Of a stretch of DNA of 64,000 bases, positions 1 through 64,000 are shown piece after piece. Origin of the DNA: a virus; IMG/VR virus record IMGVR_UViG_3300032163_000005, positions 1 to 64,000 of that record, one strand, 5' to 3'. The notes under the pieces are model-generated. The model had not been told where the DNA came from. It worked only from the letters and a program-made list of their open reading frames with translations, and did not search any database. Both the position numbers and the translations under genes were made by a program. Every line of letters starts with the position of its first letter. The first letter of the stretch is position 1.

Positions 1-693
1 GTAGATGCACATCGAGGCGACCATACTATCCTTACCCGTGTAGGAGTGAGCCACCACGAGCCGACTCGAGAGACGAGCGCCCTCAAGCTCCATGGGCTCA
101 TAGATTTGGCACTCCTCGCGTGGGTGCGTATCTCGGAGCTTGCCACACGCTTTGCAGACATCGCCATGCTTGACGCTGTAGCTGTGCGCCACGTGATAAC
201 CATGCCCCGCCATGAGTGCTGACATCGGCGTGACCGATTGGGATGCATGCTCGCGAATCGCAGAGTCGGTCACGAGGTGATTCACGAAGACCTTGTAGTG
301 ATCGCTCGCGATTCCAAGTGGCCAGCGCTCCCACCCTGGACGGACAATCGAGAAGGATTCGCCCGCACGAACCGGAGGATCGACCGTGCAGTCTGTCAGC
401 TCGTGGGACTCAGGCGCCCACATCAGCTTGGGATCCTGCCCGTTACGAAATCGGCGAACGACGGGCCAAGGTCGCTTCTCAGGCATCGTGGGCTTTGCCT
501 GGCGTTGAATCATCGCCACTGAAACTTTGAGACCGCGCGCCGTGAACGTGACCGAATCACCCGCGCTGAACGATCGGAGCTCATCCTCATCGAGATACGA
601 ACCGTATGTGCGCATGAATTCGCCATGCACCATCTCGCGCTCGGCCGCTTTGCCTTCTGAGATCCGAACCGCTTGCTCCATCACCGCGTCCAT
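1..693 (-). CDS. DUF932-like protein (C-terminus cut by window edge)
   Basis: The reading frame opens at ATG 691-693 and is still open at the left edge, giving 231 visible codons. The part ending in YKVFVNHLVTDSAIREH, then a C-x2-C pair with a later Cys (CKACGK...EECQIYEP), and then RLVVAHSYTGKDSM, resembles the phage/plasmid DUF932 family, in which this type of segment precedes a conserved R-L-x-C-x-N-G motif; that motif would lie off the edge. The start follows a GGAAGGAGA ribosome binding site and promoter P1. The role of DUF932 proteins is not established. The family call is by eye and moderate; existence of the gene is near certain. Confidence 0.6.
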   Translation of the reverse strand, partial: MDAVMEQAVRISEGKAAEREMVHGEFMRTYGSYLDEDELRSFSAGDSVTFTARGLKVSVAMIQRQAKPTMPEKRPWPVVRRFRNGQDPKLMWAPESHELTDCTVDPPVRAGESFSIVRPGWERWPLGIASDHYKVFVNHLVTDSAIREHASQSVTPMSALMAGHGYHVAHSYSVKHGDVCKACGKLRDTHPREECQIYEPMELEGARLSSRLVVAHSYTGKDSMVASMCIY

Positions 694-718
694 CTTGGTG
701 TCTCCTTCCGACACACAA

Positions 719-746
719 ATAGTAATGCATCCCTGGTTTCTGTCAA
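719..746 (-). promoter_or_regulatory. Early promoter P1 (sigma70-type, repeated cassette)
   Basis: On the minus strand TTGACA (741-746) is followed after 16 bp by TACTAT (719-724). The -35 lies in the block AAACCTTGACAGAAACC, which recurs in seven gaps of the first 5.5 kb. The promoter faces the DUF932-like gene starting at 693. The -35 overlaps the stop codon of the preceding small gene. Confidence 0.8.
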
Positions 747-985
747 GGTTTCTTTTGGAGCACCCACCCCGAGCAATCCGAGCTTGGGTGCCCTTCAAAT
801 GCGATGAGGCCTTGTTTGCGAAGCTCTTGGAGCCGTCGCGAGACAAGTGCCATGCCTTGAACACCTCTGCCCGTGTAGAACGTGATGTCAGCGCCCGTGG
901 AAGGGGTGTGTCGCGCTCTCAAATACGTGAGGATCTTCGCATCGAGTTCTGCGAGCTGGTCTTTCTTGGCTTGGCTAACCGGCAT
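743..985 (-). CDS. Small winged-helix-like DNA-binding protein
   Basis: An 80-residue protein starting MPVSQAKKDQ. Residues about 15-75 have the rhythm of a winged helix: an N-terminal helix (AELDAKILTYLRAR), a recognition-helix-like stretch (ALVSRRLQELRKQGLIAF) and a C-terminal strand ending GWVLQKKP. The start follows GAAGAGAG. It lies 53 bp downstream of the larger gene at 1039-1818 and probably shares promoter P2. A transcription-factor role is inferred from the fold pattern only. Confidence 0.6.
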   Translation of the reverse strand: MPVSQAKKDQLAELDAKILTYLRARHTPSTGADITFYTGRGVQGMALVSRRLQELRKQGLIAFEGHPSSDCSGWVLQKKP

Positions 986-1038
986 CTCTCTTCACATTCT
1001 CCGATCATCTCCGATTGTGTTGAGTGAAAACGCGCCTT

Positions 1039-1818
1039 TCATGCTGCCTCTTTCATCGGTTCGGTGACGCGCTTCTCACGAAGGAGCCAACAATGGGTCT
1101 CAAAGAGCGCTTGGATGGCATTCGCGAGGACGTTGTCTCCACTTGCCGCCTTGCCGGCATCTGCATACTCAGCAGGTGTGGTGAGCTTCTCGTACCCGGT
1201 ACGCTCCTCGATGAGATCTCGTGCCATCTCGCGGATGGTGCCGATGTCTTCCTTCTCGAGCGTGTCCTTGTTCGACCACTTGATCTTGTTGTCCGAGAGC
1301 ATCGTGAAGAACGAGAAGCTGTCACGCGCTACGAGCGTGTAGACGGGCTTGAATGCTGGGGAGGCCACAGAGAGCCACGTGAGAGCCGGACGCTCTGTGG
1401 TGGTCGGCTTGGCGGGCTGTGAGCCTTCCGCGAAGAGTCGTTCAGCCATGGCGATTTGCTTTTCTGAAAGCGTGTAACCCTTGTGAATCTTCACGGCGAA
1501 TTCCGAGCCAATCTTGGCCGCAAACGTGGGACGTGGTGCCCACTCATAGATGGGAGAGGAGTACATGTTGGCTTTCGCCTCACACTCGCCGCATCCGATG
1601 TTCGCGCCGACAACACGGTAGTTCGACCAGATCGCCACTTCCTTGCCGTGCTTCGGCTCGCAGAAACCGCATTTGCGGCAACGCTCGTGCGTCGTGGTCT
1701 TGCCGCACGCGCAAGCTTCCGAGGGGAACTTGGCCATCGCTTCGAGCTTCACGAGGAGCTCTGCGTTCGCCGCCACCACCGCCGCAACCTTCATCTTCCA
1801 CGCTGGAACCCGTGCCAT
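1039..1818 (-). CDS. Unknown protein with Cys-rich segment
   Basis: 259 residues, unrecognised. Residues about 36-80 carry two C-x-C/C-x2-C style pairs (ACACGK, CRKCGFC) and a later CGEC, suggesting a zinc-binding module. The rest is mixed helical with an Ala/Lys-rich end. The start MARVPAWKMK is preceded by GGAAGGAG and lies about 45 bp below promoter P2. Its position in the promoter-cassette array suggests early expression and a host-directed or regulatory function, which is inference. Confidence 0.75.
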   Translation of the reverse strand: MARVPAWKMKVAAVVAANAELLVKLEAMAKFPSEACACGKTTTHERCRKCGFCEPKHGKEVAIWSNYRVVGANIGCGECEAKANMYSSPIYEWAPRPTFAAKIGSEFAVKIHKGYTLSEKQIAMAERLFAEGSQPAKPTTTERPALTWLSVASPAFKPVYTLVARDSFSFFTMLSDNKIKWSNKDTLEKEDIGTIREMARDLIEERTGYEKLTTPAEYADAGKAASGDNVLANAIQALFETHCWLLREKRVTEPMKEAA

Positions 1819-1862
1819 CGACTTGCCGACTCCTTCCGAGGGATCCTCTCCCCCGCACCACT

Positions 1863-1891
1863 AAAGTGTGCATTGGTGGAGTTTCTGTCAA
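1863..1891 (-). promoter_or_regulatory. Early promoter P2 (repeated cassette)
   Basis: TTGACA (1886-1891), 17 bp spacer, CACTTT (1863-1868) on the minus strand, followed by a leader with AGTGGTGCGGG, similar to the leaders of P6 and P7. It faces the gene at 1039-1818 and is the copy with the least consensus -10. Confidence 0.7.
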
Positions 1892-2037
1892 GGTTTGATT
1901 CGTTCGGACTTGATTCGTTCGTGCACTTCTCGACCCCTGGCGGTCGGACGGAACGAGTTGTGTTCCCCGAAGTCGACAAGCTCGATGCACTTGAGTCGTT
2001 CAAGGACAGCGAACGCCCGTTTCCCAACGAGTGCCCA
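1888..2037 (-). pseudogene. Start-less winged-helix-like remnant in frame behind a TGA
   Basis: The frame of the gene at 2038-2565 stays open for 49 codons beyond its TGA, encoding a segment with ELVDFGEHNSFRPTARGREV, which looks like the C-terminal wing of a transcription-factor or archaeal-type winged helix. No ATG, GTG or TTG is available in this frame after the TGA. It ends inside the -35 element of P2. It is either the decayed tail of a longer gene or the product of TGA readthrough; decay is the simpler reading. Confidence 0.4.
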
Positions 2038-2565
2038 TCAGAACGACTCGCACGGACCGAGATCCGTATCGGGAATGTCGAGCTCGGGAGCCGGGGAGAA
2101 CGATGCCACGAGCGCATCAATCTCCCGCTGCTTCGCCGGACTGATGTAGTTCGCCGGTCCATGTGTGTTGTGATTCCGGAAGTCATGCTCTACGACTGCC
2201 TGAGAGCTCGCGACGTACGCATTGATGCGTTGATCAAAGTCGCTCTGCCAACGCTCATCACAAGCGCTGTAGCGGCCAGTGAGGAGCGTTGCGCCCTCTT
2301 CCGCAGGAAGGAAGATACCGTCTGGCTCGGGATGTCCCCAGCCCTCGAGAACGAGCAAGCTTGGCTTGTGGGTCTGAACGAGAACACGCTGTTTGCGAGC
2401 TCTCCTTGGCACGAAGATCGCCTCAACCGCCGCGGTGTATTGGGCGTGCGAGCGCACATTGATCTCAAGTCCCGTGACTTCGAGCTTCTTCACGCCAAGT
2501 CCAAACTCACTCTGAAAATACATCGTGCTCTTCGCCTTGCTCATCACGCACACATCCAACATCAT
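2038..2565 (-). CDS. Unknown early protein
   Basis: About 175 residues from MMLDVCVMSK. The frame stays open upstream through promoter P3, so the start was placed at the ATG pair (2565 or 2562) behind GGAGGTTTCG. The N-terminal half looks beta-rich (SEFGLGVKKLEVTGLEINV), the C-terminal part helical and acidic. No known domain is recognised. It is followed in frame by the winged-helix-like remnant at 1888-2037. Confidence 0.7.
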   Translation of the reverse strand: MMLDVCVMSKAKSTMYFQSEFGLGVKKLEVTGLEINVRSHAQYTAAVEAIFVPRRARKQRVLVQTHKPSLLVLEGWGHPEPDGIFLPAEEGATLLTGRYSACDERWQSDFDQRINAYVASSQAVVEHDFRNHNTHGPANYISPAKQREIDALVASFSPAPELDIPDTDLGPCESF

Positions 2566-2592
2566 CGAAACCTCCATCTCTCCCACGCATCT

Positions 2593-2621
2593 ATTATGAC
2601 CATGGGAGAGGTTTCTGTCAA
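2593..2621 (-). promoter_or_regulatory. Early promoter P3 (repeated cassette)
   Basis: TTGACA (2616-2621), 17 bp, CATAAT (2593-2598), then a leader reading AGATGCGTGGGAGAG, identical to that of P5. It drives the gene at 2038-2565. Confidence 0.85.
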
Positions 2622-2629
2622 GGTTTCTT

Positions 2630-2944
2630 TCAGTCACCACACGCTTCCATGTAGGCGGGTAGACCGGCTTTGGTGAGCGATTCTGCAATCGCTTCGCCCC
2701 GTGCTATCGCGCGCCCATCCGCGTTGTCGTACCCGATGTAGAGCGCGTTCCCGAGTCCGTAGTGAGCCTTTCGCTGAAAGATCAGCCCGAGCTTCTTCGC
2801 CGCCGCTGCAACGGCATTGATCGTGGCCTTGTCGCCCGACACGCACACGTAGACGCGTCCACATCCCCCGAACGCACCCTGCTTTGGCGCAACCTGCAAC
2901 CCGAACGCCACCGTGACCGCTTCGACAACCGAGCTCTTTTCCAT
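2630..2944 (-). CDS. Unknown small early protein
   Basis: 104 residues from MEKSSVVEAV, or 106 if the ATG at 2950 is used; the downstream ATG has the better spacing to GAGGGA. The sequence alternates strands and helices (RVYVCVSGDKATINAVAAAAKKLGL), suggesting a compact alpha/beta domain, but no family is recognised. It sits alone under promoter P4. Confidence 0.7.
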   Translation of the reverse strand: MEKSSVVEAVTVAFGLQVAPKQGAFGGCGRVYVCVSGDKATINAVAAAAKKLGLIFQRKAHYGLGNALYIGYDNADGRAIARGEAIAESLTKAGLPAYMEACGD

Positions 2945-2962
2945 TTTCATTCCCTCACCACT

Positions 2963-2991
2963 GAATATCGTCATTCCCTGGTTTCTGTCAA
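2963..2991 (-). promoter_or_regulatory. Early promoter P4 (repeated cassette)
   Basis: TTGACA (2986-2991) with ATATTC at 17 bp, or GATATT at 16 bp, then the leader AGTGGTGAGGGA shared with P7. It drives the gene at 2630-2944. Confidence 0.75.
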
Positions 2992-3027
2992 GGTTTCTTT
3001 GGACTGAGCCTACGCATCAAGTCATCC

Positions 3028-3165
3028 TCAAAGCCGCTCGTGCCGCCATGGCACGCGATAGTTTGCAATTTCCTCATGAAGTCTATCGAGCTCTGCTTCC
3101 CGTTCTTCTGGTGTCGGACCTGGATGTTTCACGACGATGCCCCCTGAAGTGTTTTGGTGAGCCAT
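3028..3165 (-). CDS. Small unknown protein, overlaps upstream gene
   Basis: 45 residues from MAHQNTSGGI to HERL, with a charged helix (TPEEREAELDRLHEEIANY). It overlaps the 3' end of the gene at 3129-3545 by 37 bp in another frame, so it is probably translationally coupled and shares promoter P5. A longer start at 3231 would deepen the overlap and was not chosen. The ribosome binding site is weak. Confidence 0.45.
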   Translation of the reverse strand: MAHQNTSGGIVVKHPGPTPEEREAELDRLHEEIANYRVPWRHERL

Positions 3166-3545
3166 GTCCAGATGGTCGGGTGGGCCTTGGGAGTCTCGCC
3201 ATCGAGTGTCCAGAGCTTCCACGATGCCCATTCCTTGGTGGGCGCAGTGCGGAGTGCGAGCTGTCCGGAATAGGGCTTCAGCGCGAGCTCGATGTCACCA
3301 ACACGTTGGCACGCGTAGAAGTAGCCCGACTCTTCTTCAAGAGCTTCGATGGCGGCCTTGTTGGAGACCCACCCTGGCGCGTAGTCGGGGCACTCCCACG
3401 GGTAGAACCCGAACCACGCTTGGAAGTTTTCAGCTGACTGGTCAGCCTTCTCCTGAGCCGCCTGAATGGCGCGATGATGAATCTCGACGGCCTTTGAAAG
3501 GACCATCATCTCAGCAACCAAGTCACGCGTCCGAACCGTCTCCAT
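3129..3545 (-). CDS. Unknown early protein
   Basis: 138 residues from METVRTRDLV; an ATG two codons upstream (3551) lies directly against GGGAGAG and is the alternative. The N-terminal half is a helix likely to form a coiled coil (EIHHRAIQAAQEKADQSAEN), followed by a Trp/Tyr-rich segment (WFGFYPWECPDYAPGWVS). No family recognised. It is the first gene after promoter P5. Confidence 0.7.
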   Translation of the reverse strand: METVRTRDLVAEMMVLSKAVEIHHRAIQAAQEKADQSAENFQAWFGFYPWECPDYAPGWVSNKAAIEALEEESGYFYACQRVGDIELALKPYSGQLALRTAPTKEWASWKLWTLDGETPKAHPTIWTWLTKTLQGASS

Positions 3546-3566
3546 TGTCATCTCTCCCACGCATCT

Positions 3567-3595
3567 AATATGTGCTTGGGATGTGTTTCTGTCAA
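3567..3595 (-). promoter_or_regulatory. Early promoter P5 (repeated cassette)
   Basis: TTGACA (3590-3595), 17 bp, CATATT (3567-3572), leader AGATGCGTGGGAGAG. It drives 3129-3545 and the overlapping small gene at 3028-3165. Confidence 0.85.
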
Positions 3596-3603
3596 GGTTT
3601 GAT

Positions 3604-3918
3604 TCACACCCAACGTTCATCAATCGCGGCGATGCGTTCCGATTCCTCGATGTGTGCAATGCTGACGCCGGTATAGCGAATCAGATCAGTTTCTGATCCG
3701 GTAGTTAGCCCAAACTTGACGGCAACACGTCGCGCGACATGACCATCCTTCACACCCATCAACTCGAGAAGCTTCTCCACACTATGGTCACACGTGGTCG
3801 CAAAATCCTCTTCACTGATGGCATTACTGCAAACCATGTGCTCAAGTCTGTACCCCGAAAGCTTGCGTGACTTGGTGAACTGAGGAACCTGGTACGAAAG
3901 GCGAATCGCGATCTTCAT
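3604..3918 (-). CDS. Unknown small early protein
   Basis: 104 residues from MKIAIRLSYQ (ATG at 3924 gives two more). The start is fixed by the GGGAGAG site in the P6 leader. It contains a Cys/His stretch (MVCSNAISEEDFATTCDHSV) and a C-terminal helix. No family recognised. Confidence 0.7.
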   Translation of the reverse strand: MKIAIRLSYQVPQFTKSRKLSGYRLEHMVCSNAISEEDFATTCDHSVEKLLELMGVKDGHVARRVAVKFGLTTGSETDLIRYTGVSIAHIEESERIAAIDERWV

Positions 3919-3939
3919 AATCATCTCTCCCACACCACT

Positions 3940-3968
3940 ATAGTACGTATGGGAGAGGTTTCTGTCAA
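3940..3968 (-). promoter_or_regulatory. Early promoter P6 (repeated cassette)
   Basis: TTGACA (3963-3968), 17 bp, TACTAT (3940-3945), leader AGTGGTGTGGGAGAG. It is one of the best matches to the sigma70 consensus in the window and drives the gene at 3604-3918. Confidence 0.85.
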
Positions 3969-3976
3969 GGTTTGAT

Positions 3977-4285
3977 TCACCAATGAATCGTGTCAGCGCC
4001 AGCGCGTTCCATCGTCTCTAGGAACGCCTCAAATTGCATACAGTCTTCTCGGTTAGGGCTCGTGCGATGAACCGCATTCAACGCTGCTGTGAGCGAGCAC
4101 TGACGGTTGGCCCACTCGAGTCCACACGTCTCGATGAGCTTCTGTCCGTTTTTGTCCGAGAGCTTGAGAAACGCTGGGTGGTCGAAGGTGAGTCGCAAGT
4201 GGGTCACGCGGACCCCTGGAATGAGTCCAGCGCGCTCGTAGACGCCGCTTGGTGTGGTTGTCGAACCTCGGAACAAGAAGCTCAC
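3977..4285 (-). CDS. Unknown small protein, GTG start coupled to DUF3560 gene
   Basis: 102 residues. The GTG at 4283-4285 overlaps the TGA of the DUF3560 gene (GTGA) and is preceded by AGGAGC, so this start is preferred over the ATG further upstream at 4348, which would run inside the neighbouring gene. The sequence contains RVTHLRLTFDHPAFLKLSD and ends ERAGADTIHW. Function unknown; co-transcribed from P7. Confidence 0.65.
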   Translation of the reverse strand: MSFLFRGSTTTPSGVYERAGLIPGVRVTHLRLTFDHPAFLKLSDKNGQKLIETCGLEWANRQCSLTAALNAVHRTSPNREDCMQFEAFLETMERAGADTIHW

Positions 4286-5079
4286 GATGGCGCTCCTAGC
4301 TCGGTTGGAAGCGAGAGACGAAGGCCCACCCAACTTCCATTCGTCCAACGAAAGCCAGCTTGCCTGAGGGATGTGAGGATCTCTCGTGAGGGCTTCTCCG
4401 GAAACGTCACACGTACGTACTCCGGCGTCATGTTGCCGCTCGCAAGATTTTCGATGAGCACGCCCGTTGGAGTGGCTTGCGCGAGCTCCGCGCGAGCTTG
4501 CTTCGCCTTGATTCGGATGATGCGCTCTTTGTCCGTTCGGATGGCTGCGCGCTCGCCAGTAGCATCACACGGGCCTTTGCGCGTCAGCCATGAGAACTGC
4601 AGCGCGGTCTTCGCGAGCGTCTCTGCGAGCGCCTGTGAAGCTCCCGTGGCCATGAGCGCCGCGATAGCTCCCTCAGCGCCGCCCTTCTTGAAGCCCTTGC
4701 GCCATGCGGCATTCAGCGCGTTGTTGTAGGTCGCGCTCTTCTCGCGATCTGCGATGCGTGCTTCGAGTCGTTCAATCGCATCTGGATCGTCGTCGAAGAT
4801 GGTTCGCTCGAGTTGGCTCGCGAGACCTTGGCCCTTGGACTCGTGGTGCTCGGCAAGCTTATGCTCCTCCATGCCCTTGCCCATGTTGGTCCAAATCTTG
4901 TCGGCATCTCGCCTTGCACGTCGTTCTGAGTGATGACCAACAAGGATTGGCTGCCCGAAGGGGATTCGGCTCGAGATGGCATCCGCAGCATTGAATCGTG
5001 CGTCACTACGCGCGTGAGCTTTGCCCGCCCATTCCTGCCTCTTCTCCACCTTCGATTCGAGTCGTTCGCGGCGTGTCAT
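4282..5079 (-). CDS. DUF3560 family protein
   Basis: 265 residues. The N-terminal 100 residues carry the DUF3560 signature: a charged helix (RLESKVEKRQEWAGKAHARS) followed by IPFGQPILVGHHSERRARRD. This family is found on plasmids, integrative elements and phages, often fused to or near other mobile-element proteins; its biochemical role is not established. The C-terminal part (ATPTGVLIENLASGNMTPEY... FRWTNGSW) is a second domain. It overlaps the upstream gene by ATGA and is followed by a GTGA overlap, so the three genes under P7 form one translationally coupled unit. Confidence 0.8.
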   Translation of the reverse strand: MTRRERLESKVEKRQEWAGKAHARSDARFNAADAISSRIPFGQPILVGHHSERRARRDADKIWTNMGKGMEEHKLAEHHESKGQGLASQLERTIFDDDPDAIERLEARIADREKSATYNNALNAAWRKGFKKGGAEGAIAALMATGASQALAETLAKTALQFSWLTRKGPCDATGERAAIRTDKERIIRIKAKQARAELAQATPTGVLIENLASGNMTPEYVRVTFPEKPSREILTSLRQAGFRWTNGSWVGLRLSLPTELGAPS

Positions 5080-5390
5080 TCGTCACCTCCGCACTCATCA
5101 CATGTGTACGGGGGGCGTGGTGGATGAGGATTATCAGCACCCCAACCCTCACAGTAACGAGCACCGCGACGTCGAGCACGGCGAGTGGGCTGCCCTGTGG
5201 ACGCCGATCCCGCAGCCTTTCCCACGTCGGCCAGCTGGACACCATCTGGACCTGTCCAGAGGACCTTCCCGACAATGACCGTTTGGGAGCTCCCATCACA
5301 CTTGGTGACCGTGACAGAGCTACCCTCCTGAAGTCCCGTGCCCCGAAGGCCCCACGCGCCACTCCGAAGCTTCGTCCACGTCGTTGCCAT
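5076..5390 (-). CDS. Small unknown protein with C-terminal CxxC
   Basis: 104 residues from MATTWTKLRSG. The N-terminal 60 residues look like a small beta-barrel (GSSVTVTKCDGSSQTVIVGKV), the middle is Arg-rich (RRARRRGARYC) and the end is YTCDECGGDE, with a C-x2-C pair. It is the first gene of the P7 unit. The Arg-rich and Cys features suggest nucleic-acid binding, which is inference. Confidence 0.65.
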   Translation of the reverse strand: MATTWTKLRSGAWGLRGTGLQEGSSVTVTKCDGSSQTVIVGKVLWTGPDGVQLADVGKAAGSASTGQPTRRARRRGARYCEGWGADNPHPPRPPYTCDECGGDE

Positions 5391-5414
5391 CTTCTACCTT
5401 CCTTCCCTCACCAC

Positions 5415-5443
5415 TGAATATGAGGTCTAGAAGGGTTTCTGTC
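5415..5443 (-). promoter_or_regulatory. Early promoter P7 (repeated cassette)
   Basis: TTGACA (5438-5443), 17 bp, CATATT (5415-5420), leader AGTGGTGAGGGAAGGAAGG. It drives the three-gene unit 5076-5390, DUF3560 and 3977-4285. Confidence 0.85.
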
Positions 5444-5454
5444 AAGGTTTCTTT

Positions 5455-5640
5455 TCAGCCGAGATGATCATCTCGTTTCTCGAGTGGCACGCTCTCATCG
5501 AGCTCGTGCAAATTCTCCTCATCCGGATCCTCGTTCTTCATACCCTCGAGAAATTCGTTTCCCACCTTGTGAAGGATCGCATTCACCTTGGGGTCCTTGC
5601 TGAACGTCAGATCCTTGGGGTCCTTCTTCGTTGCCGCCAT
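5455..5640 (-). CDS. Small acidic unknown protein
   Basis: 61 residues from MAATKKDPKD, behind a strong TAGGAGGT site; upstream in-frame codons were rejected because they overlap that site. It is highly charged with an acidic C-terminal half (KNEDPDEENLHELDE). It ends immediately before P7. No family recognised; a possible -10 (TACACT) lies upstream without a convincing -35. Confidence 0.65.
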   Translation of the reverse strand: MAATKKDPKDLTFSKDPKVNAILHKVGNEFLEGMKNEDPDEENLHELDESVPLEKRDDHLG

Positions 5641-5687
5641 TGGTCTACCTCCTACATTCAAAGTGTAATGGTTTTTTTCGATCCGCG

Positions 5688-6674
5688 CTAGCTCTTCTTG
5701 CGGCCTTCTTTGAGAAGTCTGAGCTGTTCGGCTTGGTCTTTGGGCGCTTTTGATGGTGTTTCACCCCAGTGCGCCGCCTTGAATTGGGCAACGAAGTGCG
5801 GATCGTGTGCATGCTCACCATCTTCATCCTTGGACCACACCTGCTTCGATTCCTTGCCGCGATTGTCCATGAAATGGAACGAGTCAGCGGCTTTGGAGAT
5901 GGCCTCAAAATTCTTAGGGACCGAGTGATACGCCTCTTTGATGACCTCTTCGGGAACATGCCGACCCTCGCTGCCTGAGCGAACCCGAGCACGTTCGAGT
6001 CCCTGTCCAACATCGAGATGACTGCCAATGACATGTACGTGGTAGCCATTCTCTTTGAGCTCTTTGAGCTTCTTCAGAAATGAGGCCTGATTTGCGCCCG
6101 TGCCATCGATGAGAACGTGGTGGCCTTCTTCAATGGCCTTCTTCGTGATCTGTTTTGCAAGAGCGCTCGACTCTTCGTGAGCCATTGCCGCCGCACCCTT
6201 GTAGGTGTTGTTTCGATCCTGAGTTGCCTTCTTGTATTCAGGAAGCTTTCCCTTGATGGAGTCAGGATCGACAACGACAAACTTGCTCGTGTCGATGCCG
6301 TTCAGACCGCTCGACTTGCCCGACGCGGGAGCTCCCATCGTCATGATGGCGATTTTCTGTTCGCCTTTTGCAACGGGCGTCTTGCCCTGGAATGCCTTCG
6401 TGATGATGGGATCGTGAACGAGAGCTTTACGAGCTTCGGTCGGCTTACCTCCTTCGTCAGGATGCTTGTCGTAGTGCTCGTGCCATGTCTCTTTCGGCAG
6501 ATCGTTTGCCGCATGATCGTTGTGCCACACACGTGGTGGGAGCTTCGCTTTAGGCGCTCTTTCTGGCTTCTTTTCCACCGCTATTTTGGGAAGAGGACTT
6601 TTGACTTCTGCAGGTGTCTTGGTTGCTTGTCCCGCGCGTGCAGAAGCCCATGTCTTCAATGCTGATGTGGCCAT
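5688..6674 (-). CDS. Zeta-toxin / polynucleotide-kinase-like P-loop protein
   Basis: 328 residues. A P-loop GAPASGKSS (about 114-122) follows a strand IAIMTMG, then VVVDPDSIKGKLPEY and VLIDGTGANQ, the order seen in zeta toxins and related kinases, which phosphorylate UDP-amino sugars or other small substrates or nucleic-acid ends. Residues 50-100 (WHNDHAANDLP...) are an extra N-terminal module. The first 15 residues, ALKTWASARAG, match the N-terminal motif of four small proteins near the head genes. No antitoxin (epsilon-like) gene is adjacent. A virion-packaged or host-directed kinase is possible but unproven. Confidence 0.8.
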   Translation of the reverse strand: MATSALKTWASARAGQATKTPAEVKSPLPKIAVEKKPERAPKAKLPPRVWHNDHAANDLPKETWHEHYDKHPDEGGKPTEARKALVHDPIITKAFQGKTPVAKGEQKIAIMTMGAPASGKSSGLNGIDTSKFVVVDPDSIKGKLPEYKKATQDRNNTYKGAAAMAHEESSALAKQITKKAIEEGHHVLIDGTGANQASFLKKLKELKENGYHVHVIGSHLDVGQGLERARVRSGSEGRHVPEEVIKEAYHSVPKNFEAISKAADSFHFMDNRGKESKQVWSKDEDGEHAHDPHFVAQFKAAHWGETPSKAPKDQAEQLRLLKEGRKKS

Positions 6675-6683
6675 CCACGCACT

Positions 6684-8633
6684 CTATCCGATCACCCTGA
6701 GCTCACTCCACTTTCCCTGCCTGGAAACTTCAATCCTTGCCGGTAGAGAGTCGAGGACGCTCGCGTGATGTGCCGTGATAAAAGCCTGTTCCGCTCCCCA
6801 ACTTCTCAACATGCTGGGGAGTCCTGAAGACAGCGCTCTTCGGTGGGAAGCATCGAGTTGTCCCCATGCCTCATCGATGAGGATCGTTCCCCACTGCGAT
6901 CCGCGCTTGTCCCTGAGCCACGCACCCGCGCCCATGGCCACTGTGACGCCTGCAAGATCTTCGAGCGCGGCCGACCTATCCGAGAGCTCCAAGTCAAGTC
7001 GGTGAACGAGCTTGGGTCCGCGTGCAGCATTGCAACGGCCGCATGCCCGAACCTTGGTGGAGCTCGGGAATGGATGGCCGCACGCTTCACACGCTGTCGC
7101 GAGTCCCTGCCCTTCGCGAGCCCATTGCACTTTGACCTGCAGATTGATGTTGCTGACATCAAGAGCTTCATTGGCTCGTGCTTCTATTTGCGCAAGAGCA
7201 GACTCAGCGACTCTTCGTTGTGCACCATTACGACCAAAGATGAGCGTTGCTTGTGATGCGGTCTGTTCGGCGAGCGTGAGTTTTTTGATCTCCGCGTTCT
7301 GCACCTCGATGAGCTTGGTTGCATCCGCGTATGACTGCACTGCCCACGTGAAGTGCGTGACCTTCGATACACCCTCATCGACCACCTTTCTTTGATCGGC
7401 TTCTTGAGCTTTGGGCTCTTCAAGCGAAGAAGACAGATCGACTTGCCGGCGTCGCTCCATATCCGGTTGGAGCTTGAGCGCCCGAGCTCGCATTTCTTTG
7501 AGGCGAGCTTGCTTCTCTTGATAGTCGAGGAATGCATTTCGATGCTTGGTGAGATCGCCCGCTGTGGTCGCAAACTTGAGATTCATTTCGAGGTTGAGAG
7601 CGATGGCTGCTTCGTGAGTTTTCTTCGCAGCCCCACGTCGCTGATTGATTTGCTCCTTGATGGGGCATTGAAGCTCGGCAACCGGACACGTTCCGTCGAA
7701 CGTTCCCCGCGCTGGTCCTTCCACTTGCTTCAGTCTGAGATTGGTCTGTGCGCGTTGCTCGAGAATGTCTCGATGACATTCCGTCGCTGACTCGAACGCG
7801 AGCTTGAGGACACCACCGTCCATCTTATCGAGCTCGGTTTTGAGCTTCGTTCCTTCTTCGATCAACGATTCATACTGCTCGACGCTGGCGCGGAACGTCG
7901 CGTCAGCTTCCACGCGAAACCGCTTGGTGGAGATCTCTTCGAGCTTTTGCTTTTGGATCGTGAGTGATTGCTCTGCGTCCTTTCGCGCGCTGAGAAGCTC
8001 CTCGGCATTCTTGAACGGGCCAAGTGCGTGTGTCTGCTTCTCCTGCCATCCTTGGCGTACTCGCTCCGCCGTCTCGATTTGCGTCACCACTGTGCTCAGG
8101 AGGTCTCTGGCGCGCTCTTCCGCACGCTCGAGTGGTCCGAGCCCCACCCAAGTAGAAACGCTGTTCATGCGGTCCTCAGGCCTGCTGAGGATGAATCTCG
8201 CGACCTGCCTCTGTTCGAGGTGTCTCGTGGCGTAGAAGTCAGTCTCGTTGATCCCAATGAGCTCGATGAGACGGAGCTCGGCTTGGTCTCTCGTCATCTC
8301 TGTTTCAGTCGTTCCGCGATGCTCAATCAATTGAAGCCGAGTGGACTTGCCGCGAATGCGCGTACGGATGATGCAAGTCCCATCATCGAGCTCAAGCCCG
8401 ACACCCCCATGATCTTCGCCGTTGGAGATCCATGCGTCTTCAGTGCGATGTCGGTGCTTGCCCCAAAGCGCAAACCCGATGCCCTCGAGAAACGCTGTCT
8501 TGCCGCTCGCGTTCGATTTCTCCCGATCGCCATCGCGCTGTGCACTAACCGCGTACGCAAGCGACTCGAGTTGGAGCTCTTGGTGCCCGCGAAAGCACAG
8601 GAAGTTTTCAAACCAGATCTTCGCGACTCTCAC
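6684..8633 (-). CDS. SbcC/Rad50-like recombination nuclease subunit (T4 gp46-like)
   Basis: About 649 residues. GTG at 8633 (VRVAKIWFENFLCFRG) was chosen because it gives the typical family N-terminus, is about 9 bp from GGAGG, and overlaps the preceding stop as GTGA. A P-loop (SNASGKTAF) near residue 45 and a Walker B (TILIDEAWGQLD) near 590 flank a long coiled coil. The hook region has CPVAELQCP, and a second Cys cluster, CEACGHPF...CGRC, lies near 530, where a canonical signature motif is not obvious. With the SbcD homologue at 9743-10486 it should form an ATP-dependent nuclease processing DNA ends for recombination-dependent replication. Confidence 0.88.
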   Translation of the reverse strand: MRVAKIWFENFLCFRGHQELQLESLAYAVSAQRDGDREKSNASGKTAFLEGIGFALWGKHRHRTEDAWISNGEDHGGVGLELDDGTCIIRTRIRGKSTRLQLIEHRGTTETEMTRDQAELRLIELIGINETDFYATRHLEQRQVARFILSRPEDRMNSVSTWVGLGPLERAEERARDLLSTVVTQIETAERVRQGWQEKQTHALGPFKNAEELLSARKDAEQSLTIQKQKLEEISTKRFRVEADATFRASVEQYESLIEEGTKLKTELDKMDGGVLKLAFESATECHRDILEQRAQTNLRLKQVEGPARGTFDGTCPVAELQCPIKEQINQRRGAAKKTHEAAIALNLEMNLKFATTAGDLTKHRNAFLDYQEKQARLKEMRARALKLQPDMERRRQVDLSSSLEEPKAQEADQRKVVDEGVSKVTHFTWAVQSYADATKLIEVQNAEIKKLTLAEQTASQATLIFGRNGAQRRVAESALAQIEARANEALDVSNINLQVKVQWAREGQGLATACEACGHPFPSSTKVRACGRCNAARGPKLVHRLDLELSDRSAALEDLAGVTVAMGAGAWLRDKRGSQWGTILIDEAWGQLDASHRRALSSGLPSMLRSWGAEQAFITAHHASVLDSLPARIEVSRQGKWSELRVIG

Positions 8634-8845
8634 AACCTCCACCCTCCACGCCAGTCGTAGCGCCGCATGAAATGGAAGAGGTTCTCGTAAAAGTCATCCA
8701 TCCCAGAGAATGTCTCTCCGTTCTGTTCACCTTCGCGTTCCTCAACCACGGTCCACTTGTCACCGTGACGAGTCATCGTGATCTTGGTGAGTCGATTTGT
8801 GTCGAGAGCTGGCATTGTAGGAGGCGTAACGAGTCGTCGAGCCAT
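8630..8845 (-). CDS. Unknown small protein with MARRLV N-terminus
   Basis: 71 residues starting MARRLVTPPT, containing RLTKITMTRHGDKWTVVEE and an aromatic, Arg-rich end (FHFMRRYDWRGGWRL). It is coupled to the SbcC-like gene by a GTGA overlap. Its N-terminus is shared with several replication proteins in the window. Function unknown; a small accessory of the SbcCD complex is conceivable from position. Confidence 0.7.
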   Translation of the reverse strand: MARRLVTPPTMPALDTNRLTKITMTRHGDKWTVVEEREGEQNGETFSGMDDFYENLFHFMRRYDWRGGWRL

Positions 8846-8863
8846 ACCCGCATACTTGCCGCT

Positions 8864-9232
8864 TCAGATGCCGCACTCGCTCATGATGCGTTCTAAAAGA
8901 TCACGAAGCTTAGGCTTGTCGTGGAACGAGCTCTCTTCCGTGAGCTCCAAAACGGCTTGTCGTGCAGTGATGGACGACTTGGTCTCGAGAACCGGCGATT
9001 TGGGTTTTGGTGCTCGTTGCACAATAACCTTTGCAGCAACACTCGAGAGAGCTTCGTGCGCTGCCCGCACTTCAACATCGCTGTCGTTGTGCTGCGTCTT
9101 GAGACGCACGATGGCATCCGTCGCATGCTCGAGAATTTCTTCGTGAGCGTTAGGCGTCGTTGTGATGAGCTCTCGCGCATTCTCAATGCGGATTTCACGC
9201 ACGGCCTTCTGAGAGACGAGTCTACGGGCCAC
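8864..9232 (-). CDS. Unknown protein with ARRLV N-terminus, GTG start
   Basis: 122 residues. GTG at 9230-9232 gives (M)ARRLVSQKA, matching the N-terminus of the next gene and others; an upstream start at 9262 would run into the neighbouring gene. Mostly helical (HEEILEHATDAIVRLKTQH). It overlaps the stop of the upstream gene by 11 bp. No family recognised. Confidence 0.65.
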   Translation of the reverse strand: MARRLVSQKAVREIRIENARELITTTPNAHEEILEHATDAIVRLKTQHNDSDVEVRAAHEALSSVAAKVIVQRAPKPKSPVLETKSSITARQAVLELTEESSFHDKPKLRDLLERIMSECGI

Positions 9233-9743
9233 GGCGCATCCGTTCTGTTTCAATCGCATCAAGCATCGCGATCGGAACGCTAGATGACTGCCGTTTCATG
9301 ATCTCTACTATCGCGCTGCGACATCTGGGATCTTTCTGATCATTCATTCGTGCGAGCTCTTCCAAAAGCTTCCAATGTTCATCATCCGTTGCGGCCTTCT
9401 CGAACACACACGAGTCTTTTGGTTCCCACGACAGTGGCCACCCACATGGGATGATGAAATCAGTTTCGATAGCACCGACCGTCCAATGTTCGTTGCAACG
9501 TTTACTCCAAACCATGTCACCAACGCGAAGCTCGGGAACGTGGTCCGCAATCCAGAGACGCGCGAGCTTTTCATTGTCCTCACGAAGGACCTTGGCGCCC
9601 ATCACATAGATGATTCCGTTCTCAAGTAGAAAGTCGATGAGAACATCCATCGCTCCTTCACTGGTCCGTGCTTGTGCTCCGAGCTCGAGTTTATGGACGC
9701 ATTCGGGGCGTTTGCAATTTGCATCCTTTTTCATCTTGAGCAT
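9222..9743 (-). CDS. Unknown protein in SbcCD operon
   Basis: 173 residues, ATG at 9743 overlapping the SbcD-like stop as TGATG. The N-terminus has Cys residues (CKRPECVHKLELG) that may bind metal; the middle (VPELRVGDMVWSKRCNEHWTV) resembles a small SH3-like barrel; the end is helical. No known family. Its position between recombination genes suggests a DNA-metabolism role. Confidence 0.7.
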   Translation of the reverse strand: MLKMKKDANCKRPECVHKLELGAQARTSEGAMDVLIDFLLENGIIYVMGAKVLREDNEKLARLWIADHVPELRVGDMVWSKRCNEHWTVGAIETDFIIPCGWPLSWEPKDSCVFEKAATDDEHWKLLEELARMNDQKDPRCRSAIVEIMKRQSSSVPIAMLDAIETERMRRGP

Positions 9744-10486
9744 CAAACTTCTCCCAAGAGAAAACAGGGTGAGTGTCGTTCTTCACCAAACGTAAGCCTC
9801 GCGAGCGCACCTGGAATCTCGAGTGTGAAGTTTGGAAATGTCACCGTCTGGCGCTTGTGGAAATGACCTTGTATAGCCGTCACGCGAATGTTCTCTTTCG
9901 CGAACGCTGACACACGTTCGACGGGATACTTCACGTCACGCCCACGATTCATCTCCGAGCTCTCCTCACCACGCTGCACACCGGGAATGTTGGTGAGATG
10001 CGAGAGAACGAAACACGGCATGGATTCGCGTTGTGCGTGCTCGCGATACATCGCCACAAGATCGAGCTCCGAAGGATTGTATGGAGCGGTCGCGGCGGGA
10101 TACGGAAGTCCGATCACCACAAACCCATTGACCACAGTTGCACGTGGTTGCTCAAACACATGCGTGAGCGCTGACATCGCATAGAGTGGAGAGAGAACCG
10201 TGTCTCCTGATCCATCTTCGATGACGTCGTGATTGCCCGACACAGCGAAGAACGGGATCTCCATCTCCTCGCACGCTGCAGCCGTCTCGAGGATCAATCG
10301 AATCGCTCGAATGGTCGCAGCGCCATTGTCTGGATTGGCGAGGTCACCCATGAAGAAGTACGCATCAACGTTTTCCTTCTCCGCGACCTTCAAGCTCGCT
10401 TCAACCGCACGCTGAATCTCATCGAATCGCCTCACCCCATGAGAGACCCAATCCGCGTGCCAGTCTGAGGTGGCGATGTACTTCAT
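9743..10486 (-). CDS. SbcD/Mre11-like metallophosphoesterase (T4 gp47-like)
   Basis: 247 residues with the full calcineurin-like metal-binding set: SDWH (D8, H10), GDLANPD, GNHD and GHFH. It is shorter than bacterial SbcD because the C-terminal cap is missing, as in phage gp47 proteins. It is predicted to be the nuclease subunit partnering the SbcC-like protein at 6684-8633. Three small genes separate the pair. Its start overlaps the HNH gene by ATGA. Confidence 0.9.
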   Translation of the reverse strand: MKYIATSDWHADWVSHGVRRFDEIQRAVEASLKVAEKENVDAYFFMGDLANPDNGAATIRAIRLILETAAACEEMEIPFFAVSGNHDVIEDGSGDTVLSPLYAMSALTHVFEQPRATVVNGFVVIGLPYPAATAPYNPSELDLVAMYREHAQRESMPCFVLSHLTNIPGVQRGEESSEMNRGRDVKYPVERVSAFAKENIRVTAIQGHFHKRQTVTFPNFTLEIPGALARLTFGEERHSPCFLLGEV

Positions 10487-11112
10487 CGCGGCTCACAGTC
10501 ACGTTTCGGCCGCACGGCTTCAGTGAGTGCTCGTTCGGCCGACCATCCCAACTTCACCAATCGGTTGTGAAGCGTTTTGTATCGGATGCAAAGCTTCTCG
10601 GACCATTGTTGGAGTGTCATTCGTTCACCACGAAATCGGACCACGTGTGACGTCGTCCGATGAGTGCCCTGCTCTTTGTACGTCGCCCACACACAATTTT
10701 TGGGTGTGTAATTCCCATTATTGTTTTTTCGATCAATCGTGAACTGAGCTCGTCCCGATGGGTGTTCTCCGCGTGGTCGTGGTCCCATATCAGCCAGAAA
10801 ATTTTCAAATACTCGCCATCTGACACACACTCGGATCCCGCGACCTCCGTAATTCTCATACTGCTGCGCTGACGGATTTGTGCAGCGCTGAATCAACGAC
10901 GCCCAAATGTAATATTCAGGGCGCTGCTTTCCTTTCACACGTTTCGCGAACCCGTGGCGAAGTCGGACAGGGCGATTTGACATCTCCTCAACACGCCATC
11001 GCCGGTCGCAGGCTTTGCACCGCTGACTCGTCTTGTGAATCAGAGCTCCGCACGCGCATGGATGTTTGTTCCGCTCTTGATACCGCCGTTGTGCTGCCCA
11101 TCGTTCACTCAT
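10483..11112 (-). CDS. HNH-family (homing-type) endonuclease
   Basis: 209 residues. The core YYIWASLIQRCTNPSAQQYE, followed by NYGGRGIRVC, FENFLADMGPRP and FTIDRKNNNGNY, is typical of free-standing phage HNH/AP2-type homing endonucleases. An N-terminal C-x-C...C-x2-C zinc motif (CACGALI...CKAC) precedes it, and a C-terminal helix-turn-helix-like segment (MTLQQWSEKLCIRYKTLHNR) follows. Part of the gene is visibly more AT-rich than its neighbours. It interrupts an otherwise tight recombination operon with ATGA overlaps on both sides, so it is probably a mobile insertion. Confidence 0.85.
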   Translation of the reverse strand: MSERWAAQRRYQERNKHPCACGALIHKTSQRCKACDRRWRVEEMSNRPVRLRHGFAKRVKGKQRPEYYIWASLIQRCTNPSAQQYENYGGRGIRVCVRWRVFENFLADMGPRPRGEHPSGRAQFTIDRKNNNGNYTPKNCVWATYKEQGTHRTTSHVVRFRGERMTLQQWSEKLCIRYKTLHNRLVKLGWSAERALTEAVRPKRDCEPR

Positions 11113-12608
11113 CTTACGAGGTATAGCTCTTTTTTGGCTCTGGTGATAGCCACATATGCAAGCGCCCGCTCTTCAAACGTTACCGCCTGCGTCACGTATT
11201 CACCGGTTTCATTACGAACCGTTCTCGCGTTGAGATACGTGCTCCAAAGCAAGAACACACGATCACGCTCCATGCCCTTGAATCGGTGCGTGCTCGAGAA
11301 GAGAACGCGTTCTCGATCATCCCCATCATCGAACATGACCGAGATGTTGCGCAGCACTTCCGCGATGCTCTTAGCTCCGTCTGCGAATGCTTCCACACAT
11401 GCCGCTTTGTCCGTGATGGGTTGAGGATCCTGGTCTTTTGCTTGACACTTATCCACTTCCCTCATGCGCCATGCGGCAACCCAATCGAGAAGATCCGTGA
11501 CCGAACTTGCTTGAGACCTTGTCACCATTCCTGAGAGGGTCTTTCCAAGATCGCGCCCGACGATGTTGCTCTTGATGCCCGCTCGGATGAAGGCCATGCA
11601 TTGTTTGATCAGCGCCGCGTTCGTGCGCGAGATGATCACATCACCGGGTCTGGCTTTGGTGATGAGCTGATTCACTGCGAGATTTTCAACAAGACCTTCT
11701 TCCGCGTTGGGTGCCGCTTCAAGATCAGGAACAAGCTCGTTGGCTTTGCGCACGATGGATCGTGCACATCGAAACGTCACCGTGAGTGGCATTTGTTTGG
11801 CTTGAAGCTGAGATCGTATGCGATTGAACATCGCAGTACCCGCGCCACGCCATTCGTAGATCGCTTGGAACGGATCATAGACGACAACGATGCGTCCGAC
11901 CCCGCCCGCGAGTGAGAACGCAAGACGGAGTTGGTTCTCTGCCATGTCCTGAGCTTCATCCACGAAGACGATGTCATTGACGTACTTCGGCTTGAGATTG
12001 AGCACGATCGGGAGCCAGACTTGATCGTCGAAGTCGACAAGTCCCGGCATCTCTTTGGCGCTCTTCATCGCCGCGAACGCCATTTGCGCGAGCTCGCGTT
12101 GCGAGACGAGACCATCCGCATCAATGTCATGATCCTCGAAGACTTCTTGGGCGCGTTCGAGATCTTCGACCAAGTAAGCCTTGCACATCGAAGCCGCACG
12201 CTTGACCGCTGTAACGAGCTTGGTCGGCGCGCCCATCCCCGCTGCTTCCTTCGCGAGCAAAATGCCTTTGTCCGTGTCAATCGTGCAGTGACGATCGTGC
12301 GCTTTGAGGATCGCGAATCCCGCCGCATGAAACGTGCGGACCTTGAGTGAGTCTGGCGCCTTGGCCTTGAGATCATCAGCGATCGTCCGATTGAACGCCG
12401 TGAGTCCCGCGTTCACCTTGGGAGGAAGTCTCACGGCACACTCGAGAATGGTCGTGCTTTTTCCCGCACCTGCTCGTGCGACCACTTCAAGGTTTCCCTG
12501 GCCTTTGACCACGGCTTCGAAGACCGCCTCTTGTTGGGGCGTCCAGGCCTTCTTTGTTCCCGCTCGTACAGACGCCCCGAGGAACAGATCCATGTCTTCG
12601 TTACTCAT
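11109..12608 (-). CDS. UvrD/PcrA-like superfamily 1 helicase
   Basis: 499 residues. Motif I ARAGAGKST (about 44-52), motif II VFVDEAQD, motif III YDPFQAIYEWRG, motif IV-like TFRCARSI, and motifs V/VI STHRFKGME and VAITRAKKELYLV mark a complete SF1A helicase. It probably unwinds DNA during replication restart or recombination, in the manner of T4 Dda or UvrD. The start is 6 bp after the recurring GCGGCAAGGA element. It lies between the RecA-family gene and the SbcD side of the operon. Confidence 0.9.
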   Translation of the reverse strand: MSNEDMDLFLGASVRAGTKKAWTPQQEAVFEAVVKGQGNLEVVARAGAGKSTTILECAVRLPPKVNAGLTAFNRTIADDLKAKAPDSLKVRTFHAAGFAILKAHDRHCTIDTDKGILLAKEAAGMGAPTKLVTAVKRAASMCKAYLVEDLERAQEVFEDHDIDADGLVSQRELAQMAFAAMKSAKEMPGLVDFDDQVWLPIVLNLKPKYVNDIVFVDEAQDMAENQLRLAFSLAGGVGRIVVVYDPFQAIYEWRGAGTAMFNRIRSQLQAKQMPLTVTFRCARSIVRKANELVPDLEAAPNAEEGLVENLAVNQLITKARPGDVIISRTNAALIKQCMAFIRAGIKSNIVGRDLGKTLSGMVTRSQASSVTDLLDWVAAWRMREVDKCQAKDQDPQPITDKAACVEAFADGAKSIAEVLRNISVMFDDGDDRERVLFSSTHRFKGMERDRVFLLWSTYLNARTVRNETGEYVTQAVTFEERALAYVAITRAKKELYLVR

Positions 12609-12623
12609 GCTTGGTCCTTGCCG

Positions 12624-13739
12624 CTACGCCGCAAACTTGGCGCGGCATTCTGCCTCGATTTGTTTCATCAGCTCCGAATTCTTGTGAAGAGCCTTTACCG
12701 CGTTGTGTTTGCCCTGCCCAAGTTTCTCGCCTTCATGACTGAGCCACGCACCCGTCATCTTCACGATGCCAAGATCAAGCCCGAGCTCGATCACATCGCG
12801 TGGACGGTCGAAGCCCTCGGGAACAAGTAGACCATTTGAAGTGTGGAAGAAGGCTTGTTCGACCTTGCCTTCCTTACTTGCGATTTTCGTTTTGTAGATC
12901 GTCACGCGATGCTTCTCGCCGTAGACTTTGCGATTCTTGTCCTCACCTTCCTGAATCCACGATGCACGCTCAACACGCATCGCTGCAGATGAATCGAAGA
13001 TGACGTCTTGACCTCCACCGACCTTGTAGGTTGGTGTGAATTCATTCCCATCCGTGTTCTCCATCTCACGCGCGATGGCCACGAATCCAGCGTTGGTCTG
13101 TTCGAGAAGAGGGACAAGCTCCATAAGCCACGCTGCATTCATCGCAGCCTGGATTTGTCCCATGCGCCTAAGAAGCCCGCTCTCCTTCTCACCCTTCGCG
13201 CGCAGTCCGAAGATCTCATCCCAGAGATTCTTGGGTACGAGCTTCTTCAACGAATCAACGACGATGATCGCGCTCGTATCTAGTGGGATCTCGCCGTCCT
13301 CTTTTGCTTTCGCGATCGTGAGAAGCGCTTCTCGAATATCCTTCCGAAGCTGTTCATACGTCGCAGGTCTCTGCGCAACAAAGTGCGGCGCATCAAACCG
13401 ATCCCCCATCATCTTCCGAACCCAATCACCAGGGGTGGTGCGTTCGGCATCGATGTAAATTGCAAAATGATCAAGCGCGATGAACGAGCTCATGAGTCCA
13501 AGCGTGAACGCCGTCTTGCCGTGATTGCTCGGTCCATGGACGAGCGTGAATCGTTCGATGGGATACCCCCCGACGCCAAGAGCCCGATCGATGTCGGGGA
13601 ATATCGTCGGGACCGCTTTGACGCGAGTAAGCACGTCGACCGCTGGCCTGAGTGACTTGAACCGCGATGCAACCTTTGCGAGCGCCGCAAGACGTTTCGC
13701 ACCTTCTTTGTTTTCAGGAACGAGACTTCGACGTGCCAT
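12624..13739 (-). CDS. RecA-family recombinase (UvsX-like role)
   Basis: 371 residues. A RecA-type core: FTLVHGPSNHGKTAF (P-loop about 69-76), IYIDAERTTPGDW, AIIVVDSLKKLVP (Walker B) and a Gly-rich segment (KVGGGQDVIFDSSAAM), with a basic C-terminus. It should form filaments on ssDNA for strand invasion, together with the SSB-like protein encoded just upstream. The N-terminus MARRSLVPEN belongs to the MARR-type group. The P-loop residue pattern (SNHGKT) differs from bacterial RecA and is closer to phage forms. Confidence 0.88.
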   Translation of the reverse strand: MARRSLVPENKEGAKRLAALAKVASRFKSLRPAVDVLTRVKAVPTIFPDIDRALGVGGYPIERFTLVHGPSNHGKTAFTLGLMSSFIALDHFAIYIDAERTTPGDWVRKMMGDRFDAPHFVAQRPATYEQLRKDIREALLTIAKAKEDGEIPLDTSAIIVVDSLKKLVPKNLWDEIFGLRAKGEKESGLLRRMGQIQAAMNAAWLMELVPLLEQTNAGFVAIAREMENTDGNEFTPTYKVGGGQDVIFDSSAAMRVERASWIQEGEDKNRKVYGEKHRVTIYKTKIASKEGKVEQAFFHTSNGLLVPEGFDRPRDVIELGLDLGIVKMTGAWLSHEGEKLGQGKHNAVKALHKNSELMKQIEAECRAKFAA

Positions 13740-13961
13740 TGATCACCTTGAACGTACGGGCCTGTTATCCCCGCTTGCTACACCGTTTGCGATCCTTCGA
13801 TTGGCGCGCATAGCGCTTTTGAAGGTCACCTCGTGAGAGTTTCGCGTGTTCTTCGTTCTTCAACAGTGAAGGGGGGATTTCAGTTGTTGAAGCTCTCTCA
13901 CTGCGTTGATTCGCAGCGTCGTCAGGAGGTCGGTTCCTCCTAGCAATTCGTTCAAGTCCTT
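13740..13961 (-). other. 222 bp gap between SSB-like and RecA-like genes with inverted repeats
   Basis: Unusually long gap for this genome. On the minus strand it holds AGGAGG-6-CCTCCT, CTGCG-6-CGCAG and an 8 bp perfect stem CTTCAACA...TGTTGAAG. One frame is open for most of the gap (segment RGDLQKRYARQSKDRKRCSKRG) but has no ATG or GTG; an internal TTG could give about 30 basic residues. Either a structured leader for the recombinase or a small gene with an atypical start. No promoter consensus is evident. Confidence 0.4.
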
Positions 13962-15215
13962 TCAGCCGAATGGCACATCGTCGCCCGTGTCAGTCCCATC
14001 GTCGTCGGCGTACTTCGCGCCACACTTTCCGCATTCGAGCTGTCCCTTTTTCATGGGCGCTTTGCACGCATCACATGGGTCGCCCATGTCTTCAGGTGGA
14101 GCAACAGGCCGACGTCCAGCCTTCTTTGGTCCTTCTGGCTTTGCACCATTCTCGTTCGCCGCCTTTGCAGCCGCGGCTTTCTTTACCGTCGTCTTCTTGG
14201 GCGCTGGCTTCTCTTCTTTCTCCTCTTCTTTGCTCTCTGATGCGTCTTCGTCTTCCTCATCTTCGTCCTTCGCTTGGACGCCAGAAAAGAGAGTGTCAAA
14301 TGGGAGCTCAACGCCGTCCGTGAGATGTTTCTCCATCCGAGATCGCATCGTCGCTGCGTTGAACGGATCAAGGTATTGCGAGAGATCTGGCGCGTCGCTC
14401 GTGATGAGCCGTTTAACCTCTTCAGTCAGTTGGATCTTGTTGATGCGAAGCGCGTCGTACTTGTCCTTGAGATCTTCGGCTTCCTCTCGATAGACGAACC
14501 GAATGCAATACGGGTTGATAGTCGGATCACCCTCTTCGGCGCCGTTTGACTCCTTCTCCTTGATGATGGTCGCGACCACCTTCTTCTTGAGAAGATCAGG
14601 CTCGGTTGTGATTTGTACGCCGCCCGCGATGTTGTTGTTGTCAACAATCGGGAAGACATAGGAGAGCTTCGGCATACAATTGAACTTCCACGCCGTCTGC
14701 GGATAGATGCCAACCGACTTCATCTCCTTTTTCTCATCGTCGGTGAGCTTGCGCGATCCAAACGCACCGTAGAGACCACCCGCTCTGATGATGGTGTTGT
14801 GCTTTGGATCGGACGCGCCCTCGAATCTGAAGAGCTCATCGATCCAGCTCATCGTTCCAGCGGCCACCTGACTCCTGACATACTCGATGAGCTTGCACAC
14901 CGGGCATCGGACAGGAGGAACCTTGCGCTCTCCTGATGGCGTGCGCTCGTACATCTCTTTGAGAACGCTCTCATCCTCATGACAGACGATAGGGAGCGAG
15001 TAGATCAGCTTCGTGATCTTCCGCGTGTCCTTGTCTTCTTGGATGATGACCTGCGGGAATGAGTGCCGCCAGACACCCACCGGAAGACGTTTGGTGTGAA
15101 GCCACGCATCGAGCTTGCTGGCGTCGTGCCAGCTCTTGAGACGTGACCCCCCACGCATCTTTGGACCGGAGTGATTGAGAAAGTCGTCAAAGGCTTCGAA
15201 TTCAGTAGCAGCCAT
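13962..15215 (-). CDS. Single-stranded DNA-binding protein (gp32-like role)
   Basis: 417 residues. The C-terminus is an acidic Asp-rich tail ending GDDVPFG, the hallmark of SSBs that contact partner proteins. The N-terminal region has a Cys pair (RCPVCKLIEY) and many aromatics, and a Lys/Ala/Glu-rich linker (about 320-370) leads to a C-terminal zinc ribbon (C-x2-C...C-x2-C: CDAC, CGKC). The role is inferred from the tail and from the position between the polymerase and recombinase genes. It is larger than T4 gp32 (about 300 residues) because of the linker and ribbon. Confidence 0.75.
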   Translation of the reverse strand: MAATEFEAFDDFLNHSGPKMRGGSRLKSWHDASKLDAWLHTKRLPVGVWRHSFPQVIIQEDKDTRKITKLIYSLPIVCHEDESVLKEMYERTPSGERKVPPVRCPVCKLIEYVRSQVAAGTMSWIDELFRFEGASDPKHNTIIRAGGLYGAFGSRKLTDDEKKEMKSVGIYPQTAWKFNCMPKLSYVFPIVDNNNIAGGVQITTEPDLLKKKVVATIIKEKESNGAEEGDPTINPYCIRFVYREEAEDLKDKYDALRINKIQLTEEVKRLITSDAPDLSQYLDPFNAATMRSRMEKHLTDGVELPFDTLFSGVQAKDEDEEDEDASESKEEEKEEKPAPKKTTVKKAAAAKAANENGAKPEGPKKAGRRPVAPPEDMGDPCDACKAPMKKGQLECGKCGAKYADDDGTDTGDDVPFG

Positions 15216-15272
15216 GTTTTTGCTCTTGGTTTGGGTTGTTGGGATCTACGTCCCACCCCATCATTACCGCCT

Positions 15273-16196
15273 TCATCGCGATTTGCCGAGAAGCACTTCG
15301 AGAGCTCGATGATGAGCTGTCCACGCATCCACGAGATTGGAGAGTGACTCCACCATCTCCTTCACTCGGCGCCGCTCGGTTTCTTGCGCGTGCCACTCAT
15401 CCCCGAAGATGGCCGCCGCTTTCATCTTCACATCACCATCCGTGATTTGCTTGTTGCGCTGCTTCGCGTCCTTCTCCTCTTGAAGAGCTTTGGTCGCTTC
15501 AAGCCACATCGCACCGAAGATGACGTTGTTACGAGATTCCCACGACTCCTTCTCGACCTTCGCGGTCACAAAGATGCGATGTGCCTTCCGCATGTTCGAT
15601 GCCGCGTTGCCGAGTCTTGCCGCTAGAGATCCACGATCACTGTGATCGTCACCAAGATGGAGCTCCTTCTCGAGAACATCGTAGAGCCCACCAATGTCGT
15701 CCACGAAGACCGACTCGACCACGCGCTGAACATCGGGACGCAGGGGACTTTTCTTCGCTGCGTTCGAGACCTCGAAGTCGAATCGCTTGCGAGCTCTCGC
15801 GTGTCGTTCTTCTTCCTCTGTCTTGGCAATCTCTTTGGCGAGCTTGCCCGACGTCTCGAGGGCTGTTGCTTGTTTGGCTTTTTCGATTCGTTCATCTCGG
15901 GTTACTTGATCGAGCGATGCCGCTCCACCATGCGCATTCTCGCAATATGTGGTCTTCGGATCTCCCGATGGCGCGATGTACTGCGGTTCAAGACAAACCG
16001 CGCAGTAGAAGAATTCACCACCCACGACGTGTGGAGCTCCCAAGGGAGGTGGTTCAGTGAAATCTCCACTCTTCTTCTTACGACTCTTTTTCGCTGGCTT
16101 TGGGTCCTGTGGTTCGAAGGGATCATCCGTGGCATCCGGGATGCTGGGGATGTCAAAGGGATCAGTGGCAGGTGGTTGAACGAGACGTCTAGCCAT
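15273..16196 (-). CDS. Unknown replication-region protein with zinc motif
   Basis: 307 residues from MARRLVQPPA; the ATG at 16202 adds two residues, but the MARRLV start matches other proteins. The N-terminal 50 residues are Pro/Asp/Lys-rich and disordered. A Cys cluster, FYCAVCLEP...TYCENAHGG, may bind zinc, and the C-terminal half is strongly helical with RRRVKEMVESLSNLVDAWTA. It lies between the polymerase (8 bp overlap) and the SSB-like gene. A recombination mediator or clamp-loader-like accessory is possible from position; no family is recognised. Confidence 0.7.
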   Translation of the reverse strand: MARRLVQPPATDPFDIPSIPDATDDPFEPQDPKPAKKSRKKKSGDFTEPPPLGAPHVVGGEFFYCAVCLEPQYIAPSGDPKTTYCENAHGGAASLDQVTRDERIEKAKQATALETSGKLAKEIAKTEEEERHARARKRFDFEVSNAAKKSPLRPDVQRVVESVFVDDIGGLYDVLEKELHLGDDHSDRGSLAARLGNAASNMRKAHRIFVTAKVEKESWESRNNVIFGAMWLEATKALQEEKDAKQRNKQITDGDVKMKAAAIFGDEWHAQETERRRVKEMVESLSNLVDAWTAHHRALEVLLGKSR

Positions 16197-19100
16197 TTGC
16201 ATACGTCATTGCCGCAAACCACGCGTTCTCGCGAGCTCCTTCGATAGATCGATCAAGAGCTGACGATCCATCGACCGTGAGCTTCGAGTCTGCGAGCGCC
16301 CGCACCCCATCTTGGAGATGAACAACGATCTTCACTGGTCTCGTGCCAGGGAAGCGGAGAAGCACCTCTCTGAGCACGCCAAAATCATCCAGATCGCTGA
16401 GATGAAGCTCCCAAGGTGTTGTTGTCATTGTGAAATCAGGTTTAGACAGATCGATCTGTCTAAACGGCTCTCGTGGAAGCATTCGTGGGGGGATGCGTAC
16501 CGAAGGCTTCTCCACTGGGAAGTCGAACGCCGCTTGGTCCTTAGGTGGCGGTTTGTGACGTCCCTTCTGCGGCCTAATGCGCTCGAGTCGCCTCCATAGG
16601 TGATCGGGGAAGGCTGCTTCCAAAAGCCGTTGCGTGGGCTTCCAGACGCGATTTTCCCAAACGTAGAACCGATCGCACTCCCCTTTGTAGTCCTCCGCGG
16701 GAACAGCCGTCATCGGTGTAGTGGTCGAATCCATGATGACCCACTCGACACGCTGCCCTTCGCCCATCTGATAGCCGCGCTTCGCGAGCTCCTTGCCGAT
16801 GGCGACGTGGATGATGTCCGCTCCCTCTGAACCGTCCTTCTTGGCCTTGGTCTTGTATTCTTTGAGCCCCTTCGAGAGTCCGGCCGACTGCACAACTTCT
16901 TCGAGAGGCAATGGATCGTTGAGCACATGATCCAGCGCTTGCTCTGCGAGATCTTCATACTCAGAGATTCGTTCCTCTCCGAGCATGAGCATGTGAATTG
17001 CGCGCTCTTGGAGCTTCGCCGCAAGCTTCGTCGCATCGCCGCGCTTGTACTCGAGTCCCTTCACCTCAGGATGCGAGTGCTTATCGGGATCAAACTTCTC
17101 ATCGAGCTGTGGAAGCGGCTTTGGAGCTTTGCCTTTGTAGTGCGAATACGTGGCACAGTTTTTCGATGCAAATCCCCACACAACGTAATTCCCCGTCGTT
17201 GTGGTCAATCCAATAACTTCGCCTTCACCATCCGGCACTACCGAAACCACGCAATCTGGATTCGAAAACCTAGATTTGAAAAGAGACTTGGCCATCCGAC
17301 CAGCCTTCGCAGGTCGGCACCACGTTATGAATTCCAATCTCTCTTGCAGGCTTCCGTGAATGTTGAATGTCTCGCAATCATTCCCCGCGGATCGTTGCGT
17401 CCTGACACCGTAATTCCAACCAAGTTTTTTGATCGACTCCTCAATACGCGTACACACCTCAGGATTTTTGATGCGCGATTGTGAAATCAAAATCTGGCCA
17501 CGATTATCACTCGCAAGAGATCCTTCGCCATCCCAAATCCCACCGAGCCAATCAGCAGCACGCTGTTCATCAAAAGAAAGACGTCGTGGCTGATCGACCA
17601 CATGAGAAATAATTCGACCGACCTTTGCAGGAACGTAGTCTGAATACGTTCCTGATCGTCCGTGAATGCGCCACCGATGATCGGGTGTGCATCGCAACAC
17701 ACGCCCAGATTCAAATGTCACACGAACAATCGTGGCGCGATGCCTGTGTACTGCAACCACCTCAGAAGTTGTGAGCTTTCTACGACTCCTGTCACTTCCA
17801 AAAATACGCTTTCTTGTGACTGTTTTTTTCCCTGGCTGCCTCCGTCCTACGCCCCACTTCCCATCAACCCACCCAAAAACCACATCTCCAACACGAACAT
17901 CATCCAATTGTTTGAAACTGCCATCTGCCATCCAAATGGGAGCTTCCGGAGGATTGCAGTAACGTTTTGCATTGGAGAAGATCAGTCGGTCGTAGGCCTT
18001 CTCGTACGCGATCGAAATGTCGTTGATGGCGCATCCGCACTTCGCGATGAGAGGTGGATAGAGATCCGTGTTGCACCATGCGACGAATACTGAGAATTCT
18101 TGCTTCGTGCATCCTCGAACGAATGACGAGTCCGTGTCCGAGTAAACGACTTCCCATCCGCGCTCTTCGATCGCGTTAATCGTTTGCTTGATGAGCCACA
18201 CGCCAGTTTGCGTGATCGACTCCGCGATCCGCCAGTCGAAGTACCGCGAGAAAGCATTTCCGAAGACGCCGTAAAAGGCATTGATGGTGCTCTTGAGCGC
18301 GCTCGATCGTGAATCGGCGTCGTGCCATTCCGCCGTACCCGGTTGGAGCGATGCCTTCTTCTTGTTCCAGAAGTCTCGTTGTCCGATGAGCTCGAGAAGC
18401 GCGATGCAAAGGAGACCTTGAACATCCGTTCGAAAGGTCTCTCCCGTGGTCGGACAGCGACACGTGTTGGGCGGAAGAGGTCCATTGACCGGAGCTGATG
18501 TCAGCGTCTCCGGACTCATGTTGAACGTGAGCATGATGGATGGGTACATGCGCGAGAAGTCGCACACGTGAATGTCCCGTCCGATGCCATGAATCTTGGG
18601 TTTGACGACTTGCGCGCCCTTGTACTGTTTCTCGCCCGCTCCTTCGCGGTAAACACGCGATGCGAAGTGTTTGCCGTGCTTCATGCCGAGCTTGAGCATG
18701 AAGCCGTCCACTTGCCGCGTTGGTGCGAGCCCCGATGTATCTGGGAACACAGAGCACGCTTGTGCAATGGCATCGAAGAGAAGAGCAAACCCCTTCTTCG
18801 CTTCGATCTTGGGCAGAAGGATCGCGTCCTTCGTGTTGTATTCAAGAAGGCGAGCTCTCGATTCACCGCCCGCTTCCCAAGCTTCCCAAGTTTTTCGCGC
18901 ATCGAAGTTGTCTTTGCCTTCTCCAAGGACAGCTTGTGCAATTGCATCGAGCTTCATCGAGCGCTTCTCATCGCCCGACTCTGCAGCGTGCATGTTCATC
19001 TTCTTGAACAGCAGGAGATGATCGAGCCAGAGCCAAAGCCTTGGATCGGCCTTCACGCGAAGATGATCGGTCCGGGCTCCGAGCACTGGGAAGTCGAAGC

Positions 19101-19656
19101 CGTCACCATTCCACGCGAGGACTTGATCGTAGGGTTCGAGCGCCTTCCAAAGCTCGCTGACAAGTGTGGCTTCCGCACGGTCCGTATCTTCCGCAAGGAT
19201 GTTTCGCGCGACGAGACCTTGGACTTCGTCCGTGACTGTCCAAGAGAGGATGCGCGCTTGATCCTTTCGCGAGAAAGGCACGCGCGAATCCGTCTCGAGG
19301 TCGAAGTAACAGCGATTCGGTTTCCCAATCGGCGTGTCAGTGTCCGTGAGGTAACGGCGAACAGGATCTACGTCGCCCTCGAAATGCTCGAGCCCATGAC
19401 ACGCGAAAAATCCCTCTCGCTGCGTCGCAATCCGACGCGACTCCGGACCGAGAAATCCAATCCGAAGCCATTCACCTTCTCTGCGGATCGATTTGACGGC
19501 CGCGGATGACCGCAGCCCATTTTCGATGTTGGTCGAAACCTTGTCTGCTCGAAGGAAGACAACCCACTCTGCCGAAACGGATCGAACGACTCTCTTACCC
19601 GACGAGCGAGTTACGAGTGCGAGCCGATCGCCATCAACGAATGCGTTCAGAAGCAT
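16189..19656 (-). CDS. Family B DNA polymerase with an intein
   Basis: 1155 codons, of which about 888 form the mature polymerase. Exonuclease motifs: YFDLET (D119, E121), NGDGFDFP and EYNTKDA. Polymerase motifs: A DFSRMYPSI (D366), B KSTINAFYG (K455), C YSDTDS (D507, D509) and KRY (564-566). The 3'-5' exonuclease and polymerase active sites are intact. A 267-residue intein follows KRY directly, at residue 567. The C-terminal region contains FRQIDLSKP, encoded by a copy of the genome's repeated palindrome. The start overlaps the preceding stop by 23 bp. It is predicted to be the replicative polymerase. Confidence 0.93.
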   Translation of the reverse strand: MLLNAFVDGDRLALVTRSSGKRVVRSVSAEWVVFLRADKVSTNIENGLRSSAAVKSIRREGEWLRIGFLGPESRRIATQREGFFACHGLEHFEGDVDPVRRYLTDTDTPIGKPNRCYFDLETDSRVPFSRKDQARILSWTVTDEVQGLVARNILAEDTDRAEATLVSELWKALEPYDQVLAWNGDGFDFPVLGARTDHLRVKADPRLWLWLDHLLLFKKMNMHAAESGDEKRSMKLDAIAQAVLGEGKDNFDARKTWEAWEAGGESRARLLEYNTKDAILLPKIEAKKGFALLFDAIAQACSVFPDTSGLAPTRQVDGFMLKLGMKHGKHFASRVYREGAGEKQYKGAQVVKPKIHGIGRDIHVCDFSRMYPSIMLTFNMSPETLTSAPVNGPLPPNTCRCPTTGETFRTDVQGLLCIALLELIGQRDFWNKKKASLQPGTAEWHDADSRSSALKSTINAFYGVFGNAFSRYFDWRIAESITQTGVWLIKQTINAIEERGWEVVYSDTDSSFVRGCTKQEFSVFVAWCNTDLYPPLIAKCGCAINDISIAYEKAYDRLIFSNAKRYCNPPEAPIWMADGSFKQLDDVRVGDVVFGWVDGKWGVGRRQPGKKTVTRKRIFGSDRSRRKLTTSEVVAVHRHRATIVRVTFESGRVLRCTPDHRWRIHGRSGTYSDYVPAKVGRIISHVVDQPRRLSFDEQRAADWLGGIWDGEGSLASDNRGQILISQSRIKNPEVCTRIEESIKKLGWNYGVRTQRSAGNDCETFNIHGSLQERLEFITWCRPAKAGRMAKSLFKSRFSNPDCVVSVVPDGEGEVIGLTTTTGNYVVWGFASKNCATYSHYKGKAPKPLPQLDEKFDPDKHSHPEVKGLEYKRGDATKLAAKLQERAIHMLMLGEERISEYEDLAEQALDHVLNDPLPLEEVVQSAGLSKGLKEYKTKAKKDGSEGADIIHVAIGKELAKRGYQMGEGQRVEWVIMDSTTTPMTAVPAEDYKGECDRFYVWENRVWKPTQRLLEAAFPDHLWRRLERIRPQKGRHKPPPKDQAAFDFPVEKPSVRIPPRMLPREPFRQIDLSKPDFTMTTTPWELHLSDLDDFGVLREVLLRFPGTRPVKIVVHLQDGVRALADSKLTVDGSSALDRSIEGARENAWFAAMTYANG
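16440..16465. repeat. 26 bp perfect palindrome, copy A (inside polymerase gene)
   Basis: GTTTAGACAG-ATCGAT-CTGTCTAAAC, identical in its 24 bp core to three intergenic copies. Here it is translated in frame as FRQIDLSK in the C-terminal part of the DNA polymerase. It lacks the AGTTACA flank seen at the other copies. Confidence 0.95.
17158..17958 (-). other. Intein with LAGLIDADG homing endonuclease domain in DNA polymerase
   Basis: 267 residues from Cys1 (residue 567, context KRY/CNPPEAPIWM) to the terminal Asn (context FASKN/CATYSHYKGK), with Cys as the +1 residue. Splicing block A has the ADGSFKQLDDVRVGD pattern, block B is TPDHRW (T and H conserved), and the C-terminal block is GNYVVWGFASKN. 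The penultimate residue is Lys instead of the usual His. One LAGLIDADG-type motif, WLGGIWDGEGSL, is seen at intein residues 137-148. Removal restores KRY-CATYSHYKG in the polymerase. Confidence 0.9.
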
Positions 19657-20005
19657 CGGGAGTCTTGGCTCTTGAGATGACTTCCAACCGATACTCCCAA
19701 CCCGTCTTCTGCTGCACCTCCCAGATGCGCATATTCAAAAGCCACTTGAGCGTTTGCCGGAGTCCGGCCCCACGCCCATTTGCCGTGAGCTCGCGAATAC
19801 GCTCTTGCGTGCCGTTATCCCAAAAAACGTAATGCGCCTTTTGCTCTTGGGTTGCCTTGTCGAAGTAGAGAATCGCCCTCTCTCCTCCACCCGGCATCTT
19901 GACCATTTCTGGTTCAAGAATCCCACCCTCGGGGGTCGGGAATTCAATCTCGACCTTCCGAGTGATGGGATCGGCGAACACGACGATGAGGTGTGGATCA
20001 GGCAT
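19634..20005 (-). CDS. Unknown small protein before DNA polymerase
   Basis: 123 residues from MPDPHLIVVF; the longer start at 20083 runs deep into the neighbour and was rejected. Beta-rich first half (ITRKVEIEFPTPEGG), then a helical C-terminus (LRQTLKWLLNMRIWEVQQKT). It overlaps both neighbours by a few bases, so it is translationally coupled to the polymerase. No family recognised. Confidence 0.7.
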   Translation of the reverse strand: MPDPHLIVVFADPITRKVEIEFPTPEGGILEPEMVKMPGGGERAILYFDKATQEQKAHYVFWDNGTQERIRELTANGRGAGLRQTLKWLLNMRIWEVQQKTGWEYRLEVISRAKTPDASERIR

Positions 20006-21047
20006 CACTACGTTCAACGTTACACGAAAGGAAGATCTCGCCCGCAGAGCTCGTGTTGACGATGTACGTGATGACCACGCCATTCTCGAGCGTCTGTTGT
20101 CCCCACGGTTTGTCCGCGAGACGTCGAGCGCGCGTTGTCGGCTCTTCGCCCTTCTTCTCTGGCTTCTTGAACAACTTCACCTGGAATTTGCCAAGAAGCT
20201 TGGCAACGGTGATGGTGTCCTTCTTCGCAGCCGTCTTCTTCGCAGCTGACGTCTTCTTGCTCTTGGTCGCTGCAACGGCTTTGGCGCGACGGCCGATCCG
20301 TCCACCACGAGCATCCGTTTCACGTGGGAGCTCACGTCCGCCATGTGCCGCGCGTGATTCTCGTGCACTGTCTTTGATCTCGCGAACCGTTGCACCCGCA
20401 GCAACTTGATCGAGAAGAAGCTGGCGATCCTCCTTTGGTGCTTGAAGGATGTGTCCGAGCTTGGTCATGCCATACTCAAGCGCGAGCTTCTCATCGAACG
20501 CCTTCGAGACATCCATCAACCACATCGCCGTCTGCTTCGATGTCCGAAGCTCCTTCGTCACGAACTGCTCGAAGGATTTGTAGATGGCCTTTCCTTCTTC
20601 GTTCGTGCGCTGTTTCCAGAGGTGCTCGTCATAGATCTGCCCAATGGCCTTGCCGAGATTCCAGAGATTTTTACCGCCCTCTGATTGGAGAGCATGCACG
20701 CGTTTCACCGCGGCATTGAGGTCCTTCTCTGTTCGTGCGCCAGCGAGGACAACCGACCCATTGACGGGTGGCGCTGGAATGATGGAGTCATCGGTGCTCG
20801 CGCCTTCATCATCGGTCCCACCGCAGTAAGGACACGGCAAACCTTCGAATTTCTTCGCATCGAATTTGCCATCACACTCCGTGCACTCCGCAAGTTGCGA
20901 GTCCGGAAGCTTGACGAATTCGGCCGCAATGACCTTGGCCGTGCCGCGAACGTCGGAGGTTTTGAGTCCGAGGCCTTCCGCGGACTTGAAGAGGAATTTC
21001 TTGTCGACCTTGCGAATGTCCGGAAGGATTTCTTCGAGCGTGCTCAT
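19998..21047 (-). CDS. Zinc-ribbon and DUF3102/KfrA-like DNA-binding candidate
   Basis: 349 residues. A zinc ribbon (CTECDGKF...CPYCGG) near residues 55-80 is followed by about 100 residues in which LWNLGKAIGQIYDEHLW and SFEQFVTKELRTSKQTAMWL resemble the DUF3102-type or ParB-like pattern where a helix-turn-helix follows an LGK helix. Residues about 245-270 are a Lys/Ala tract (KSKKTSAAKKTAAKK) typical of non-specific DNA binding. The C-terminal 60 residues are beta-rich. Its position between a sigma-like gene and the polymerase suggests a DNA-bound regulatory or replication role. Confidence 0.6.
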   Translation of the reverse strand: MSTLEEILPDIRKVDKKFLFKSAEGLGLKTSDVRGTAKVIAAEFVKLPDSQLAECTECDGKFDAKKFEGLPCPYCGGTDDEGASTDDSIIPAPPVNGSVVLAGARTEKDLNAAVKRVHALQSEGGKNLWNLGKAIGQIYDEHLWKQRTNEEGKAIYKSFEQFVTKELRTSKQTAMWLMDVSKAFDEKLALEYGMTKLGHILQAPKEDRQLLLDQVAAGATVREIKDSARESRAAHGGRELPRETDARGGRIGRRAKAVAATKSKKTSAAKKTAAKKDTITVAKLLGKFQVKLFKKPEKKGEEPTTRARRLADKPWGQQTLENGVVITYIVNTSSAGEIFLSCNVERSDA

Positions 21048-21664
21048 CGTTCGTTTCTCCTCGTTGTCACTTCTTCAAGCGTTTTTCGAATGGTTTGACG
21101 CACATCATCTTCGTTGCAGGCTCGGAAGAGCAGGCGGGCGTCGCAGTCGTCATAGATCATCCTTGCCGCGCTTTCTGGATCTCCTTCACAAATCGTCATG
21201 GCCTGAACCACGAGCGCCGCAATCACGCCATGTTCCGCGGCAACTTCGCGCACAATGGCATCTCCTAGAAGCGCGTTCTCCTGCTCCGCGTCTACGGAAA
21301 TATCCATCTCTTCATACGGGATGTCGTGACGTGACGGATCATCAAATCGCCACGTATGACGATTGACCCCCCTTGCGCGCATCACAGCCTTTCGTCCCGC
21401 ACGAATGGCCGACTGTGCGATCCACGTGTGTGGTTTTGCAACCTCACGTCCGGACGTGGGAGTAGCGGACCATCGCATAGATGATCGCCACGCTTCGATA
21501 AGAAGCTCTTGCCTCACATCCTCATCATCAAGGTATGCGGGAACATCGCGCGCTAGTCGCCTCGCCCACCATGACCAGAGCTTGCCCGTCGTCCGTTCAA
21601 ACTCGGCAAACCCCGCTTGCCCACCCGTGAGATTACGAGCGGCTTCATGAAGCGACTTCGACAT
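21044..21664 (-). CDS. Sigma-70-region-2-like transcription factor candidate
   Basis: 206 residues. Residues 20-105 (FERTTGKLWSWWARRLARD, then YLDDEDVRQELLIEAWRS and HTWIAQSAIRAGRKAVMRAR) have the arrangement of sigma region 2: a core-binding helix, DxxQE-like acid/Gln, then a Trp/Ile-rich and Arg-rich helix. Region 4 is not clear, although the C-terminal 60 residues are helical. A phage sigma factor redirecting host RNA polymerase to later genes is the leading interpretation. It has its own promoter (21689-21717) and a palindrome just upstream. Homology is by pattern only. Confidence 0.5.
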   Translation of the reverse strand: MSKSLHEAARNLTGGQAGFAEFERTTGKLWSWWARRLARDVPAYLDDEDVRQELLIEAWRSSMRWSATPTSGREVAKPHTWIAQSAIRAGRKAVMRARGVNRHTWRFDDPSRHDIPYEEMDISVDAEQENALLGDAIVREVAAEHGVIAALVVQAMTICEGDPESAARMIYDDCDARLLFRACNEDDVRQTIRKTLEEVTTRRNER

Positions 21665-21688
21665 CGCGTCACCACCTTCTATCGCTTG

Positions 21689-21717
21689 AAGGTAGTCTCA
21701 CGAAATGGTTTTTGCAA
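21689..21717 (-). promoter_or_regulatory. Sigma70-type promoter of the sigma-like gene
   Basis: TTGCAA (21712-21717), 17 bp spacer, TACCTT (21689-21694) on the minus strand, about 25 bp before the start at 21664 and directly downstream of palindrome copy B. It differs from the early cassettes. Confidence 0.55.
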
Positions 21718-21739
21718 CGGTTTTTTTCGGCATCCAACC

Positions 21740-21765
21740 GTTTAGACAGATCGATCTGTCTAAAC
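21740..21765. repeat. 26 bp perfect palindrome, copy B
   Basis: The same palindrome as copy A, in the gap between the Fis-like gene (stop at 21780) and the promoter of the sigma-like gene. Reading with transcription it is preceded by AGTTACAA, as at copy D, and lies about 15 bp after a stop codon. It is not followed by a T run. Confidence 0.95.
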
Positions 21766-21779
21766 TTGTAACTCGTTGA

Positions 21780-22148
21780 TTAGACTGAGAGACCGAGCTC
21801 CTCAACCCACCTTGCGACAGTCGGCGCAGCAACATTCAGCTTACGAGCTGCTTCGTTTAGATTGCCCGCAGCATCCTCCAAAATTCGCTTGAGAATCTTC
21901 ACAGGAGGAGTGGGAATGGCTGGACGTCCACGCCGATCACCACCAACACGCATTCGTCCTTTAAGGATCTCTTCGCTGAGTGAGAGCTCCTTGCAAAGGC
22001 GACGCAACCGAAATTGGGACATGCCGAGGACTGCAGCCGCTGCAACGTACTCAAAGTTAGCATCTCGCATCGCAGATCGAATCTGACGGATGGCCTGTTC
22101 TGGCTTGGTTGCCGCGAGAGCTGTCAACGTGTGTTGTGGTCGTGCCAT
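21780..22148 (-). CDS. Fis-like helix-turn-helix protein
   Basis: 122 residues. The C-terminal helix-turn-helix AAGNLNEAARKLNVAAPTVA is of the Fis/NtrC C-terminal type, and a second HTH-like segment (AAVLGMSQFRLRRLCKELSL) lies at residues 37-56, so the protein may have two DNA-binding modules. The linker is Arg/Gly-rich (GGDRRGRPA). The start is 7 bp after the GCGGCAAGGA element. It is followed by palindrome B and the sigma-like gene. Confidence 0.75.
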   Translation of the reverse strand: MARPQHTLTALAATKPEQAIRQIRSAMRDANFEYVAAAAVLGMSQFRLRRLCKELSLSEEILKGRMRVGGDRRGRPAIPTPPVKILKRILEDAAGNLNEAARKLNVAAPTVARWVEELGLSV

Positions 22149-22178
22149 TACCCCATCCTTGCCGCACTGAGGATCTCT

Positions 22179-22382
22179 CTAGTCTCGAAGTCGAAACTTG
22201 ATCGCCCACCAAGCCCGAATCTTTTCTACGTCTTCCTCAAGCTTGAAGACCTTAAGCTGTTTTCGCAACCACGAATGTGTGATGCCCAGAGTCTTCGCCG
22301 TGCGATTGAGGTTCCCGCCGTGATTGTCAATCGTTTGAAGAATGGACCGTCTCCATTCGGCCCGCGCTATCGCATTGCGCAT
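22179..22382 (-). CDS. Small Fis-like helix-turn-helix protein
   Basis: 67 residues. ILQTIDNHGGNLNRTAKTLG followed by ITHSWLRKQLKVF is a Fis-type HTH covering most of the protein, without the dimerisation domain of host Fis. The basic tail is KFRLRD. The start overlaps the primase stop by 16 bp. A paralogue-like partner lies next door at 21780-22148. A role in transcription control or origin architecture is inferred. Confidence 0.7.
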   Translation of the reverse strand: MRNAIARAEWRRSILQTIDNHGGNLNRTAKTLGITHSWLRKQLKVFKLEEDVEKIRAWWAIKFRLRD

Positions 22383-23287
22383 AGGGACAACTCTATCAAC
22401 TCGTTGAGCTCCGTTGGATCCATCTGATCGGCATCACGGCCCTTCGGAAACTGAAGACGGTGGTTGTAGACCTGTTGGCGATCGAGCACCCATCCAATCT
22501 GCTCAGCAAGCTTGTCGCCCGCGGGATCGTTGTCCGTTGCGATGATGACCTCATCGAATGTCGCGAGCTTGAGCGCGATCGTTGCTCCAAGATCACTTCC
22601 TGAAGTCACCGCGAGATTGATTGGGTTCACACGTTCAACCGCGAGCGCCTTGATCGCGCCTTCAAGCACAATGACGGGACCTTTACTCCAAAACTGCTCC
22701 CCAAAGAGAACACCTCGATTGGCGCGCTCGAATGCTTCTGGTTCGAGATAGCGCTTCGGATGATTGACGAACGTACGTGCGGTGTATCCCGATAGTTGGC
22801 CACGCTTGTTCCGAACAGGAATGACGATGCGACCTTCAAGCCTTCCCTCGATGGCGTAACCCATTCCCCACTTGTCGACTTGTGATGACGTGATACTTCG
22901 TTTCTCCGCAAACTTCCGAGCCGACGTCACCCACCGTGACATGGGACTGAGCTCCACACCCTCCGGAAGACGAAAGGCCGTTCTCGTTCGAATGGCGAGC
23001 TCTACGCCTGCAGGTGGAGGCGCCGCCAGCTCTTCGGACTCGAGCCATTTTTGCGCATCTCGATACTTGAGATCGAGGACCGTCCGAACGAGATGGAGAA
23101 GCCCGCCCCCGAATCCGCATGGCCAACATTTGTGGAACCCTTCGCGTGGACCGCCCGGATCGTCACGGATGCGCCACGAAGGCTTGTGGTCGTCGTGTGA
23201 TGGGTTGGGACAGAGCGCCACCCATTCTGGCCCGTGCTTGGTCGCTTCGATTCCAAGCCGCTTGAGAATGCTCTCAACACGCGTCAT
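22367..23287 (-). CDS. DnaG-type primase (zinc finger plus TOPRIM)
   Basis: 306 residues. An N-terminal CHC2-type zinc finger has C26, H31, C54 and C57 (CPNPSH...CWPC). The RNA polymerase core includes GRIVIPVRNKRGQLSGYTAR and the TOPRIM motifs VIVLEGAIKAL and VIIATDNDPAGD. It is shorter than bacterial DnaG (about 580) because it lacks the helicase-binding C-terminal domain, as in many phages. It lies in an operon with the DnaB-type helicase and is predicted to prime lagging-strand synthesis. Confidence 0.9.
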   Translation of the reverse strand: MTRVESILKRLGIEATKHGPEWVALCPNPSHDDHKPSWRIRDDPGGPREGFHKCWPCGFGGGLLHLVRTVLDLKYRDAQKWLESEELAAPPPAGVELAIRTRTAFRLPEGVELSPMSRWVTSARKFAEKRSITSSQVDKWGMGYAIEGRLEGRIVIPVRNKRGQLSGYTARTFVNHPKRYLEPEAFERANRGVLFGEQFWSKGPVIVLEGAIKALAVERVNPINLAVTSGSDLGATIALKLATFDEVIIATDNDPAGDKLAEQIGWVLDRQQVYNHRLQFPKGRDADQMDPTELNELIELSLCAMR

Positions 23288-23466
23288 GTGCCTTGAATAT
23301 GCGCTTTCACATCACACGTTGTGGCGCCGCATCCACACGGCGTCAGCTTGGTCTTCATCCACACAACGAGCTCTTGAGCACCGTTCAACGGCTTATCAAA
23401 ATAGACCGTGCGTTCGCGACGACATCCTGTGCAAACAACAATGACGTGATCGATGGCGACGCTCAT
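23284..23466 (-). CDS. Small Cys-rich protein between primase and helicase
   Basis: 60 residues. CTGCRRER and TPCGCGATTC suggest a single zinc-binding knuckle. It is coupled by ATGA-type overlaps to both the helicase and the primase genes. Possible helicase-primase adaptor by position only. Confidence 0.65.
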   Translation of the reverse strand: MSVAIDHVIVVCTGCRRERTVYFDKPLNGAQELVVWMKTKLTPCGCGATTCDVKAHIQGT

Positions 23467-24959
23467 GACCTTCGCTTCTTACCGCCACCACCAAGAAACT
23501 TCCCCATTCCCGTTGCCTGATCAAACTCACTCGTCTCACCTGGCCTTGTGTATGCAATCGATCGCCCTCCTGAAATGAGTCCGCGTGTGGGGTCCCAATC
23601 GAATTCAATCGCGAGTGGCCACGGCGCATAGCGTTGCTTGAGCACGTCTATTTCAAGCCGATCATCCGAGACGTTCTTCCACAGGAATGGACGGTGAATG
23701 CCGAGGATGCAATCCGCGATGGCGACCCAAGCACTTGAGCCCATGATGCCTTCACGTGTGGGATTCTTGTTGGTCCGTTGCTCGATGTCTTTGAGGCGTT
23801 GCTGTTGAAGAAGGATGCCGTGCACTCCGAGCTCCTCAACCATCGCTTGCTGGCGGACGAGCGCATCTTCTTCATCGTCTGGTTTGGCCTTGCCCGATGC
23901 AAGGCAACGCTTCCACAGATCAGCGATGAACACTTCGCAACCTGAATCCGAAATGAGCTGATGGATGATGTCGAGGTTCCGTTCATTCGACGGCTTCTCT
24001 GCGATGCGCTTCTTGAAAGGATTCTCTGCGAATCGAATGTATTTGTTGAGCTCGTGTTGCATCTCCTCAAGCGCGATCTGACCTTCGCGCGTGTTGACGG
24101 GTGCATCTGTCGGCGCGTTGTCAGGATTCATGAGATCTGCACGTAACCAACCAAGCTCCATCCCCGCCAAAATCTCGAGCGTGAGTCGTCCGCTCATCTC
24201 CCATGCGCAATAGAGAACACGCCGCTGCAAACGTCGAAGAGCGAGCGTGATGTTAGCTGTCACCGTGGTCTTGCCCGCTCCCGAGCTCGAAGTCACCACC
24301 GTGATCATGCCCGGCCTTGTGCCCGCAACAAGACGGCGTCTCGAGATGCCGTTTTCAGGTTCATAGAGATCGAGACCATCGATGCCGTAAGGAAACGTCT
24401 CTCGTCCTTCGCGACGCGCATCGAGGTCGCGCATGTTCTGGCGAACCATCTCTTTGCCATCGAGAAGAAACCTTCGATCGTTTCCTCCTTCGAATGCCGT
24501 CGAGACTTGTCGCGCAAACATGCGCACGCGATCTTGATCCGCCGTTGGATCGCGAACTGCCTCAAAGAAAGATGCAATAGGGCCCTTGATCGCATCGGCT
24601 CGGATCTTGTCCCAAATGACATTCTGGACGTGCCATTCAAGATTTGGCGGAACGTCTGTGCGAGCTTCGGTGATTTCTTGGATGGTCTGCGCGGCCTTCG
24701 CGCTCGAGAAGCGCTCGATCGCTTCGACGTCGTATTCAAGCCCTTGCTTTTCGAGCTCACCAAACGCGGTCCAAATCTCAGCGTGCTCACGAACGAGAAA
24801 GTGATCGACGCGGAGGATTCGAAGATGCGTCTTTCGAATCTTTCGATCGTGAGCACATGCCGCGATGACGACCGCTTCACTCACTGGATCGTGAGGTACG
24901 GAAATCGGACGAGCCTCAGCCTGAGCCTTCTTGGGCCCCGCTATCAAACGCCTTGCCAT
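23463..24959 (-). CDS. dnaB: DnaB-type replicative helicase
   Basis: 498 residues. An N-terminal DnaB-like domain (SEAVVIAACAHDRK, then LRVDHFLVREHAEIWTAF) leads to a RecA-type core with P-loop SSSGAGKTT (224-232), the DnaB motif YCAWEMSGRLTLEIL, Walker B EVFIADLWKRC and MGSSAWVAIADCIL. It is predicted to be the 5'-3' hexameric helicase at the fork. It begins MARRLIAGPK, one of the MARR-type N-termini, and ends GGGGKKRRS. Confidence 0.9.
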   Translation of the reverse strand: MARRLIAGPKKAQAEARPISVPHDPVSEAVVIAACAHDRKIRKTHLRILRVDHFLVREHAEIWTAFGELEKQGLEYDVEAIERFSSAKAAQTIQEITEARTDVPPNLEWHVQNVIWDKIRADAIKGPIASFFEAVRDPTADQDRVRMFARQVSTAFEGGNDRRFLLDGKEMVRQNMRDLDARREGRETFPYGIDGLDLYEPENGISRRRLVAGTRPGMITVVTSSSGAGKTTVTANITLALRRLQRRVLYCAWEMSGRLTLEILAGMELGWLRADLMNPDNAPTDAPVNTREGQIALEEMQHELNKYIRFAENPFKKRIAEKPSNERNLDIIHQLISDSGCEVFIADLWKRCLASGKAKPDDEEDALVRQQAMVEELGVHGILLQQQRLKDIEQRTNKNPTREGIMGSSAWVAIADCILGIHRPFLWKNVSDDRLEIDVLKQRYAPWPLAIEFDWDPTRGLISGGRSIAYTRPGETSEFDQATGMGKFLGGGGKKRRS

Positions 24960-24965
24960 GATGAT

Positions 24966-25193
24966 CTAACGCGGAATTGGAACAGGCGACGTTTGATCGT
25001 AAGTCTCGGGATGCTCCTCAACGGTCATCAGAATCAATCGCACTTGCATCGGATCCATCGATAGCTCACTCACAATTTGTTCTGGCGTTTTGCCCTGATC
25101 ATGAAGCCAACGCAGCACACGTGCCCGGTGGTGCAGATAGACGGCCCATGGGTGAGAAGTCTTCGTGAGATCAGTGCTTGGAGGTGCGATCAC
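24966..25193 (-). CDS. Small unknown protein
   Basis: 75 residues with GTG start at 25193 overlapping the upstream stop. The middle (RARVLRWLHDQGKTPEQIVS, then ELSMDPMQVRLILMT) looks like a small helix-turn-helix. It precedes the helicase by 6 bp. Function unknown. Confidence 0.65.
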   Translation of the reverse strand: MIAPPSTDLTKTSHPWAVYLHHRARVLRWLHDQGKTPEQIVSELSMDPMQVRLILMTVEEHPETYDQTSPVPIPR

Positions 25194-25732
25194 GTGCCCT
25201 GCTCCTTACGCGAATGACGCGGACTGAACTTTTCGACTTTCCAATCGGTGAGCAACGTCCGCGCGAACATCAGTCGCCACGTGATGCGAAAGTGTGGGCG
25301 CTGATTTTCAATGCGCCACTTGTGTTTGCTCGCTTCACGTTTCCACGTCCACCGAAAGAATTCCGCCATGATGTTGGCGTCATTATCGAATTCGTTCTTA
25401 AGCATGCGCGCCGCCGCACACGCTGCGAATTTGCGCTCTTTGGTTCCGAGCTCGCCTGGCTCTACGCCATAGACATGCGTGTGAAGCCCTTGGTAGAGCG
25501 CGACGAACACGAGTGGCTTTGCTCCCGCCCAATCCTCTGTCTCCGTCCGCTTCTCAGCTTCGGCGAGAGCCTTGTTCATCGAGCTCGATGCCACTCCGTT
25601 TCTTGGAGGAGTCTTCGACTTGTTGGCTTGCGCCCAATCACCAAGGGATGCAGGAGGTTTGGATTCTGGTTCATCCAGGTAACCCTTCGCCGCCAAGATC
25701 TCGGACTGAGGATCTCTCTTGCGCGCGGTCAT
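25190..25732 (-). CDS. Unknown replication-operon protein
   Basis: 180 residues. The N-terminal 60 residues are polar and Pro-rich; residues 75-165 are helical with many Trp residues (NIMAEFFRWTWKREASKHKW, then FRITWRLMFARTLL). It lies between a zinc-motif gene and the helicase with short overlaps on both sides. A helicase loader or fork accessory role is plausible from context but no motif supports it. Confidence 0.65.
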   Translation of the reverse strand: MTARKRDPQSEILAAKGYLDEPESKPPASLGDWAQANKSKTPPRNGVASSSMNKALAEAEKRTETEDWAGAKPLVFVALYQGLHTHVYGVEPGELGTKERKFAACAAARMLKNEFDNDANIMAEFFRWTWKREASKHKWRIENQRPHFRITWRLMFARTLLTDWKVEKFSPRHSRKEQGT

Positions 25733-26238
25733 GATGCCTTCGTCTCATTGAAGAGCTCCCTCAGCGATTGTGTGAATGCTTGGCGCTTTGCGCGACGTTC
25801 GACATCCGCAAAAGCTCTGAGCTCCTCCATCAAACGCATCCCCGCATGAACGCGCGTTTCTCCCTTTCGAACAGTCGTTGAAGCGGAGAAGGGCCCGACG
25901 CGATACGAGCAAAACTGTCGTGGCGTGTAGAGCTCTTCACCCCAAGTTACTGTTATAGTTTCTTTCTCGTTCCCATCGAGCACTTCGAATGGTTTCTCGT
26001 TGGGTGGCTCGTGTTTTGACGGCTTGGCGGGTGGTGGATCGATCGTCGTTGCATTTGCGTGAGAGAGCCCCGCCTTACACGTCGCGCATGCCCACGTGAT
26101 CTTGTCGATCTGTTTGCATTCTGCAGAGAGCATTTTGCTCTTGCAGAAAGGACATGCGAACGCCTCAGGTGGAACCAATCCTTGAGGTTGTACGGGTTCT
26201 GAAGATGGAGTCCCGTTCTCTAGTCGACGTCGCGCCAT
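25729..26238 (-). CDS. Unknown protein with zinc-ribbon motif and MARR N-terminus
   Basis: 169 residues starting MARRRLENGT. CPFCKSKML...CKQ...CATCKAG (about 34-66) is a two-knuckle zinc motif; then a Pro/Lys linker and a helical C-terminus (FADVERRAKRQAFTQSLREL). It overlaps the next gene by ATGA. Probably nucleic-acid binding; function unknown. Confidence 0.65.
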   Translation of the reverse strand: MARRRLENGTPSSEPVQPQGLVPPEAFACPFCKSKMLSAECKQIDKITWACATCKAGLSHANATTIDPPPAKPSKHEPPNEKPFEVLDGNEKETITVTWGEELYTPRQFCSYRVGPFSASTTVRKGETRVHAGMRLMEELRAFADVERRAKRQAFTQSLRELFNETKAS

Positions 26239-26280
26239 TCGTTCTGCTCCTCGGGTTGGTGGTGGAACCCAACAGCATTA

Positions 26281-27747
26281 CTACCGCGATTTGTTTTGCT
26301 TGACCCAATCTTTCGCAGGAATCCAATTTTTCGTAATCGGATCAAGGATTACCGTGTTCGCATTCCATCGCGCGAGATTTTCTGCGTGCGTTGGAAAAAC
26401 GAAACGGTCCCACGGGTAGACGAGCGTTGCCGATACCTTGCCCGTCGCTGTTCGGCAGATCCTTCCGCGCACTTGTTGGAGAAGCTGTTTGTTTGCTGCA
26501 ATAGGTGTCGCCGCGATGCCATACCCGAGCCTTGGAATGTCGACGCCAAGCGCGATGGCTTTGTACGTTCCGACGCCGACTTGGATTTGTCCCTTTCGAA
26601 GACCTTCGATCGTGTGCGCAAACACCTTCGAGTAGTCATCGCCGCCGATGAGGAGACCTGTGCTCGTTCCCATGCCGCTGATAACTTGCTCGAGATTCAG
26701 GACGTGTTCGCGTGTGTGAGCGAACACAACGACTTGCCCGACACGAGCGGCTTCTCTTGTCGCCTCGACGATGAGCCGGTTCCGATCACGATCCTCTGAC
26801 ATCTCTCGAATGAGTCGAGCAAAATCGATTTCGCGATCCTCTTCTCCGAGCCCATACCAATCCGCTCGAAAGTTGGTTGGGACGATCTTGATGGTGACAT
26901 CGAGGATGTGCCCGCTCGCGATGAGATCCTTTTGATGAAGCGTCGTGGGATCGTCACCGAACAAATCCGTGATCAGAAATTCCTTCTTGTCCTTGCGCTT
27001 GTGATCCGCTGAGACCCCGATGCGATACCGCGCCGGAAGAGGATCGATGGCAGAGAAGAACGTCTTTGCAGCGAAGAGGCTCACTTCGTCCGCGATGACC
27101 GTTCCAAACTGCCTCGCAAACTCAGGGTTGGATGCATGCTTGCCCACGCTCGCAGCAACGCCGATCGTGATATCTCCGATCCTGAACGTTCCACCGCGCA
27201 CTTCACCGATTTGCTTTCGTGTGAGGTGGAGCTCGCGTTGCGCACGTTCGGACCATTGCTCGAGAAGGACCCTATTTGGAACGATGACGAGCGTTCGAAG
27301 GCCCGTTCTCGCGGCCATGGCCATCGCGACTGACGTTTTGCCTGAGCCTGTAGGAGCCTTGAGAAGGCCGTTCTCCCTGGCGAGGATGACTTCTACGGCG
27401 TTTTGCTGATGGGGGTAGAGCGAGAGGTCATGATCCGGCATCCCGCCAGCTTGGGGCGTTCCTAGGCAACGATGGTCTTCGACGTGAAGGCCACGCCCGA
27501 GGTTGTGAGCTTCTTGTTTGACTCGAGCAAATCCGCCACGAGGAACCGAGAGCCATCCATCGCCATCATCGTTCCACGTCTCGTATCGTTTCGGTTCGGC
27601 CCACCATCCGGGGATGTCCATGTACCGGAGCGCTTCACGATGGGGGTTGTCGTGCGTGAACCGCGCCTTGAGATGATCAGCGAGCTCCGAGTCACCAACG
27701 CGAACACGAATCCTGTTGTCGATGATGACTTTGATCTTGCGGCTCAC
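26281..27747 (-). CDS. UvsW/XPB-like superfamily 2 helicase
   Basis: 488 residues. GTG at 27747 (VSRKIKVIID) was chosen because it overlaps the preceding stop as GTGA and follows GCGGCAAAGA. Motifs: I APTGSGKT (about 131-138), II ADEVS (DEVS instead of DEAD/DEAH), III GVSADH, and VI QVRGRICR. The N-terminal 110 residues (ADHLKARFTHDNPHREALRY) resemble the T4 UvsW-type or XPB damage-recognition module. It probably remodels forks and branched DNA in recombination-dependent replication. Confidence 0.88.
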   Translation of the reverse strand: MSRKIKVIIDNRIRVRVGDSELADHLKARFTHDNPHREALRYMDIPGWWAEPKRYETWNDDGDGWLSVPRGGFARVKQEAHNLGRGLHVEDHRCLGTPQAGGMPDHDLSLYPHQQNAVEVILARENGLLKAPTGSGKTSVAMAMAARTGLRTLVIVPNRVLLEQWSERAQRELHLTRKQIGEVRGGTFRIGDITIGVAASVGKHASNPEFARQFGTVIADEVSLFAAKTFFSAIDPLPARYRIGVSADHKRKDKKEFLITDLFGDDPTTLHQKDLIASGHILDVTIKIVPTNFRADWYGLGEEDREIDFARLIREMSEDRDRNRLIVEATREAARVGQVVVFAHTREHVLNLEQVISGMGTSTGLLIGGDDYSKVFAHTIEGLRKGQIQVGVGTYKAIALGVDIPRLGYGIAATPIAANKQLLQQVRGRICRTATGKVSATLVYPWDRFVFPTHAENLARWNANTVILDPITKNWIPAKDWVKQNKSR

Positions 27748-27998
27748 ACCTGTCTCTTTGCCGCTTTCGCTTCTAGGTCTTGGATTCCCCACGGCCCGAG
27801 ATTGTCATCGATGGGAGAATCTTGCGACCGAGCTTCAATGCAGAGGGCGCAAGCTGCATCGAGAGACGCGGTAACTTGTGCTGCACGATGTTGGTTCCGG
27901 TCATTGTTCTGCGCCGATGCCTTACCAACAAGATTTTGAAGTCGTCCGATCACGACTAACAGATCACGCCGTGTTGGCTTGCGCTTGGATGGTTTCAC
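27744..27998 (-). CDS. Small helical unknown protein
   Basis: 84 residues, Lys/Arg-rich start (KPSKRKPTRRDLLVVIGRLQ) and a likely coiled coil. Coupled by GTGA to the helicase and by a short overlap to the upstream gene. No family recognised. Confidence 0.6.
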   Translation of the reverse strand: MKPSKRKPTRRDLLVVIGRLQNLVGKASAQNNDRNQHRAAQVTASLDAACALCIEARSQDSPIDDNLGPWGIQDLEAKAAKRQV

Positions 27999-28885
27999 AC
28001 GCGTCCACGCTTCATCGCGGTCTGCGTTGAACCTTCCATGATGGCATCGCGAAGGACAAGTGCGGCTTCATCGTCACCACGACATGCTTGATCGCGAAGC
28101 TCGAAAAGATGTGACGGGCAGTCGTCGCGCACGAGAGGTGGTTTTCGACCCACAAGCCACAGATGAACTTTATCGAGCTCAATCATGAAGTACGAAAAAT
28201 CGTGCGTTGCGCGTTCGAGAGAAACTGAATTTGATACAGGCACAGTTAGACGCGTCATCACAGCCCTCCAATATGGACGTGTCACGAGTGCTGTGAATCC
28301 GGTCCATTCGTAGATGCACGCTCGAAGAAGAGTCCTCACGCGATCGATGTCCTCTTGTGCCGCCGCTTGTGTGAGAAATACAAATTCGTCATTGCCGATG
28401 GTCACAAGCTTGGAGACTTCATCAGCCGAAAGCTTACCGGCATCTTCAAGCAATCGAACACCGCGATCCCAACACACTGGCATCTTGGGTGTGAGCCACA
28501 TGATGGCTGGCTTCTCCCAAATGAAAGGCAATCCTTGATCAAGTTGAAGTCGTAGCTCGTGCACCTTGGCAAGCTGCTTCGCCGTTGGTTTCTTACCCTT
28601 CTCAACCTGTTCACGAAGAGACTCCGCGAAGGTCATCGCCCAAGGGATCTTGATGATGACGCCTTGGAATTTGGTACAACGGCATTCTGGGCAAGCGTCA
28701 TATTCACGAACCCGATCCAACGCGCCATCATCTAGGATGCACTCTTTGCACCGCATGCATTGGAAGTGATCCTCGATGGACTTGCAGCTTGGACACGGGT
28801 TGGGAAGATGAGCATCACGAATCATCGCGAGAGATTCGAAGAGCGCTGCATTCGCTTCAAGGTCCGTGTCGCTCGCCTTCCGCAT
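27995..28885 (-). CDS. Unknown protein with Cys-rich zinc region
   Basis: 296 residues from MRKASDTDLE; ATG 28885 is 6 bp after GCGGCAAGGA. Residues about 30-75 hold eight Cys in C-x2-C pairs (CPSCKS, CMRCKEC, CPECRC), probably two zinc sites. The remainder is helical. It is near the upstream end of the minus-strand replication operon. No recognised family. Confidence 0.7.
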   Translation of the reverse strand: MRKASDTDLEANAALFESLAMIRDAHLPNPCPSCKSIEDHFQCMRCKECILDDGALDRVREYDACPECRCTKFQGVIIKIPWAMTFAESLREQVEKGKKPTAKQLAKVHELRLQLDQGLPFIWEKPAIMWLTPKMPVCWDRGVRLLEDAGKLSADEVSKLVTIGNDEFVFLTQAAAQEDIDRVRTLLRACIYEWTGFTALVTRPYWRAVMTRLTVPVSNSVSLERATHDFSYFMIELDKVHLWLVGRKPPLVRDDCPSHLFELRDQACRGDDEAALVLRDAIMEGSTQTAMKRGRV

Positions 28886-28887
28886 AC

Positions 28888-29289
28888 TCAATCCTTGCCG
28901 CTCACCACCGCGCGCAATTCATCGATCGCCTCATGCAACATCTTCGTCGCATCTCTGATCGACTCGAGATTACGAGCTTGCTTACTCTGCGCGTGGATTG
29001 CCACAACGTTGCGAGCTACCTCGACAAGACGGTGAACGTTCACGCCAGCAACGATCATGGCATTCTTGTTCGCTGCATTCAGAGCACGCGATGCCAATGA
29101 CTCCGCCACAATCTCCGCAAGCCGATCAAGTTTGGCTTGTGAAACTGGTCGCACCACGCCGGTCTCAGCGTTCACAGCAACAAGAACACCATCTCGTTCT
29201 TCGAGCTCATCATCTCGAAGGCGTCGTCTTCGGAGCTTTGCCCATTTCTGACCGGGCAATTGTTGGATAGCAATCAAAAGTGGATGCAT
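28888..29289 (-). CDS. Unknown helical protein, first gene of the replication operon
   Basis: 133 residues from MHPLLIAIQQ, placed 8 bp after GCGGCAAGGA; the ATG three codons upstream lies against that site. A basic N-terminal patch (KWAKLRRRRLRDDELEERDG) precedes a long helix (LVEVARNVVAIHAQSKQARN). It is divergent from the plus-strand primase-like gene. Function unknown. Confidence 0.7.
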   Translation of the reverse strand: MHPLLIAIQQLPGQKWAKLRRRRLRDDELEERDGVLVAVNAETGVVRPVSQAKLDRLAEIVAESLASRALNAANKNAMIVAGVNVHRLVEVARNVVAIHAQSKQARNLESIRDATKMLHEAIDELRAVVSGKD

Positions 29290-29300
29290 CTTCGACATCC

Positions 29301-29330
29301 TTGCCGCACTCGTGAGAATGCGACTATAGA
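29301..29330 (+). promoter_or_regulatory. Candidate divergent promoter region
   Basis: Plus strand: TTGCCG (29301-29306), 18 bp, TATAGA (29325-29330). The minus strand offers TATAGT over the same CTATAG core with a poor -35. It is the only place where transcription must diverge between the replication operon and the plus-strand island. The assignment is moderate to low. Confidence 0.4.
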
Positions 29331-29356
29331 TCAGTCCATCCCATCCAAATAGAAAG

Positions 29357-29381
29357 AGACCTCAGTTTGCACCTGGGGTCT
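29357..29381 (+). other. Leader hairpin at the start of the plus-strand island
   Basis: AGACCTCAG-7 nt-CTGGGGTCT forms a 9 bp stem with one T-G pair, just downstream of the candidate promoter and overlapping the earliest possible TTG start at 29367. It has no T run. It could limit initiation at the upstream start or protect the transcript. Confidence 0.4.
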
Positions 29382-30725
29382 CGACCGAGTCAGCGTAACA
29401 GGCGCCTCTCAGTGAAACCAAATCTACTTCCCCCAAAGTCGTCTCGCAAGCTCCTCCAAAAAGCTTCGTGTTCTCGTACACATTCGGATCACTCTCTAGG
29501 GGAAGGAATCCGTGGGGGTGTTGGGGCCCCTGGGCACCCAAGAAAACGGAAGCGTCGAACGGATGTTGAGTGGGATGGACTCGTGTCGGCTTACGAGAGG
29601 TTGTTCGAGCTCAGTGGTCGGTCTTACTGGCGTGTGAGCAATCACGACCAACCATGGAAGGAAGGCATCCGGAACGGGAAGAGGTACCGGTATCCCGTTG
29701 GACAGAAGGGATGGCAGAAAACTCCTTCTCCGCTCTGTCGTGATGCTCTGAAGCGAATGCTCTCGGGACAAGATCGCATCGCCGTTTCTGGCTTCACGCA
29801 TACACGGCTCATCATCCTAGATTTCGATGCGCACGAAGAACCACCACGTCCTTGGTGGGAAACGCACGGCATCCATCCATCCATCGGCGCTGCAGACAGT
29901 CAGAAGACGCTTCGTCGCCAGTGGATCGCAGAACAATGCAGTGAGCTCGTCTTCGCCGCTCGAATGAGCCTCGATGAAGATGTTCACGTCGAGATGACAC
30001 CGCGCGGGTATCACGCGTTCATCCTGCTCGAAGACGCGGTACCTGTGACCGAAGCAGCGAGGATCGCTGCGAGCTGGCGGAGCTTGGTACTCACCCGCAC
30101 CAATGATGCTGATCCAAAGCGTGTGGAGAGCTTCCCGAAGATCAATTCTGATGGCACGGGACGCACGTGCGCATTACCACTTGGCGCTGGTCATAGGCTC
30201 GTTGGACGCGACATCACCAAGCCTTGCTCACATCTTCGCGCCATCGAGATTGAGCGCGTCGTGGGTGGTTCAGGACTCGTGAACGTGAAAGCGCTTTGGG
30301 ATGTCCTTACGCCACACATCACACCCGTTGCCATTGAAACGATCCGACCGTCCGATGCTGTTCTTTGCGGATCGGCGTTCGTTCTCGAAGTGCTTCGACT
30401 TCTCGAGCAAGGCATGGACGATGATGAATCATGGCCCGCCATCCGGATCCTCGTTGCGGCGTGTTGCTATCGGGGTCTGACGCGCGACGAGACGATACGC
30501 GCAATGAAACGGTATGTGCGGTGTGGGATCCATCGCGCGACACACTGCCAAAGCGAGCGTGGAATGAGGCAGCTCGATGCTGTCGTGCGTTGCCAGATCA
30601 ACCACTTCGAGCGCGGACTTGGCGAAGGAACCTATCGAGCTGGGATAAAATCTCGAGAGCTCAATCCGATGCTCGATGAGCTCGCTTCTCTTTCAGAGGT
30701 TGACCAACCTCGAGTGGCTGCATAG
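29367..30725 (+). CDS. Archaeo-eukaryotic-primase-like protein (lone plus-strand replication gene)
   Basis: Up to 452 residues; the frame opens before 29367 (TTG) and the true start may be a later GTG such as 29583. The segment TRLIILDFDAHEE (DxD), then VEMTPRGYHAFILL (x-x-H), FPKINSDGTGR and ALPLGAGHRLVG follows the motif order of archaeo-eukaryotic primase/polymerase (AEP) domains of the replicon and TOTE-like types. The C-terminal 150 residues are helical. It would be a second primase beside the DnaG-type one at 22367-23287. It is the only plus-strand gene in the replication half. Family call by pattern. Confidence 0.6.
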   Translation: MHLGSRPSQRNRRLSVKPNLLPPKSSRKLLQKASCSRTHSDHSLGEGIRGGVGAPGHPRKRKRRTDVEWDGLVSAYERLFELSGRSYWRVSNHDQPWKEGIRNGKRYRYPVGQKGWQKTPSPLCRDALKRMLSGQDRIAVSGFTHTRLIILDFDAHEEPPRPWWETHGIHPSIGAADSQKTLRRQWIAEQCSELVFAARMSLDEDVHVEMTPRGYHAFILLEDAVPVTEAARIAASWRSLVLTRTNDADPKRVESFPKINSDGTGRTCALPLGAGHRLVGRDITKPCSHLRAIEIERVVGGSGLVNVKALWDVLTPHITPVAIETIRPSDAVLCGSAFVLEVLRLLEQGMDDDESWPAIRILVAACCYRGLTRDETIRAMKRYVRCGIHRATHCQSERGMRQLDAVVRCQINHFERGLGEGTYRAGIKSRELNPMLDELASLSEVDQPRVAA

Positions 30726-30762
30726 ATTCGCGTTGGGACCAATCGCGTGGGGCATACACGCA

Positions 30763-30783
30763 AAACGCACTCACACTGCGTTT
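30763..30783 (+). other. Inverted repeat after the primase-like gene
   Basis: AAACGCA-CTCACAC-TGCGTTT, a 7 bp perfect stem with a 7 nt loop, 38 bp after the stop of the primase-like gene. No T run follows. It could be an operator or an RNA 3' structure. Confidence 0.4.
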
Positions 30784-30790
30784 CCTTAGG

Positions 30791-31012
30791 GTGGAAACCA
30801 CAACGCCCCGCACACTCGGTTCCCAGCTAAAGGCTGCCCTCTCGAAGGGTGGCCTTTCTGCGTTGGAGCATCACGTGTGCTGTTCCCTTGCCCACTTCCA
30901 CCACCCGTGTGGGATGCCGTGGTGTCAGTGTCTCGTTGCGGACCTGCCGGTCAAGCACCGTTGCCTATGCATCTCAAAGGGATCTGAGCTATCCGTGCGA
31001 TATGAATCCTAA
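30791..31012 (+). CDS. Small Cys/His-rich protein, candidate
   Basis: 73 residues from GTG (VETTTPRTLGSQLK). A dense Cys/His segment (HHVCCSLAHFHHPC...WCQC...CLC) suggests metal binding. The 3' end overlaps the holin-like start by 11 bp, which would explain why that start has no clear ribosome binding site. Against it: a terminator-like hairpin (30829-30857) lies inside the frame and the upstream site (TTAGG) abuts the GTG. Confidence 0.4.
   Translation: METTTPRTLGSQLKAALSKGGLSALEHHVCCSLAHFHHPCGMPWCQCLVADLPVKHRCLCISKGSELSVRYES
30829..30857 (+). terminator. Terminator-like hairpin
   Basis: AAAGGCTGCCCT-CTCGA-AGGGTGGCCTTT forms a 12 bp stem with two G-T pairs and ends CCTTTCT. It would end transcripts of the primase-like gene or separate it from the holin-like gene. 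The T run is short. Confidence 0.45.
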
Positions 31013-31262
31013 CACCACGAATCCCCTCATGCGCATCCTTGGCTCTTCTAAAGCTCTCATCGTGCTTGCTGTTGTGACTGCTGCCTTCGGAGCGTTCTTC
31101 GCCGGCAAAGCCCAGTGGGACCAAGTCGAGAGCATGGTGAAGTATCTCGTTGGTGCGCTCATCCTCGGGCAGAGCGCAGAAGACGCCGCCAAGCACATCG
31201 CCGGACGTGGCTCTCCCGTTGCCGCTCACAAGCCAACGCCTGACGAAACCGTGAAGCCTTAG
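31002..31262 (+). CDS. Small membrane protein, holin-like
   Basis: 86 residues. A hydrophobic segment ALIVLAVVTAAFGAFFAGKA (about 18-37) and a second weaker one (VKYLVGALILGQ) with a polar, Lys/Pro-rich C-terminus fit a class II holin or other small phage membrane protein. It lies convergent to the small TM/coiled-coil protein at 31259-31660, with overlapping stop codons. No endolysin is adjacent, so the lysis role is tentative. Confidence 0.55.
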   Translation: MNPNTTNPLMRILGSSKALIVLAVVTAAFGAFFAGKAQWDQVESMVKYLVGALILGQSAEDAAKHIAGRGSPVAAHKPTPDETVKP

Positions 31263-31660
31263 CGCTTGGGCGGGAGCTCAGAAGGATCGACGCGCCCAAT
31301 GGCAGGTGGCGTGTATCGGCGCCCTTCGATCTTCTGCAGAATCTGATCGGTCGTTCGAATCAGGTGTTGGAGCTCCACCTTTGTCACCATCGTCCGCTTG
31401 ATCTCTTGGACATCATCGTCGATGTTGCCGTGCGTCTGCTTCACGAGTGAGATCTCACCATCCTGACGAATGGTCGCTTTCTCTTCGGTGTGAAGGCGTG
31501 TGTCGACCGCAGCCGCGAGGGATCGAACGTCTTCGATGCGACGATCGATGTCCTTCTCTCGGTTCGACCATGCGTAGCGCGCAGTCGTGAGCCAAGCTGC
31601 AAAGCCGAGTGACGCGATGGTGCTCAGAACACTGAGTACCGTGGTGAGATCAACCTGCAT
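31259..31660 (-). CDS. Membrane-anchored coiled-coil protein (DUF2730-like)
   Basis: 133 residues. One N-terminal transmembrane segment (LSVLSTIASLGFAAWLTTA) followed by a long coiled coil (NREKDIDRRIEDVRSLAAAV... TDQILQKIEG). This is the layout of DUF2730-type phage proteins and of inner-membrane spanins. With the holin-like gene end to end, a lysis role is plausible. ATG 31660 was preferred to the TTG at 31675. Confidence 0.6.
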   Translation of the reverse strand: MQVDLTTVLSVLSTIASLGFAAWLTTARYAWSNREKDIDRRIEDVRSLAAAVDTRLHTEEKATIRQDGEISLVKQTHGNIDDDVQEIKRTMVTKVELQHLIRTTDQILQKIEGRRYTPPAIGRVDPSELPPKR

Positions 31661-31665
31661 CTCCA

Positions 31666-33516
31666 CTAAGTACAAGGTTCATCGATGAGGTACAAATCGA
31701 AGCCCACACCGCCCGCTTTTACCTGATTGAGAGCTTGTCTTGCACGCCCATAAATCGCTGACGCGCCCACAGGAAACCCATCAAAGAAGATAGGAGCTCC
31801 CCATGCGTTATTCGGGCCCGCATCGAACGCGAATCCAAACTCTCCGACACTGAGATTCGTGAGTCCTACGAGAAAATACGCTCGGAACGAGGCGTAATCG
31901 AGGACGTATCGGAATCGGTTGTCGACGATTCCCGCCCCAATGACCGGACTTGCCGAGCAAACGAACATGGCGCCGCTCGTGAGCCCACGAACACGGTACG
32001 AACCGGGTGGTGTGAGTACGGTTGGCGGTTTGTTCTGCGTTGCAATGAACGAGAGAACGCCGCCGAGGATCCCACCGAAAAATCCGCCCACCACGAAGAG
32101 GAGTGGTCCCGCAGGAATGAACTGCTCAAGCACGATGCGTTCATTGGCGAGGAATGTTCCTGTGAGCACACCCGCGATAGTGAACGTGTCCGTGTCGAGT
32201 GCATCTTGATCAAGGAAGAATCCGGGAAGCTTGGACGTGCCGACTTCTCGAAAGCACCAAGGAATGGTGCCAAGAGAGCGATTGAGGGATCTCTTGATGG
32301 CATTGGGCGTCACGACGTCTGCAGGAACAGCAATGCGCTGCCTGTAGAGCACATCTGATTCTTTGGTCGCGCGATCGATCGCGCGTTCAGCTCCGAGCTC
32401 ATCGAGCCACCCTGCGAGACCACCATCAGGCGCCAACACGTTGGTGACCGTGAGATTCCAATCGGCTTCCCACTGCAAGATGCGCCAGGCAGCCGTCCCT
32501 GTTTCACCCACCCACGTTTGCGGGAAGATCAGGGACGCAACCGTCAAGGTCGCCGCGCTCACAACTCCGGTGACCAGCGTGGTGGCAATGACAGACGCCG
32601 GATTGCCTCTCAGAACGACGAACGTAAGGTTTTTGACACCTCCCACGGTCCGGAAGCCCAAAAGCCGTCCACGAAGCACCTCAGGACCGCCATTGGTGAA
32701 AGAAATCTCCTCCCCAACCTGGAACGTTCCCGCGAATGCCGATCCTTGAACCGATTGGGTGAATTCAAGCTCCACCATCGAGCCGAGCCCATTGGGCACA
32801 TCGGGCGGATAGAACGTCTTGATGCGCGCAATGTTGCCGGCGTTGGCGCCCACAGTGAGAAGCAATTGCTGTCCAACGTGCTCCGACACAAACATGTCGG
32901 CCTGGTTGGCTGCGCGGATGAAGACACCACAGACCTGCGGAGCGACGAGCCCCACGGGCGTCACGAAGAGAACATCTGCCAGATCGTTCTCGAAGTTGTA
33001 CCCAACTTGCGGGATGACGACGATCGTATTGGGTTGAGGGTCATTGTAGCTGTACCCCGCCTTTTCGGCTTCGGCAGGGATTGTGAACGGTCCACTGTCG
33101 CCAGGCTGGAAGACGAGATCATCCGTTAGGACGTACAGAAGCCCCGTGAGAACTTCTTCGCCAATGTTCTCACCCCAATCAACGATTTGATGCGCGGCGA
33201 AGATTGTTCCTGCTGCGAGCCTGAGAGGAGCTCGTTGCAAGAGCGTTCGCGCGAACGTAAGCGTAACAGTTGCCTTGGCCTCTCCCGCCGCTGATGGGTT
33301 GGTCTGTCCACTCCAAGGCAGGATGAACATGGCTTGCGTGGTGATATCGATGGCGCGTGAGATGCGTTCGAAGACGTGCCACGCTTGCGCAAAGACCTCG
33401 ATGCCGTGCCCATCGCCCGCGCGCTCGAGTGGTTCACGGTACTCACGATCGACGATGCTTCGCCAAATCGCCTGGAAATCATCGAACGTCAGAGCTCCGG
33501 TTTTGGGGGTCGTCAT
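31666..33516 (-). CDS. Baseplate-associated structural protein
   Basis: 616 residues. The N-terminus (TFDDFQAIWRSIVDREYREP) and the long beta-rich body with repeated threonine/valine strands are typical of baseplate wedge or tail-fibre attachment proteins. A segment DRATKESDVLYRQRIAVPAD resembles one found in baseplate J proteins, and the hydrophobic glycine-rich stretch near residue 470 (FVVGGFFGGILGGVLSFIA) is unusual. It lies directly after the J-like gene, and palindrome C sits just before its start with AAGGTGGA as ribosome binding site. Confidence 0.65.
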   Translation of the reverse strand: MTTPKTGALTFDDFQAIWRSIVDREYREPLERAGDGHGIEVFAQAWHVFERISRAIDITTQAMFILPWSGQTNPSAAGEAKATVTLTFARTLLQRAPLRLAAGTIFAAHQIVDWGENIGEEVLTGLLYVLTDDLVFQPGDSGPFTIPAEAEKAGYSYNDPQPNTIVVIPQVGYNFENDLADVLFVTPVGLVAPQVCGVFIRAANQADMFVSEHVGQQLLLTVGANAGNIARIKTFYPPDVPNGLGSMVELEFTQSVQGSAFAGTFQVGEEISFTNGGPEVLRGRLLGFRTVGGVKNLTFVVLRGNPASVIATTLVTGVVSAATLTVASLIFPQTWVGETGTAAWRILQWEADWNLTVTNVLAPDGGLAGWLDELGAERAIDRATKESDVLYRQRIAVPADVVTPNAIKRSLNRSLGTIPWCFREVGTSKLPGFFLDQDALDTDTFTIAGVLTGTFLANERIVLEQFIPAGPLLFVVGGFFGGILGGVLSFIATQNKPPTVLTPPGSYRVRGLTSGAMFVCSASPVIGAGIVDNRFRYVLDYASFRAYFLVGLTNLSVGEFGFAFDAGPNNAWGAPIFFDGFPVGASAIYGRARQALNQVKAGGVGFDLYLIDEPCT

Positions 33517-33539
33517 GCGCTTCAGTCCACCTTAGAGAT

Positions 33540-33563
33540 TTTAGACAGATCGATCTGTCTAAA
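33540..33563. repeat. 24 bp perfect palindrome, copy C
   Basis: The same 24 bp core as copies A, B and D; the outermost pair is broken (T instead of G). It lies 24 bp after the stop of the J-like gene and 24 bp before the ATG of the next gene, preceded in the transcript by AGTTACAG. Confidence 0.95.
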
Positions 33564-33587
33564 CCTGTAACTCTACGAAACCACGAA

Positions 33588-34703
33588 TCAAACCACCGTA
33601 ATATTGGCCAAAGTCGTTCGGATCGTCTGCCCTGTTGTGGGCACGAGGTCACCGGTTGGCGTGACGATGGTGCTGTCGTTCACGATGAGTCCATCCTCGA
33701 CGTAACGCTGCAAAACAGAGTTGAGCTCCGCGCGGTAGAGCGTCCCATTGACCGGAAGGCTGTTCACGAAGACTTCAACAGCGGCTTTGATGTTGTCAGT
33801 GAGTGTCGCTGTGTCGATGTTGGCGCGGAATGTCAGATGAAGGCTGATGTTGACGATGAGCGGAACAGATGTGGACACGAGAACCTGGATGCCCCCCGCG
33901 CGATATTCGTTGAGCGCGGCGTAAACGAGACTCGCGAGTTGATCAGAAGCAACGCCCGACGAATCAGAGATGAAGAGCTGAACAAGTCGCGCTGGCTGCC
34001 CGCCTGTCGACAAGACTTCGATCGCCATCGCTGAGACGACACCAGGAACCGTCTTCGCACCAAACTCGATGGCTGCGAGAATCCCGCGTCGTGCGGTCCG
34101 CCAGAAATCTCGCAAACGGTTTTTGAACGTCTCGTTGTCTTCGGCATCTTCACCACCCGCTGTCGCCGCTGCGTTGATGACAGTGAGCGTGCGATCGAAG
34201 AGATCACCGGGACTCGAGAACCGTCGAATGTTCTCTTTGTCGACCTGCGTTGCTTTACCTGCGACCACGGCGCGAACATCGGCGCGTGATACAAGATCCA
34301 ACACACCAAACGATGCCGTCGTTGTGGTGATGTACTCAACGCCTGTAAGCGTTCCAAGCTTCGTTCCAATGGGAACCGACCCTGCTCCACCCGCCACTGT
34401 CACGCGCGAGATGGTGACCTCTCCAAGCGCAGGAGAGGCGCCCTTCCTGAGCTCTTGGTAGCGATCAAACGCGTACCGATCCAGGTCTTCATCCGTCTCG
34501 CACCCATCGAGCGTGAGAGCGGCTGTTCGTCCACCGAGTTGCGCGATGCACGCCGCTGCGAGGATGGCTGAAGTCCCCGCGATGATGTTGGACTCCGAGC
34601 CTTCGATGTTGACCTGGTTGGGATCGATCTTTGTGTTGCGCGACGTGACATAGTCACGTGCGAGCGTAAATAATTGGCTGCGCGTCGGAAGGTCGGGAGG
34701 CAT
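33588..34703 (-). CDS. Baseplate J-like protein
   Basis: 371 residues. The arrangement GSESNIIAGTSAILAAACIA, then PALGEVTISRVT and GSVPIGTKL, then EDAEDNETFKNRLRDFWRTARRG and YRAGGIQVLV is that of the Baseplate_J family (P2 gpJ, Mu gp47, T4 gp6 core). It forms the wedge ring of contractile-tail baseplates. Its neighbours, a gp25-like and a spike protein, fit. Confidence 0.88.
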   Translation of the reverse strand: MPPDLPTRSQLFTLARDYVTSRNTKIDPNQVNIEGSESNIIAGTSAILAAACIAQLGGRTAALTLDGCETDEDLDRYAFDRYQELRKGASPALGEVTISRVTVAGGAGSVPIGTKLGTLTGVEYITTTTASFGVLDLVSRADVRAVVAGKATQVDKENIRRFSSPGDLFDRTLTVINAAATAGGEDAEDNETFKNRLRDFWRTARRGILAAIEFGAKTVPGVVSAMAIEVLSTGGQPARLVQLFISDSSGVASDQLASLVYAALNEYRAGGIQVLVSTSVPLIVNISLHLTFRANIDTATLTDNIKAAVEVFVNSLPVNGTLYRAELNSVLQRYVEDGLIVNDSTIVTPTGDLVPTTGQTIRTTLANITVV

Positions 34704-34720
34704 GCCCCGACCTTATCAGC

Positions 34721-35602
34721 TCACCCCGCTGTGTTGAACGGAACCTCGAAATTGGACGGCGCGCCTTGCTTCGGTGTGACGAAGATCTGAAAGCGCACGA
34801 TGTTTGGGTTCTGTCGATCGATGATGGCTTTCACTGTGGCGTTGGCAACGTCTGGTTCTTGAAGGATCTGCACTTGTGCGTCCGCCTGTACTGCGGCGAG
34901 ACGTGCAGCGACAAGGAGCTGTTTGCCGAGATACGGAATGCCCACGCCGTATCCAGGAAGGTGCGCGAAGGCATTCTTCTTCGTGATGAGTCGTCGAATA
35001 ATGCGCTTGCGCATCTGGTCACTGCCTTGATCAAACGAGTAGTCACCCGTGGAGTCTGTTCGGAGCGTCCCAAGAAGTGACTCGAGCCCCGGAGCTCCCG
35101 AGAGAAGCGTTCCGCCGAGAGATTGAGGATTGGCGATGTCGCGTGATTGCTTCGCCGTGTCGAAGCTCGGAGGCACGATTTGTTTGAAGACCGCGGGGAT
35201 GGAGAGTGTATCGCCAGGGATGAATTCGGTGAGATCTTCGTTGTAGACCGCGTTCACATCAAGTGTGTATTGAGCGGGATGTGAGGTGAGCGGACGATCG
35301 AGTGTGAGATCAACGTAATGTCCAACATTGATTGGATCGACATCGCTGAGCTCTACGCGAACGACGGTTGCAAGCCGAGCTACTTGCCCATCTGACCCCA
35401 TGGTTGATGTGTCAGGAGTTAGCGACCATTTATTAGGAGTGCTCGCATCGAACGAATCGAGAAGCCCGTTCAGAAAAACACGTTGGTTGAACGCAACGCG
35501 AATGACGTTTTCACGGATAGCGAGGGCGGCAACAAGCGCAAAGGTGGCGTCATCATCTCCCCACGGAAGATCCCCCCACGGACCACTTCCCCAACCTGGC
35601 AT
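34721..35602 (-). CDS. Baseplate wedge protein with gp25/W-like domain
   Basis: 293 residues from MPGWGSGPWG, ATG 35602 three bases after the upstream stop. The N-terminal 130 residues are beta-rich; the C-terminal part (RKRIIRRLITKKNAFAHLPG, YGVGIPYLGKQL, then IIDRQNPNIVRFQIFV) follows the gp25/gpW pattern, in which the conserved T-x-x-G-x-R/Y-G region contacts the sheath. The N-terminal extension makes it about twice the usual gp25 size. Confidence 0.7.
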   Translation of the reverse strand: MPGWGSGPWGDLPWGDDDATFALVAALAIRENVIRVAFNQRVFLNGLLDSFDASTPNKWSLTPDTSTMGSDGQVARLATVVRVELSDVDPINVGHYVDLTLDRPLTSHPAQYTLDVNAVYNEDLTEFIPGDTLSIPAVFKQIVPPSFDTAKQSRDIANPQSLGGTLLSGAPGLESLLGTLRTDSTGDYSFDQGSDQMRKRIIRRLITKKNAFAHLPGYGVGIPYLGKQLLVAARLAAVQADAQVQILQEPDVANATVKAIIDRQNPNIVRFQIFVTPKQGAPSNFEVPFNTAG

Positions 35603-35604
35603 TG

Positions 35605-35955
35605 TTATTCTGCCATCCGAAAACAGATTTTGAGTGTTCGGCTCGAGATCTCTCGAGTCATGATGACACACCGTGGCGCTGTGACTGTCACAGAGATCAT
35701 CTCTTTTTTTGCGTCGAGACCTCTGAGCACAGCACACCGCTTCTTGGTTTTTTCCATCTCTTTCTTGGTCGCTTCTTCATCAATCTTGAATCCGGAGTTT
35801 AACCAATTCGTCACGGAGCCTCGGAAGTACCTTTCAGTTTCTTCCGAGCTCGCATCATCATCCACACTGAATCCGCGGTTTTGATGTTCGCTAATAGCCG
35901 TATCAAACGTCTCGTGATCTCCGAAACGATGTTCATCTTCCCAATCAACAGGCAT
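35605..35955 (-). CDS. Unknown small protein in baseplate operon
   Basis: 116 residues, charged, with two Asp/Glu-rich N-terminal segments and a basic C-terminus (EKTKKRCAVLRGLDAKKEM). It shares its start base with the fibre-like gene stop region (overlap of one base) and is followed by the gp25-like gene. No family recognised. Confidence 0.6.
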   Translation of the reverse strand: MPVDWEDEHRFGDHETFDTAISEHQNRGFSVDDDASSEETERYFRGSVTNWLNSGFKIDEEATKKEMEKTKKRCAVLRGLDAKKEMISVTVTAPRCVIMTREISSRTLKICFRMAE

Positions 35956-37184
35956 TAGATGCCTCCATTCGTCAGTTCGGCCCAGTCGTACACAACGAAG
36001 GCATCAACGGTTTCACCTCCTGTGGTGAGTGTGGCAACTAGATTCCCATCCGCCCCCGTAACAGAAAATGCGACAACGCCGCCGCTAGATCCAGCGAAGA
36101 CATTGATCTGTGAGTCTTGGTCGATGACACAAAAGCCAGACGTGTCTTGATGAATAGTGAGGATATGTGTCTGCGAAGACTGACCTACCGCATCGGTCCT
36201 CTGGAGAACGACCTTCGCGAGAATGAGATACATTCTCCCGTATTGTGTTATGAGCTGGCCGCCCAAATTGTCCAAGAGAACGACGGGTGCACCGGTCGAT
36301 AGGCCTCTGACCATGTATTGCGATGCCTGTCGACGTGCGATCGTACTGAGGGGGCCATCGGCATGGGCCATCTCGCCCGAGCGTCTGGCCGTCCCATAGG
36401 ATCCACCAGGAACACACCCGCCAGCGTTGGCAATCACACTATTGCCTTGACCACCGCCGACAAACCCCAAAGTTATGGCAACGGTATTACTAGTTCCTCC
36501 CGCCACGACGCCGTCCACACCATTGCATTCATTCGCACGCCCACCACAAATGGTAGCTCCGGTGGAGCCCGCTTCGTGACGATCACCACCCGATATCGTC
36601 ACGTAATCGCCTACGGCGCCTGCTGTCCCACCAGAGCTTCGTGACGCGAAGTTGACGATGCCTGTCTTCGTGTTGTTGATTGGCGACTGATTTGTCTTAG
36701 TCGAGCGGAGGTTTTGCTGTGATCCGCCGCCATCAAAGATGACAGCCGCTGCACCACCGATGCCGGCAATCAAAAATCGGAGAAGCTCCTCGAGATATTT
36801 CGCCCATCCACGCGTCTGCCCCCCGAAATTGAATGCGGATGCTTTGGCTTCGAAGGGTGGAATGATGTAGCCCGAAGCTTCGGTCACCTGAAAGACGCGG
36901 CGATCGGTGGAGGACACCCCTTGCGCATCTCGGACAGTGAGCTCGAGAAGGTACCCGCCGCGAACATCAGGAGCGAATGAGAATGTTGGCGATGAGGATA
37001 CGAGCCCCGGTCCTGCGACCGTACTGCCTGGCGGCTTGTCGATGACACTCCATGCCCACGTCACCACTCCTGCGTTATTGCCATTTGAGGCAACAACCGT
37101 GGTTGTGAGAACTCCGATCAACGCCTGTCCCGCAGGAGGTGTACTCAATCCTTGAACAAGCTTGATCTGTGCGAGAAGAGCCAT
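35955..37184 (-). CDS. Fibre/spike-like protein with Ig-like and head-repeat regions
   Basis: 409 residues. The first 100 residues resemble a PKD/Ig-type beta sandwich (VVTWAWSVIDKPPGST, then FSFAPDVRGGYLLELTVRD). Residues about 165-285 are Gly/Ser/Asn-rich short repeats (ISGGDRHEAG, GGGQGNSVIANAGG, PGGSYGTARR), like the YadA-type head repeats found in trimeric fibres. The C-terminal 120 residues form a beta-rich tip. Host-recognition or baseplate-decorating role inferred. Confidence 0.65.
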   Translation of the reverse strand: MALLAQIKLVQGLSTPPAGQALIGVLTTTVVASNGNNAGVVTWAWSVIDKPPGSTVAGPGLVSSSPTFSFAPDVRGGYLLELTVRDAQGVSSTDRRVFQVTEASGYIIPPFEAKASAFNFGGQTRGWAKYLEELLRFLIAGIGGAAAVIFDGGGSQQNLRSTKTNQSPINNTKTGIVNFASRSSGGTAGAVGDYVTISGGDRHEAGSTGATICGGRANECNGVDGVVAGGTSNTVAITLGFVGGGQGNSVIANAGGCVPGGSYGTARRSGEMAHADGPLSTIARRQASQYMVRGLSTGAPVVLLDNLGGQLITQYGRMYLILAKVVLQRTDAVGQSSQTHILTIHQDTSGFCVIDQDSQINVFAGSSGGVVAFSVTGADGNLVATLTTGGETVDAFVVYDWAELTNGGI

Positions 37185-37196
37185 CCCGAAGTCTTA

Positions 37197-37469
37197 TCAG
37201 ACGTCGGACGAATCAGGTGAGACGTCGAAGCAGGCGACCTTCCCACCGCCAAACTCGAGCCCCGCGCTCACGCTGATGGGGGCGGATGGATCGCAGGAGA
37301 GCGCAAAGCCAAACTTTGGGAATGGGAGCGCAAACGCGGGTAGCGCGAAGTTGAACCCAACCTTGAAGGATGGGAGCTTGATCGAGAAGTTACAGAGCGA
37401 TGCGTTGACAGATGGTGCGTTGAACGATGCATCTGCCGATGGGAGATCACACGCTTTGCCTTGTGCCAT
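37197..37469 (-). CDS. Small Phe/Pro-rich baseplate-region protein
   Basis: 90 residues from MAQGKACDLP; upstream frame lies inside the spike gene and was rejected. Alternating hydrophobic/Phe strands (FSIKLPSFKVGFNFALPAFA, then LPFPKFGFALSCD) suggest a small beta structure inserted in a larger assembly. Similar F-P repeats occur in small proteins beside phage spike genes. Function unknown. Confidence 0.6.
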   Translation of the reverse strand: MAQGKACDLPSADASFNAPSVNASLCNFSIKLPSFKVGFNFALPAFALPFPKFGFALSCDPSAPISVSAGLEFGGGKVACFDVSPDSSDV

Positions 37470-37488
37470 GCTCCCCAGCGTAGCGCGT

Positions 37489-38604
37489 TTAGTACATGAA
37501 GCCGGATCGACCGATACCAGGAACGAATCCTGTTGGGTCGATTGACGATCCGCTTGCTTGTGCAGCAAGAGCCGCACTGACCCCACCAAAAATTGGCGTG
37601 AAGGTGAGAGGCCACGTGAAGTAACTCCCGCCTGCTGTCGTGGGTGTGCTTGGAGTAGGGCTCGCTGCGAGGAGAAGCATCGCAGACAGCGCTGTGTCGA
37701 ATGCTTGAGGGAACGGACTTGGAACGGTGGAAAGAAGCTTGCCCGCCGCTCCGAGCTCAGATGCCAACGTCGTTGATCCTTGGGGACCTGCAAGGAGGAT
37801 CGTCCAATTGATCAAGAGCGAGAGAACCTGCTCGAGCGTCACCGCGTGTTGAAGAGCTCCGCCTGGCACAACACCAAGCCCTGACATAACACCAAGCCCT
37901 GACGTGCCAATGGAAAGCGTGCCGCTTGTCGTGAGGATCGAAGAGACCGCATCAAGAAGAAAGCTCGTGACGTTCCCTGCAGTCAGAATGATCTGTTGTT
38001 CGGCCACGAGCATTTGCATGCTCGTTGAACCATCCGCGGTCGACATGCCCACGGCATCCGCGCCCATGAAGAAGCGTGAGCCATCACCATCGTTGAAGAT
38101 GACCTGTCCCGTTTGGTCGATGCCGAACTGAGCTCCCGTAACTGCACTCCGAACGAGGTAGCTCGAAGACGTCTCGAGAATGAATGGCGTGCGCATTCGC
38201 CTGAACGCGAACGTGTTCTCAGTGACGTCCTGCCCCGCAACCACGAGCGGAAAGGTGTCGAGCTCGTTGTTGAGGCGTCCGACGATGACGGGCGCTGCGT
38301 GCGTGTTGCCTTCTGGAATGACGATGATGACTTCATCACCTTGAAGGAATGGCGCCCAGTCAGCCTCTCCAATGCCTCCGACTCCTCCGGCAACACGGCA
38401 TGTGATGGGGATGCCCGAAGGATGAAGCAGAACAGAGATCAGCGGGCCTTCTGGAAACGGCAAGCCTTCTTCGTCTTTGAATCGAACGCTGTGTGAGTCG
38501 GGAGAATCTTCAGCGATGGTGCCGTAGCTCACCCAACTTCTCGTATCGATGCCTGGTCCTTTGACGGCTTGTCGAAGTAGCGCGAGATCGAGGAAGTTGT
38601 GCAT
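37489..38604 (-). CDS. Baseplate spike protein (gpV/gp5-like)
   Basis: 371 residues. An OB-fold-like N-terminal region (ISVLLHPSGIPITC, then GDEVIIVIPEGNTHAAPVIV) is followed by a beta-helical middle (FNDGDGSRFFMGADAVGMST) and a hydrophobic C-terminus. This order is that of gpV/gp5 cell-puncturing spikes. A short tandem repeat gives SGLGVMSGLGVV. No lysozyme domain is present. It abuts the hub gene at 38604. Confidence 0.75.
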   Translation of the reverse strand: MHNFLDLALLRQAVKGPGIDTRSWVSYGTIAEDSPDSHSVRFKDEEGLPFPEGPLISVLLHPSGIPITCRVAGGVGGIGEADWAPFLQGDEVIIVIPEGNTHAAPVIVGRLNNELDTFPLVVAGQDVTENTFAFRRMRTPFILETSSSYLVRSAVTGAQFGIDQTGQVIFNDGDGSRFFMGADAVGMSTADGSTSMQMLVAEQQIILTAGNVTSFLLDAVSSILTTSGTLSIGTSGLGVMSGLGVVPGGALQHAVTLEQVLSLLINWTILLAGPQGSTTLASELGAAGKLLSTVPSPFPQAFDTALSAMLLLAASPTPSTPTTAGGSYFTWPLTFTPIFGGVSAALAAQASGSSIDPTGFVPGIGRSGFMY

Positions 38605-40319
38605 TACTTCTTGCCTGTCGGCATTGTGGTGCCGTCGTCGAGCGGGGCGTCTGCGCGCGCTTCGACGTAGTTGATCCCACTGAGATCAATTGAGACGCCT
38701 TCATCGATATCCCACGTCACGCTCATCTGTTTCAAACGGAAGACACGCTGAAACCCTGCATTCGTGTAGGCCTTTGCTGCCTTCTCCGCGAAGTCTTGCG
38801 TGTACCCAATCGATTTGAGCCGCGTGATCGTGCGTTGTGCGTTCGAGAGATCATCTTCAATGACGCCTTGAACAGTGTAGGGACCACGATCGATGATGAT
38901 TTTGAAGTTGTCGCCAAACTTCATGTCGAGCAAATCAGGATCAGACGCGTCGCCTCCGAAACTCGACATGTTCTTGGTCTTGAGCTGAATGAGGAGCTCG
39001 TTACGAAAGACGTTGTTGTAATAGTCCTCCGCAATGCGCTTGAGTGTCGGTTCGTCTTTGACGCCCGCTACGAGAACCACTTTCCAATGCTGTTCTCCCG
39101 CGCCACCAGGCAGAGGATGTGTGGGACGATCCTTCTTCTCAGGGAATCGCGCTACCAGCGTTTTCTTTCGTCCTGGAAAGGAGCATCGACACTCAATGCC
39201 CTTTGCTTCTTGATGCGTGTACTTGTGGCTCACCTTCATCTCTGAGATGTTGCGACCCCACACGAACGTCCGAACGTCGTAAGCGCCACTCTCTCGAATA
39301 CGAGGAAAATAGGGATCACCCTCTCGCGGCGTTGCTCGCCCATCGAGAAGCGACGTCGCACGTTGGATGATGATGTGCAGATCCTCGACACGGATCGTGT
39401 GGCCGGTCATCTTGACCACAACATCGAGGTAATCCCACACGGTGTTATCGTCACCGCCCCCGCCCTGACTCGGGGGTCCTAGGTTGGCATCGTGCGCAGC
39501 ATTGTTGAGCACATCTTTGAGAACAGGAATTTTTGAACGTTCGAGCTCCGCAGGCCGATACTCCACCGTCATGCCAGCAAGCTGAGGAAACTGCTTCAGG
39601 TATTCCGCGATGGCTTCATCGATCGGCTTTTTGATGTCGATCTTTCCACCCATGGGCTGTTGTTGCTTCAAGAGAAGTCGCGTGTAGTCCGTACATTTGA
39701 GACTGATGATGGGTTCATCGTCCGTCCAGCTCATCTCCCACTCATCGACCCATCCTCGAAATCGGCGGTTTGATCGAATCACCCCGCGTTGGTCACGGAA
39801 TGTGTCTTGAATGAGATTCATCGGAATGTGCGCGCCTTCGGTCGTCTCGCCTTGGATTCCTCTCGCGAATTCATTCGCGGGGATGGTGCCTAGGTAGAAG
39901 TCAACCGCGCACGACCGGATGATGCGTGGATCAAGCGGCATGTCGAGCCACTTGATCTCAAGATCAAGCTGGTCTCCATTCTGGATCCCATTGACATGCC
40001 ATGTGGCTTTCTTCGGGATGATGCCTTGGATGTCGCTCGTGAGCTCGTCGATACTCGTGGTGCCCACAGATGTCTTGGTCGTGGGTGTCGTGGGACCTGC
40101 GAGCAAGAATCGTTTGACGCCTGTTGGCGCGCTTGGATCATCCACAACCTTGAGTGCACCACGTGGGTCCTTGTTGCCCTTGATTTGTGTGATGGGCTTG
40201 AGGTCTCGAATCTTCGCGATATCTGCCGATCCACTGTATTTGAATTCGTCAAAGCGAATCGCAAGCGTGACGCGTGCACTCGGATAAAGGGTCTGTGGTT
40301 CGTACTCAAGCGGCGGCAT
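38604..40319 (-). CDS. Baseplate hub protein (gpD/gp27-like)
   Basis: 571 residues. RRFRGWVDEWEMSWTDDEPI (phage late control D-type region), LRLLLKQ-like IISLKCTDYTRLLLKQQQPM, DYLDVVVKMTGHTIRVEDLH and a C-terminal TITRLKSIGYTQDFAEKAA fit a hub protein that carries the spike. It is larger than P2 gpD (about 390). It shares a single base with the spike gene. Confidence 0.75.
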   Translation of the reverse strand: MPPLEYEPQTLYPSARVTLAIRFDEFKYSGSADIAKIRDLKPITQIKGNKDPRGALKVVDDPSAPTGVKRFLLAGPTTPTTKTSVGTTSIDELTSDIQGIIPKKATWHVNGIQNGDQLDLEIKWLDMPLDPRIIRSCAVDFYLGTIPANEFARGIQGETTEGAHIPMNLIQDTFRDQRGVIRSNRRFRGWVDEWEMSWTDDEPIISLKCTDYTRLLLKQQQPMGGKIDIKKPIDEAIAEYLKQFPQLAGMTVEYRPAELERSKIPVLKDVLNNAAHDANLGPPSQGGGGDDNTVWDYLDVVVKMTGHTIRVEDLHIIIQRATSLLDGRATPREGDPYFPRIRESGAYDVRTFVWGRNISEMKVSHKYTHQEAKGIECRCSFPGRKKTLVARFPEKKDRPTHPLPGGAGEQHWKVVLVAGVKDEPTLKRIAEDYYNNVFRNELLIQLKTKNMSSFGGDASDPDLLDMKFGDNFKIIIDRGPYTVQGVIEDDLSNAQRTITRLKSIGYTQDFAEKAAKAYTNAGFQRVFRLKQMSVTWDIDEGVSIDLSGINYVEARADAPLDDGTTMPTGKK

Positions 40320-40328
40320 CGCACCAAT

Positions 40329-41627
40329 CTAGAGCGAACTGGGGTGATTGCCGAGTGCTGGGATGATGAGCACAGCACCAGGCAGAAATGATGGCTGGTA
40401 AAGCGGAAGCTTGTTCGCTCGAAGGATGTCGGATCCGTGGTCGGGCGTCTTGTAATACTGAATCGAGACCTTCTGAGGTGTGTCGCCTTCATGGCAAACA
40501 TGGACGCCGAGAACCTGTCCCGCCCGCGTCGTTTGCGACTCTTGGACCGAGATGACGGGAGCTCCTCCACGCTGCACGAGTGGAGCTCGAAGACGAAGCG
40601 CCAGATCTCGCGAAGATTCGGCTGTGAGTCGTGCTTGCTCGGCAACAGACGCGAAATAACGATTCGCTCGAAGCAGTGATGCCACGCGCGTCTTGTTGGC
40701 TTGAACCTCGGGTGGTTGTCGCCCAAGCGTATCGATCAAGTTGATCGCGATGGACTGCGTGTTTTTCGCAAGATTGATGAAGCTGCCCGTGATGGCCGCT
40801 GGCTGCGTTCGAAACGTGTTGATGACTGAGCCAAGCTGTTTGATCTGCGAGACGTTCTGTTGGATCTGCCGATTGAACGAATTGACGGCTTGAAGTGGTG
40901 CGTTGGCGAGGGCTTCGAATTGCCCAAGCGAGAATTTGACTGCGCTTTTTCGAACGTCTTTTTTCGCCTTCACGATCGATGACTCAAGCGCGAAATTGAT
41001 GCCTGCTGCGTTCACAAGAAGTGCGTTCGAGGCTGCATCGAGATCTTCATCCGATCGAACGCTGACCACGCGGTCTTGAGTGCCGCCACGTGATGCCCAG
41101 TTGAATTCAACAGTCCATCCAATGTCCGTGTGACGGATGAATGAAAAGTGCGCGTTCTTGATCAGGCCTTCGCGAAGGATCTGCGTGTTCTTGAGTTGAG
41201 AAAACCCGCTTGCGCTGTTTCCTTGGCCTTCGTTCGCATTGACAGACCACGTCACGCGAAGCCGAATACCTGAACGACCAATGAGCTCGAACGCCTCTCG
41301 GAGGCCTTGTGGATCGATGATTGAAACTTCGGCGCCTTGATCGTTGGTGAACCGACATGGGGTTCTGCTGAGACGCGTACGACGCCAATCGCCTTGCCAC
41401 GTGGAAGGGAGCTCGCGTGGTCCTAGGTTTTGCTGCGTCGCCTCAACGGGGTTACCTGGATACCATGTGGTGATGACGTTGTTTTCGAAGGCCCACTCCG
41501 AGCCCATGAAAGGAAGCCCCGATCCCAAGAGCACGATGCGACGTGGCTTCTTTCCCGGTCCTGCAGGACCAGTCTCCTCGATGATCAACGTAGAGTCGTA
41601 ACCGAGGGTTGTTGGATCGAAGGGCAC
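40329..41627 (-). CDS. Baseplate/tail protein with LysM-like C-terminus
   Basis: 432 residues. The N-terminal half (GSGLPFMGSEWAFENNVITT) is unassigned beta structure, the middle is helical, and residues about 375-425 (VHVCHEGDTPQKVSIQYY, then ILRANKLPLYQPSFLPGAVL) have the spacing of a LysM domain. LysM-bearing proteins of this size stand beside hub genes in contractile tails (T4 gp53 and P2 gpX-like roles). Confidence 0.65.
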   Translation of the reverse strand: MPFDPTTLGYDSTLIIEETGPAGPGKKPRRIVLLGSGLPFMGSEWAFENNVITTWYPGNPVEATQQNLGPRELPSTWQGDWRRTRLSRTPCRFTNDQGAEVSIIDPQGLREAFELIGRSGIRLRVTWSVNANEGQGNSASGFSQLKNTQILREGLIKNAHFSFIRHTDIGWTVEFNWASRGGTQDRVVSVRSDEDLDAASNALLVNAAGINFALESSIVKAKKDVRKSAVKFSLGQFEALANAPLQAVNSFNRQIQQNVSQIKQLGSVINTFRTQPAAITGSFINLAKNTQSIAINLIDTLGRQPPEVQANKTRVASLLRANRYFASVAEQARLTAESSRDLALRLRAPLVQRGGAPVISVQESQTTRAGQVLGVHVCHEGDTPQKVSIQYYKTPDHGSDILRANKLPLYQPSFLPGAVLIIPALGNHPSSL

Positions 41628-41630
41628 GAA

Positions 41631-41837
41631 TCACGCTCCGCGTTCCAACATACTCCGCGCCCACAACTTGAGGGGGTTGGGCTTGCCGCCCTTCACGTTG
41701 GGCGCATCCTGACCGGAAGGTGAGAGGCTTTCGGATTCGTCCTCCAAATCGCTTGGAGAGACGTCTTCATCGAGGGGTTGTCGCGCTCCGCTACGGGGGT
41801 TCAGAGCCGTTTTGCCGATCATGGTGGGCATTGCCAT
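41631..41837 (-). CDS. Small unknown protein between tape measure and baseplate genes
   Basis: 68 residues, MAMPTMIGKT, with an acidic Ser-rich middle (DEDVSPSDLEDESESLSPSG) and a basic end. It is 3 bp from the next gene. Probably disordered. Confidence 0.6.
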   Translation of the reverse strand: MAMPTMIGKTALNPRSGARQPLDEDVSPSDLEDESESLSPSGQDAPNVKGGKPNPLKLWARSMLERGA

Positions 41838-41858
41838 ACCCCAAAGCTATCACGTGCC

Positions 41859-43676
41859 CTATGTTGACGTGCGCGCTCCCAGTCGGGCAAGACCGTGTTG
41901 CGCGATATCGGTTCGGAACACGATGGCCACACGCTCTGGATCTTCGTCTTTGAAATCCTGATTCACATTGATCGAGCCTGTGAAGGTCTGATTGATGTTG
42001 GGAGTTTTTCCGATGGGAAGTTTTGCCTTGGTCGCTTCCGTGCGGCTCGTTTCAACCTGTTCGGCGATGTTGCTCAAACCAAGGGAATTAAGCTTGGCGA
42101 TGAACGCATCAAGACCTCCCTTGACAACATTGTCGCCGCCTTTGACCAATGCATCTTTGAGCTTTTCGCTTCCGTCCAGAAATGTTGCAGCCGCTTTCAT
42201 GGATTCCGCATCATTGAAGCCGGATGCTTCCTCCCATGCTTTGGAAAATGCTGTTGCATTGCCGCCGATCGCCGCACGAGCTTGGGCATTAACGTCTTCC
42301 ATAATCATCGCGTGATTTTTCATCGCGAATTGCATGTCCTTGTCGAAGTCTTCGAGAGCTCCACCTGCATCTGCATAGGCAGCGCGCGCAGATACAACTC
42401 CCGCTTTTTTCTCAAACCCAACGGCACCCTCTTTTGAGCGTACCCCTGCCATCGCAGCTTCTTTGCCTTTGGATAGTGCCTCTTGTTGTGCAGCGGCCTT
42501 CCCACCCTCTCCGAGCTTCGAAGCCTTATCAATCACCGATCCCAAAAAACTGCCCGCTTGCTGAACGCCTTTCACGGTCAGCAACATCACGTCTTTCATG
42601 GCCCTAGCAACATCTCTAAAAGATTTCGCAAGAAGACCGCGATTGTCATAGATGTATTGAAACGTTGTTCGAAGATCGGCCATTGGTCCTGTCGTGGCGT
42701 TCATTTCAATCGCCATACTTTTCGCGATGCCCATGAGCTCGTCAACAAATGGACCTGCAGCTTTGACTCCGAGAGCCATCGTGTTACCGAAATTCACCGC
42801 AATGCTTCCAAGAAGCGCGTGATTGTCCTGCAACCATCCATGAACTTTGCCCATAACCGGACCGATGGCTTTGACAATCGGAGCGCCTGCAGCCGCGGCT
42901 AGCCGATCAACGAAGAGCTCCATTCCCTTGGTCATCTCTCCAATACCAAGAGGAACATCCTTCATCTTTTTACCCATTGCAGCGACAGCCTTTTCCGCCA
43001 ACTTCATCTGAGCTTCTGGCGACATCTTTTGCATCTGTTGCGCGACAGATTTGGCGTTGCCCTTGAGGAGATGAGTTGCTGAAATCATTCCGACGATTGG
43101 ATTTTTCGCACGGATGATTCCCATCTCAATGGCTTCGAAAGCTTCGGAGATTCCCTCGGCGCCTTGTGGAATGGCGCGACCTGCCGACGCCATGGCTTCT
43201 GTGAGCTCGACCGCTTGATCAATGGTCTTTCCACCACGTTCAATCACGTTAGTAAATGTCGCCATCATCGCATCTCGAGTTTGTCCCGATGCAAAGGCAA
43301 CGCTCTCGAGTTGATCTTGAAGATCGCCAGCAACGTCCTTCATGTCTTTGAAGGACGTTCCGGACTCATCAAGCAAAGTCAACGTTCCGGCAAGCGCTTT
43401 GACTTGAGCAGCGCTCTCCATGTACGCGCTTGCAGCGCCAGTCGCGGCACCGATCATTACTGAGCCAGCGGCTACCGCTGCACCTGCGGCAACACCTAAT
43501 CCGAGCTTCGCGGCGTCACCAACTCCACCCCAAATCTTTTTTCCTTCGAGAACGCCGCCATGCCATTTCTTCTGGCTCTTGTTGACATTGGAGATTCCAT
43601 CTCTGAGCTTTTCAGTCTCCTTCTTTGCATTGGAGTCAATGACGAGCCGAACGTGAACTTCTGCAGCTTCAGTCAT
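41859..43676 (-). CDS. Tail tape measure protein
   Basis: 605 residues. Long helical Ala/Gly-rich protein with a hydrophobic segment (LGLGVAAGAAVAAGSVMIGA) near residue 60-80, and KGVQQAGSFLGSVIDKASKL later. Position directly after the chaperone pair is diagnostic. Its length would imply a fairly short tail if the usual proportionality (about 1.5 angstrom per residue) holds, which is inference. The start overlaps the chaperone frame by 4 bp. Confidence 0.88.
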   Translation of the reverse strand: MTEAAEVHVRLVIDSNAKKETEKLRDGISNVNKSQKKWHGGVLEGKKIWGGVGDAAKLGLGVAAGAAVAAGSVMIGAATGAASAYMESAAQVKALAGTLTLLDESGTSFKDMKDVAGDLQDQLESVAFASGQTRDAMMATFTNVIERGGKTIDQAVELTEAMASAGRAIPQGAEGISEAFEAIEMGIIRAKNPIVGMISATHLLKGNAKSVAQQMQKMSPEAQMKLAEKAVAAMGKKMKDVPLGIGEMTKGMELFVDRLAAAAGAPIVKAIGPVMGKVHGWLQDNHALLGSIAVNFGNTMALGVKAAGPFVDELMGIAKSMAIEMNATTGPMADLRTTFQYIYDNRGLLAKSFRDVARAMKDVMLLTVKGVQQAGSFLGSVIDKASKLGEGGKAAAQQEALSKGKEAAMAGVRSKEGAVGFEKKAGVVSARAAYADAGGALEDFDKDMQFAMKNHAMIMEDVNAQARAAIGGNATAFSKAWEEASGFNDAESMKAAATFLDGSEKLKDALVKGGDNVVKGGLDAFIAKLNSLGLSNIAEQVETSRTEATKAKLPIGKTPNINQTFTGSINVNQDFKDEDPERVAIVFRTDIAQHGLARLGARTST

Positions 43677-43966
43677 CGCTCCTCCATCAATACATTCTCT
43701 TCAGAGACCAATTTCGCAATGAAATTCGTTGCCTCAATGAGATCGGTGACTGGGAGATTAGCCCACTGCGTCCACGATTGTCTGCCGTAGCGCGCGCAAA
43801 ACGCTTTCTGTTTCCTACGTGTATTCAAAAGCGCAACGGGATCGATTGCGACTCGCAAATGCCACGACGCATCACTCCACGACTCACACCACGCACCAAA
43901 AACAGGCGATGAAAGAAGATCGCGCTTAGTTACTCGGCCGGCATTGAGATCGTTGAAGTGATGCAA
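43673..43966 (-). CDS. Tail assembly chaperone, -1 frameshift extension
   Basis: 98 codons in the -1 frame relative to 43930-44451. The only initiation codon at its head is a TTG inside the overlap with no ribosome binding site, so it is most likely expressed as the C-terminal part of a 259-residue fusion made by slippage at 43972-43978. The sequence contains KRDLLSSPVFGAWCESW and YGRQSWTQWANL. Equivalent to lambda gpGT and similar proteins in most long-tailed phages. Confidence 0.75.
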   Translation of the reverse strand: MHHFNDLNAGRVTKRDLLSSPVFGAWCESWSDASWHLRVAIDPVALLNTRRKQKAFCARYGRQSWTQWANLPVTDLIEATNFIAKLVSEENVLMEER

Positions 43967-44451
43967 TTGGAGAAAAAATCAAGTTGATCATCATCGGGCA
44001 ACGTGTGGGCCTTGATGTAGTAATGAATGACGAGCTTTCTACACGCGCTTCCAATTTCATCCCAGAATGCGCTGATGTTCGCACCCATACCAGGGGTCAT
44101 GGTCCAATTGACACGCTGCCCATCGATGTAGCGAATGCATTGCTTCGCCATCTCGTGAACCATACGACGATCATCTCCACGTGCACGTTGCGCCGCTTGA
44201 TGCTCTTCGAGCTCCGTGAGTTGCCAACACACAATTTGGCGTTCACCCTTTTCAGGAGCAAGTGTCCATGAAGGACGAAATCGCATGATGACGATCTTCC
44301 GACCTGGTGGCGCTTTCATCTGAGCAGGTGTGACAAACCACTCAGGTATGACGTTACTCGTATCTTTCGTTAGAGCGGTTCCCATCCGTTCGAGAGGCGA
44401 TTCCTCTTCCGGCATGTCCGCTTGCCCGTTCTCTTCGACTTGTTCGACCAT
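43930..44451 (-). CDS. Tail assembly chaperone (upstream frame)
   Basis: 173 residues, MVEQVEENGQ, with an acidic start, then a core ELEEHQAAQRARGDDRRMVH and CIRYIDGQRVNWTM, and a helical C-terminus QLDFFSNCITS. The FF codons form a slippery heptamer. It precedes the tape measure gene, as required, and should assist assembly of the tube around the tape measure. Confidence 0.8.
   Translation of the reverse strand: MVEQVEENGQADMPEEESPLERMGTALTKDTSNVIPEWFVTPAQMKAPPGRKIVIMRFRPSWTLAPEKGERQIVCWQLTELEEHQAAQRARGDDRRMVHEMAKQCIRYIDGQRVNWTMTPGMGANISAFWDEIGSACRKLVIHYYIKAHTLPDDDQLDFFSNCITSTISMPAE
43972..43978 (-). promoter_or_regulatory. -1 programmed frameshift site
   Basis: Minus strand T TTT TTC, in the zero frame GA-T TTT TTC, a standard X XXY YYZ slippery heptamer. 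It lies within the 37 bp overlap of the two chaperone frames; slipping back one base joins them. Downstream pseudoknot not assessed. Confidence 0.8.
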
Positions 44452-44571
44452 GAGTCCCTCCGTAGCGAAGGAACCTTATCATGCACGTTTTCGATGAGGG
44501 CCTTTCTTCCGAATGGGCTGCGTGAACGCTCGTTCGATTAACCAACCAACAGCACTCGGTTGGGTTGTTGA
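44452..44571 (-). other. 120 bp gap between tube and chaperone genes
   Basis: No gene. On the minus strand just after the tube stop there is CAACCCAACC...GGTTGGTTG, an imperfect hairpin without a T run, and near the chaperone start GGTTCCTTCG...GGAGGGAC. A regulatory 3'/5' structure is possible. Confidence 0.3.
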
Positions 44572-45012
44572 CTAACTAGAAGTGGCTATGGCCCTTTCAC
44601 ATTCGAAGTCGAGCTTGACCGAGACGTACTCGGCGCGATCCGGGAAGTCGTGTGGAATCTCCCCAAACTTCACGTCCGCAAACAAGAAGGTCGGCGTCTG
44701 TCCGTTTGGGAACGAGAGGACCGACGTGATGTTGAAGATGACGTCGGGTGTGTTTCGTTGCGCTCGATCAAGGATCGCTTGCTCGAATGCGATGAATTCT
44801 TGGTTATGGAGGTGAAGCTCCATCGAACCCTTCACGCCCTTGTAGATCTCATCTTTGCGTTCTGACTTCTCACCAAGGTAACCCTGAGACTGAATCTCGA
44901 GTTGATGTGCGAAGTTGAAGTTTCGAACATCCACGAGTGAGGCTTCGAGAGCCCCATCTCGAACGATGAGCACAGAAGTTTCTTGTCCTCGAATCCTACT
45001 CTCAGCAGCCAT
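44572..45012 (-). CDS. Tail tube protein
   Basis: 146 residues. The sequence (RNFNFAHQLEIQSQGYLGEK, GVKGSMELHLHNQEFIAFEQ and YVSVKLDFECERA) and size fit the tube family used under contractile sheaths (gp19/DUF3277-like). It lies immediately downstream of the sheath gene, as in most myophages. Confidence 0.8.
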   Translation of the reverse strand: MAAESRIRGQETSVLIVRDGALEASLVDVRNFNFAHQLEIQSQGYLGEKSERKDEIYKGVKGSMELHLHNQEFIAFEQAILDRAQRNTPDVIFNITSVLSFPNGQTPTFLFADVKFGEIPHDFPDRAEYVSVKLDFECERAIATSS

Positions 45013-45031
45013 TGATGACCTCTTATCCTCG

Positions 45032-45056
45032 GTTCTAGTGCATCTACAACACTAGA
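45032..45056 (-). other. Inverted repeat between sheath and tube genes
   Basis: TCTAGTG-...-CACTAGA, a 7 bp stem just after the sheath stop, without a T run. It could stabilise or process the mRNA, allowing more tube than sheath expression. Confidence 0.4.
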
Positions 45057-45059
45057 TGA

Positions 45060-47636
45060 TTAGGCCGCTTGGGGCAGTTGTTCTGTGACCGTGACCGATT
45101 CACCAATCTGCGTCTCGAGCACGAGTGCATCGATGGATGAGAGCGTCCTCACCTTGATGATGAGTCGGAATATGCCGAGCGCCAACGTGTCTGGCGTGTT
45201 GCCGCTCTTGGGATCAAGCGTGTAGCCCGCAATCCGTTGAAACGCCGGATTGTTTGCCGAGAGCAAGCTGTCGAGGAACCCACGAAACTCCGACGTGATG
45301 GCTTGGCGCCTTTGGAAGGTGTTGAGCTTCTTTCCGAATGCTCGGCCCCTTCGTGCAAGCGTGTCCTGGATGAAATCTGCCATACGACGACGCGCGATGT
45401 TGCGGAGCTGAGGGAAGGTTCCCGGATCAACACTCGTGACGCCGCTCTGGAAGATGAGAACGCCATCATCAATGCGTGGTGCACAGATACCGTTTGCTCG
45501 GAACAGCTTGTAGTCGTCCACCGTGTAGTTGGCTGCGTTGGACGAGCTCTCGAGCGCAACAACCGCCGAGGTGAACGATGTGAGCTGGCCGGGGTTCTCT
45601 TCCGGCGCGAGCTGACTAAGGATCGACGCAAGGAAGCCGTCTGAACCGAGGTCCACAAGACCATCAGCAGTGAAGCCTGCACCACCGCTGAGACCCCGCC
45701 GCGCGATAAGCGGAACGAGGGATCGGACGCCTGGATACGTGTAAACAACACGTTGATCGCGATACGCGCCCACGCCCGGTTCCGCCACACGCGAGAGTGC
45801 TTGCGCTCGAGATGTCCCAAGTGGTGGTCGGACCATTCCCATTCGCCCAAAGAGATTGCTCGATGCGCTGAGCACATTCTCTCGAACCTTGCGACGAAGC
45901 GCGTTCGACTGACGTGCGCTGTAGATGATGTTCGCTTCGCGTGAAGGCTGTTGTGGATCAAGCGTGGCATCTAGAGCCGTCGCGTACTGCGAATCGATGG
46001 CCGCTTCGGAGAGCGCCGCGGTGATGAGTTGCGGATTGACGACGTCGAAGCTCCCGAGGTCGGGTGGTTGATCCACCACAACGATGGTGCCTGCTGTTCC
46101 TGAAAGCCCCGATCCATCATCGAGTGCATGACGAACCTTGACCGAGAACGGTCCGGCATTCGCGGTGTAGACCGATCCGATGAGCGTCGGAGCATCGAAC
46201 CGAAGCGTTTGCATCGTGACGAAGACGCGCGTGTTGAGCGCATTACGAACGACCGTTCCCGCGGGAATGTTGCCCGCCACGATCGCTGGAACGCTGATGG
46301 TCTGAACGATGAGCCCAAGGTCAGAGAGGACCGAAGCGGGAGCTCCGACCACGCGAACCTGTCCGCCATTCTTCCGACCGCGGAGAAGCATGTGAGTGGC
46401 ATCGAGCGATGTTGCCATCGTGAAGCCCGCCGCCGTGTTGATGTTCGCGATGACGGTTGCTTGGGATTGCGCCGCTGCGATCGTCACGTTGAAGTTGGCT
46501 TCATCATCCACGCCAAGCGAGAGCACACCCGTTCCAACAGTCGGGAATGTCTGCGCTGTTGATCGAAGGTTTGCGATGCCATCGTTCGATCCTTCTTGCG
46601 TGGCAACGAATCCAAGAGCCGTCGCTGTCGTGGCCGGTCCCACTTCGATGTAGTCGCCCGAGGCCACGAAGTTTTTGCTGACGCGAAGACGGCCCGAGGA
46701 ATCTTGTTCGACGGTCGTTCCTGTGATCGCTGCCTCAACGATCACCTTGATCTCATTGAAGACGACTGCATCGATGTCCGACACATTGCCTGTGCCTGCG
46801 GTCGTGGCGAGCGTGAGATTGAGCGCTGTGAGAACGCTGGCCGTGCCTGCGACGATGCGCACTTGACTGCCCGTTCCGCGCCGAATGGCCGTGAACGTGA
46901 TGATGTTGCCGCCACCATCCGACGCAAACGTGAAGCCTGCATACGCGTTAATGCGCGCGATGACCTGCAGTTTTGTCTGATCCGCTGCGAGAAACGTCAC
47001 GATGAAGTTGGCCGCCGAGTCGTACCCGAGCGTGAGTGTTTCACCACCCGTGAAGAGTGTTGGGTAGACGCCCGCACCGCTGTTGACCGTTGCAGCCGTC
47101 GCGCTGAATGTCGCGCTCACTGGGCCAGCGCCAATGTCGAGAGCAAGAACTTGCGCGGGTTCGAGGTTGTACGCGAACGATGCAAGCCCTGTTACGAACG
47201 CGCGTCGTTGAAACTCGACAGCTCCCACACTCGTGTCCACGCGAAGACAGAGGAGCCTCTTGAACTTCTTTCCGTTGAGCTGAACGAACGCATTGCCGTT
47301 CCAGAATTCATCAACAAGAGCTCCGTCTACGCGACGCTTCCGCGCTGATGGGTTGTTGCCTGGTACACCGCCGTAACGGTATCCGAGCTCCCCAAGGGAG
47401 TTGACGAAGTCGGTCGTCCCTGTTGGTTCGACCATGCGGACGTTGTTGTCCATCCCGTTGGCGTTCCCGCCCGTCGCAAACTCGCCATCTTCGTACTCGC
47501 CAGCACAAATGACGGTCCCCGTTCCGACGCCGGAGATGGACGCAGGAGGGTCCAAATCCAGAATATTTACGGACTCAATTTCGAGAAAGACCTCGTTTCC
47601 TGGGTCCGAAAGGAACCTTCTTAAAAAAACACTCAT
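45060..47636 (-). CDS. Tail sheath protein with inserted repeat domains
   Basis: 858 residues. The C-terminal region (FRANGICAPRIDDGVLIFQS, IARRRMADFIQDTLAR, and the end FRLIIKVRTLSSIDALVLET) and the N-terminal TGTVICAGEYEDG are sheath-like. Between them two copies of a roughly 80-residue module (about 198-280 and 370-450), each with GYDSAANFIVTF/GVDDEANFNVTI, ARINAYAGFTF/ANINTAAGFTM and GSQVRIVAGTASVLTALNL/GGQVRVVGAPASVLSDLGL, resemble flagellin/hook IN motifs and are probably surface decorations. T4 sheath is about 660 residues, so the excess fits the inserts. Confidence 0.88.
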   Translation of the reverse strand: MSVFLRRFLSDPGNEVFLEIESVNILDLDPPASISGVGTGTVICAGEYEDGEFATGGNANGMDNNVRMVEPTGTTDFVNSLGELGYRYGGVPGNNPSARKRRVDGALVDEFWNGNAFVQLNGKKFKRLLCLRVDTSVGAVEFQRRAFVTGLASFAYNLEPAQVLALDIGAGPVSATFSATAATVNSGAGVYPTLFTGGETLTLGYDSAANFIVTFLAADQTKLQVIARINAYAGFTFASDGGGNIITFTAIRRGTGSQVRIVAGTASVLTALNLTLATTAGTGNVSDIDAVVFNEIKVIVEAAITGTTVEQDSSGRLRVSKNFVASGDYIEVGPATTATALGFVATQEGSNDGIANLRSTAQTFPTVGTGVLSLGVDDEANFNVTIAAAQSQATVIANINTAAGFTMATSLDATHMLLRGRKNGGQVRVVGAPASVLSDLGLIVQTISVPAIVAGNIPAGTVVRNALNTRVFVTMQTLRFDAPTLIGSVYTANAGPFSVKVRHALDDGSGLSGTAGTIVVVDQPPDLGSFDVVNPQLITAALSEAAIDSQYATALDATLDPQQPSREANIIYSARQSNALRRKVRENVLSASSNLFGRMGMVRPPLGTSRAQALSRVAEPGVGAYRDQRVVYTYPGVRSLVPLIARRGLSGGAGFTADGLVDLGSDGFLASILSQLAPEENPGQLTSFTSAVVALESSSNAANYTVDDYKLFRANGICAPRIDDGVLIFQSGVTSVDPGTFPQLRNIARRRMADFIQDTLARRGRAFGKKLNTFQRRQAITSEFRGFLDSLLSANNPAFQRIAGYTLDPKSGNTPDTLALGIFRLIIKVRTLSSIDALVLETQIGESVTVTEQLPQAA

Positions 47637-47653
47637 GTGGATCTCTCCCTAGA

Positions 47654-47674
47654 CGACGAAACGCGGTTTCGTCG
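47654..47674 (-). promoter_or_regulatory. 9 bp perfect hairpin in the sheath leader
   Basis: CGACGAAAC-CGC-GTTTCGTCG on the minus strand, about 18 bp before the sheath ATG and directly upstream of GGGAGAG. Not followed by T residues. It is the strongest short hairpin I see in front of a virion gene. A role in mRNA stability or translation of an abundant protein is inferred. Confidence 0.5.
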
Positions 47675-47718
47675 AAAGGTACACGTGCTTGGGGGATTGC
47701 GGCAATGATCGCGATTCG

Positions 47719-48558
47719 TCACTCCGAATCCCGCGGTCCGAATGGATCGCAGGGATCGGGAACGAACGGTTTTTCAGCGTCAATCAAGAGCTGAATGCGC
47801 GGATCAGTGGGTTGTGGGTCTTGGAGCTGAATGAGGTCGTTCGTCTGCGGATCAGCATCCACTGCAACTTCGGCCTGAACGGTGACCGGTAGATAGTTGA
47901 CCAAGCTCACGAGCGTGAACCGCATGTCGAGCGTGAGTCTGGCGCGTCGTCGGTTCAGAACATTGTCCGGTTCATCGAAGAGCTCGCGCTGTTCGAGCGA
48001 GAACGAAACGAGCTGATTGAAGTAGTCGGGCACTCGAAACCGAAGGGCGTAGCTCTGCTCAGATGGTGAGAACGCCGCTTCGAGTCCAGCGAGGATGGCG
48101 CGTCGTTCCGCCTTTTTTGCACACCAAATCTCGATGACGAGATTCTCTATGTACTCGGATTGCCACTGAATTACGGTGCCTTTGGCATAGACATCGCGCG
48201 AGTCTTCTTGCAGGTAAGTGGAGAATCCGATCGTCTCGTACGCAACCGGCACGTTGCCCGAGATGAACGCGATGGATGGGAATCGAAGGTCCGACTCGTT
48301 GTCTGGCCACTCGATGTGGATGTCATCGAGTGGGATCTGAAAGTCGATGGGAGCTCCGCGCTTCTTCGTGGTGCGGTCAACGTCACCTTCACGGAAGAAT
48401 GTGAGCTCGGAGATGTAGCGTGCGAGGATGCGAAGACATGCTGTGCGACCATCGGCCGCGGGTGGGGGCGGATTGGGCTTGGGCGGAAATCCGACAGCTC
48501 CCCAAGGAGTACCTTGAAAGAGCTTCAGAAGGCCGTCTGAGAGCTTGGGGATGCCCAT
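47719..48558 (-). CDS. Neck / tail-terminator-like protein
   Basis: 279 residues. Mixed alpha/beta with IHIEWPDNESDLRFPSIAFI and RRRARLTLDMRFTLVSLVNY. Position between the gp10-like protein and the sheath suggests a tail completion or sheath-terminator protein. Its C-terminus is Asp/Pro-rich. Recognition is by context. Confidence 0.6.
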   Translation of the reverse strand: MGIPKLSDGLLKLFQGTPWGAVGFPPKPNPPPPAADGRTACLRILARYISELTFFREGDVDRTTKKRGAPIDFQIPLDDIHIEWPDNESDLRFPSIAFISGNVPVAYETIGFSTYLQEDSRDVYAKGTVIQWQSEYIENLVIEIWCAKKAERRAILAGLEAAFSPSEQSYALRFRVPDYFNQLVSFSLEQRELFDEPDNVLNRRRARLTLDMRFTLVSLVNYLPVTVQAEVAVDADPQTNDLIQLQDPQPTDPRIQLLIDAEKPFVPDPCDPFGPRDSE

Positions 48559-49094
48559 TACTTGAAGCTCTTTCCAAGAGCTCGTTGGAGCTCCTTCTTG
48601 AGGTAGCCTTCAAGACCTTGAAGCCCCTGCTCGAGGATCCGAAGCCCGCCTTTGCCACCTGCCGATCCGCGATTGAAGATGCCCTTTTTCCTCATGCTAT
48701 GCGCGATGGCGAATGCAACGCCACGAGCGGCGTCAGTCGCGCGTTTACCCTTACCTCCAACCAACCCCTTTCGCTTGGCCCATTTCGCGAGCGCATCGAT
48801 CATCACGCGACCTGGTTTGACGTTGGCTGCGCGTACGCCGCCCTCGATAAGCGGCGCTTGTACTGACGCGTTGATGATGTCCGCACCTCGTTTGGTAGAC
48901 CGAACACGCCACGCTGCGCGATAGATGCCGCGATCTACAGGTGGAGGTTTTTGCGCGGGGATGAGTCGTACCTGTATGTCTTGAACGATGTGAAGAGCTG
49001 CAGCATGGATGGCAGTGTGTGCGGCTTTCTCAAACCCCTTCGTGATGTGGATTTGAATCTGCCCTGCTTCGTTGCTCTCGAACCGCTTGGACAT
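48558..49094 (-). CDS. HK97 gp10-like head-tail connector protein
   Basis: 178 residues. AAHTAIHAAALHIVQDIQVR and then VDRGIYRAAWRVRSTKRGAD, followed by a basic Gly-rich region (KRKGLVGGKGKRATDAA), fits the HK97-gp10 type tail completion family. It shares one base with the neck gene downstream. Start MSKRFESNEA has a usable site. Confidence 0.65.
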   Translation of the reverse strand: MSKRFESNEAGQIQIHITKGFEKAAHTAIHAAALHIVQDIQVRLIPAQKPPPVDRGIYRAAWRVRSTKRGADIINASVQAPLIEGGVRAANVKPGRVMIDALAKWAKRKGLVGGKGKRATDAARGVAFAIAHSMRKKGIFNRGSAGGKGGLRILEQGLQGLEGYLKKELQRALGKSFK

Positions 49095-49125
49095 GGTTCA
49101 GAGCATAGCGCGGCATCAATGGGAT

Positions 49126-49770
49126 ATGAGCAAACGAGAATGTCCGGTTTGCCTTCGCATTCGGCGAGCATGCATTTGTCGTTCAACGCGCTGTGAAGAC
49201 TGCAACCTTCCCAACCGTGAGTGTTGGTGCCGTCACTTCGATCCCAACACCAAAATTCTGACATTTGAAGAGTCGGAGAAATTCCCTGCGTTGATCCGAG
49301 ATTTGTCGGTCATTCAGGTTCAACAAATCTCCGATGCTCTCGATCACCATCTCGAGCGCATTCTTGGTCCCGACGTCCGAGGAGCGTGCACCTACGCATA
49401 CGATGTCGATGGCAACATCACGTTGCTTTGCTTGTTCTGGATCCAGTGGACTCAATCAGCTTCATCGGTAGAGAACGAGCGAACACTCTCAGTGACTCCC
49501 AAAGTTTGGCAAGATCGCAAAGAGATCATGCAAAAGGAAGGTGTTTCCTACCAACAATCCGCAGGGATCCCATCCGGTGTGCGTGGGTTTTTCGCGCGAT
49601 CCGTTTTGGGAATCATCGAGAAATTCGATGTCACGAATCTCAAACCAACATCGTTCCAAGAGTTGATCGATCTTCTACACGTCCTATACGACGCTTGCGA
49701 AGAGACCAAATTCATCGGGCACTGGCAGGACTCTGTGTTCTCGATTGAAACTGACTGGCATGAGGTCTAG
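49126..49770 (+). CDS. Cys-rich unknown protein on the plus strand (accessory)
   Basis: 214 residues from MSKRECPVCL. The first 40 residues hold nine Cys in paired arrangements (CPVC...CIC...CEDC...CWC), probably two zinc sites; the remainder is helical with Trp-rich segments (LLCLFWIQWTQSASS). It lies against the direction of all surrounding virion genes, 31 bp from the divergent connector gene, and its stop overlaps the stop of the convergent small gene (CTAG). This is the pattern of a moron-type accessory. Function unknown. Confidence 0.7.
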   Translation: MSKRECPVCLRIRRACICRSTRCEDCNLPNRECWCRHFDPNTKILTFEESEKFPALIRDLSVIQVQQISDALDHHLERILGPDVRGACTYAYDVDGNITLLCLFWIQWTQSASSVENERTLSVTPKVWQDRKEIMQKEGVSYQQSAGIPSGVRGFFARSVLGIIEKFDVTNLKPTSFQELIDLLHVLYDACEETKFIGHWQDSVFSIETDWHEV

Positions 49771-49919
49771 CGCGGCGGATGGATACTCCGCTCGACGACG
49801 CTCTTCTCACCCGTCTTCGGATCGGTTCGTTGCTCGATGACCACGATGGGTGTCTTCGGCTTTGTCTTGATAAAGGCCGGCCGCCGACCTCGACCCCGAA
49901 TCTCAATCTCACGTCTCAT
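49767..49919 (-). CDS. Small basic protein, overlooked by length filters
   Basis: 50 residues from MRREIEIRGRGRRPAFIKTK. The start overlaps the next gene's stop region (ATGA), and the stop TAG overlaps the convergent stop of the plus-strand gene. Arg/Lys-rich N-terminus then VVIEQRTDPKTGEKSVVE, which could form a beta hairpin. Coding is supported by the tight overlap and frame; no family. Confidence 0.6.
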   Translation of the reverse strand: MRREIEIRGRGRRPAFIKTKPKTPIVVIEQRTDPKTGEKSVVERSIHPPR

Positions 49920-50215
49920 TGATCACCCTTCGGTTGCCACCAATCGGAACAATACGTTGTCGGAGACGCAGGGAGCTCCGCGCCGCCATTCCACTGTTGG
50001 AAGTTGGGCTCGTTACACGTTCCCTGTTCCCCATCAATCGCCACGAACCGACAATTGGAACATGACGATCCGCCTTCTGGGACGTTCATTCCGGGAAGGT
50101 GCCCTGCGGGAAGTGTGGCGGTTCCAAGGTTGACATCTTGTGCCAAAGGAAGACGCGCCTTTGAGTCTTGTGGTCCGCCCACCACCGACGACGCCCATTG
50201 CCGAATATCAGGCAT
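49916..50215 (-). CDS. Small Cys-rich protein with IRQWA N-terminus
   Basis: 99 residues, MPDIRQWASS. The C-terminal half SCSNCRFVAIDGEQGTCNEP and YCSDWWQPK has four Cys in a C-x2-C...C...C arrangement that recurs in phage-encoded small proteins and in high-potential iron-sulfur-like proteins; metal or cluster binding is likely. The N-terminal motif is shared with 50208-50639, 51304-51573, 51576-51776 and the zeta-like protein. Confidence 0.65.
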   Translation of the reverse strand: MPDIRQWASSVVGGPQDSKARLPLAQDVNLGTATLPAGHLPGMNVPEGGSSCSNCRFVAIDGEQGTCNEPNFQQWNGGAELPASPTTYCSDWWQPKGDQ

Positions 50216-50639
50216 TGCTCACGCTTTCATCGTACTGCCGTCGATGCATCCCATCCCACGGGCCATTCGATGTTGGGGTGTTGGCAACATACGCCGGAAC
50301 AGACAATCCTTCACGTTGATACGCGAGTGCTCGATGATGCCCATCCACTACCGTCACTGTTTTCGCGTTCGGCTTCTGAATGAGGATGATCGGCTTTCTC
50401 CAACCATTCCGAATCTTCATCTGAAACGACTCGACACGCGATGGTTCTTTGGTCGCTGTCCAACTCTCGCGATCGGAGAAGTCGATGTCCGAAAGAGGCA
50501 CGTTCGTTGGCCCTTTCCACGGCACCGATCGCACCCATGAGCGAGCTTCGGGCGGATAGTCTTCAGCCAGCTCGACATAGAGCTTCTCACCAATCGCGTT
50601 GGTCTTGGCCGTTGCCCACTTTTTCAGATCAGATGCCAT
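50208..50639 (-). CDS. ParB/sulfiredoxin-like protein with LKKWA N-terminus
   Basis: 143 residues from MASDLKKWAT; the earlier start at 50651 is unlikely. WKGPTNVPLSDIDFSDRESW is followed by VTVVDGHHRALAYQREG, the D-G-H-H-R motif of the ParB/sulfiredoxin nuclease-like superfamily. No helix-turn-helix is present, so it is not a partition protein. Similar modules occur in phage polyvalent proteins beside MuF and zeta domains. N-terminal motif shared with its neighbours. Confidence 0.75.
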   Translation of the reverse strand: MASDLKKWATAKTNAIGEKLYVELAEDYPPEARSWVRSVPWKGPTNVPLSDIDFSDRESWTATKEPSRVESFQMKIRNGWRKPIILIQKPNAKTVTVVDGHHRALAYQREGLSVPAYVANTPTSNGPWDGMHRRQYDESVSNA

Positions 50640-51303
50640 CACGCGATTCACTACTCAGATGCCCATCACGTTGCCGATCTTCACTCATGCGTTCGAGCGT
50701 GATCATCCATTGAAACTTCCCTGGATCACGAAATGGCGATGAGAGAAGTCGGAACCGCTTGCGCGTTGAGTTGGGTCTGTCTTCGACAATCTCGTAGAAG
50801 AATTCGAAGGGCTCTTCCACGCGATCACGAACGCGCACGAATGGCTGCCCAATCATCTCCGAGCTCGTTCGCGCCAGTATGTCGGGTGGGAGTGCTTGCC
50901 CCGCGCCGATGTGCGGAGCTCCGCAAGCATCGAGATAGGGCTGTGGGGGTATCTGCTTGCCCATCAGAACGTCTTCCGTAAGCTGCCCAGTGATTTCCTC
51001 AACCCGGACGCTTCCGACTGGCAGAAGGCCTGCTGAGTAGGCTGAGAGGCTCACGCTGGTCAGATCGATGACCTTGGGCCTTGGGAGAATGGGAACTTGA
51101 GCAAGGATGGTTTCGTGGCCTTCCCCTCGCTCGAGTCCGCCCCATCGCGTCCAAACGAGAAGAACGACGTAATTCCTCAGACCGAAGCTCGTGAAGCGTT
51201 GACGAAGCTTGTCGACGGTTGGTTGCAGCCTCTCAACAAGCGGAGGACCGCACGCGCCACGTGTGGCGATGCAAGTCGTACAAATGCCGCATGCGCAAGC
51301 CAC
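50629..51303 (-). CDS. Unknown protein with Cys-rich N-terminus
   Basis: 224 residues with GTG start at 51303, directly after the upstream stop and behind GGAGAAG. The first 20 residues are Cys-rich (MACACGICTTCIATRGACG). The body is beta-rich with VEEITGQLTEDVLMGKQIPP and FEFFYEIVEDRPNSTRKRF. No family recognised; probably virion or accessory. Confidence 0.6.
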   Translation of the reverse strand: MACACGICTTCIATRGACGPPLVERLQPTVDKLRQRFTSFGLRNYVVLLVWTRWGGLERGEGHETILAQVPILPRPKVIDLTSVSLSAYSAGLLPVGSVRVEEITGQLTEDVLMGKQIPPQPYLDACGAPHIGAGQALPPDILARTSSEMIGQPFVRVRDRVEEPFEFFYEIVEDRPNSTRKRFRLLSSPFRDPGKFQWMITLERMSEDRQRDGHLSSESRDGI

Positions 51304-51573
51304 TTAGAACTTCTCCGGACCTTCGTGACTTGGTGGCCCTGACTTCGACCACAATCGCTGGAATGAAACGGGAACCGATGTTTTTTTGGACTTCGGATTT
51401 GCTCGTGGACGTGTGTGATCGATTTCGATTTGCGTTCCCGACATCCCGCCGTTTTTTTGAACCGACTCAACGTGAAAATAGATGTCCTTGTCGCTGAAAG
51501 ATTGGATGTACCACTCTCCAACCTGCATCGATCCGCCGCTCTGCGCAGCCGCCCATTGTTTGATCGCTGCCAT
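51304..51573 (-). CDS. Small protein with IKQWAAA N-terminus
   Basis: 89 residues, MAAIKQWAAAQSGG, then a beta-rich stretch (WYIQSFSDKDIYFHVESVQK) and a basic tail. It lies between two genes sharing the same style of N-terminus. Function unknown. Confidence 0.6.
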   Translation of the reverse strand: MAAIKQWAAAQSGGSMQVGEWYIQSFSDKDIYFHVESVQKNGGMSGTQIEIDHTRPRANPKSKKTSVPVSFQRLWSKSGPPSHEGPEKF

Positions 51574-51575
51574 GC

Positions 51576-51776
51576 CTAAGCCGCTTTCTTCCGACGTTCA
51601 GCCCACTGCTTCGCACGTTTGGCGGGCACGAGCCCATCATCAGCCATCTCGAGGTCGTGTGCCGCTTCTTCTCCCCCGGTCTCTTCACGTTTGGAAGCAG
51701 GCTTTCTGGACGTCCAAATGGCGTGCTTCTCATCAAGTTTTTTGATGGCCTCTGCCCACTTCTTGATCGGAAGCAT
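51576..51776 (-). CDS. Small protein with IKKWAEA N-terminus
   Basis: 66 residues, MLPIKKWAEAIKKLDEKHAI, mainly helical and charged, ending KQWAERRKKAA. Adjacent to the previous gene with two bases between. Function unknown; shared N-terminal motif. Confidence 0.6.
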   Translation of the reverse strand: MLPIKKWAEAIKKLDEKHAIWTSRKPASKREETGGEEAAHDLEMADDGLVPAKRAKQWAERRKKAA

Positions 51777-51779
51777 GCA

Positions 51780-52067
51780 TCACTTACAGGAAGAATCTGC
51801 CCCAGCATCGCGCATTGCGTTTGCCTTGGCCATTCCCTTCTTCTGAGCTGAAACGAGATCTCGCACGAGCGGCCAAAGATCGTCTGCGAACCCGCACACC
51901 TTTTGAAGCTCCACGCCTTCGATGGTGGGGTTCTCTGCGATGCACTCAGCGAGAAGCTTCTTCACCACGACATCCGTGATGGCTTTGGCTTCCGGCGAGC
52001 ATGCGGCATTGCCGATACTCCACCCCATCACCAGACCCAAAATCGCCAAGCACCAAAATCGTTTCAT
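51780..52067 (-). CDS. Small secreted protein, possible lipoprotein
   Basis: 95 residues. Signal peptide MKRFWCLAILGLVMGWSIG followed by NAAC, an approximate lipobox with Cys23 as possible acylation site. The mature part is a short helical protein with three more Cys (AECIAENP, KVCGFADD, SSCK). An outer-membrane spanin or a superinfection-exclusion lipoprotein is possible; no inner-membrane partner is adjacent. Confidence 0.6.
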   Translation of the reverse strand: MKRFWCLAILGLVMGWSIGNAACSPEAKAITDVVVKKLLAECIAENPTIEGVELQKVCGFADDLWPLVRDLVSAQKKGMAKANAMRDAGADSSCK

Positions 52068-52071
52068 CGCA

Positions 52072-52491
52072 TCACCCCGCTACAGGCACGTTGATCCCAC
52101 CATCGGCCGACAGAACCCATGCCCTCTTGTCCCACGGATTGCGAACGATGCCTAAGAGGTTCTCGAGCATGCCCAATCCGATGGAATAATACTGTGCGAG
52201 CTCGCGAAGCCGTTTTCGATTGATCGTGATGGTGTCGAGCACTTCAACGTCCGCGAGATCAGATCCGCAGAAGACTTGGTTCTCAATCGCATCAAGCCGA
52301 CAGAGGATCTGGCGAAACTTCTCAATCGCACCCGGTGTGCTCATGATGCGATCAAGCGCGCCTTCGATCATGAATGACGTCTGCATCGCCGCAGGAACGC
52401 CAAGCTGAAACGTCATCACGCTTTCCACGTTATGATAACCCAAATGGTGGCGTGCTCGGACTTTCTCCTCAGGGGTGACGACGGCCGGCAT
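52072..52491 (-). CDS. Unknown head-region protein
   Basis: 139 residues. Helical: TFQLGVPAAMQTSFMIEGAL and IEKFRQILCRLDAIENQVFC. Start overlaps the upstream stop (TAATG). It may be a head-tail connector or minor virion protein by position; no family recognised. Confidence 0.6.
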   Translation of the reverse strand: MPAVVTPEEKVRARHHLGYHNVESVMTFQLGVPAAMQTSFMIEGALDRIMSTPGAIEKFRQILCRLDAIENQVFCGSDLADVEVLDTITINRKRLRELAQYYSIGLGMLENLLGIVRNPWDKRAWVLSADGGINVPVAG

Positions 52492-52682
52492 TACGAGCTC
52501 TCTTTCACCATTGTGCGACCACCAAGCGAGACATCAAGACTGATGTGATTGATGGATGCACGCAAGAGAATGCGCCGATCGATGACGAGTTGATCTCCTT
52601 CGAGATGAAAATGATCCGTCACGCGCACGAAGTCATCTTCAGGCGTTCCGTAATGCGTGATCTTCTCGAAAGGAAATACCAT
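52491..52682 (-). CDS. Small unknown protein
   Basis: 63 residues from MVFPFEKITHYG, start overlapping the upstream TGA. Alternating strands (DFVRVTDHFHLEGDQLVIDR) suggest a small beta domain. No family recognised. Confidence 0.55.
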   Translation of the reverse strand: MVFPFEKITHYGTPEDDFVRVTDHFHLEGDQLVIDRRILLRASINHISLDVSLGGRTMVKESS

Positions 52683-53005
52683 CACCCGCTCAAGATCTCT
52701 TCGAGATGGATGCCCTGTTGTTTGAGCGCGGCAAGATCGTGCGTGGCCTCTGAGACGCGCGACCCAACGCGGATCTGTACGGGCATCCCGCTCTGAACGA
52801 AGCGCCCTCCATTGGTCACACGAAAGACCTTGGGACGCGGGAGCTTTGCGAGCTCTTCAGGATCGGGTGGTTGGAACTGCGCCGCGAGATGCGATGCCGG
52901 CTTGTTGGCTTCGGGTTCTACACCTGGCGCGCCACCGGGCATTGATGGAGCGTTCTCTTGCGACTCTTCCGCGACTTCGACTTGTGTTGGGACTCGGCGT
53001 GCCAT
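52682..53005 (-). CDS. Unknown head-region protein with MARR N-terminus
   Basis: 107 residues. MARRVPTQVE, a disordered Pro/Glu-rich region to about residue 55, then a folded end (KVFRVTNGGRFVQSGMPVQI, then HDLAALKQQGIHLEEILSG). It is the first gene after the major capsid gene and its terminator. Function unknown. Confidence 0.6.
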   Translation of the reverse strand: MARRVPTQVEVAEESQENAPSMPGGAPGVEPEANKPASHLAAQFQPPDPEELAKLPRPKVFRVTNGGRFVQSGMPVQIRVGSRVSEATHDLAALKQQGIHLEEILSG

Positions 53006-53032
53006 TCCTTCACCTCACGAGGAATGTACTCC

Positions 53033-53071
53033 AAAAAAACGAAGGGTGCTCACCCGTGGAGATGAACACCC
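53033..53071 (-). terminator. Intrinsic terminator after the major capsid gene
   Basis: GGGTGTTCA-10 nt-TGAGCACCC (9 bp stem, one G-T pair) followed by TTCGTTTTTTT on the minus strand. The clearest Rho-independent terminator in the window. It would separate capsid transcription from the accessory genes downstream. Confidence 0.85.
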
Positions 53072-53129
53072 GTCGCCCACCTGAACGCGCAACCCAAGGA
53101 GGAGTGCTTGGCTTACGCGTGAGAGTCTA

Positions 53130-54551
53130 CTACGCCGCGAATTCGAGCACCACTGCGCGACGGAATTGCTCCACTCCGTTTGGCGCAAGGATGTCCGAAG
53201 GCACAGGGAAGCTCGTGGAAGCGGTCCACGCGAGACCGACCTTCTGCTGCGCGCGATCGATCGGCGCACGGATGATGAGACGGATCCGTTCGGTCAAGAT
53301 CTGAATGCCGTTGTTCACGACGGTGAATTCACCAATCTTGCCCGTGACGCCCGCCTCGCTCATGAACGCCTTTTGCTCATCGAGCCAGCGTTCATAGATC
53401 GAGCCACGCCCCGTGATGACGACGCGACCAACGTTGATGCCGTTGCCATTGACGACTTCGGCTCCGAGCTCGCGCGCGTACCGCCCGATCGCACCTACGG
53501 GAGCTCCCGTTGCAGCAGATGTGTCGATGAGCTGTCCACTGTTGAGGAGCGCTGGGCTTTCCGTGTTCATGAAGAACATGACGCCAGAGAGCGTGCCGAT
53601 AAAGCCTTCCTTGTAGATGACGTGCTCAGGCAAGCTCTGATTGAGGCGCTGGAACACGGGATCTGCGAAGACTTGCGCATTCGCCAGTGGCGAGATGTGC
53701 GCGTGGTAGAAGCCGTCCTCATGCGGCGGAACCGACGCGTTGCGAAGGAACGCAACGGCGTTGATGGCTTGCTGCAAGACGAATGTGTCTGCAGGACCGA
53801 TGGCATCGATCGAATCGCCGCCCGATGCACGAACGATCCGAGGCGCCACGAGAGTTTTGATTGGCGTCCGCGTTGCAGCGAATGCCGTGCCGAGTGCCGC
53901 GCTGAGAAGCAATGTTCCTGGCCCATCGAGGTCCGCAGGATCCGCGGGAATGGTACCAATGACGTTCGCAGCCACGGCGCCGACACCAGTGCCCACTCGA
54001 ATCGCGAGCGGTGACGTGGTGCTGACGGGGGTTGGACGTGCGCTGACTGTTGGATTCAGGACGAACCGGAACCCGTTGAGCGCAGCCACCTGAATGGTAG
54101 TCGCTCCCGCAAGGAGCGCCGTGTTCGCGACGGTCTGTCCTGAGAGGTAGTTCTTGAAGAGCGCGTTTCGTGCAACACGGTTCATTGTCTGACCTGCATT
54201 CAGGCCCAACGTGTGAATCTTGCGCATGAAGAGCGATGCGTTCGCTGTTGCGCTCGTTGGCATGTCGACGTCATCCGCCGATCCAAACTGATTGAGCTCC
54301 GCCGACCATTGCTCGTTGTAGGAGCTCTGGGGTGTGAGGTCCGCACCTGGTGTGAGTGGACTAACGGCGGGCGCGAGAAGTCCGGTTCGGGTCATGAAGA
54401 CCTCATTACCGGTGTTCATCGGCCACTCTTCCGGCGCTGCTTCCGCGCGGAACGCGAGGTTCGGATAGAGCGAATCGTGGAACGCCCTCTCGATGAGACC
54501 GCGCTGGTTCAGATCGAGGATGGCAGGTGGAATGCCGAGAAAAAGAGACAT
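53130..54551 (-). CDS. Major capsid protein (HK97-like fold expected)
   Basis: 473 residues. Features of phage major capsids: an N-terminal segment LIERAFHDSLYPNLAFRAEA, FMTRTGLLAPAVSPL, a long central domain with PPHEDGFYHAHISPLANAQV, and the end NNGIQILTERIRLIIRAPID. Placement between scaffold and terminator, and a strong site (CGGAGGTCATCCAC), support high expression. No HK97-type protease is visible nearby. Confidence 0.85.
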   Translation of the reverse strand: MSLFLGIPPAILDLNQRGLIERAFHDSLYPNLAFRAEAAPEEWPMNTGNEVFMTRTGLLAPAVSPLTPGADLTPQSSYNEQWSAELNQFGSADDVDMPTSATANASLFMRKIHTLGLNAGQTMNRVARNALFKNYLSGQTVANTALLAGATTIQVAALNGFRFVLNPTVSARPTPVSTTSPLAIRVGTGVGAVAANVIGTIPADPADLDGPGTLLLSAALGTAFAATRTPIKTLVAPRIVRASGGDSIDAIGPADTFVLQQAINAVAFLRNASVPPHEDGFYHAHISPLANAQVFADPVFQRLNQSLPEHVIYKEGFIGTLSGVMFFMNTESPALLNSGQLIDTSAATGAPVGAIGRYARELGAEVVNGNGINVGRVVITGRGSIYERWLDEQKAFMSEAGVTGKIGEFTVVNNGIQILTERIRLIIRAPIDRAQQKVGLAWTASTSFPVPSDILAPNGVEQFRRAVVLEFAA

Positions 54552-54731
54552 GTGGATGACCTCCGAGAGTGAAGTGGTCTCCGAGCGACCAAGCTCGGGT
54601 CTTCCTTCACGTTCGCGTCACCCCGTTCCACCTTCTTACCGTGAGGCGTGCCTACGTATTTGGGGTTGTTCGACCGTTTAGCTGACAATCCGGAAGTTAC
54701 ACTCACTTCCGCGTATCGCGCAAACGATCGA
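54552..54731 (-). promoter_or_regulatory. Structured leader of the major capsid gene
   Basis: 180 bp without a convincing gene. It contains GGAAGT-7-ACTTCC soon after the scaffold stop, and CCGAGC-6-GCTCGG nested inside GTGAAG...CTTCAC close to the capsid ribosome binding site. No clear promoter. The hairpins may set mRNA ends or translation of the capsid gene. Confidence 0.4.
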
Positions 54732-55643
54732 TTAGAAATTCCAACCGTTCTGCCTCTTGAAGTCACGCCATTCCTTGTCGTTGACGCTTCCCGCCTGTCC
54801 CGGCGCGAATGTCTTCGGCGCTGCAATCCCCGCAGGATTCACATTTTGCGGACGCTGAATGTTCGCACCATTCGTCAATGGTTGTCCTGGAATGGGTACT
54901 GCGGGAGTGGGTGCTACAACCGGCCCAGCGCCGCCAATGGCAGATCCGCCCGTTGATGGAATGGCCAACGCTCCATCTTCCGCAACCGCGCGCTGACACC
55001 ACGCTTGAACCACGGCATCTGGATCAGCGAGCTCTGCATCTGAGAGTCCTGAGATGTACTCTGCAAGATTCTTGAGCTCGTGCTTCATGTACCGCGGGTT
55101 GATGTGTTGCGCGACGATCGCAACGACATGGTGGTCTTGCTCGGCCACTACACGTTCGGTTTGCACCTGTTCCGCGCGCGTCTCTGCTTCGACCGCACGA
55201 CGTTCAGCCGCCGCAAGTTGTTCGGTGAGTCGCTGCGTTTCCGTGAGGTCAGCGAGTCGTCTCTCTTCTCGCTCCGCGCGCATGACACGAAGCTCATCGA
55301 GGTCCGCTCGAATCTGATCAACGTTGTCCGTTCCGAATCGCTCGCGAAGTTGTTTTTTCGCGTATCGATCGAGCCGTCCTTTGAGAGCTGTTGGCGGGAG
55401 CTCGATGAGATCGGCGTCGTTGGGGATGTCGTCAGCATCACCAATTAGCTTGCGCGTTGGGACTCGCCCCGCGGGAGCTGGAATGGGAACGGGGATGGCG
55501 GGCTGGGCTGGCGCAGCAACGGGAGGAGAGACGGGAGGTGGTTGCTGCGCTTGCTGTTGAACGGGCGGGGTTGGCGCCTGTTGTGGTGTGCTCGCGCCAC
55601 CAGGGGGCTGTTGCCCCACTCCCGTATCTCCTTGCATCGACAT
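54732..55643 (-). CDS. Capsid scaffold-like protein
   Basis: 303 residues. A Pro/Gln-rich N-terminus (about 1-60), a long charged coiled coil (DLDELRVMRAEREERRLADL, TEQLAAAERRAVEAETRAEQ), and a short C-terminal domain (NDKEWRDFKRQNGWNF) match scaffold organisation, where the end contacts the capsid protein. It lies directly upstream of the capsid gene, with palindrome D before its start. Confidence 0.78.
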   Translation of the reverse strand: MSMQGDTGVGQQPPGGASTPQQAPTPPVQQQAQQPPPVSPPVAAPAQPAIPVPIPAPAGRVPTRKLIGDADDIPNDADLIELPPTALKGRLDRYAKKQLRERFGTDNVDQIRADLDELRVMRAEREERRLADLTETQRLTEQLAAAERRAVEAETRAEQVQTERVVAEQDHHVVAIVAQHINPRYMKHELKNLAEYISGLSDAELADPDAVVQAWCQRAVAEDGALAIPSTGGSAIGGAGPVVAPTPAVPIPGQPLTNGANIQRPQNVNPAGIAAPKTFAPGQAGSVNDKEWRDFKRQNGWNF

Positions 55644-55668
55644 GGTTCTCTCCCTCGACTGATTTTGA

Positions 55669-55694
55669 GTTTAGACAGATCGATCTGTCTAAAC
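55669..55694. repeat. 26 bp perfect palindrome, copy D
   Basis: Same palindrome as copies A and B, 25 bp after the stop of the upstream gene and 25 bp before the scaffold start (GGGAGAG site between). In the transcript direction it is preceded by AAGTTACAA, as at copy B. Confidence 0.95.
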
Positions 55695-55719
55695 TTGTAA
55701 CTTCTTGATTTTGCGTGGA

Positions 55720-56406
55720 TTACTGTGTGCCGGAATCGCCTGTGAGGAGCGCATCCACGTCCGTTGTGGGCACCGTTGAGAACTTCACACGTGCTTGCGT
55801 GACTGCATCTGCAGCCGCGAAAGTCACCGTCGACTTGTCCAGGTTGAGACGCGCTTGTCCCGCCGCGGGAGCTCCTGCACCCGGAACGAGAACGATCTTC
55901 TTGCCGACCGACGTGCCGATCGTCGCCTCGACTTCGAGAAGATTGATGACACCCTGCCCCGTGAACTGCGAAGGGAGCGTGAGGACGTTGGCGGCAACCG
56001 CGAGAGTTGTCTCCTGAATGTCCTGCTTCTCGGGCTGGTAGACAACATCGACGCTCGTGATGGCATCCGCGGCCAACGTAACGATGTCGCCATTGGGGCC
56101 GACTGCGATCTGTCCCGTTGCTGGCGTGGTGCCGTATGCGACCACGGCAAGCTCTCCCTGCCCCGCCGTCGCTGTCCGAGCGTACGCGCGATGAATGTTG
56201 TGAGCTTTCGCGTCATCCGGAAGAACGAGCGCGAGAAGCGTTGCGAGACTGTACGAGCTCGCCACAGGGGTCTTCTTGCGAAGGAATGTTGTGCCTGCAC
56301 GCAACACAGAGCCAACCTTGATCGTCCGGAATTTGTCCGGAAGTGTGTTGGGGTTGGCGTTGTCGAGTGTCGACTTGAGAGAAGTTGCGCTGATTCCAAT
56401 GGTCAT
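55720..56406 (-). CDS. Capsid decoration-like / head protein
   Basis: 228 residues, Ala/Thr/Val-rich beta protein: VGSVLRAGTTFLRKKTPVAS, ATGQIAVGPNGDIVTLAADA and VKFSTVPTTDVDALL. Located upstream of scaffold and capsid genes, so a head decoration or fibre protein is likely. No specific family. Confidence 0.6.
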   Translation of the reverse strand: MTIGISATSLKSTLDNANPNTLPDKFRTIKVGSVLRAGTTFLRKKTPVASSYSLATLLALVLPDDAKAHNIHRAYARTATAGQGELAVVAYGTTPATGQIAVGPNGDIVTLAADAITSVDVVYQPEKQDIQETTLAVAANVLTLPSQFTGQGVINLLEVEATIGTSVGKKIVLVPGAGAPAAGQARLNLDKSTVTFAAADAVTQARVKFSTVPTTDVDALLTGDSGTQ

Positions 56407-56506
56407 GTGACGGTCCTCCGCGTGAACGAGAGAGGGATATCACCCGACGCGAGGATCGGGCTAGTGATGTCTAGCCGAGAGATGAAGCCCTCTCACTAGC
56501 TTTGAT
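56407..56506 (-). other. 100 bp gap with inverted repeats
   Basis: GCTAGTGA...TCACTAGC (8 bp stem) after the stop of the upstream gene and CCCGA...TCGGG near the next start. No T run, no promoter consensus. Confidence 0.35.
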
Positions 56507-56920
56507 CTACAGGTTACCCGAGACAACGTATTCGATGGTGCCCGACCCCTTGGCTTCGAGAAGCAGCAAATAATTCCCTGTTGGGAATTCGATGATGGCG
56601 AGACCTTGAACGGGAATGACGGCCACGACGTCTGGGCCTGAGTCCGCCTTGGTTGTCAGTCGGAGCTGAAATGGACTTGTTGTCCGAAGGAACAGGAAGT
56701 TTCCTTGCGTGACAGTTTCGCTTGTCCCGACACCATCGAGCGCTGCAAATGCCGATGGTGAATCGACTTGTTTCGCCGCAGAAAACGAAGCCGCCGCATT
56801 TTTCTGAATGGGATAGCTCGAGAAAGGAATCGTTGTCGTCCCTGCGGGGAACGCGCAATCACCCGCGCCAAGCGGTCCTTTGACGAGCGTTCCTGAGAGG
56901 ACGATCGAATCCACGTTCAC
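56507..56920 (-). CDS. Unknown virion-region protein
   Basis: 137 residues, beta-rich, with FLFLRTTSPFQLRLTTKADS and LAIIEFPTGNYLLLLEAKGS. Size and composition suggest a small capsid-surface or fibre subunit. Start overlaps the upstream stop by ATGA. Confidence 0.6.
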   Translation of the reverse strand: MNVDSIVLSGTLVKGPLGAGDCAFPAGTTTIPFSSYPIQKNAAASFSAAKQVDSPSAFAALDGVGTSETVTQGNFLFLRTTSPFQLRLTTKADSGPDVVAVIPVQGLAIIEFPTGNYLLLLEAKGSGTIEYVVSGNL

Positions 56921-57252
56921 TCCCCCGAGAGCTTGAAGGGTTTCGCCTTCGGCTTGTCGACGATCTGTCCGATCTGCATCCCACGTTCATCATTGTCCGC
57001 CGTGTCGTCAGTCTGCTCGAATGGCAAATCTCCACCATCCGGAACAGAGCTCTCGTTGTAACGATCGGCAGGATCGCCAGCTTCTTGTGGGCGATTCTCT
57101 TTGGTGAAGTCGCGTCCACCATCCGACGTGTTTGATGTTGGCTCTTCAAGGAAGTTGTGAGCTCCCGAAGATGCACCCGTCGCTTGCGTTGCTCCCTTCG
57201 AGTCACCGAAAGGGGAATTCGCCGCATCACCCGGAGTTTTGCCTTCTGCCAT
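56917..57252 (-). CDS. Disordered acidic protein ending in KPFK motif
   Basis: 111 residues from MAEGKTPGDA; polar and low in hydrophobics (NENRPQEAGDPADRYNESSV), so largely disordered, ending AKPFKLSGE. The neighbouring gene product begins and ends with KPFK. Head-associated or scaffold-like role possible. Confidence 0.6.
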   Translation of the reverse strand: MAEGKTPGDAANSPFGDSKGATQATGASSGAHNFLEEPTSNTSDGGRDFTKENRPQEAGDPADRYNESSVPDGGDLPFEQTDDTADNDERGMQIGQIVDKPKAKPFKLSGE

Positions 57253-57303
57253 GTTCGTTCTCCTGTCCTGTCTCAACAGATGTACCCGGAGAATGCCCTC
57301 ACG

Positions 57304-57513
57304 TCACTTGTTGACCTTGAAAGGCTTTCCGGATTGCTCGAGTGGCTCTGCTTTTGGCCACGGAATGCGCGGCGGATGATCGGGCACATCATTGATGCAC
57401 TCTTCGTTGAGATGCCGATCATCCTTGGCAGGATTGAGATCGGCAATTTGCCGTTGAGGCTCCGCGTTTTGGTTGAGCGGAGCCGGCGTGGTGATCTTAA
57501 ATGGCTTTGACAC
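57304..57513 (-). CDS. Small Pro-rich protein with terminal KPFK motifs
   Basis: 69 residues from GTG (VSKPFKITTP) to SGKPFKVNK. Between the two KPFK motifs it is Pro/Asn-rich and probably unstructured. The start was set at the GTG to keep the motif; an earlier start at 57525 is possible. Function unknown. Confidence 0.5.
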   Translation of the reverse strand: MSKPFKITTPAPLNQNAEPQRQIADLNPAKDDRHLNEECINDVPDHPPRIPWPKAEPLEQSGKPFKVNK

Positions 57514-57540
57514 ACATCTACGCAAGCACGAGATCAGCGG

Positions 57541-58230
57541 CTACGCGAGGACGAAGTAGAATACATCCACGGAAAATGCTCCCGCGGTGATGGTTGAGAG
57601 GTTCACGGTGCTCGTGATGGTTGCGATGAGCTGAGCTGCGCTCTTCTTCTGTCCAACCCACCCTGTCGAATCTCCTGCAGGCCCATCACCCGCAGCGCCC
57701 ACTGTTTTGAGATCAACACCTTTAATCGCACATTGCGTATCAGCGGCTACGCCGACGTCCACCGAGGTGACATCTGTATCACCTGCATTTTGAACCTTGG
57801 TCGCGACATCGACCTGAGCTCCGAGAAGACGAGCATTGCTCGGAAGCACTGTGTCGATGTTGATGGTCCCAGTCATGAACGCGCCGAGAGCCGCGATCAT
57901 GGCTTGCGTCACCACCACGGTTTTCTTTTGAACGCGCGCTGTAATTGCCGGCGATGCCGATGCTGCGTCTGCTGCTTCAGTCGCTTTCTGCGAGGCATCG
58001 ACCGCCGCTTGCATGATGTTTTGCATATCGGTTTCATTGATGCCCCGATTGACATGCGCGTTCGTTGCATTCGTTGCTGCAGTTGCAACCGTCGCATCTG
58101 AGCTCGGCCAAAGGAGAGCGCCCGCTGCCTGCAGTCCTGGAACGTCATCGATCGTGCTGTCGATGAGCGAGCCGGGAAGATTCTTCACCCCGGCGAATAC
58201 GATGGTGTTGATGATGTAGTAGGTCGCCAT
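57541..58230 (-). CDS. Unknown virion protein
   Basis: 229 residues. N-terminal strands (TYYIINTIVFAGVKNLPGSL), a helical Ala-rich middle (MQNIMQAAVDASQKATEAAD) and a beta-rich C-terminal half (QVDVATKVQNAGDTDVTSVD). The mix of coiled coil and jelly-roll-like end fits a head fibre or decoration protein. Confidence 0.6.
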   Translation of the reverse strand: MATYYIINTIVFAGVKNLPGSLIDSTIDDVPGLQAAGALLWPSSDATVATAATNATNAHVNRGINETDMQNIMQAAVDASQKATEAADAASASPAITARVQKKTVVVTQAMIAALGAFMTGTINIDTVLPSNARLLGAQVDVATKVQNAGDTDVTSVDVGVAADTQCAIKGVDLKTVGAAGDGPAGDSTGWVGQKKSAAQLIATITSTVNLSTITAGAFSVDVFYFVLA

Positions 58231-58284
58231 GGTCAGAATCTCCTGTTCGAGGGAGAGGTATCAGAATGCGGCAAGAAGGAAATG

Positions 58285-58443
58285 ATGATGAACACGGATG
58301 CTCATGGGTGTTTGACCATCACCTTCTCTCGTGCACAGATCTACGCACTAATGCGCCGTTCGCGTCCTCGCGCAAAACATCGCGTGATCAAGAAATGGGT
58401 CAACGCGTTCTTCCGAAACTGCCAAGGTCCACAGTCGTCATGA
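58285..58443 (+). CDS. Small basic protein on the plus strand, antisense to MuF gene end
   Basis: 52 residues (ATG 58285; alternatives 58282 and 58288), e.g. ITFSRAQIYALMRRSRPRAK. A good site, GCGGCAAGAAGGA, lies upstream and the last 44 bp overlap the 3' end of the MuF-type gene on the other strand. The site and composition argue for a real gene; a chance frame is not excluded. Confidence 0.4.
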   Translation: MMNTDAHGCLTITFSRAQIYALMRRSRPRAKHRVIKKWVNAFFRNCQGPQSS

Positions 58444-59410
58444 GAGGACGTGGTGGAGCTGCACCCTTTCGTTTCTCAAGCTTCCATCGCGCGTGAATCT
58501 CACCATCAGGCCGCCAAGCAAGTGTTGGCGGAATTGGCCATGATTGACGGTGTGTGACGACGATTTCACGATCGTTGGGACGATTGGGCGGATGTTGCAT
58601 CAATCCAAACCACGTCTCGAATGGCTCGTTTGGACGACGGATCTCGCCATGGCACGCGATCGAATCGCTACCCGTCCGATTGTCGAACGTCGCGCAAAGA
58701 ATCTTCACGAGATCTCCGAGTTGTTCGTGTGCTTCCTGCGTCGCTTCGAACGTCGCACGCCCATACGCGCCCATCGTCTCTGTACGAACGATGCGCTCTG
58801 ACCAAGACGCGGGAGCTCCTTGCAAAAAGGGACTCGCATCAACAATCTGTTTGCGCGTGTCTTCGAACGATGAACGTGTGAGGAGATTCGTTCGAAGAAT
58901 GTTCTCGAAGTGTCCAACCACGTTCATTCCGTAACGTTGAAGAATGCCGATTCTGGCTTTGTGCGGCTCGGCATCTGCTCCCTCGGCAGGTGTGCCACTT
59001 GAGGCAAGACGTCGGAGCACACTTGCACGAGCTCCCGATGTCGCGGCATCCATGATCGAGGATTCGTCGAGCGCGAGAGCTTGTGTCCCGATGCCCTTGT
59101 ATTGCCGCTCGGCTGCGTTGAGGTAATCGACTGTTCCTGTAGCTGCGACGCTTGCCGCTTGCTCTGCGCCATCGATTGCGAGATCACGCATTCCAGGAAG
59201 CACAAGCCCACGAAGCACATCTCGAATCTGCGCCAACGTCGCGCGCATTCGAATTTCCGTGAACGTGCCTGTTGGAGGCATCGCACGAAGCCGCTCCACG
59301 AGTTGAGTCTCAGCATCTTTGAGCATTCCTCGCGTGTTGGTTGTTCCAACCCGTTGCGCAATTCGAATCGCCGTTTCGCGATTAGCTTGGATGGCTCCTA
59401 GAACGCTCAC
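58400..59410 (-). CDS. MuF/SPP1 gp7-like minor head protein
   Basis: 336 residues. Helical N-terminus, then IVRTETMGAYGRATFEATQE and the MuF-type core CATFDNRTGSDSIACHGEIR, with HPPNRPNDREIVV. This family sits on the inner capsid surface near the portal and aids DNA packaging or ejection. Its start overlaps the portal stop by ATGA. Confidence 0.85.
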   Translation of the reverse strand: MSVLGAIQANRETAIRIAQRVGTTNTRGMLKDAETQLVERLRAMPPTGTFTEIRMRATLAQIRDVLRGLVLPGMRDLAIDGAEQAASVAATGTVDYLNAAERQYKGIGTQALALDESSIMDAATSGARASVLRRLASSGTPAEGADAEPHKARIGILQRYGMNVVGHFENILRTNLLTRSSFEDTRKQIVDASPFLQGAPASWSERIVRTETMGAYGRATFEATQEAHEQLGDLVKILCATFDNRTGSDSIACHGEIRRPNEPFETWFGLMQHPPNRPNDREIVVTHRQSWPIPPTLAWRPDGEIHARWKLEKRKGAAPPRPLMTTVDLGSFGRTR

Positions 59411-61221
59411 GATTCCTCAGGATTGAGTCCTTCGTCTGGAACACCCTGATCCGGCATTACCGGTTGTGGCGGGCCCCCTGGCGCCACAGCGCCACCAATG
59501 CCAGGGAACATCTCCGCCTGCTGCCCCGCCATCTTGGCGCCTTCTTCCTCCATGCGCTTCTTTTCCTCAGTGGGCTGGACTCCAAAGGCCGCCGCTGCGA
59601 GCTCCACAGCCGTCTCTTCGCTCATAAAGGCTTTTCCGCCAGTCGCCGCAGTGAGATTTGTCACCATCTTGGTTTGATCATCAGGCGTTGGTGGGAAGTA
59701 GGGGGGCCATTGAAGATTGACCTCTCCACCATCGCCAGGCTCACGCGGAATCTTGACAGGACGTGGCGGTAGCGGCGTTCCCGTTACAGGATCAACTAAT
59801 GGGAGCTTGCTGATTGGATCGAGTGTCTGTGATTGCTCGATGCGTGGTGGAAGAAGAAGAACCGGAGGTGGTTGAATCGCGGGTTGGCCCATCTCATCGA
59901 TCACGGGTTGGCCCATCTCATCGATCATGGGTTTGGGCTCGCGAAGATTTCGACGTGCAACCTCGCCCATGTTGGTCAGAATGCGTTCAAGCGCTGTTCC
60001 ATATTGCTCACGAAGTACATCTGTCTTTGAGAGCATCGGTGCATAGACCACCTTCATCGCGACGCTCGAGACGCCTTGCGCTGCGATGTCTGCAGGATCG
60101 GGAACCACGCACTGGGCCGTCTCGAGCACAGTGCGTCGAAACGATTCAATGAGCTTCGTTCCCGCTTCTAACGATGTGCCTGAGAGCTCGAGATAGTCCG
60201 CATCACCAGACTCGCCAACGACGAGCGCATGCTCAGATCCTTTGAGCACGCCGGAACGCGAGACGAGCTCAGGATCAAGTTTCAACTTGAGCGTTGGATC
60301 GAGATTGAGTGTGGCGCCTTTGAGCACAACAGACATGAGAATGTCCATTGCATCGAATTCCTGAAGGAGGCCTTCGTAATCTGGGAACCCATCAATCTCG
60401 TCAGAGGGAAGATTCTGAATCCACTCGAAGTGAATGACACCATCGCCATGCGCGATGCTCTTTTGCTCGTCAATTTCCCAGAATGGATCCTTGTCCTTTT
60501 CGTAGAGCGCATCTTTGAAAATGATATCAGCGTCGGGCGTCCAATCGCGACGAAACCAATAGTAGACCTTGATGAATTCCTTCTTGGAGCCATCCCATTG
60601 CACGCGAAAGAATGTGTAGATCTCCGTCACGTGATCAGGAATGAGAAGGCACCGATCGGCCCACGCGTGAACGTAGAGGTTCTTGGCATTGTGGACCTCG
60701 AACCGAGGGCGGCCTTTGTAGAATGCCCACGACACACCCACCGTGCCCATGGATCCTCCGAGCGTGCGAGCTCGGATCATGTGCATTGGAAGTCGGCCTA
60801 CGCGCGAAACAGTCTGCAAAAAGTCTTCGTCACGTTCGTCGCCATCAACATGGATCTGCGGAAACCGATTCTCGCCAAAGATGAGGCTCGTGAATGAGTC
60901 AACGATGACTTTCGAGAGGTGGTACCGCGCGCTTGGGCGACGTGACGCGAGCGGAACAAATTGGTGAAACTTCTCCGCGCTGATGATGGGAACTGTTGAT
61001 TGCGGACTGAAGACACGACCCTCGAAGTCGAAGCCCTTGTGATTGTGCTGCGAGCCTCGATAGTGCGCTTCGAGACGATCGAGCTCGTAGTACCGCTCAC
61101 CCACGAGAAGAGACCGGGGCTGAATGCCCGGCATCGTGGTGTTGCGAGCTCCGAAGCTTGAGAACGCGAGTGCATTCTTGCCATCGATCGCGATTGCGCC
61201 GGCTTGCGAGAGATTCGCCAT
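59407..61221 (-). CDS. Portal protein
   Basis: 604 residues. Portal-type features: STVPIISAEKFHQFVPLASR, RVGRLPMHMIRARTLGGSMG, WIQNLPSDEIDGFPDYEGLL, a clip/wing region, and a helical ALERILTNMGEVARRNLREP. The C-terminal 150 residues are Pro-rich and disordered, with a tandem repeat IDEMGQP x2. It forms the dodecameric DNA channel. The adjacent MuF gene supports the call. No terminase is seen upstream within the window. Confidence 0.85.
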   Translation of the reverse strand: MANLSQAGAIAIDGKNALAFSSFGARNTTMPGIQPRSLLVGERYYELDRLEAHYRGSQHNHKGFDFEGRVFSPQSTVPIISAEKFHQFVPLASRRPSARYHLSKVIVDSFTSLIFGENRFPQIHVDGDERDEDFLQTVSRVGRLPMHMIRARTLGGSMGTVGVSWAFYKGRPRFEVHNAKNLYVHAWADRCLLIPDHVTEIYTFFRVQWDGSKKEFIKVYYWFRRDWTPDADIIFKDALYEKDKDPFWEIDEQKSIAHGDGVIHFEWIQNLPSDEIDGFPDYEGLLQEFDAMDILMSVVLKGATLNLDPTLKLKLDPELVSRSGVLKGSEHALVVGESGDADYLELSGTSLEAGTKLIESFRRTVLETAQCVVPDPADIAAQGVSSVAMKVVYAPMLSKTDVLREQYGTALERILTNMGEVARRNLREPKPMIDEMGQPVIDEMGQPAIQPPPVLLLPPRIEQSQTLDPISKLPLVDPVTGTPLPPRPVKIPREPGDGGEVNLQWPPYFPPTPDDQTKMVTNLTAATGGKAFMSEETAVELAAAAFGVQPTEEKKRMEEEGAKMAGQQAEMFPGIGGAVAPGGPPQPVMPDQGVPDEGLNPEES

Positions 61222-61246
61222 AAGCCCACTCTAACGCAGAATGGGT

Positions 61247-62179
61247 TTAGTCCGCGGTCACTTGGCAATACGCATGATTGATGGCCGTCGTGTTCGACGG
61301 AATGGCCAAGTGTTGGACGTTCGTGAGCTTGCATGAGTCGGCGTCTGGATCGAGCGTGTAGTTTCCAGAACCCGAGCAATTCAGATCGTCACCTTGCTGC
61401 GTTTGCGGATTGAGGATGTAGAAGGCCGTGCACCACGGAACGACCGTCTTATCTCCCGTCGAGAGGATCGCATCGTAGTGCACAGGTCCAAGCGCACTCG
61501 CGTTGGGCGTTTCATCGTTTGACCCATCGCCTTGTGGTGAGACACCGTTCAGCTTGTGCATGAAAGCAGAATCCGGGCAGTCTTCGGGATTCACGCCAGT
61601 ACACGAGCCAGCGAGCGTGCAATTGGTGATGCCGTTGTTGGGTGAGGCCATGACCACGAAGTCATTTACCTGCCGTGGTGGCGAACCTGCACCTGCAAGG
61701 AACCGCGCGTAGTATCTCCCCACGATGCCACCTTGCGAATGCGTGACGATGTCGATGTCTGGGCATGTCCCCGCGTCCGCATCACACGGCACTTTTTCGT
61801 CGATGTACCTCTTGAGACACGCTGCGTAGCTCTCGTTTACGTACGTTGCACCCGTCCCATCGGGAGCGGGAAGCATTGCGCAAAACGTGTTCGATGTGCA
61901 GTACGCCGCGAGATCGATCCGGAAGAGATTTGTATTTTCAGTGAAGCCGCGTGAGCTCCAACTCGTGACGAGAGTGTTCCATCTCGAAGGGCTGTCGTTT
62001 CGGCCATGCACAAGAATGACTTTGTGTTGGGGCGTGACGTCCGGGCACGTCTTGCATGACGTTGAACCAGAGACGACTCGGCCAGTGGGTTCAGGGATCG
62101 TTCCGCGATTTCCACTCGCACACGCAATCATCGTGATCATCGTGATCAACGCGATGAAGTAGATGAAAAAACGATTCAT
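61247..62179 (-). CDS. Lipoprotein alpha/beta-hydrolase (lipase-like)
   Basis: 310 residues. A signal peptide ending in MIAC (Cys20, lipobox-like), then KVILVHGRNDSPSRW (oxyanion loop), nucleophile motif THSQGG (Ser148), and a C-terminal region with an Asp (TGDKTVVPW) and His (NVQHLAI) as catalytic candidates. It resembles secreted lipases/esterases of the Lipase_2 class, Cys-rich. A membrane-targeted lipase in a virion operon is unusual; it could aid lysis, modify the host surface or be an acquired host gene. Confidence 0.85.
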   Translation of the reverse strand: MNRFFIYFIALITMITMIACASGNRGTIPEPTGRVVSGSTSCKTCPDVTPQHKVILVHGRNDSPSRWNTLVTSWSSRGFTENTNLFRIDLAAYCTSNTFCAMLPAPDGTGATYVNESYAACLKRYIDEKVPCDADAGTCPDIDIVTHSQGGIVGRYYARFLAGAGSPPRQVNDFVVMASPNNGITNCTLAGSCTGVNPEDCPDSAFMHKLNGVSPQGDGSNDETPNASALGPVHYDAILSTGDKTVVPWCTAFYILNPQTQQGDDLNCSGSGNYTLDPDADSCKLTNVQHLAIPSNTTAINHAYCQVTAD

Positions 62180-62664
62180 GGCCGTTCCTCGGTGTAGACG
62201 ATGCCAACTTTGTGCGTCGACGTGTTGCTCTCGATTTGCTTCAGATAGAAGCCTTCACCCGGATGTAGCACCACTGGCTTTTCTTCTGGGTATCTTGCGA
62301 GATCGAACCGGCACGCGTCTGGTGCTTGGAAAGCATTGGTTTGCACCACAACGGTTTCAACGAGTGGCTGCGAAGGATCTGTTGGCGTGATGGTCGTCGC
62401 GCCAGTCACACACGATGCCGCACTCGCAGCATCATTCGAGTCCGCTTTCGTGGGCGTCTGTGCTGTTCCGCCCGCGAGTGCTGTCGCCATCCGAGCTTCC
62501 CAGCTCACAACCACCGTGGTACCCGATGAGTTGGGAATGTAGATGCTGAACCGTGTGATGCGAATGACGACGTTCGACCCCGCGGGGTTCATCACTCCGA
62601 GCATCACCTTGTTGGCGGCACCCGCAAGTGATGCTTGGACTCGATATGTGGCTAGAGCTCCCAT
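62176..62664 (-). CDS. Unknown virion protein
   Basis: 162 residues. Thr/Val/Ala-rich strands (VVIRITRFSIYIPNSSGTTV, VVVQTNAFQAPDACRF and HPGEGFYLKQIESNTSTHKV) suggest a compact beta domain. Its start region overlaps the lipase gene by ATGA. No family recognised. Confidence 0.6.
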   Translation of the reverse strand: MGALATYRVQASLAGAANKVMLGVMNPAGSNVVIRITRFSIYIPNSSGTTVVVSWEARMATALAGGTAQTPTKADSNDAASAASCVTGATTITPTDPSQPLVETVVVQTNAFQAPDACRFDLARYPEEKPVVLHPGEGFYLKQIESNTSTHKVGIVYTEERP

Positions 62665-62667
62665 GAA

Positions 62668-63885
62668 TCATTGCTCGTAGAAGTCGAAGGACGCGAAGTA
62701 CGTACGAGTCGATGCCGTGTCAGGATCAGCATAGGCCGTGATGCGAGAAGGCCCAACAACCTCAATCGATGTTCCATACACCCGATTGGATTGCGACCCC
62801 GTTGGTACTCTCAACGCGTCGCTGATCTGAATCTCTGCGCTGTTTGCGTTCGTGGGGTCTTTAGCTCGCAGGAAGAACCCTGTCGTGTCGTTGCCACCTT
62901 TGATCCCACCCACGAATCCTGTGATGTTGGCCGTCTTGCCATTGGGAACGTAGTGGTGTGAGCCGAACGTCTTGTTATCACCAACCGCGACACTCCAAAC
63001 AGCAACACCGCCGCCGCCTGTCGCTGACATAAGCGAGATGACGCCTGCGTTACTTCCTCCCGATCCAACCGTGAGGACTTCGATCTTCTCGATGAAGCAA
63101 ATGTTGGTTGCGATCGTATTGACGAAAGTGACGCCGTTGAGTGAAATCGTCTCAGTAAATGGCCCAGTAACGACGCCCGCCGCCAACGCATAATAAGTGA
63201 CACGGACGGTTCGAGCTCCCGTTCCTGCAGCAGCATCATTGGCACTGGTTGAAAGGATCGAGCGCTGTGCGTTCGCTGTTTGTTCGGTGTAGGTTGTAGC
63301 GCGCACCGCAGTGACCGCGATGGCTGAGAGAACGACCTTCCCATCCGAGAATCCCTTGGTCGTTGCGACCGAACCAGGTGGGGCGATCTGGAATCGATTC
63401 GAGTTATCGAGTCCAACCGTTCCGTAAGCCCCATCCGTCCGCTTCCCCGTGATGACTGCTTGAATGAGCTGAGCAAAACTATCATCCGTGATGACGGTGC
63501 TGATTGGCTTCGTGATGGTGCCGACGCCGCTCTGATGAAAGACCGTGTTCAGTCGGAAAGCTGTCTGCGCAACAACACCATTCGTGTAGACGATGCGGAA
63601 GTAGCGAGCGCGAACGGTGAGCGCGAATGATCGACCCGTGTTTGCGAGCACGTTCGAAATGTCGCTTTGATCAACATTCACACCATCACTTGACCACTGA
63701 AACGTGAGTCCGTTCGATGCCGATGCCTGATCTGCGATGATTGAGACCGCGATGAACGCAAAGTCAGTCATCTCCTCGAATGCGCCAGTGAAGACGCCGC
63801 TGATTCCGAGGTTTGCTGTCGAAGAGTTGGCTGTTGAAACAGATCCTCGAATAGCTACGGGCTGTGTTGTACTTCCTTGCCCCAT
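62668..63885 (-). CDS. Large beta-rich virion protein (fibre or decoration)
   Basis: 405 residues, rich in Gly/Ser/Thr: SVSTANSSTANLGISGVFTG, QWSSDGVNVDQSDISN and VSVAVG-like AVGDNKTFGSHHYVPNG. The pattern and length suggest a trimeric fibre or large head-decorating protein. Its ATG overlaps the upstream TGA. Confidence 0.6.
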   Translation of the reverse strand: MGQGSTTQPVAIRGSVSTANSSTANLGISGVFTGAFEEMTDFAFIAVSIIADQASASNGLTFQWSSDGVNVDQSDISNVLANTGRSFALTVRARYFRIVYTNGVVAQTAFRLNTVFHQSGVGTITKPISTVITDDSFAQLIQAVITGKRTDGAYGTVGLDNSNRFQIAPPGSVATTKGFSDGKVVLSAIAVTAVRATTYTEQTANAQRSILSTSANDAAAGTGARTVRVTYYALAAGVVTGPFTETISLNGVTFVNTIATNICFIEKIEVLTVGSGGSNAGVISLMSATGGGGVAVWSVAVGDNKTFGSHHYVPNGKTANITGFVGGIKGGNDTTGFFLRAKDPTNANSAEIQISDALRVPTGSQSNRVYGTSIEVVGPSRITAYADPDTASTRTYFASFDFYEQ

Positions 63886-64000
63886 CAGGAAGTGACCTCA
63901 GCGCCGAAGAGATTGAACGATACGTTCACCGCGTCAGCTTGAACGCGAACAACATCCGCCGCGCCAAGTGAGATGCCGAGCACTGCGAGAAACGTATCGT
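63885..64000 (-). CDS. Unknown protein, N-terminus beyond the window
   Basis: Only the last 37 codons are visible, ending VSFNLFGAEVTS with TGA at 63885-63887. Part of the same virion-type operon. No family can be assigned. Confidence 0.6.
   Translation of the reverse strand, partial: DTFLAVLGISLGAADVVRVQADAVNVSFNLFGAEVTS

Follow-up and report, generated by a model that had tools for sequence, protein, structure and literature searches.

A short linear tag at the termini of unrelated proteins in a family of contractile-tailed phages, and its possible role in virion targeting

Genome setting

The window, a DNA stretch of 64,000 bases, covers positions 1-64000 of a virus record of 94,023 bases, the other 30 kb of which was also analysed. 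Nearly all genes of this phage (G000) are carried on the minus strand. Judged by its sequence, G000 is a contractile-tailed phage with portal, MuF, scaffold, capsid, sheath, tape measure, LysM-like hub, baseplate J and replication genes. A Pfam search with the hub-like protein gave no match. Five proteins for which a first-pass annotation had proposed a common N-terminal tag are all encoded in the window, all on the minus strand (Table 1). Tagged ORFs are closely packed on the coding strand, those of the 66-aa and 89-aa proteins nearly overlapping (51576/51573) and those of the Cys-rich and ParB/sulfiredoxin-like proteins actually doing so (50215/50208). Most tagged genes are located between those for capsid and tail, or close to a peptidase gene upstream of the portal; the genes of the zeta-like protein and of the weaker N-terminal copy are far from structural genes.

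Table 1. Tagged proteins and neighbouring genes of the phage (G000), and C-terminal ends of the junction protein in relatives
Feature	Genome	Position	Strand	Tag or terminus	Basis or remark
66-aa protein	G000	51576..51776	-	N-terminal LPIKKWAEA (MLPIKKWAEAI)	ORF and profile scan
89-aa protein, family unknown	G000	51304..51573	-	N-terminal AAIKQWAAA (MAAIKQWAAAQ)	ORF and profile scan
ParB/sulfiredoxin-like protein, DGHHR motif	G000	50208..50639	-	N-terminal SDLKKWATA (MASDLKKWATA)	motif, AF2 model
Cys-rich protein (CxxC...C...C)	G000	49916..50215	-	N-terminal PDIRQWASS (MPDIRQWASS)	ORF
Zeta-toxin-like kinase	G000	5688..6674	-	N-terminus MATSALKTWASARAG; tag SALKTWASA, then Lys/Pro-rich linker	PF06414, E 2e-23
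N-terminal tag protein	G000	72264-72830	coding	MADPLKQWANAK	outside window; profile scan
N-terminal tag protein	G000	71622-71852	coding	MPSDIKKWAAY	outside window; profile scan
Protein with motif at residue 15	G000	76702-77226		QQLRTWARA	outside window
Weaker N-terminal copy	G000	85268-85684	coding	RVKKWARK	outside window; profile scan
C-terminal tag protein	G000	71450-71617	coding	C-terminal KPIKQWAKAKHGK	outside window; profile scan
68-aa acidic low-complexity protein	G000	41631..41837	-	C-terminal NPLKLWARSMLERGA	directly after tape measure gene
Major capsid protein	G000	53130..54551	-		context; query for finding relatives
Mu F-like minor head protein, stand-alone, 336 aa, without cargo domains	G000	58400..59410	-		weak Pfam match
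Tape measure protein	G000	41859..43676	-		context; assigned from position and length
LysM-type baseplate hub-like protein	G000	40329..41627	-		named from sequence and position; borders tagged gene on far side
Junction protein	G001			C-end NPLRQWAMKNAK	
Junction protein	G002			C-end NMLSVWAKRKSAGA	
Junction protein	G003			C-end NPLSVWVNKNKKAR	
Junction protein	G004			C-end KGLAAWAGKK	
Junction protein	G005			C-end NPLKKWAGIK	
Junction protein	G006			C-end SLADFVASYK	
Junction protein	Methylocystis MAG contig			C-end NPLQEWAKAYKK	
Junction protein	Armatimonadetes MAG contig			C-end SLTLWVNKYKSSVR	

The tagged proteins belong to different families. The zeta-like protein scores 83.1 bits against PF06414 (gathering cut-off 22.3) and is a member of the Zeta toxin-like kinases, hence a putative kinase; no counterpart was found in the relatives by gene content. 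In an alignment of the ParB/sulfiredoxin-like protein with 14 relatives, G-H-H-R is invariant and D nearly so, and ParBc_2 was matched in relatives. Its AlphaFold2 model has a confident core (pLDDT 85-96 over residues 61-90), and sulfiredoxin (Srx) and ParB are among its top matches in the PDB (best E 2.6e-3). The conserved DGHHR-type motif and the modelled ParB/Srx fold together place the protein in the ParB/sulfiredoxin superfamily. The tag falls in a helix at the N-terminus of this model, where confidence is moderate (pLDDT 60-70), and a low-confidence segment parts this helix from the ParB/Srx-like core. The Cys-rich protein has tagged relatives in G002, G003, G008, G022 and G029, and the C-end of the 66-aa protein, AKRAKQWAERRKKAA, is similar to the tag with which a protein of G029 ends (KVKQWAERRKE).

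Several other features of the genome were observed. A perfect 26-base palindrome, GTTTAGACAGATCGATCTGTCTAAAC, occurs in four copies (16440-16481, 21740-21781, 33539-33580 and 55669-55710); one copy starts with T and one lies within the DNA polymerase ORF, in its 3' portion. That ORF (16189-19656) encodes a 1155-aa family B-like polymerase which, judged by eye, seems to carry an intein starting with CNPPEAPIWMADGSF and ending WGFASKN before C. The region 730-5454 contains repeated GTTTCTGTCAAGGTTTC, read on the minus strand as CCTTGACAGAAAC, a TTGACA-like box ahead of several small genes; these repeats are perhaps a common promoter set. A second recurrent N-terminus, MARRL(V/I), begins several proteins (8633-8845, 8867-9232, 12624-13739, 15273-16202, 23463-24959 and 25729-26238), DnaB-like and RecA-like ones among them. 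The unbiased pattern count in G000 found RRLV at 4 N-termini against 0.12 expected, and there was little sign of this N-terminus in relatives.

Copies of the motif in the genome

The 94-kb record has 131 called proteins. When their N-terminal patterns were counted with no preset motif, K.WA.A came out on top: it was found in 5, where interior windows gave an expectation of 0.03. When every ORF of 30 aa or longer was scanned with a profile, ten matches reached 20 bits or more, the next best scoring 13.6. Each of the ten is terminal in its protein and lies on the coding strand. They are the five proteins annotated earlier, three more with an N-terminal copy (two outside-window proteins and the weaker copy) and two with a C-terminal copy, the 68-aa protein and its counterpart outside the window. 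The common tag is therefore real, and the two C-terminal copies show that it is not strictly N-terminal; a search of the whole genome, which the first-pass annotation had called for, extends it to at least three more N-terminal and two C-terminal sites. The remainders of the tagged proteins are mutually unrelated, as had been claimed, and the tag is modular. Its consensus is roughly [NSD]-[PGSD]-[LI]-x-x-W-[AV]-x-[AKS]-[KR], a short linear terminal tag.

The weaker N-terminal copy was graded as such because most relatives of that protein lack the motif. For the same reason a replication-region protein (25190-25732, SLGDWAQAN at residue 30) was rejected as a tag copy and left out of the count.

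The tag in related phages

Relatives were collected through the capsid protein (26 contigs) and through the sheath (36 contigs and two MAG contigs, from Methylocystis and Armatimonadetes, that hold family members). Genes were called with a home-made caller, and start codons in high-GC relatives are uncertain. The diversity of the hub proteins was too great for their alignment to scan the whole collection. A search for a cultured relative of the phage family found none; Komagataeibacter phage phiKX1 and Streptomyces phage Kromp, considered as cultured tag carriers, have no convincing tags.

The most conserved bearer of the tag is a protein encoded at the junction between the tape measure and LysM-hub genes. 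It is of low complexity, acidic or Ser-rich, and carries L-x-x-W-A or a near variant within its last 8-25 residues in about 23 of the 25 distinct related phages with a readable junction. The exceptions are a phage (L103-L105) whose junction holds no gene, and L102, where a Cys-rich gene with an N-terminal tag replaces the junction gene. Extra tagged genes are present at this junction in G005 and G029. The 68-aa protein is the G000 copy of this family-wide bearer.

A profile trained solely on the junction-protein C-termini of other phages, with G000 excluded, was run on all relatives. At 12 bits or more and with the training sequences removed, matches were enriched 11-fold at N-termini (P 1e-6) and 10-fold at C-termini (P 3e-6) relative to interiors, and several seeming interior matches are tags behind an N-terminal extension or a miscalled start. 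Three tagged genes follow one another in G027 (34154-34879), and three are found in G005 (83748-85701). G002 has the tagged termini MSLGAWAAQRQ, MALGTWARKRS and, at a C-terminus, GGLGAWAKRKRRKAAP. Strict N-terminal scans of the relatives with [ILVM][KRQ]xWA gave almost no matches, since the first residue between L and W (x1) differs from genome to genome; when patterns were counted without bias, the relatives likewise yielded nothing.

The tag recurs on the same cargo families in different phages. Of 16 ParB/Srx-like proteins in 15 phages, 12 carry the tag at the N-terminus or close to it, three (in G004, G010 and G026) carry it at the C-terminus, which makes 15 tagged proteins, and one has no recognised tag; the chance of a loose match near either end is about 7% per protein. 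In the G001 protein the tag lies about 40 residues in, behind a disordered-looking extension. An N-terminal tag is present in 6/7 Cys-rich proteins and in all three ChaB-like proteins, and a C-terminal tag in 3/3 KSKAQ-type small proteins and in most small K-T/K-x-G-x-Q-V proteins.

Genome-specific variants

In the two positions between L and W, G000 has K/R-x, G001 has R-x, G005 has S-R twice, and three of the four G002 tags have G-x. Between non-homologous proteins, identity at these two sites was 0.37 within genomes and 0.10 between them (0/600 permutations). The table of tags was built partly by eye and partly with a first scan that required K/R/Q at x1 in G000, and restricted tests are therefore given: without G000 the values were 0.29 and 0.10, and with profile-found tags only, again without G000, 0.26 and 0.10 (0/600 permutations). 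Upstream flanking residues showed little within-genome likeness (0.18 vs 0.13; 13, 35 and 96 of 600). A weaker within-genome effect was seen downstream, so the likeness may be partly one of composition. The simplest reading of the L-W residues is a single receptor per phage, and the pattern suggests co-evolution of the tags with one phage-encoded receptor in each genome.

These comparisons bear on whether the motif might be chance, or ordinary N-terminal helices that share no function. L-x-x-W-A does describe a plain amphipathic helix, and about 4% of 25-residue stretches match its loose form. The conserved neck-region protein (48558-49094) has an internal ALAxW(A/V)xRKG helix, kept in nearly all relatives, so ordinary protein structure can also include a helix of the L-x-x-W-A type; this helix was rejected as a tag copy, its x1 being nearly always A, independent of the genome variant. 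Such an origin is nevertheless strongly disfavoured, and we consider it very improbable, given the enrichment of the held-out profile at both termini, the switch of the tag from N- to C-terminus among ParB-like proteins, and the match within genomes of residues that are otherwise free.

Function of the tag

Two of the cargo types, zeta and ParB-like, are fused to head proteins in other phages. Cyanophage PSS2 has a zeta kinase in one chain with a Phage_Mu_F domain, and in L083 the kinase is the C-terminal portion of a protein whose gene lies between those for terminase and portal. ParB-like domains have two kinds of fusion partner: in Stenotrophomonas phage DLP_3 a weak Phage_Mu_F match, next to the portal, and in Rhizobium phages a prohead protease of XkdF type. 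Iyer et al. described zeta-MuF fusions and ParB domains in late genes, with injection as their inference (PMC5512222). A conserved modular tag on unrelated proteins, taken with these fusions, is what would be expected of a virion-delivery tag.

The first-pass annotation had read the tag as a capsid-delivery signal for injected effectors. The tag itself, its position at either end, the conservation of the junction protein, the recurrence on cargo families and the genome variants are all directly supported, and the head fusions elsewhere fit delivery; the capsid as the destination is placed in doubt by the foremost bearer, a C-terminus beside the tape measure. We think it probable that this is a terminal virion-targeting tag that loads accessory proteins for delivery to the host, acting like the capsid-targeting sequence (CTS) of T4 and non-homologous to it. 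The tag would most likely be an amphipathic helix carried by a flexible linker. During virion assembly it would be bound by one phage-encoded receptor, located in the scaffold, capsid interior, portal or tail lumen, and this receptor would load otherwise unrelated accessory proteins into the particle; these would then reach the host together with the DNA. The tag would thus be a non-covalent address, in place of the MuF or prohead-protease fusions of the same domains in other phages. Helix binding, a single receptor per phage, packaging and injection are what we infer from the genomes.

The gene of the most conserved bearer belongs to the tail cluster, so tagged proteins could be destined for the tail. 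The receptor would then be the tape measure, the hub or the tube lumen, and cargo would ride in the tail as the effectors of extracellular contractile injection systems do. The bearer lies always between the tape measure and hub genes, further tagged genes occupy that junction in two phages, and N-terminal signals are used by PVC effectors (PMC11495950). The tagged genes of G000, however, are mostly placed between capsid and tail genes or near the peptidase upstream of the portal, and the cargo types are fused elsewhere to MuF and prohead protease, which are head proteins; loading through the tail tube seems unlikely to us.

The tag could also bring proteins together inside the infected cell, at a phage protein or at a compartment there, be it an assembly site, a membrane, an adaptor or a protease, with none of them packaged. 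The match of variants within a genome points to a common receptor and is silent on its location, and two tagged genes of G000 are far from structural genes. The cargo domains, however, are of the types that other phages deliver in their virions, and intracellular docking is in our view less probable still than tail loading.

Virion targeting, the reading that we prefer, can be put in a more specific form: a terminus-independent address code, with one receptor per phage, a 10-residue helical tag, an own variant in each lineage and new effectors joining by gaining the tag. For this fuller version we see the balance as even.

A papain-like cysteine peptidase (PF00112; L002:8866-9738, record 72866-73738) is encoded near the portal and conserved in many relatives. 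It may serve in head maturation, since no prohead protease of the serine type was noticed. It is absent from some long tagged genomes. The idea that the tag is a signal of this peptidase was dropped as a requirement, because the long genomes G004, G024 and G027 carry tags and gave no peptidase match.

Beyond a few model phages, the proteins that enter the host with the DNA are mostly unknown. If the tag is readable, sequence would allow virion cargo to be predicted throughout an entire family of uncultured phages, and early host-takeover proteins would be flagged. The genome-specific variants should make the receptor findable through co-variation. No description of an L-x-x-W-A tag was found in the open-access literature.

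Comparison with known systems

In phage P1, DarB has an N-terminal packaging signal, and the Dar proteins are without a common consensus (PMC9024508). The likeness lies in an N-terminal signal that sends a large accessory protein to the capsid; the difference is that here a single consensus is found in many families, at either end of the chain. Polyvalent and MuF-fused proteins (Iyer et al. 2017) likewise tie zeta kinase and ParB/Srx domains to virion proteins. They do so covalently, with effector domains in one chain and often with MuF, whereas in G000 the MuF protein stands alone and the zeta and ParB-like domains are on separate small tagged proteins. PVC particles resemble the proposed system in that varied payloads enter a contractile particle by means of N-terminal signal peptides; PVC differs in loading its tube through an AAA ATPase (Pvc15).

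The T4 CTS is the closest in form. Ten N-terminal residues are enough for targeting, and residues 4 and 7 matter most (PMC9026906); in IPII and IPIII these are the Y and F of MKTYQEFIAEA (Y-x-x-F). As in IPI-III, about ten terminal residues are common to otherwise unrelated small proteins, here putative internal proteins, and hydrophobic or aromatic residues are spaced i, i+3 (Y4/F7 in T4, L/W here). This spacing is all that is held in common, as there is no sequence identity to MKTYQEFIAEA and a profile comparison with T4 segments gave no match corresponding to the IPs. No gp21-type protease was recognised, and a T4-type cleavage site is absent from the present tag. The tag also occurs at C-termini, which is new relative to the CTS of the T4 internal proteins, and it has strong genome-specific variants. 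Because the sequence differs, cleavage is not indicated and C-termini are used, membership of the T4 CTS is not claimed; the tag would rather be a second, independent targeting code beside that of T4.
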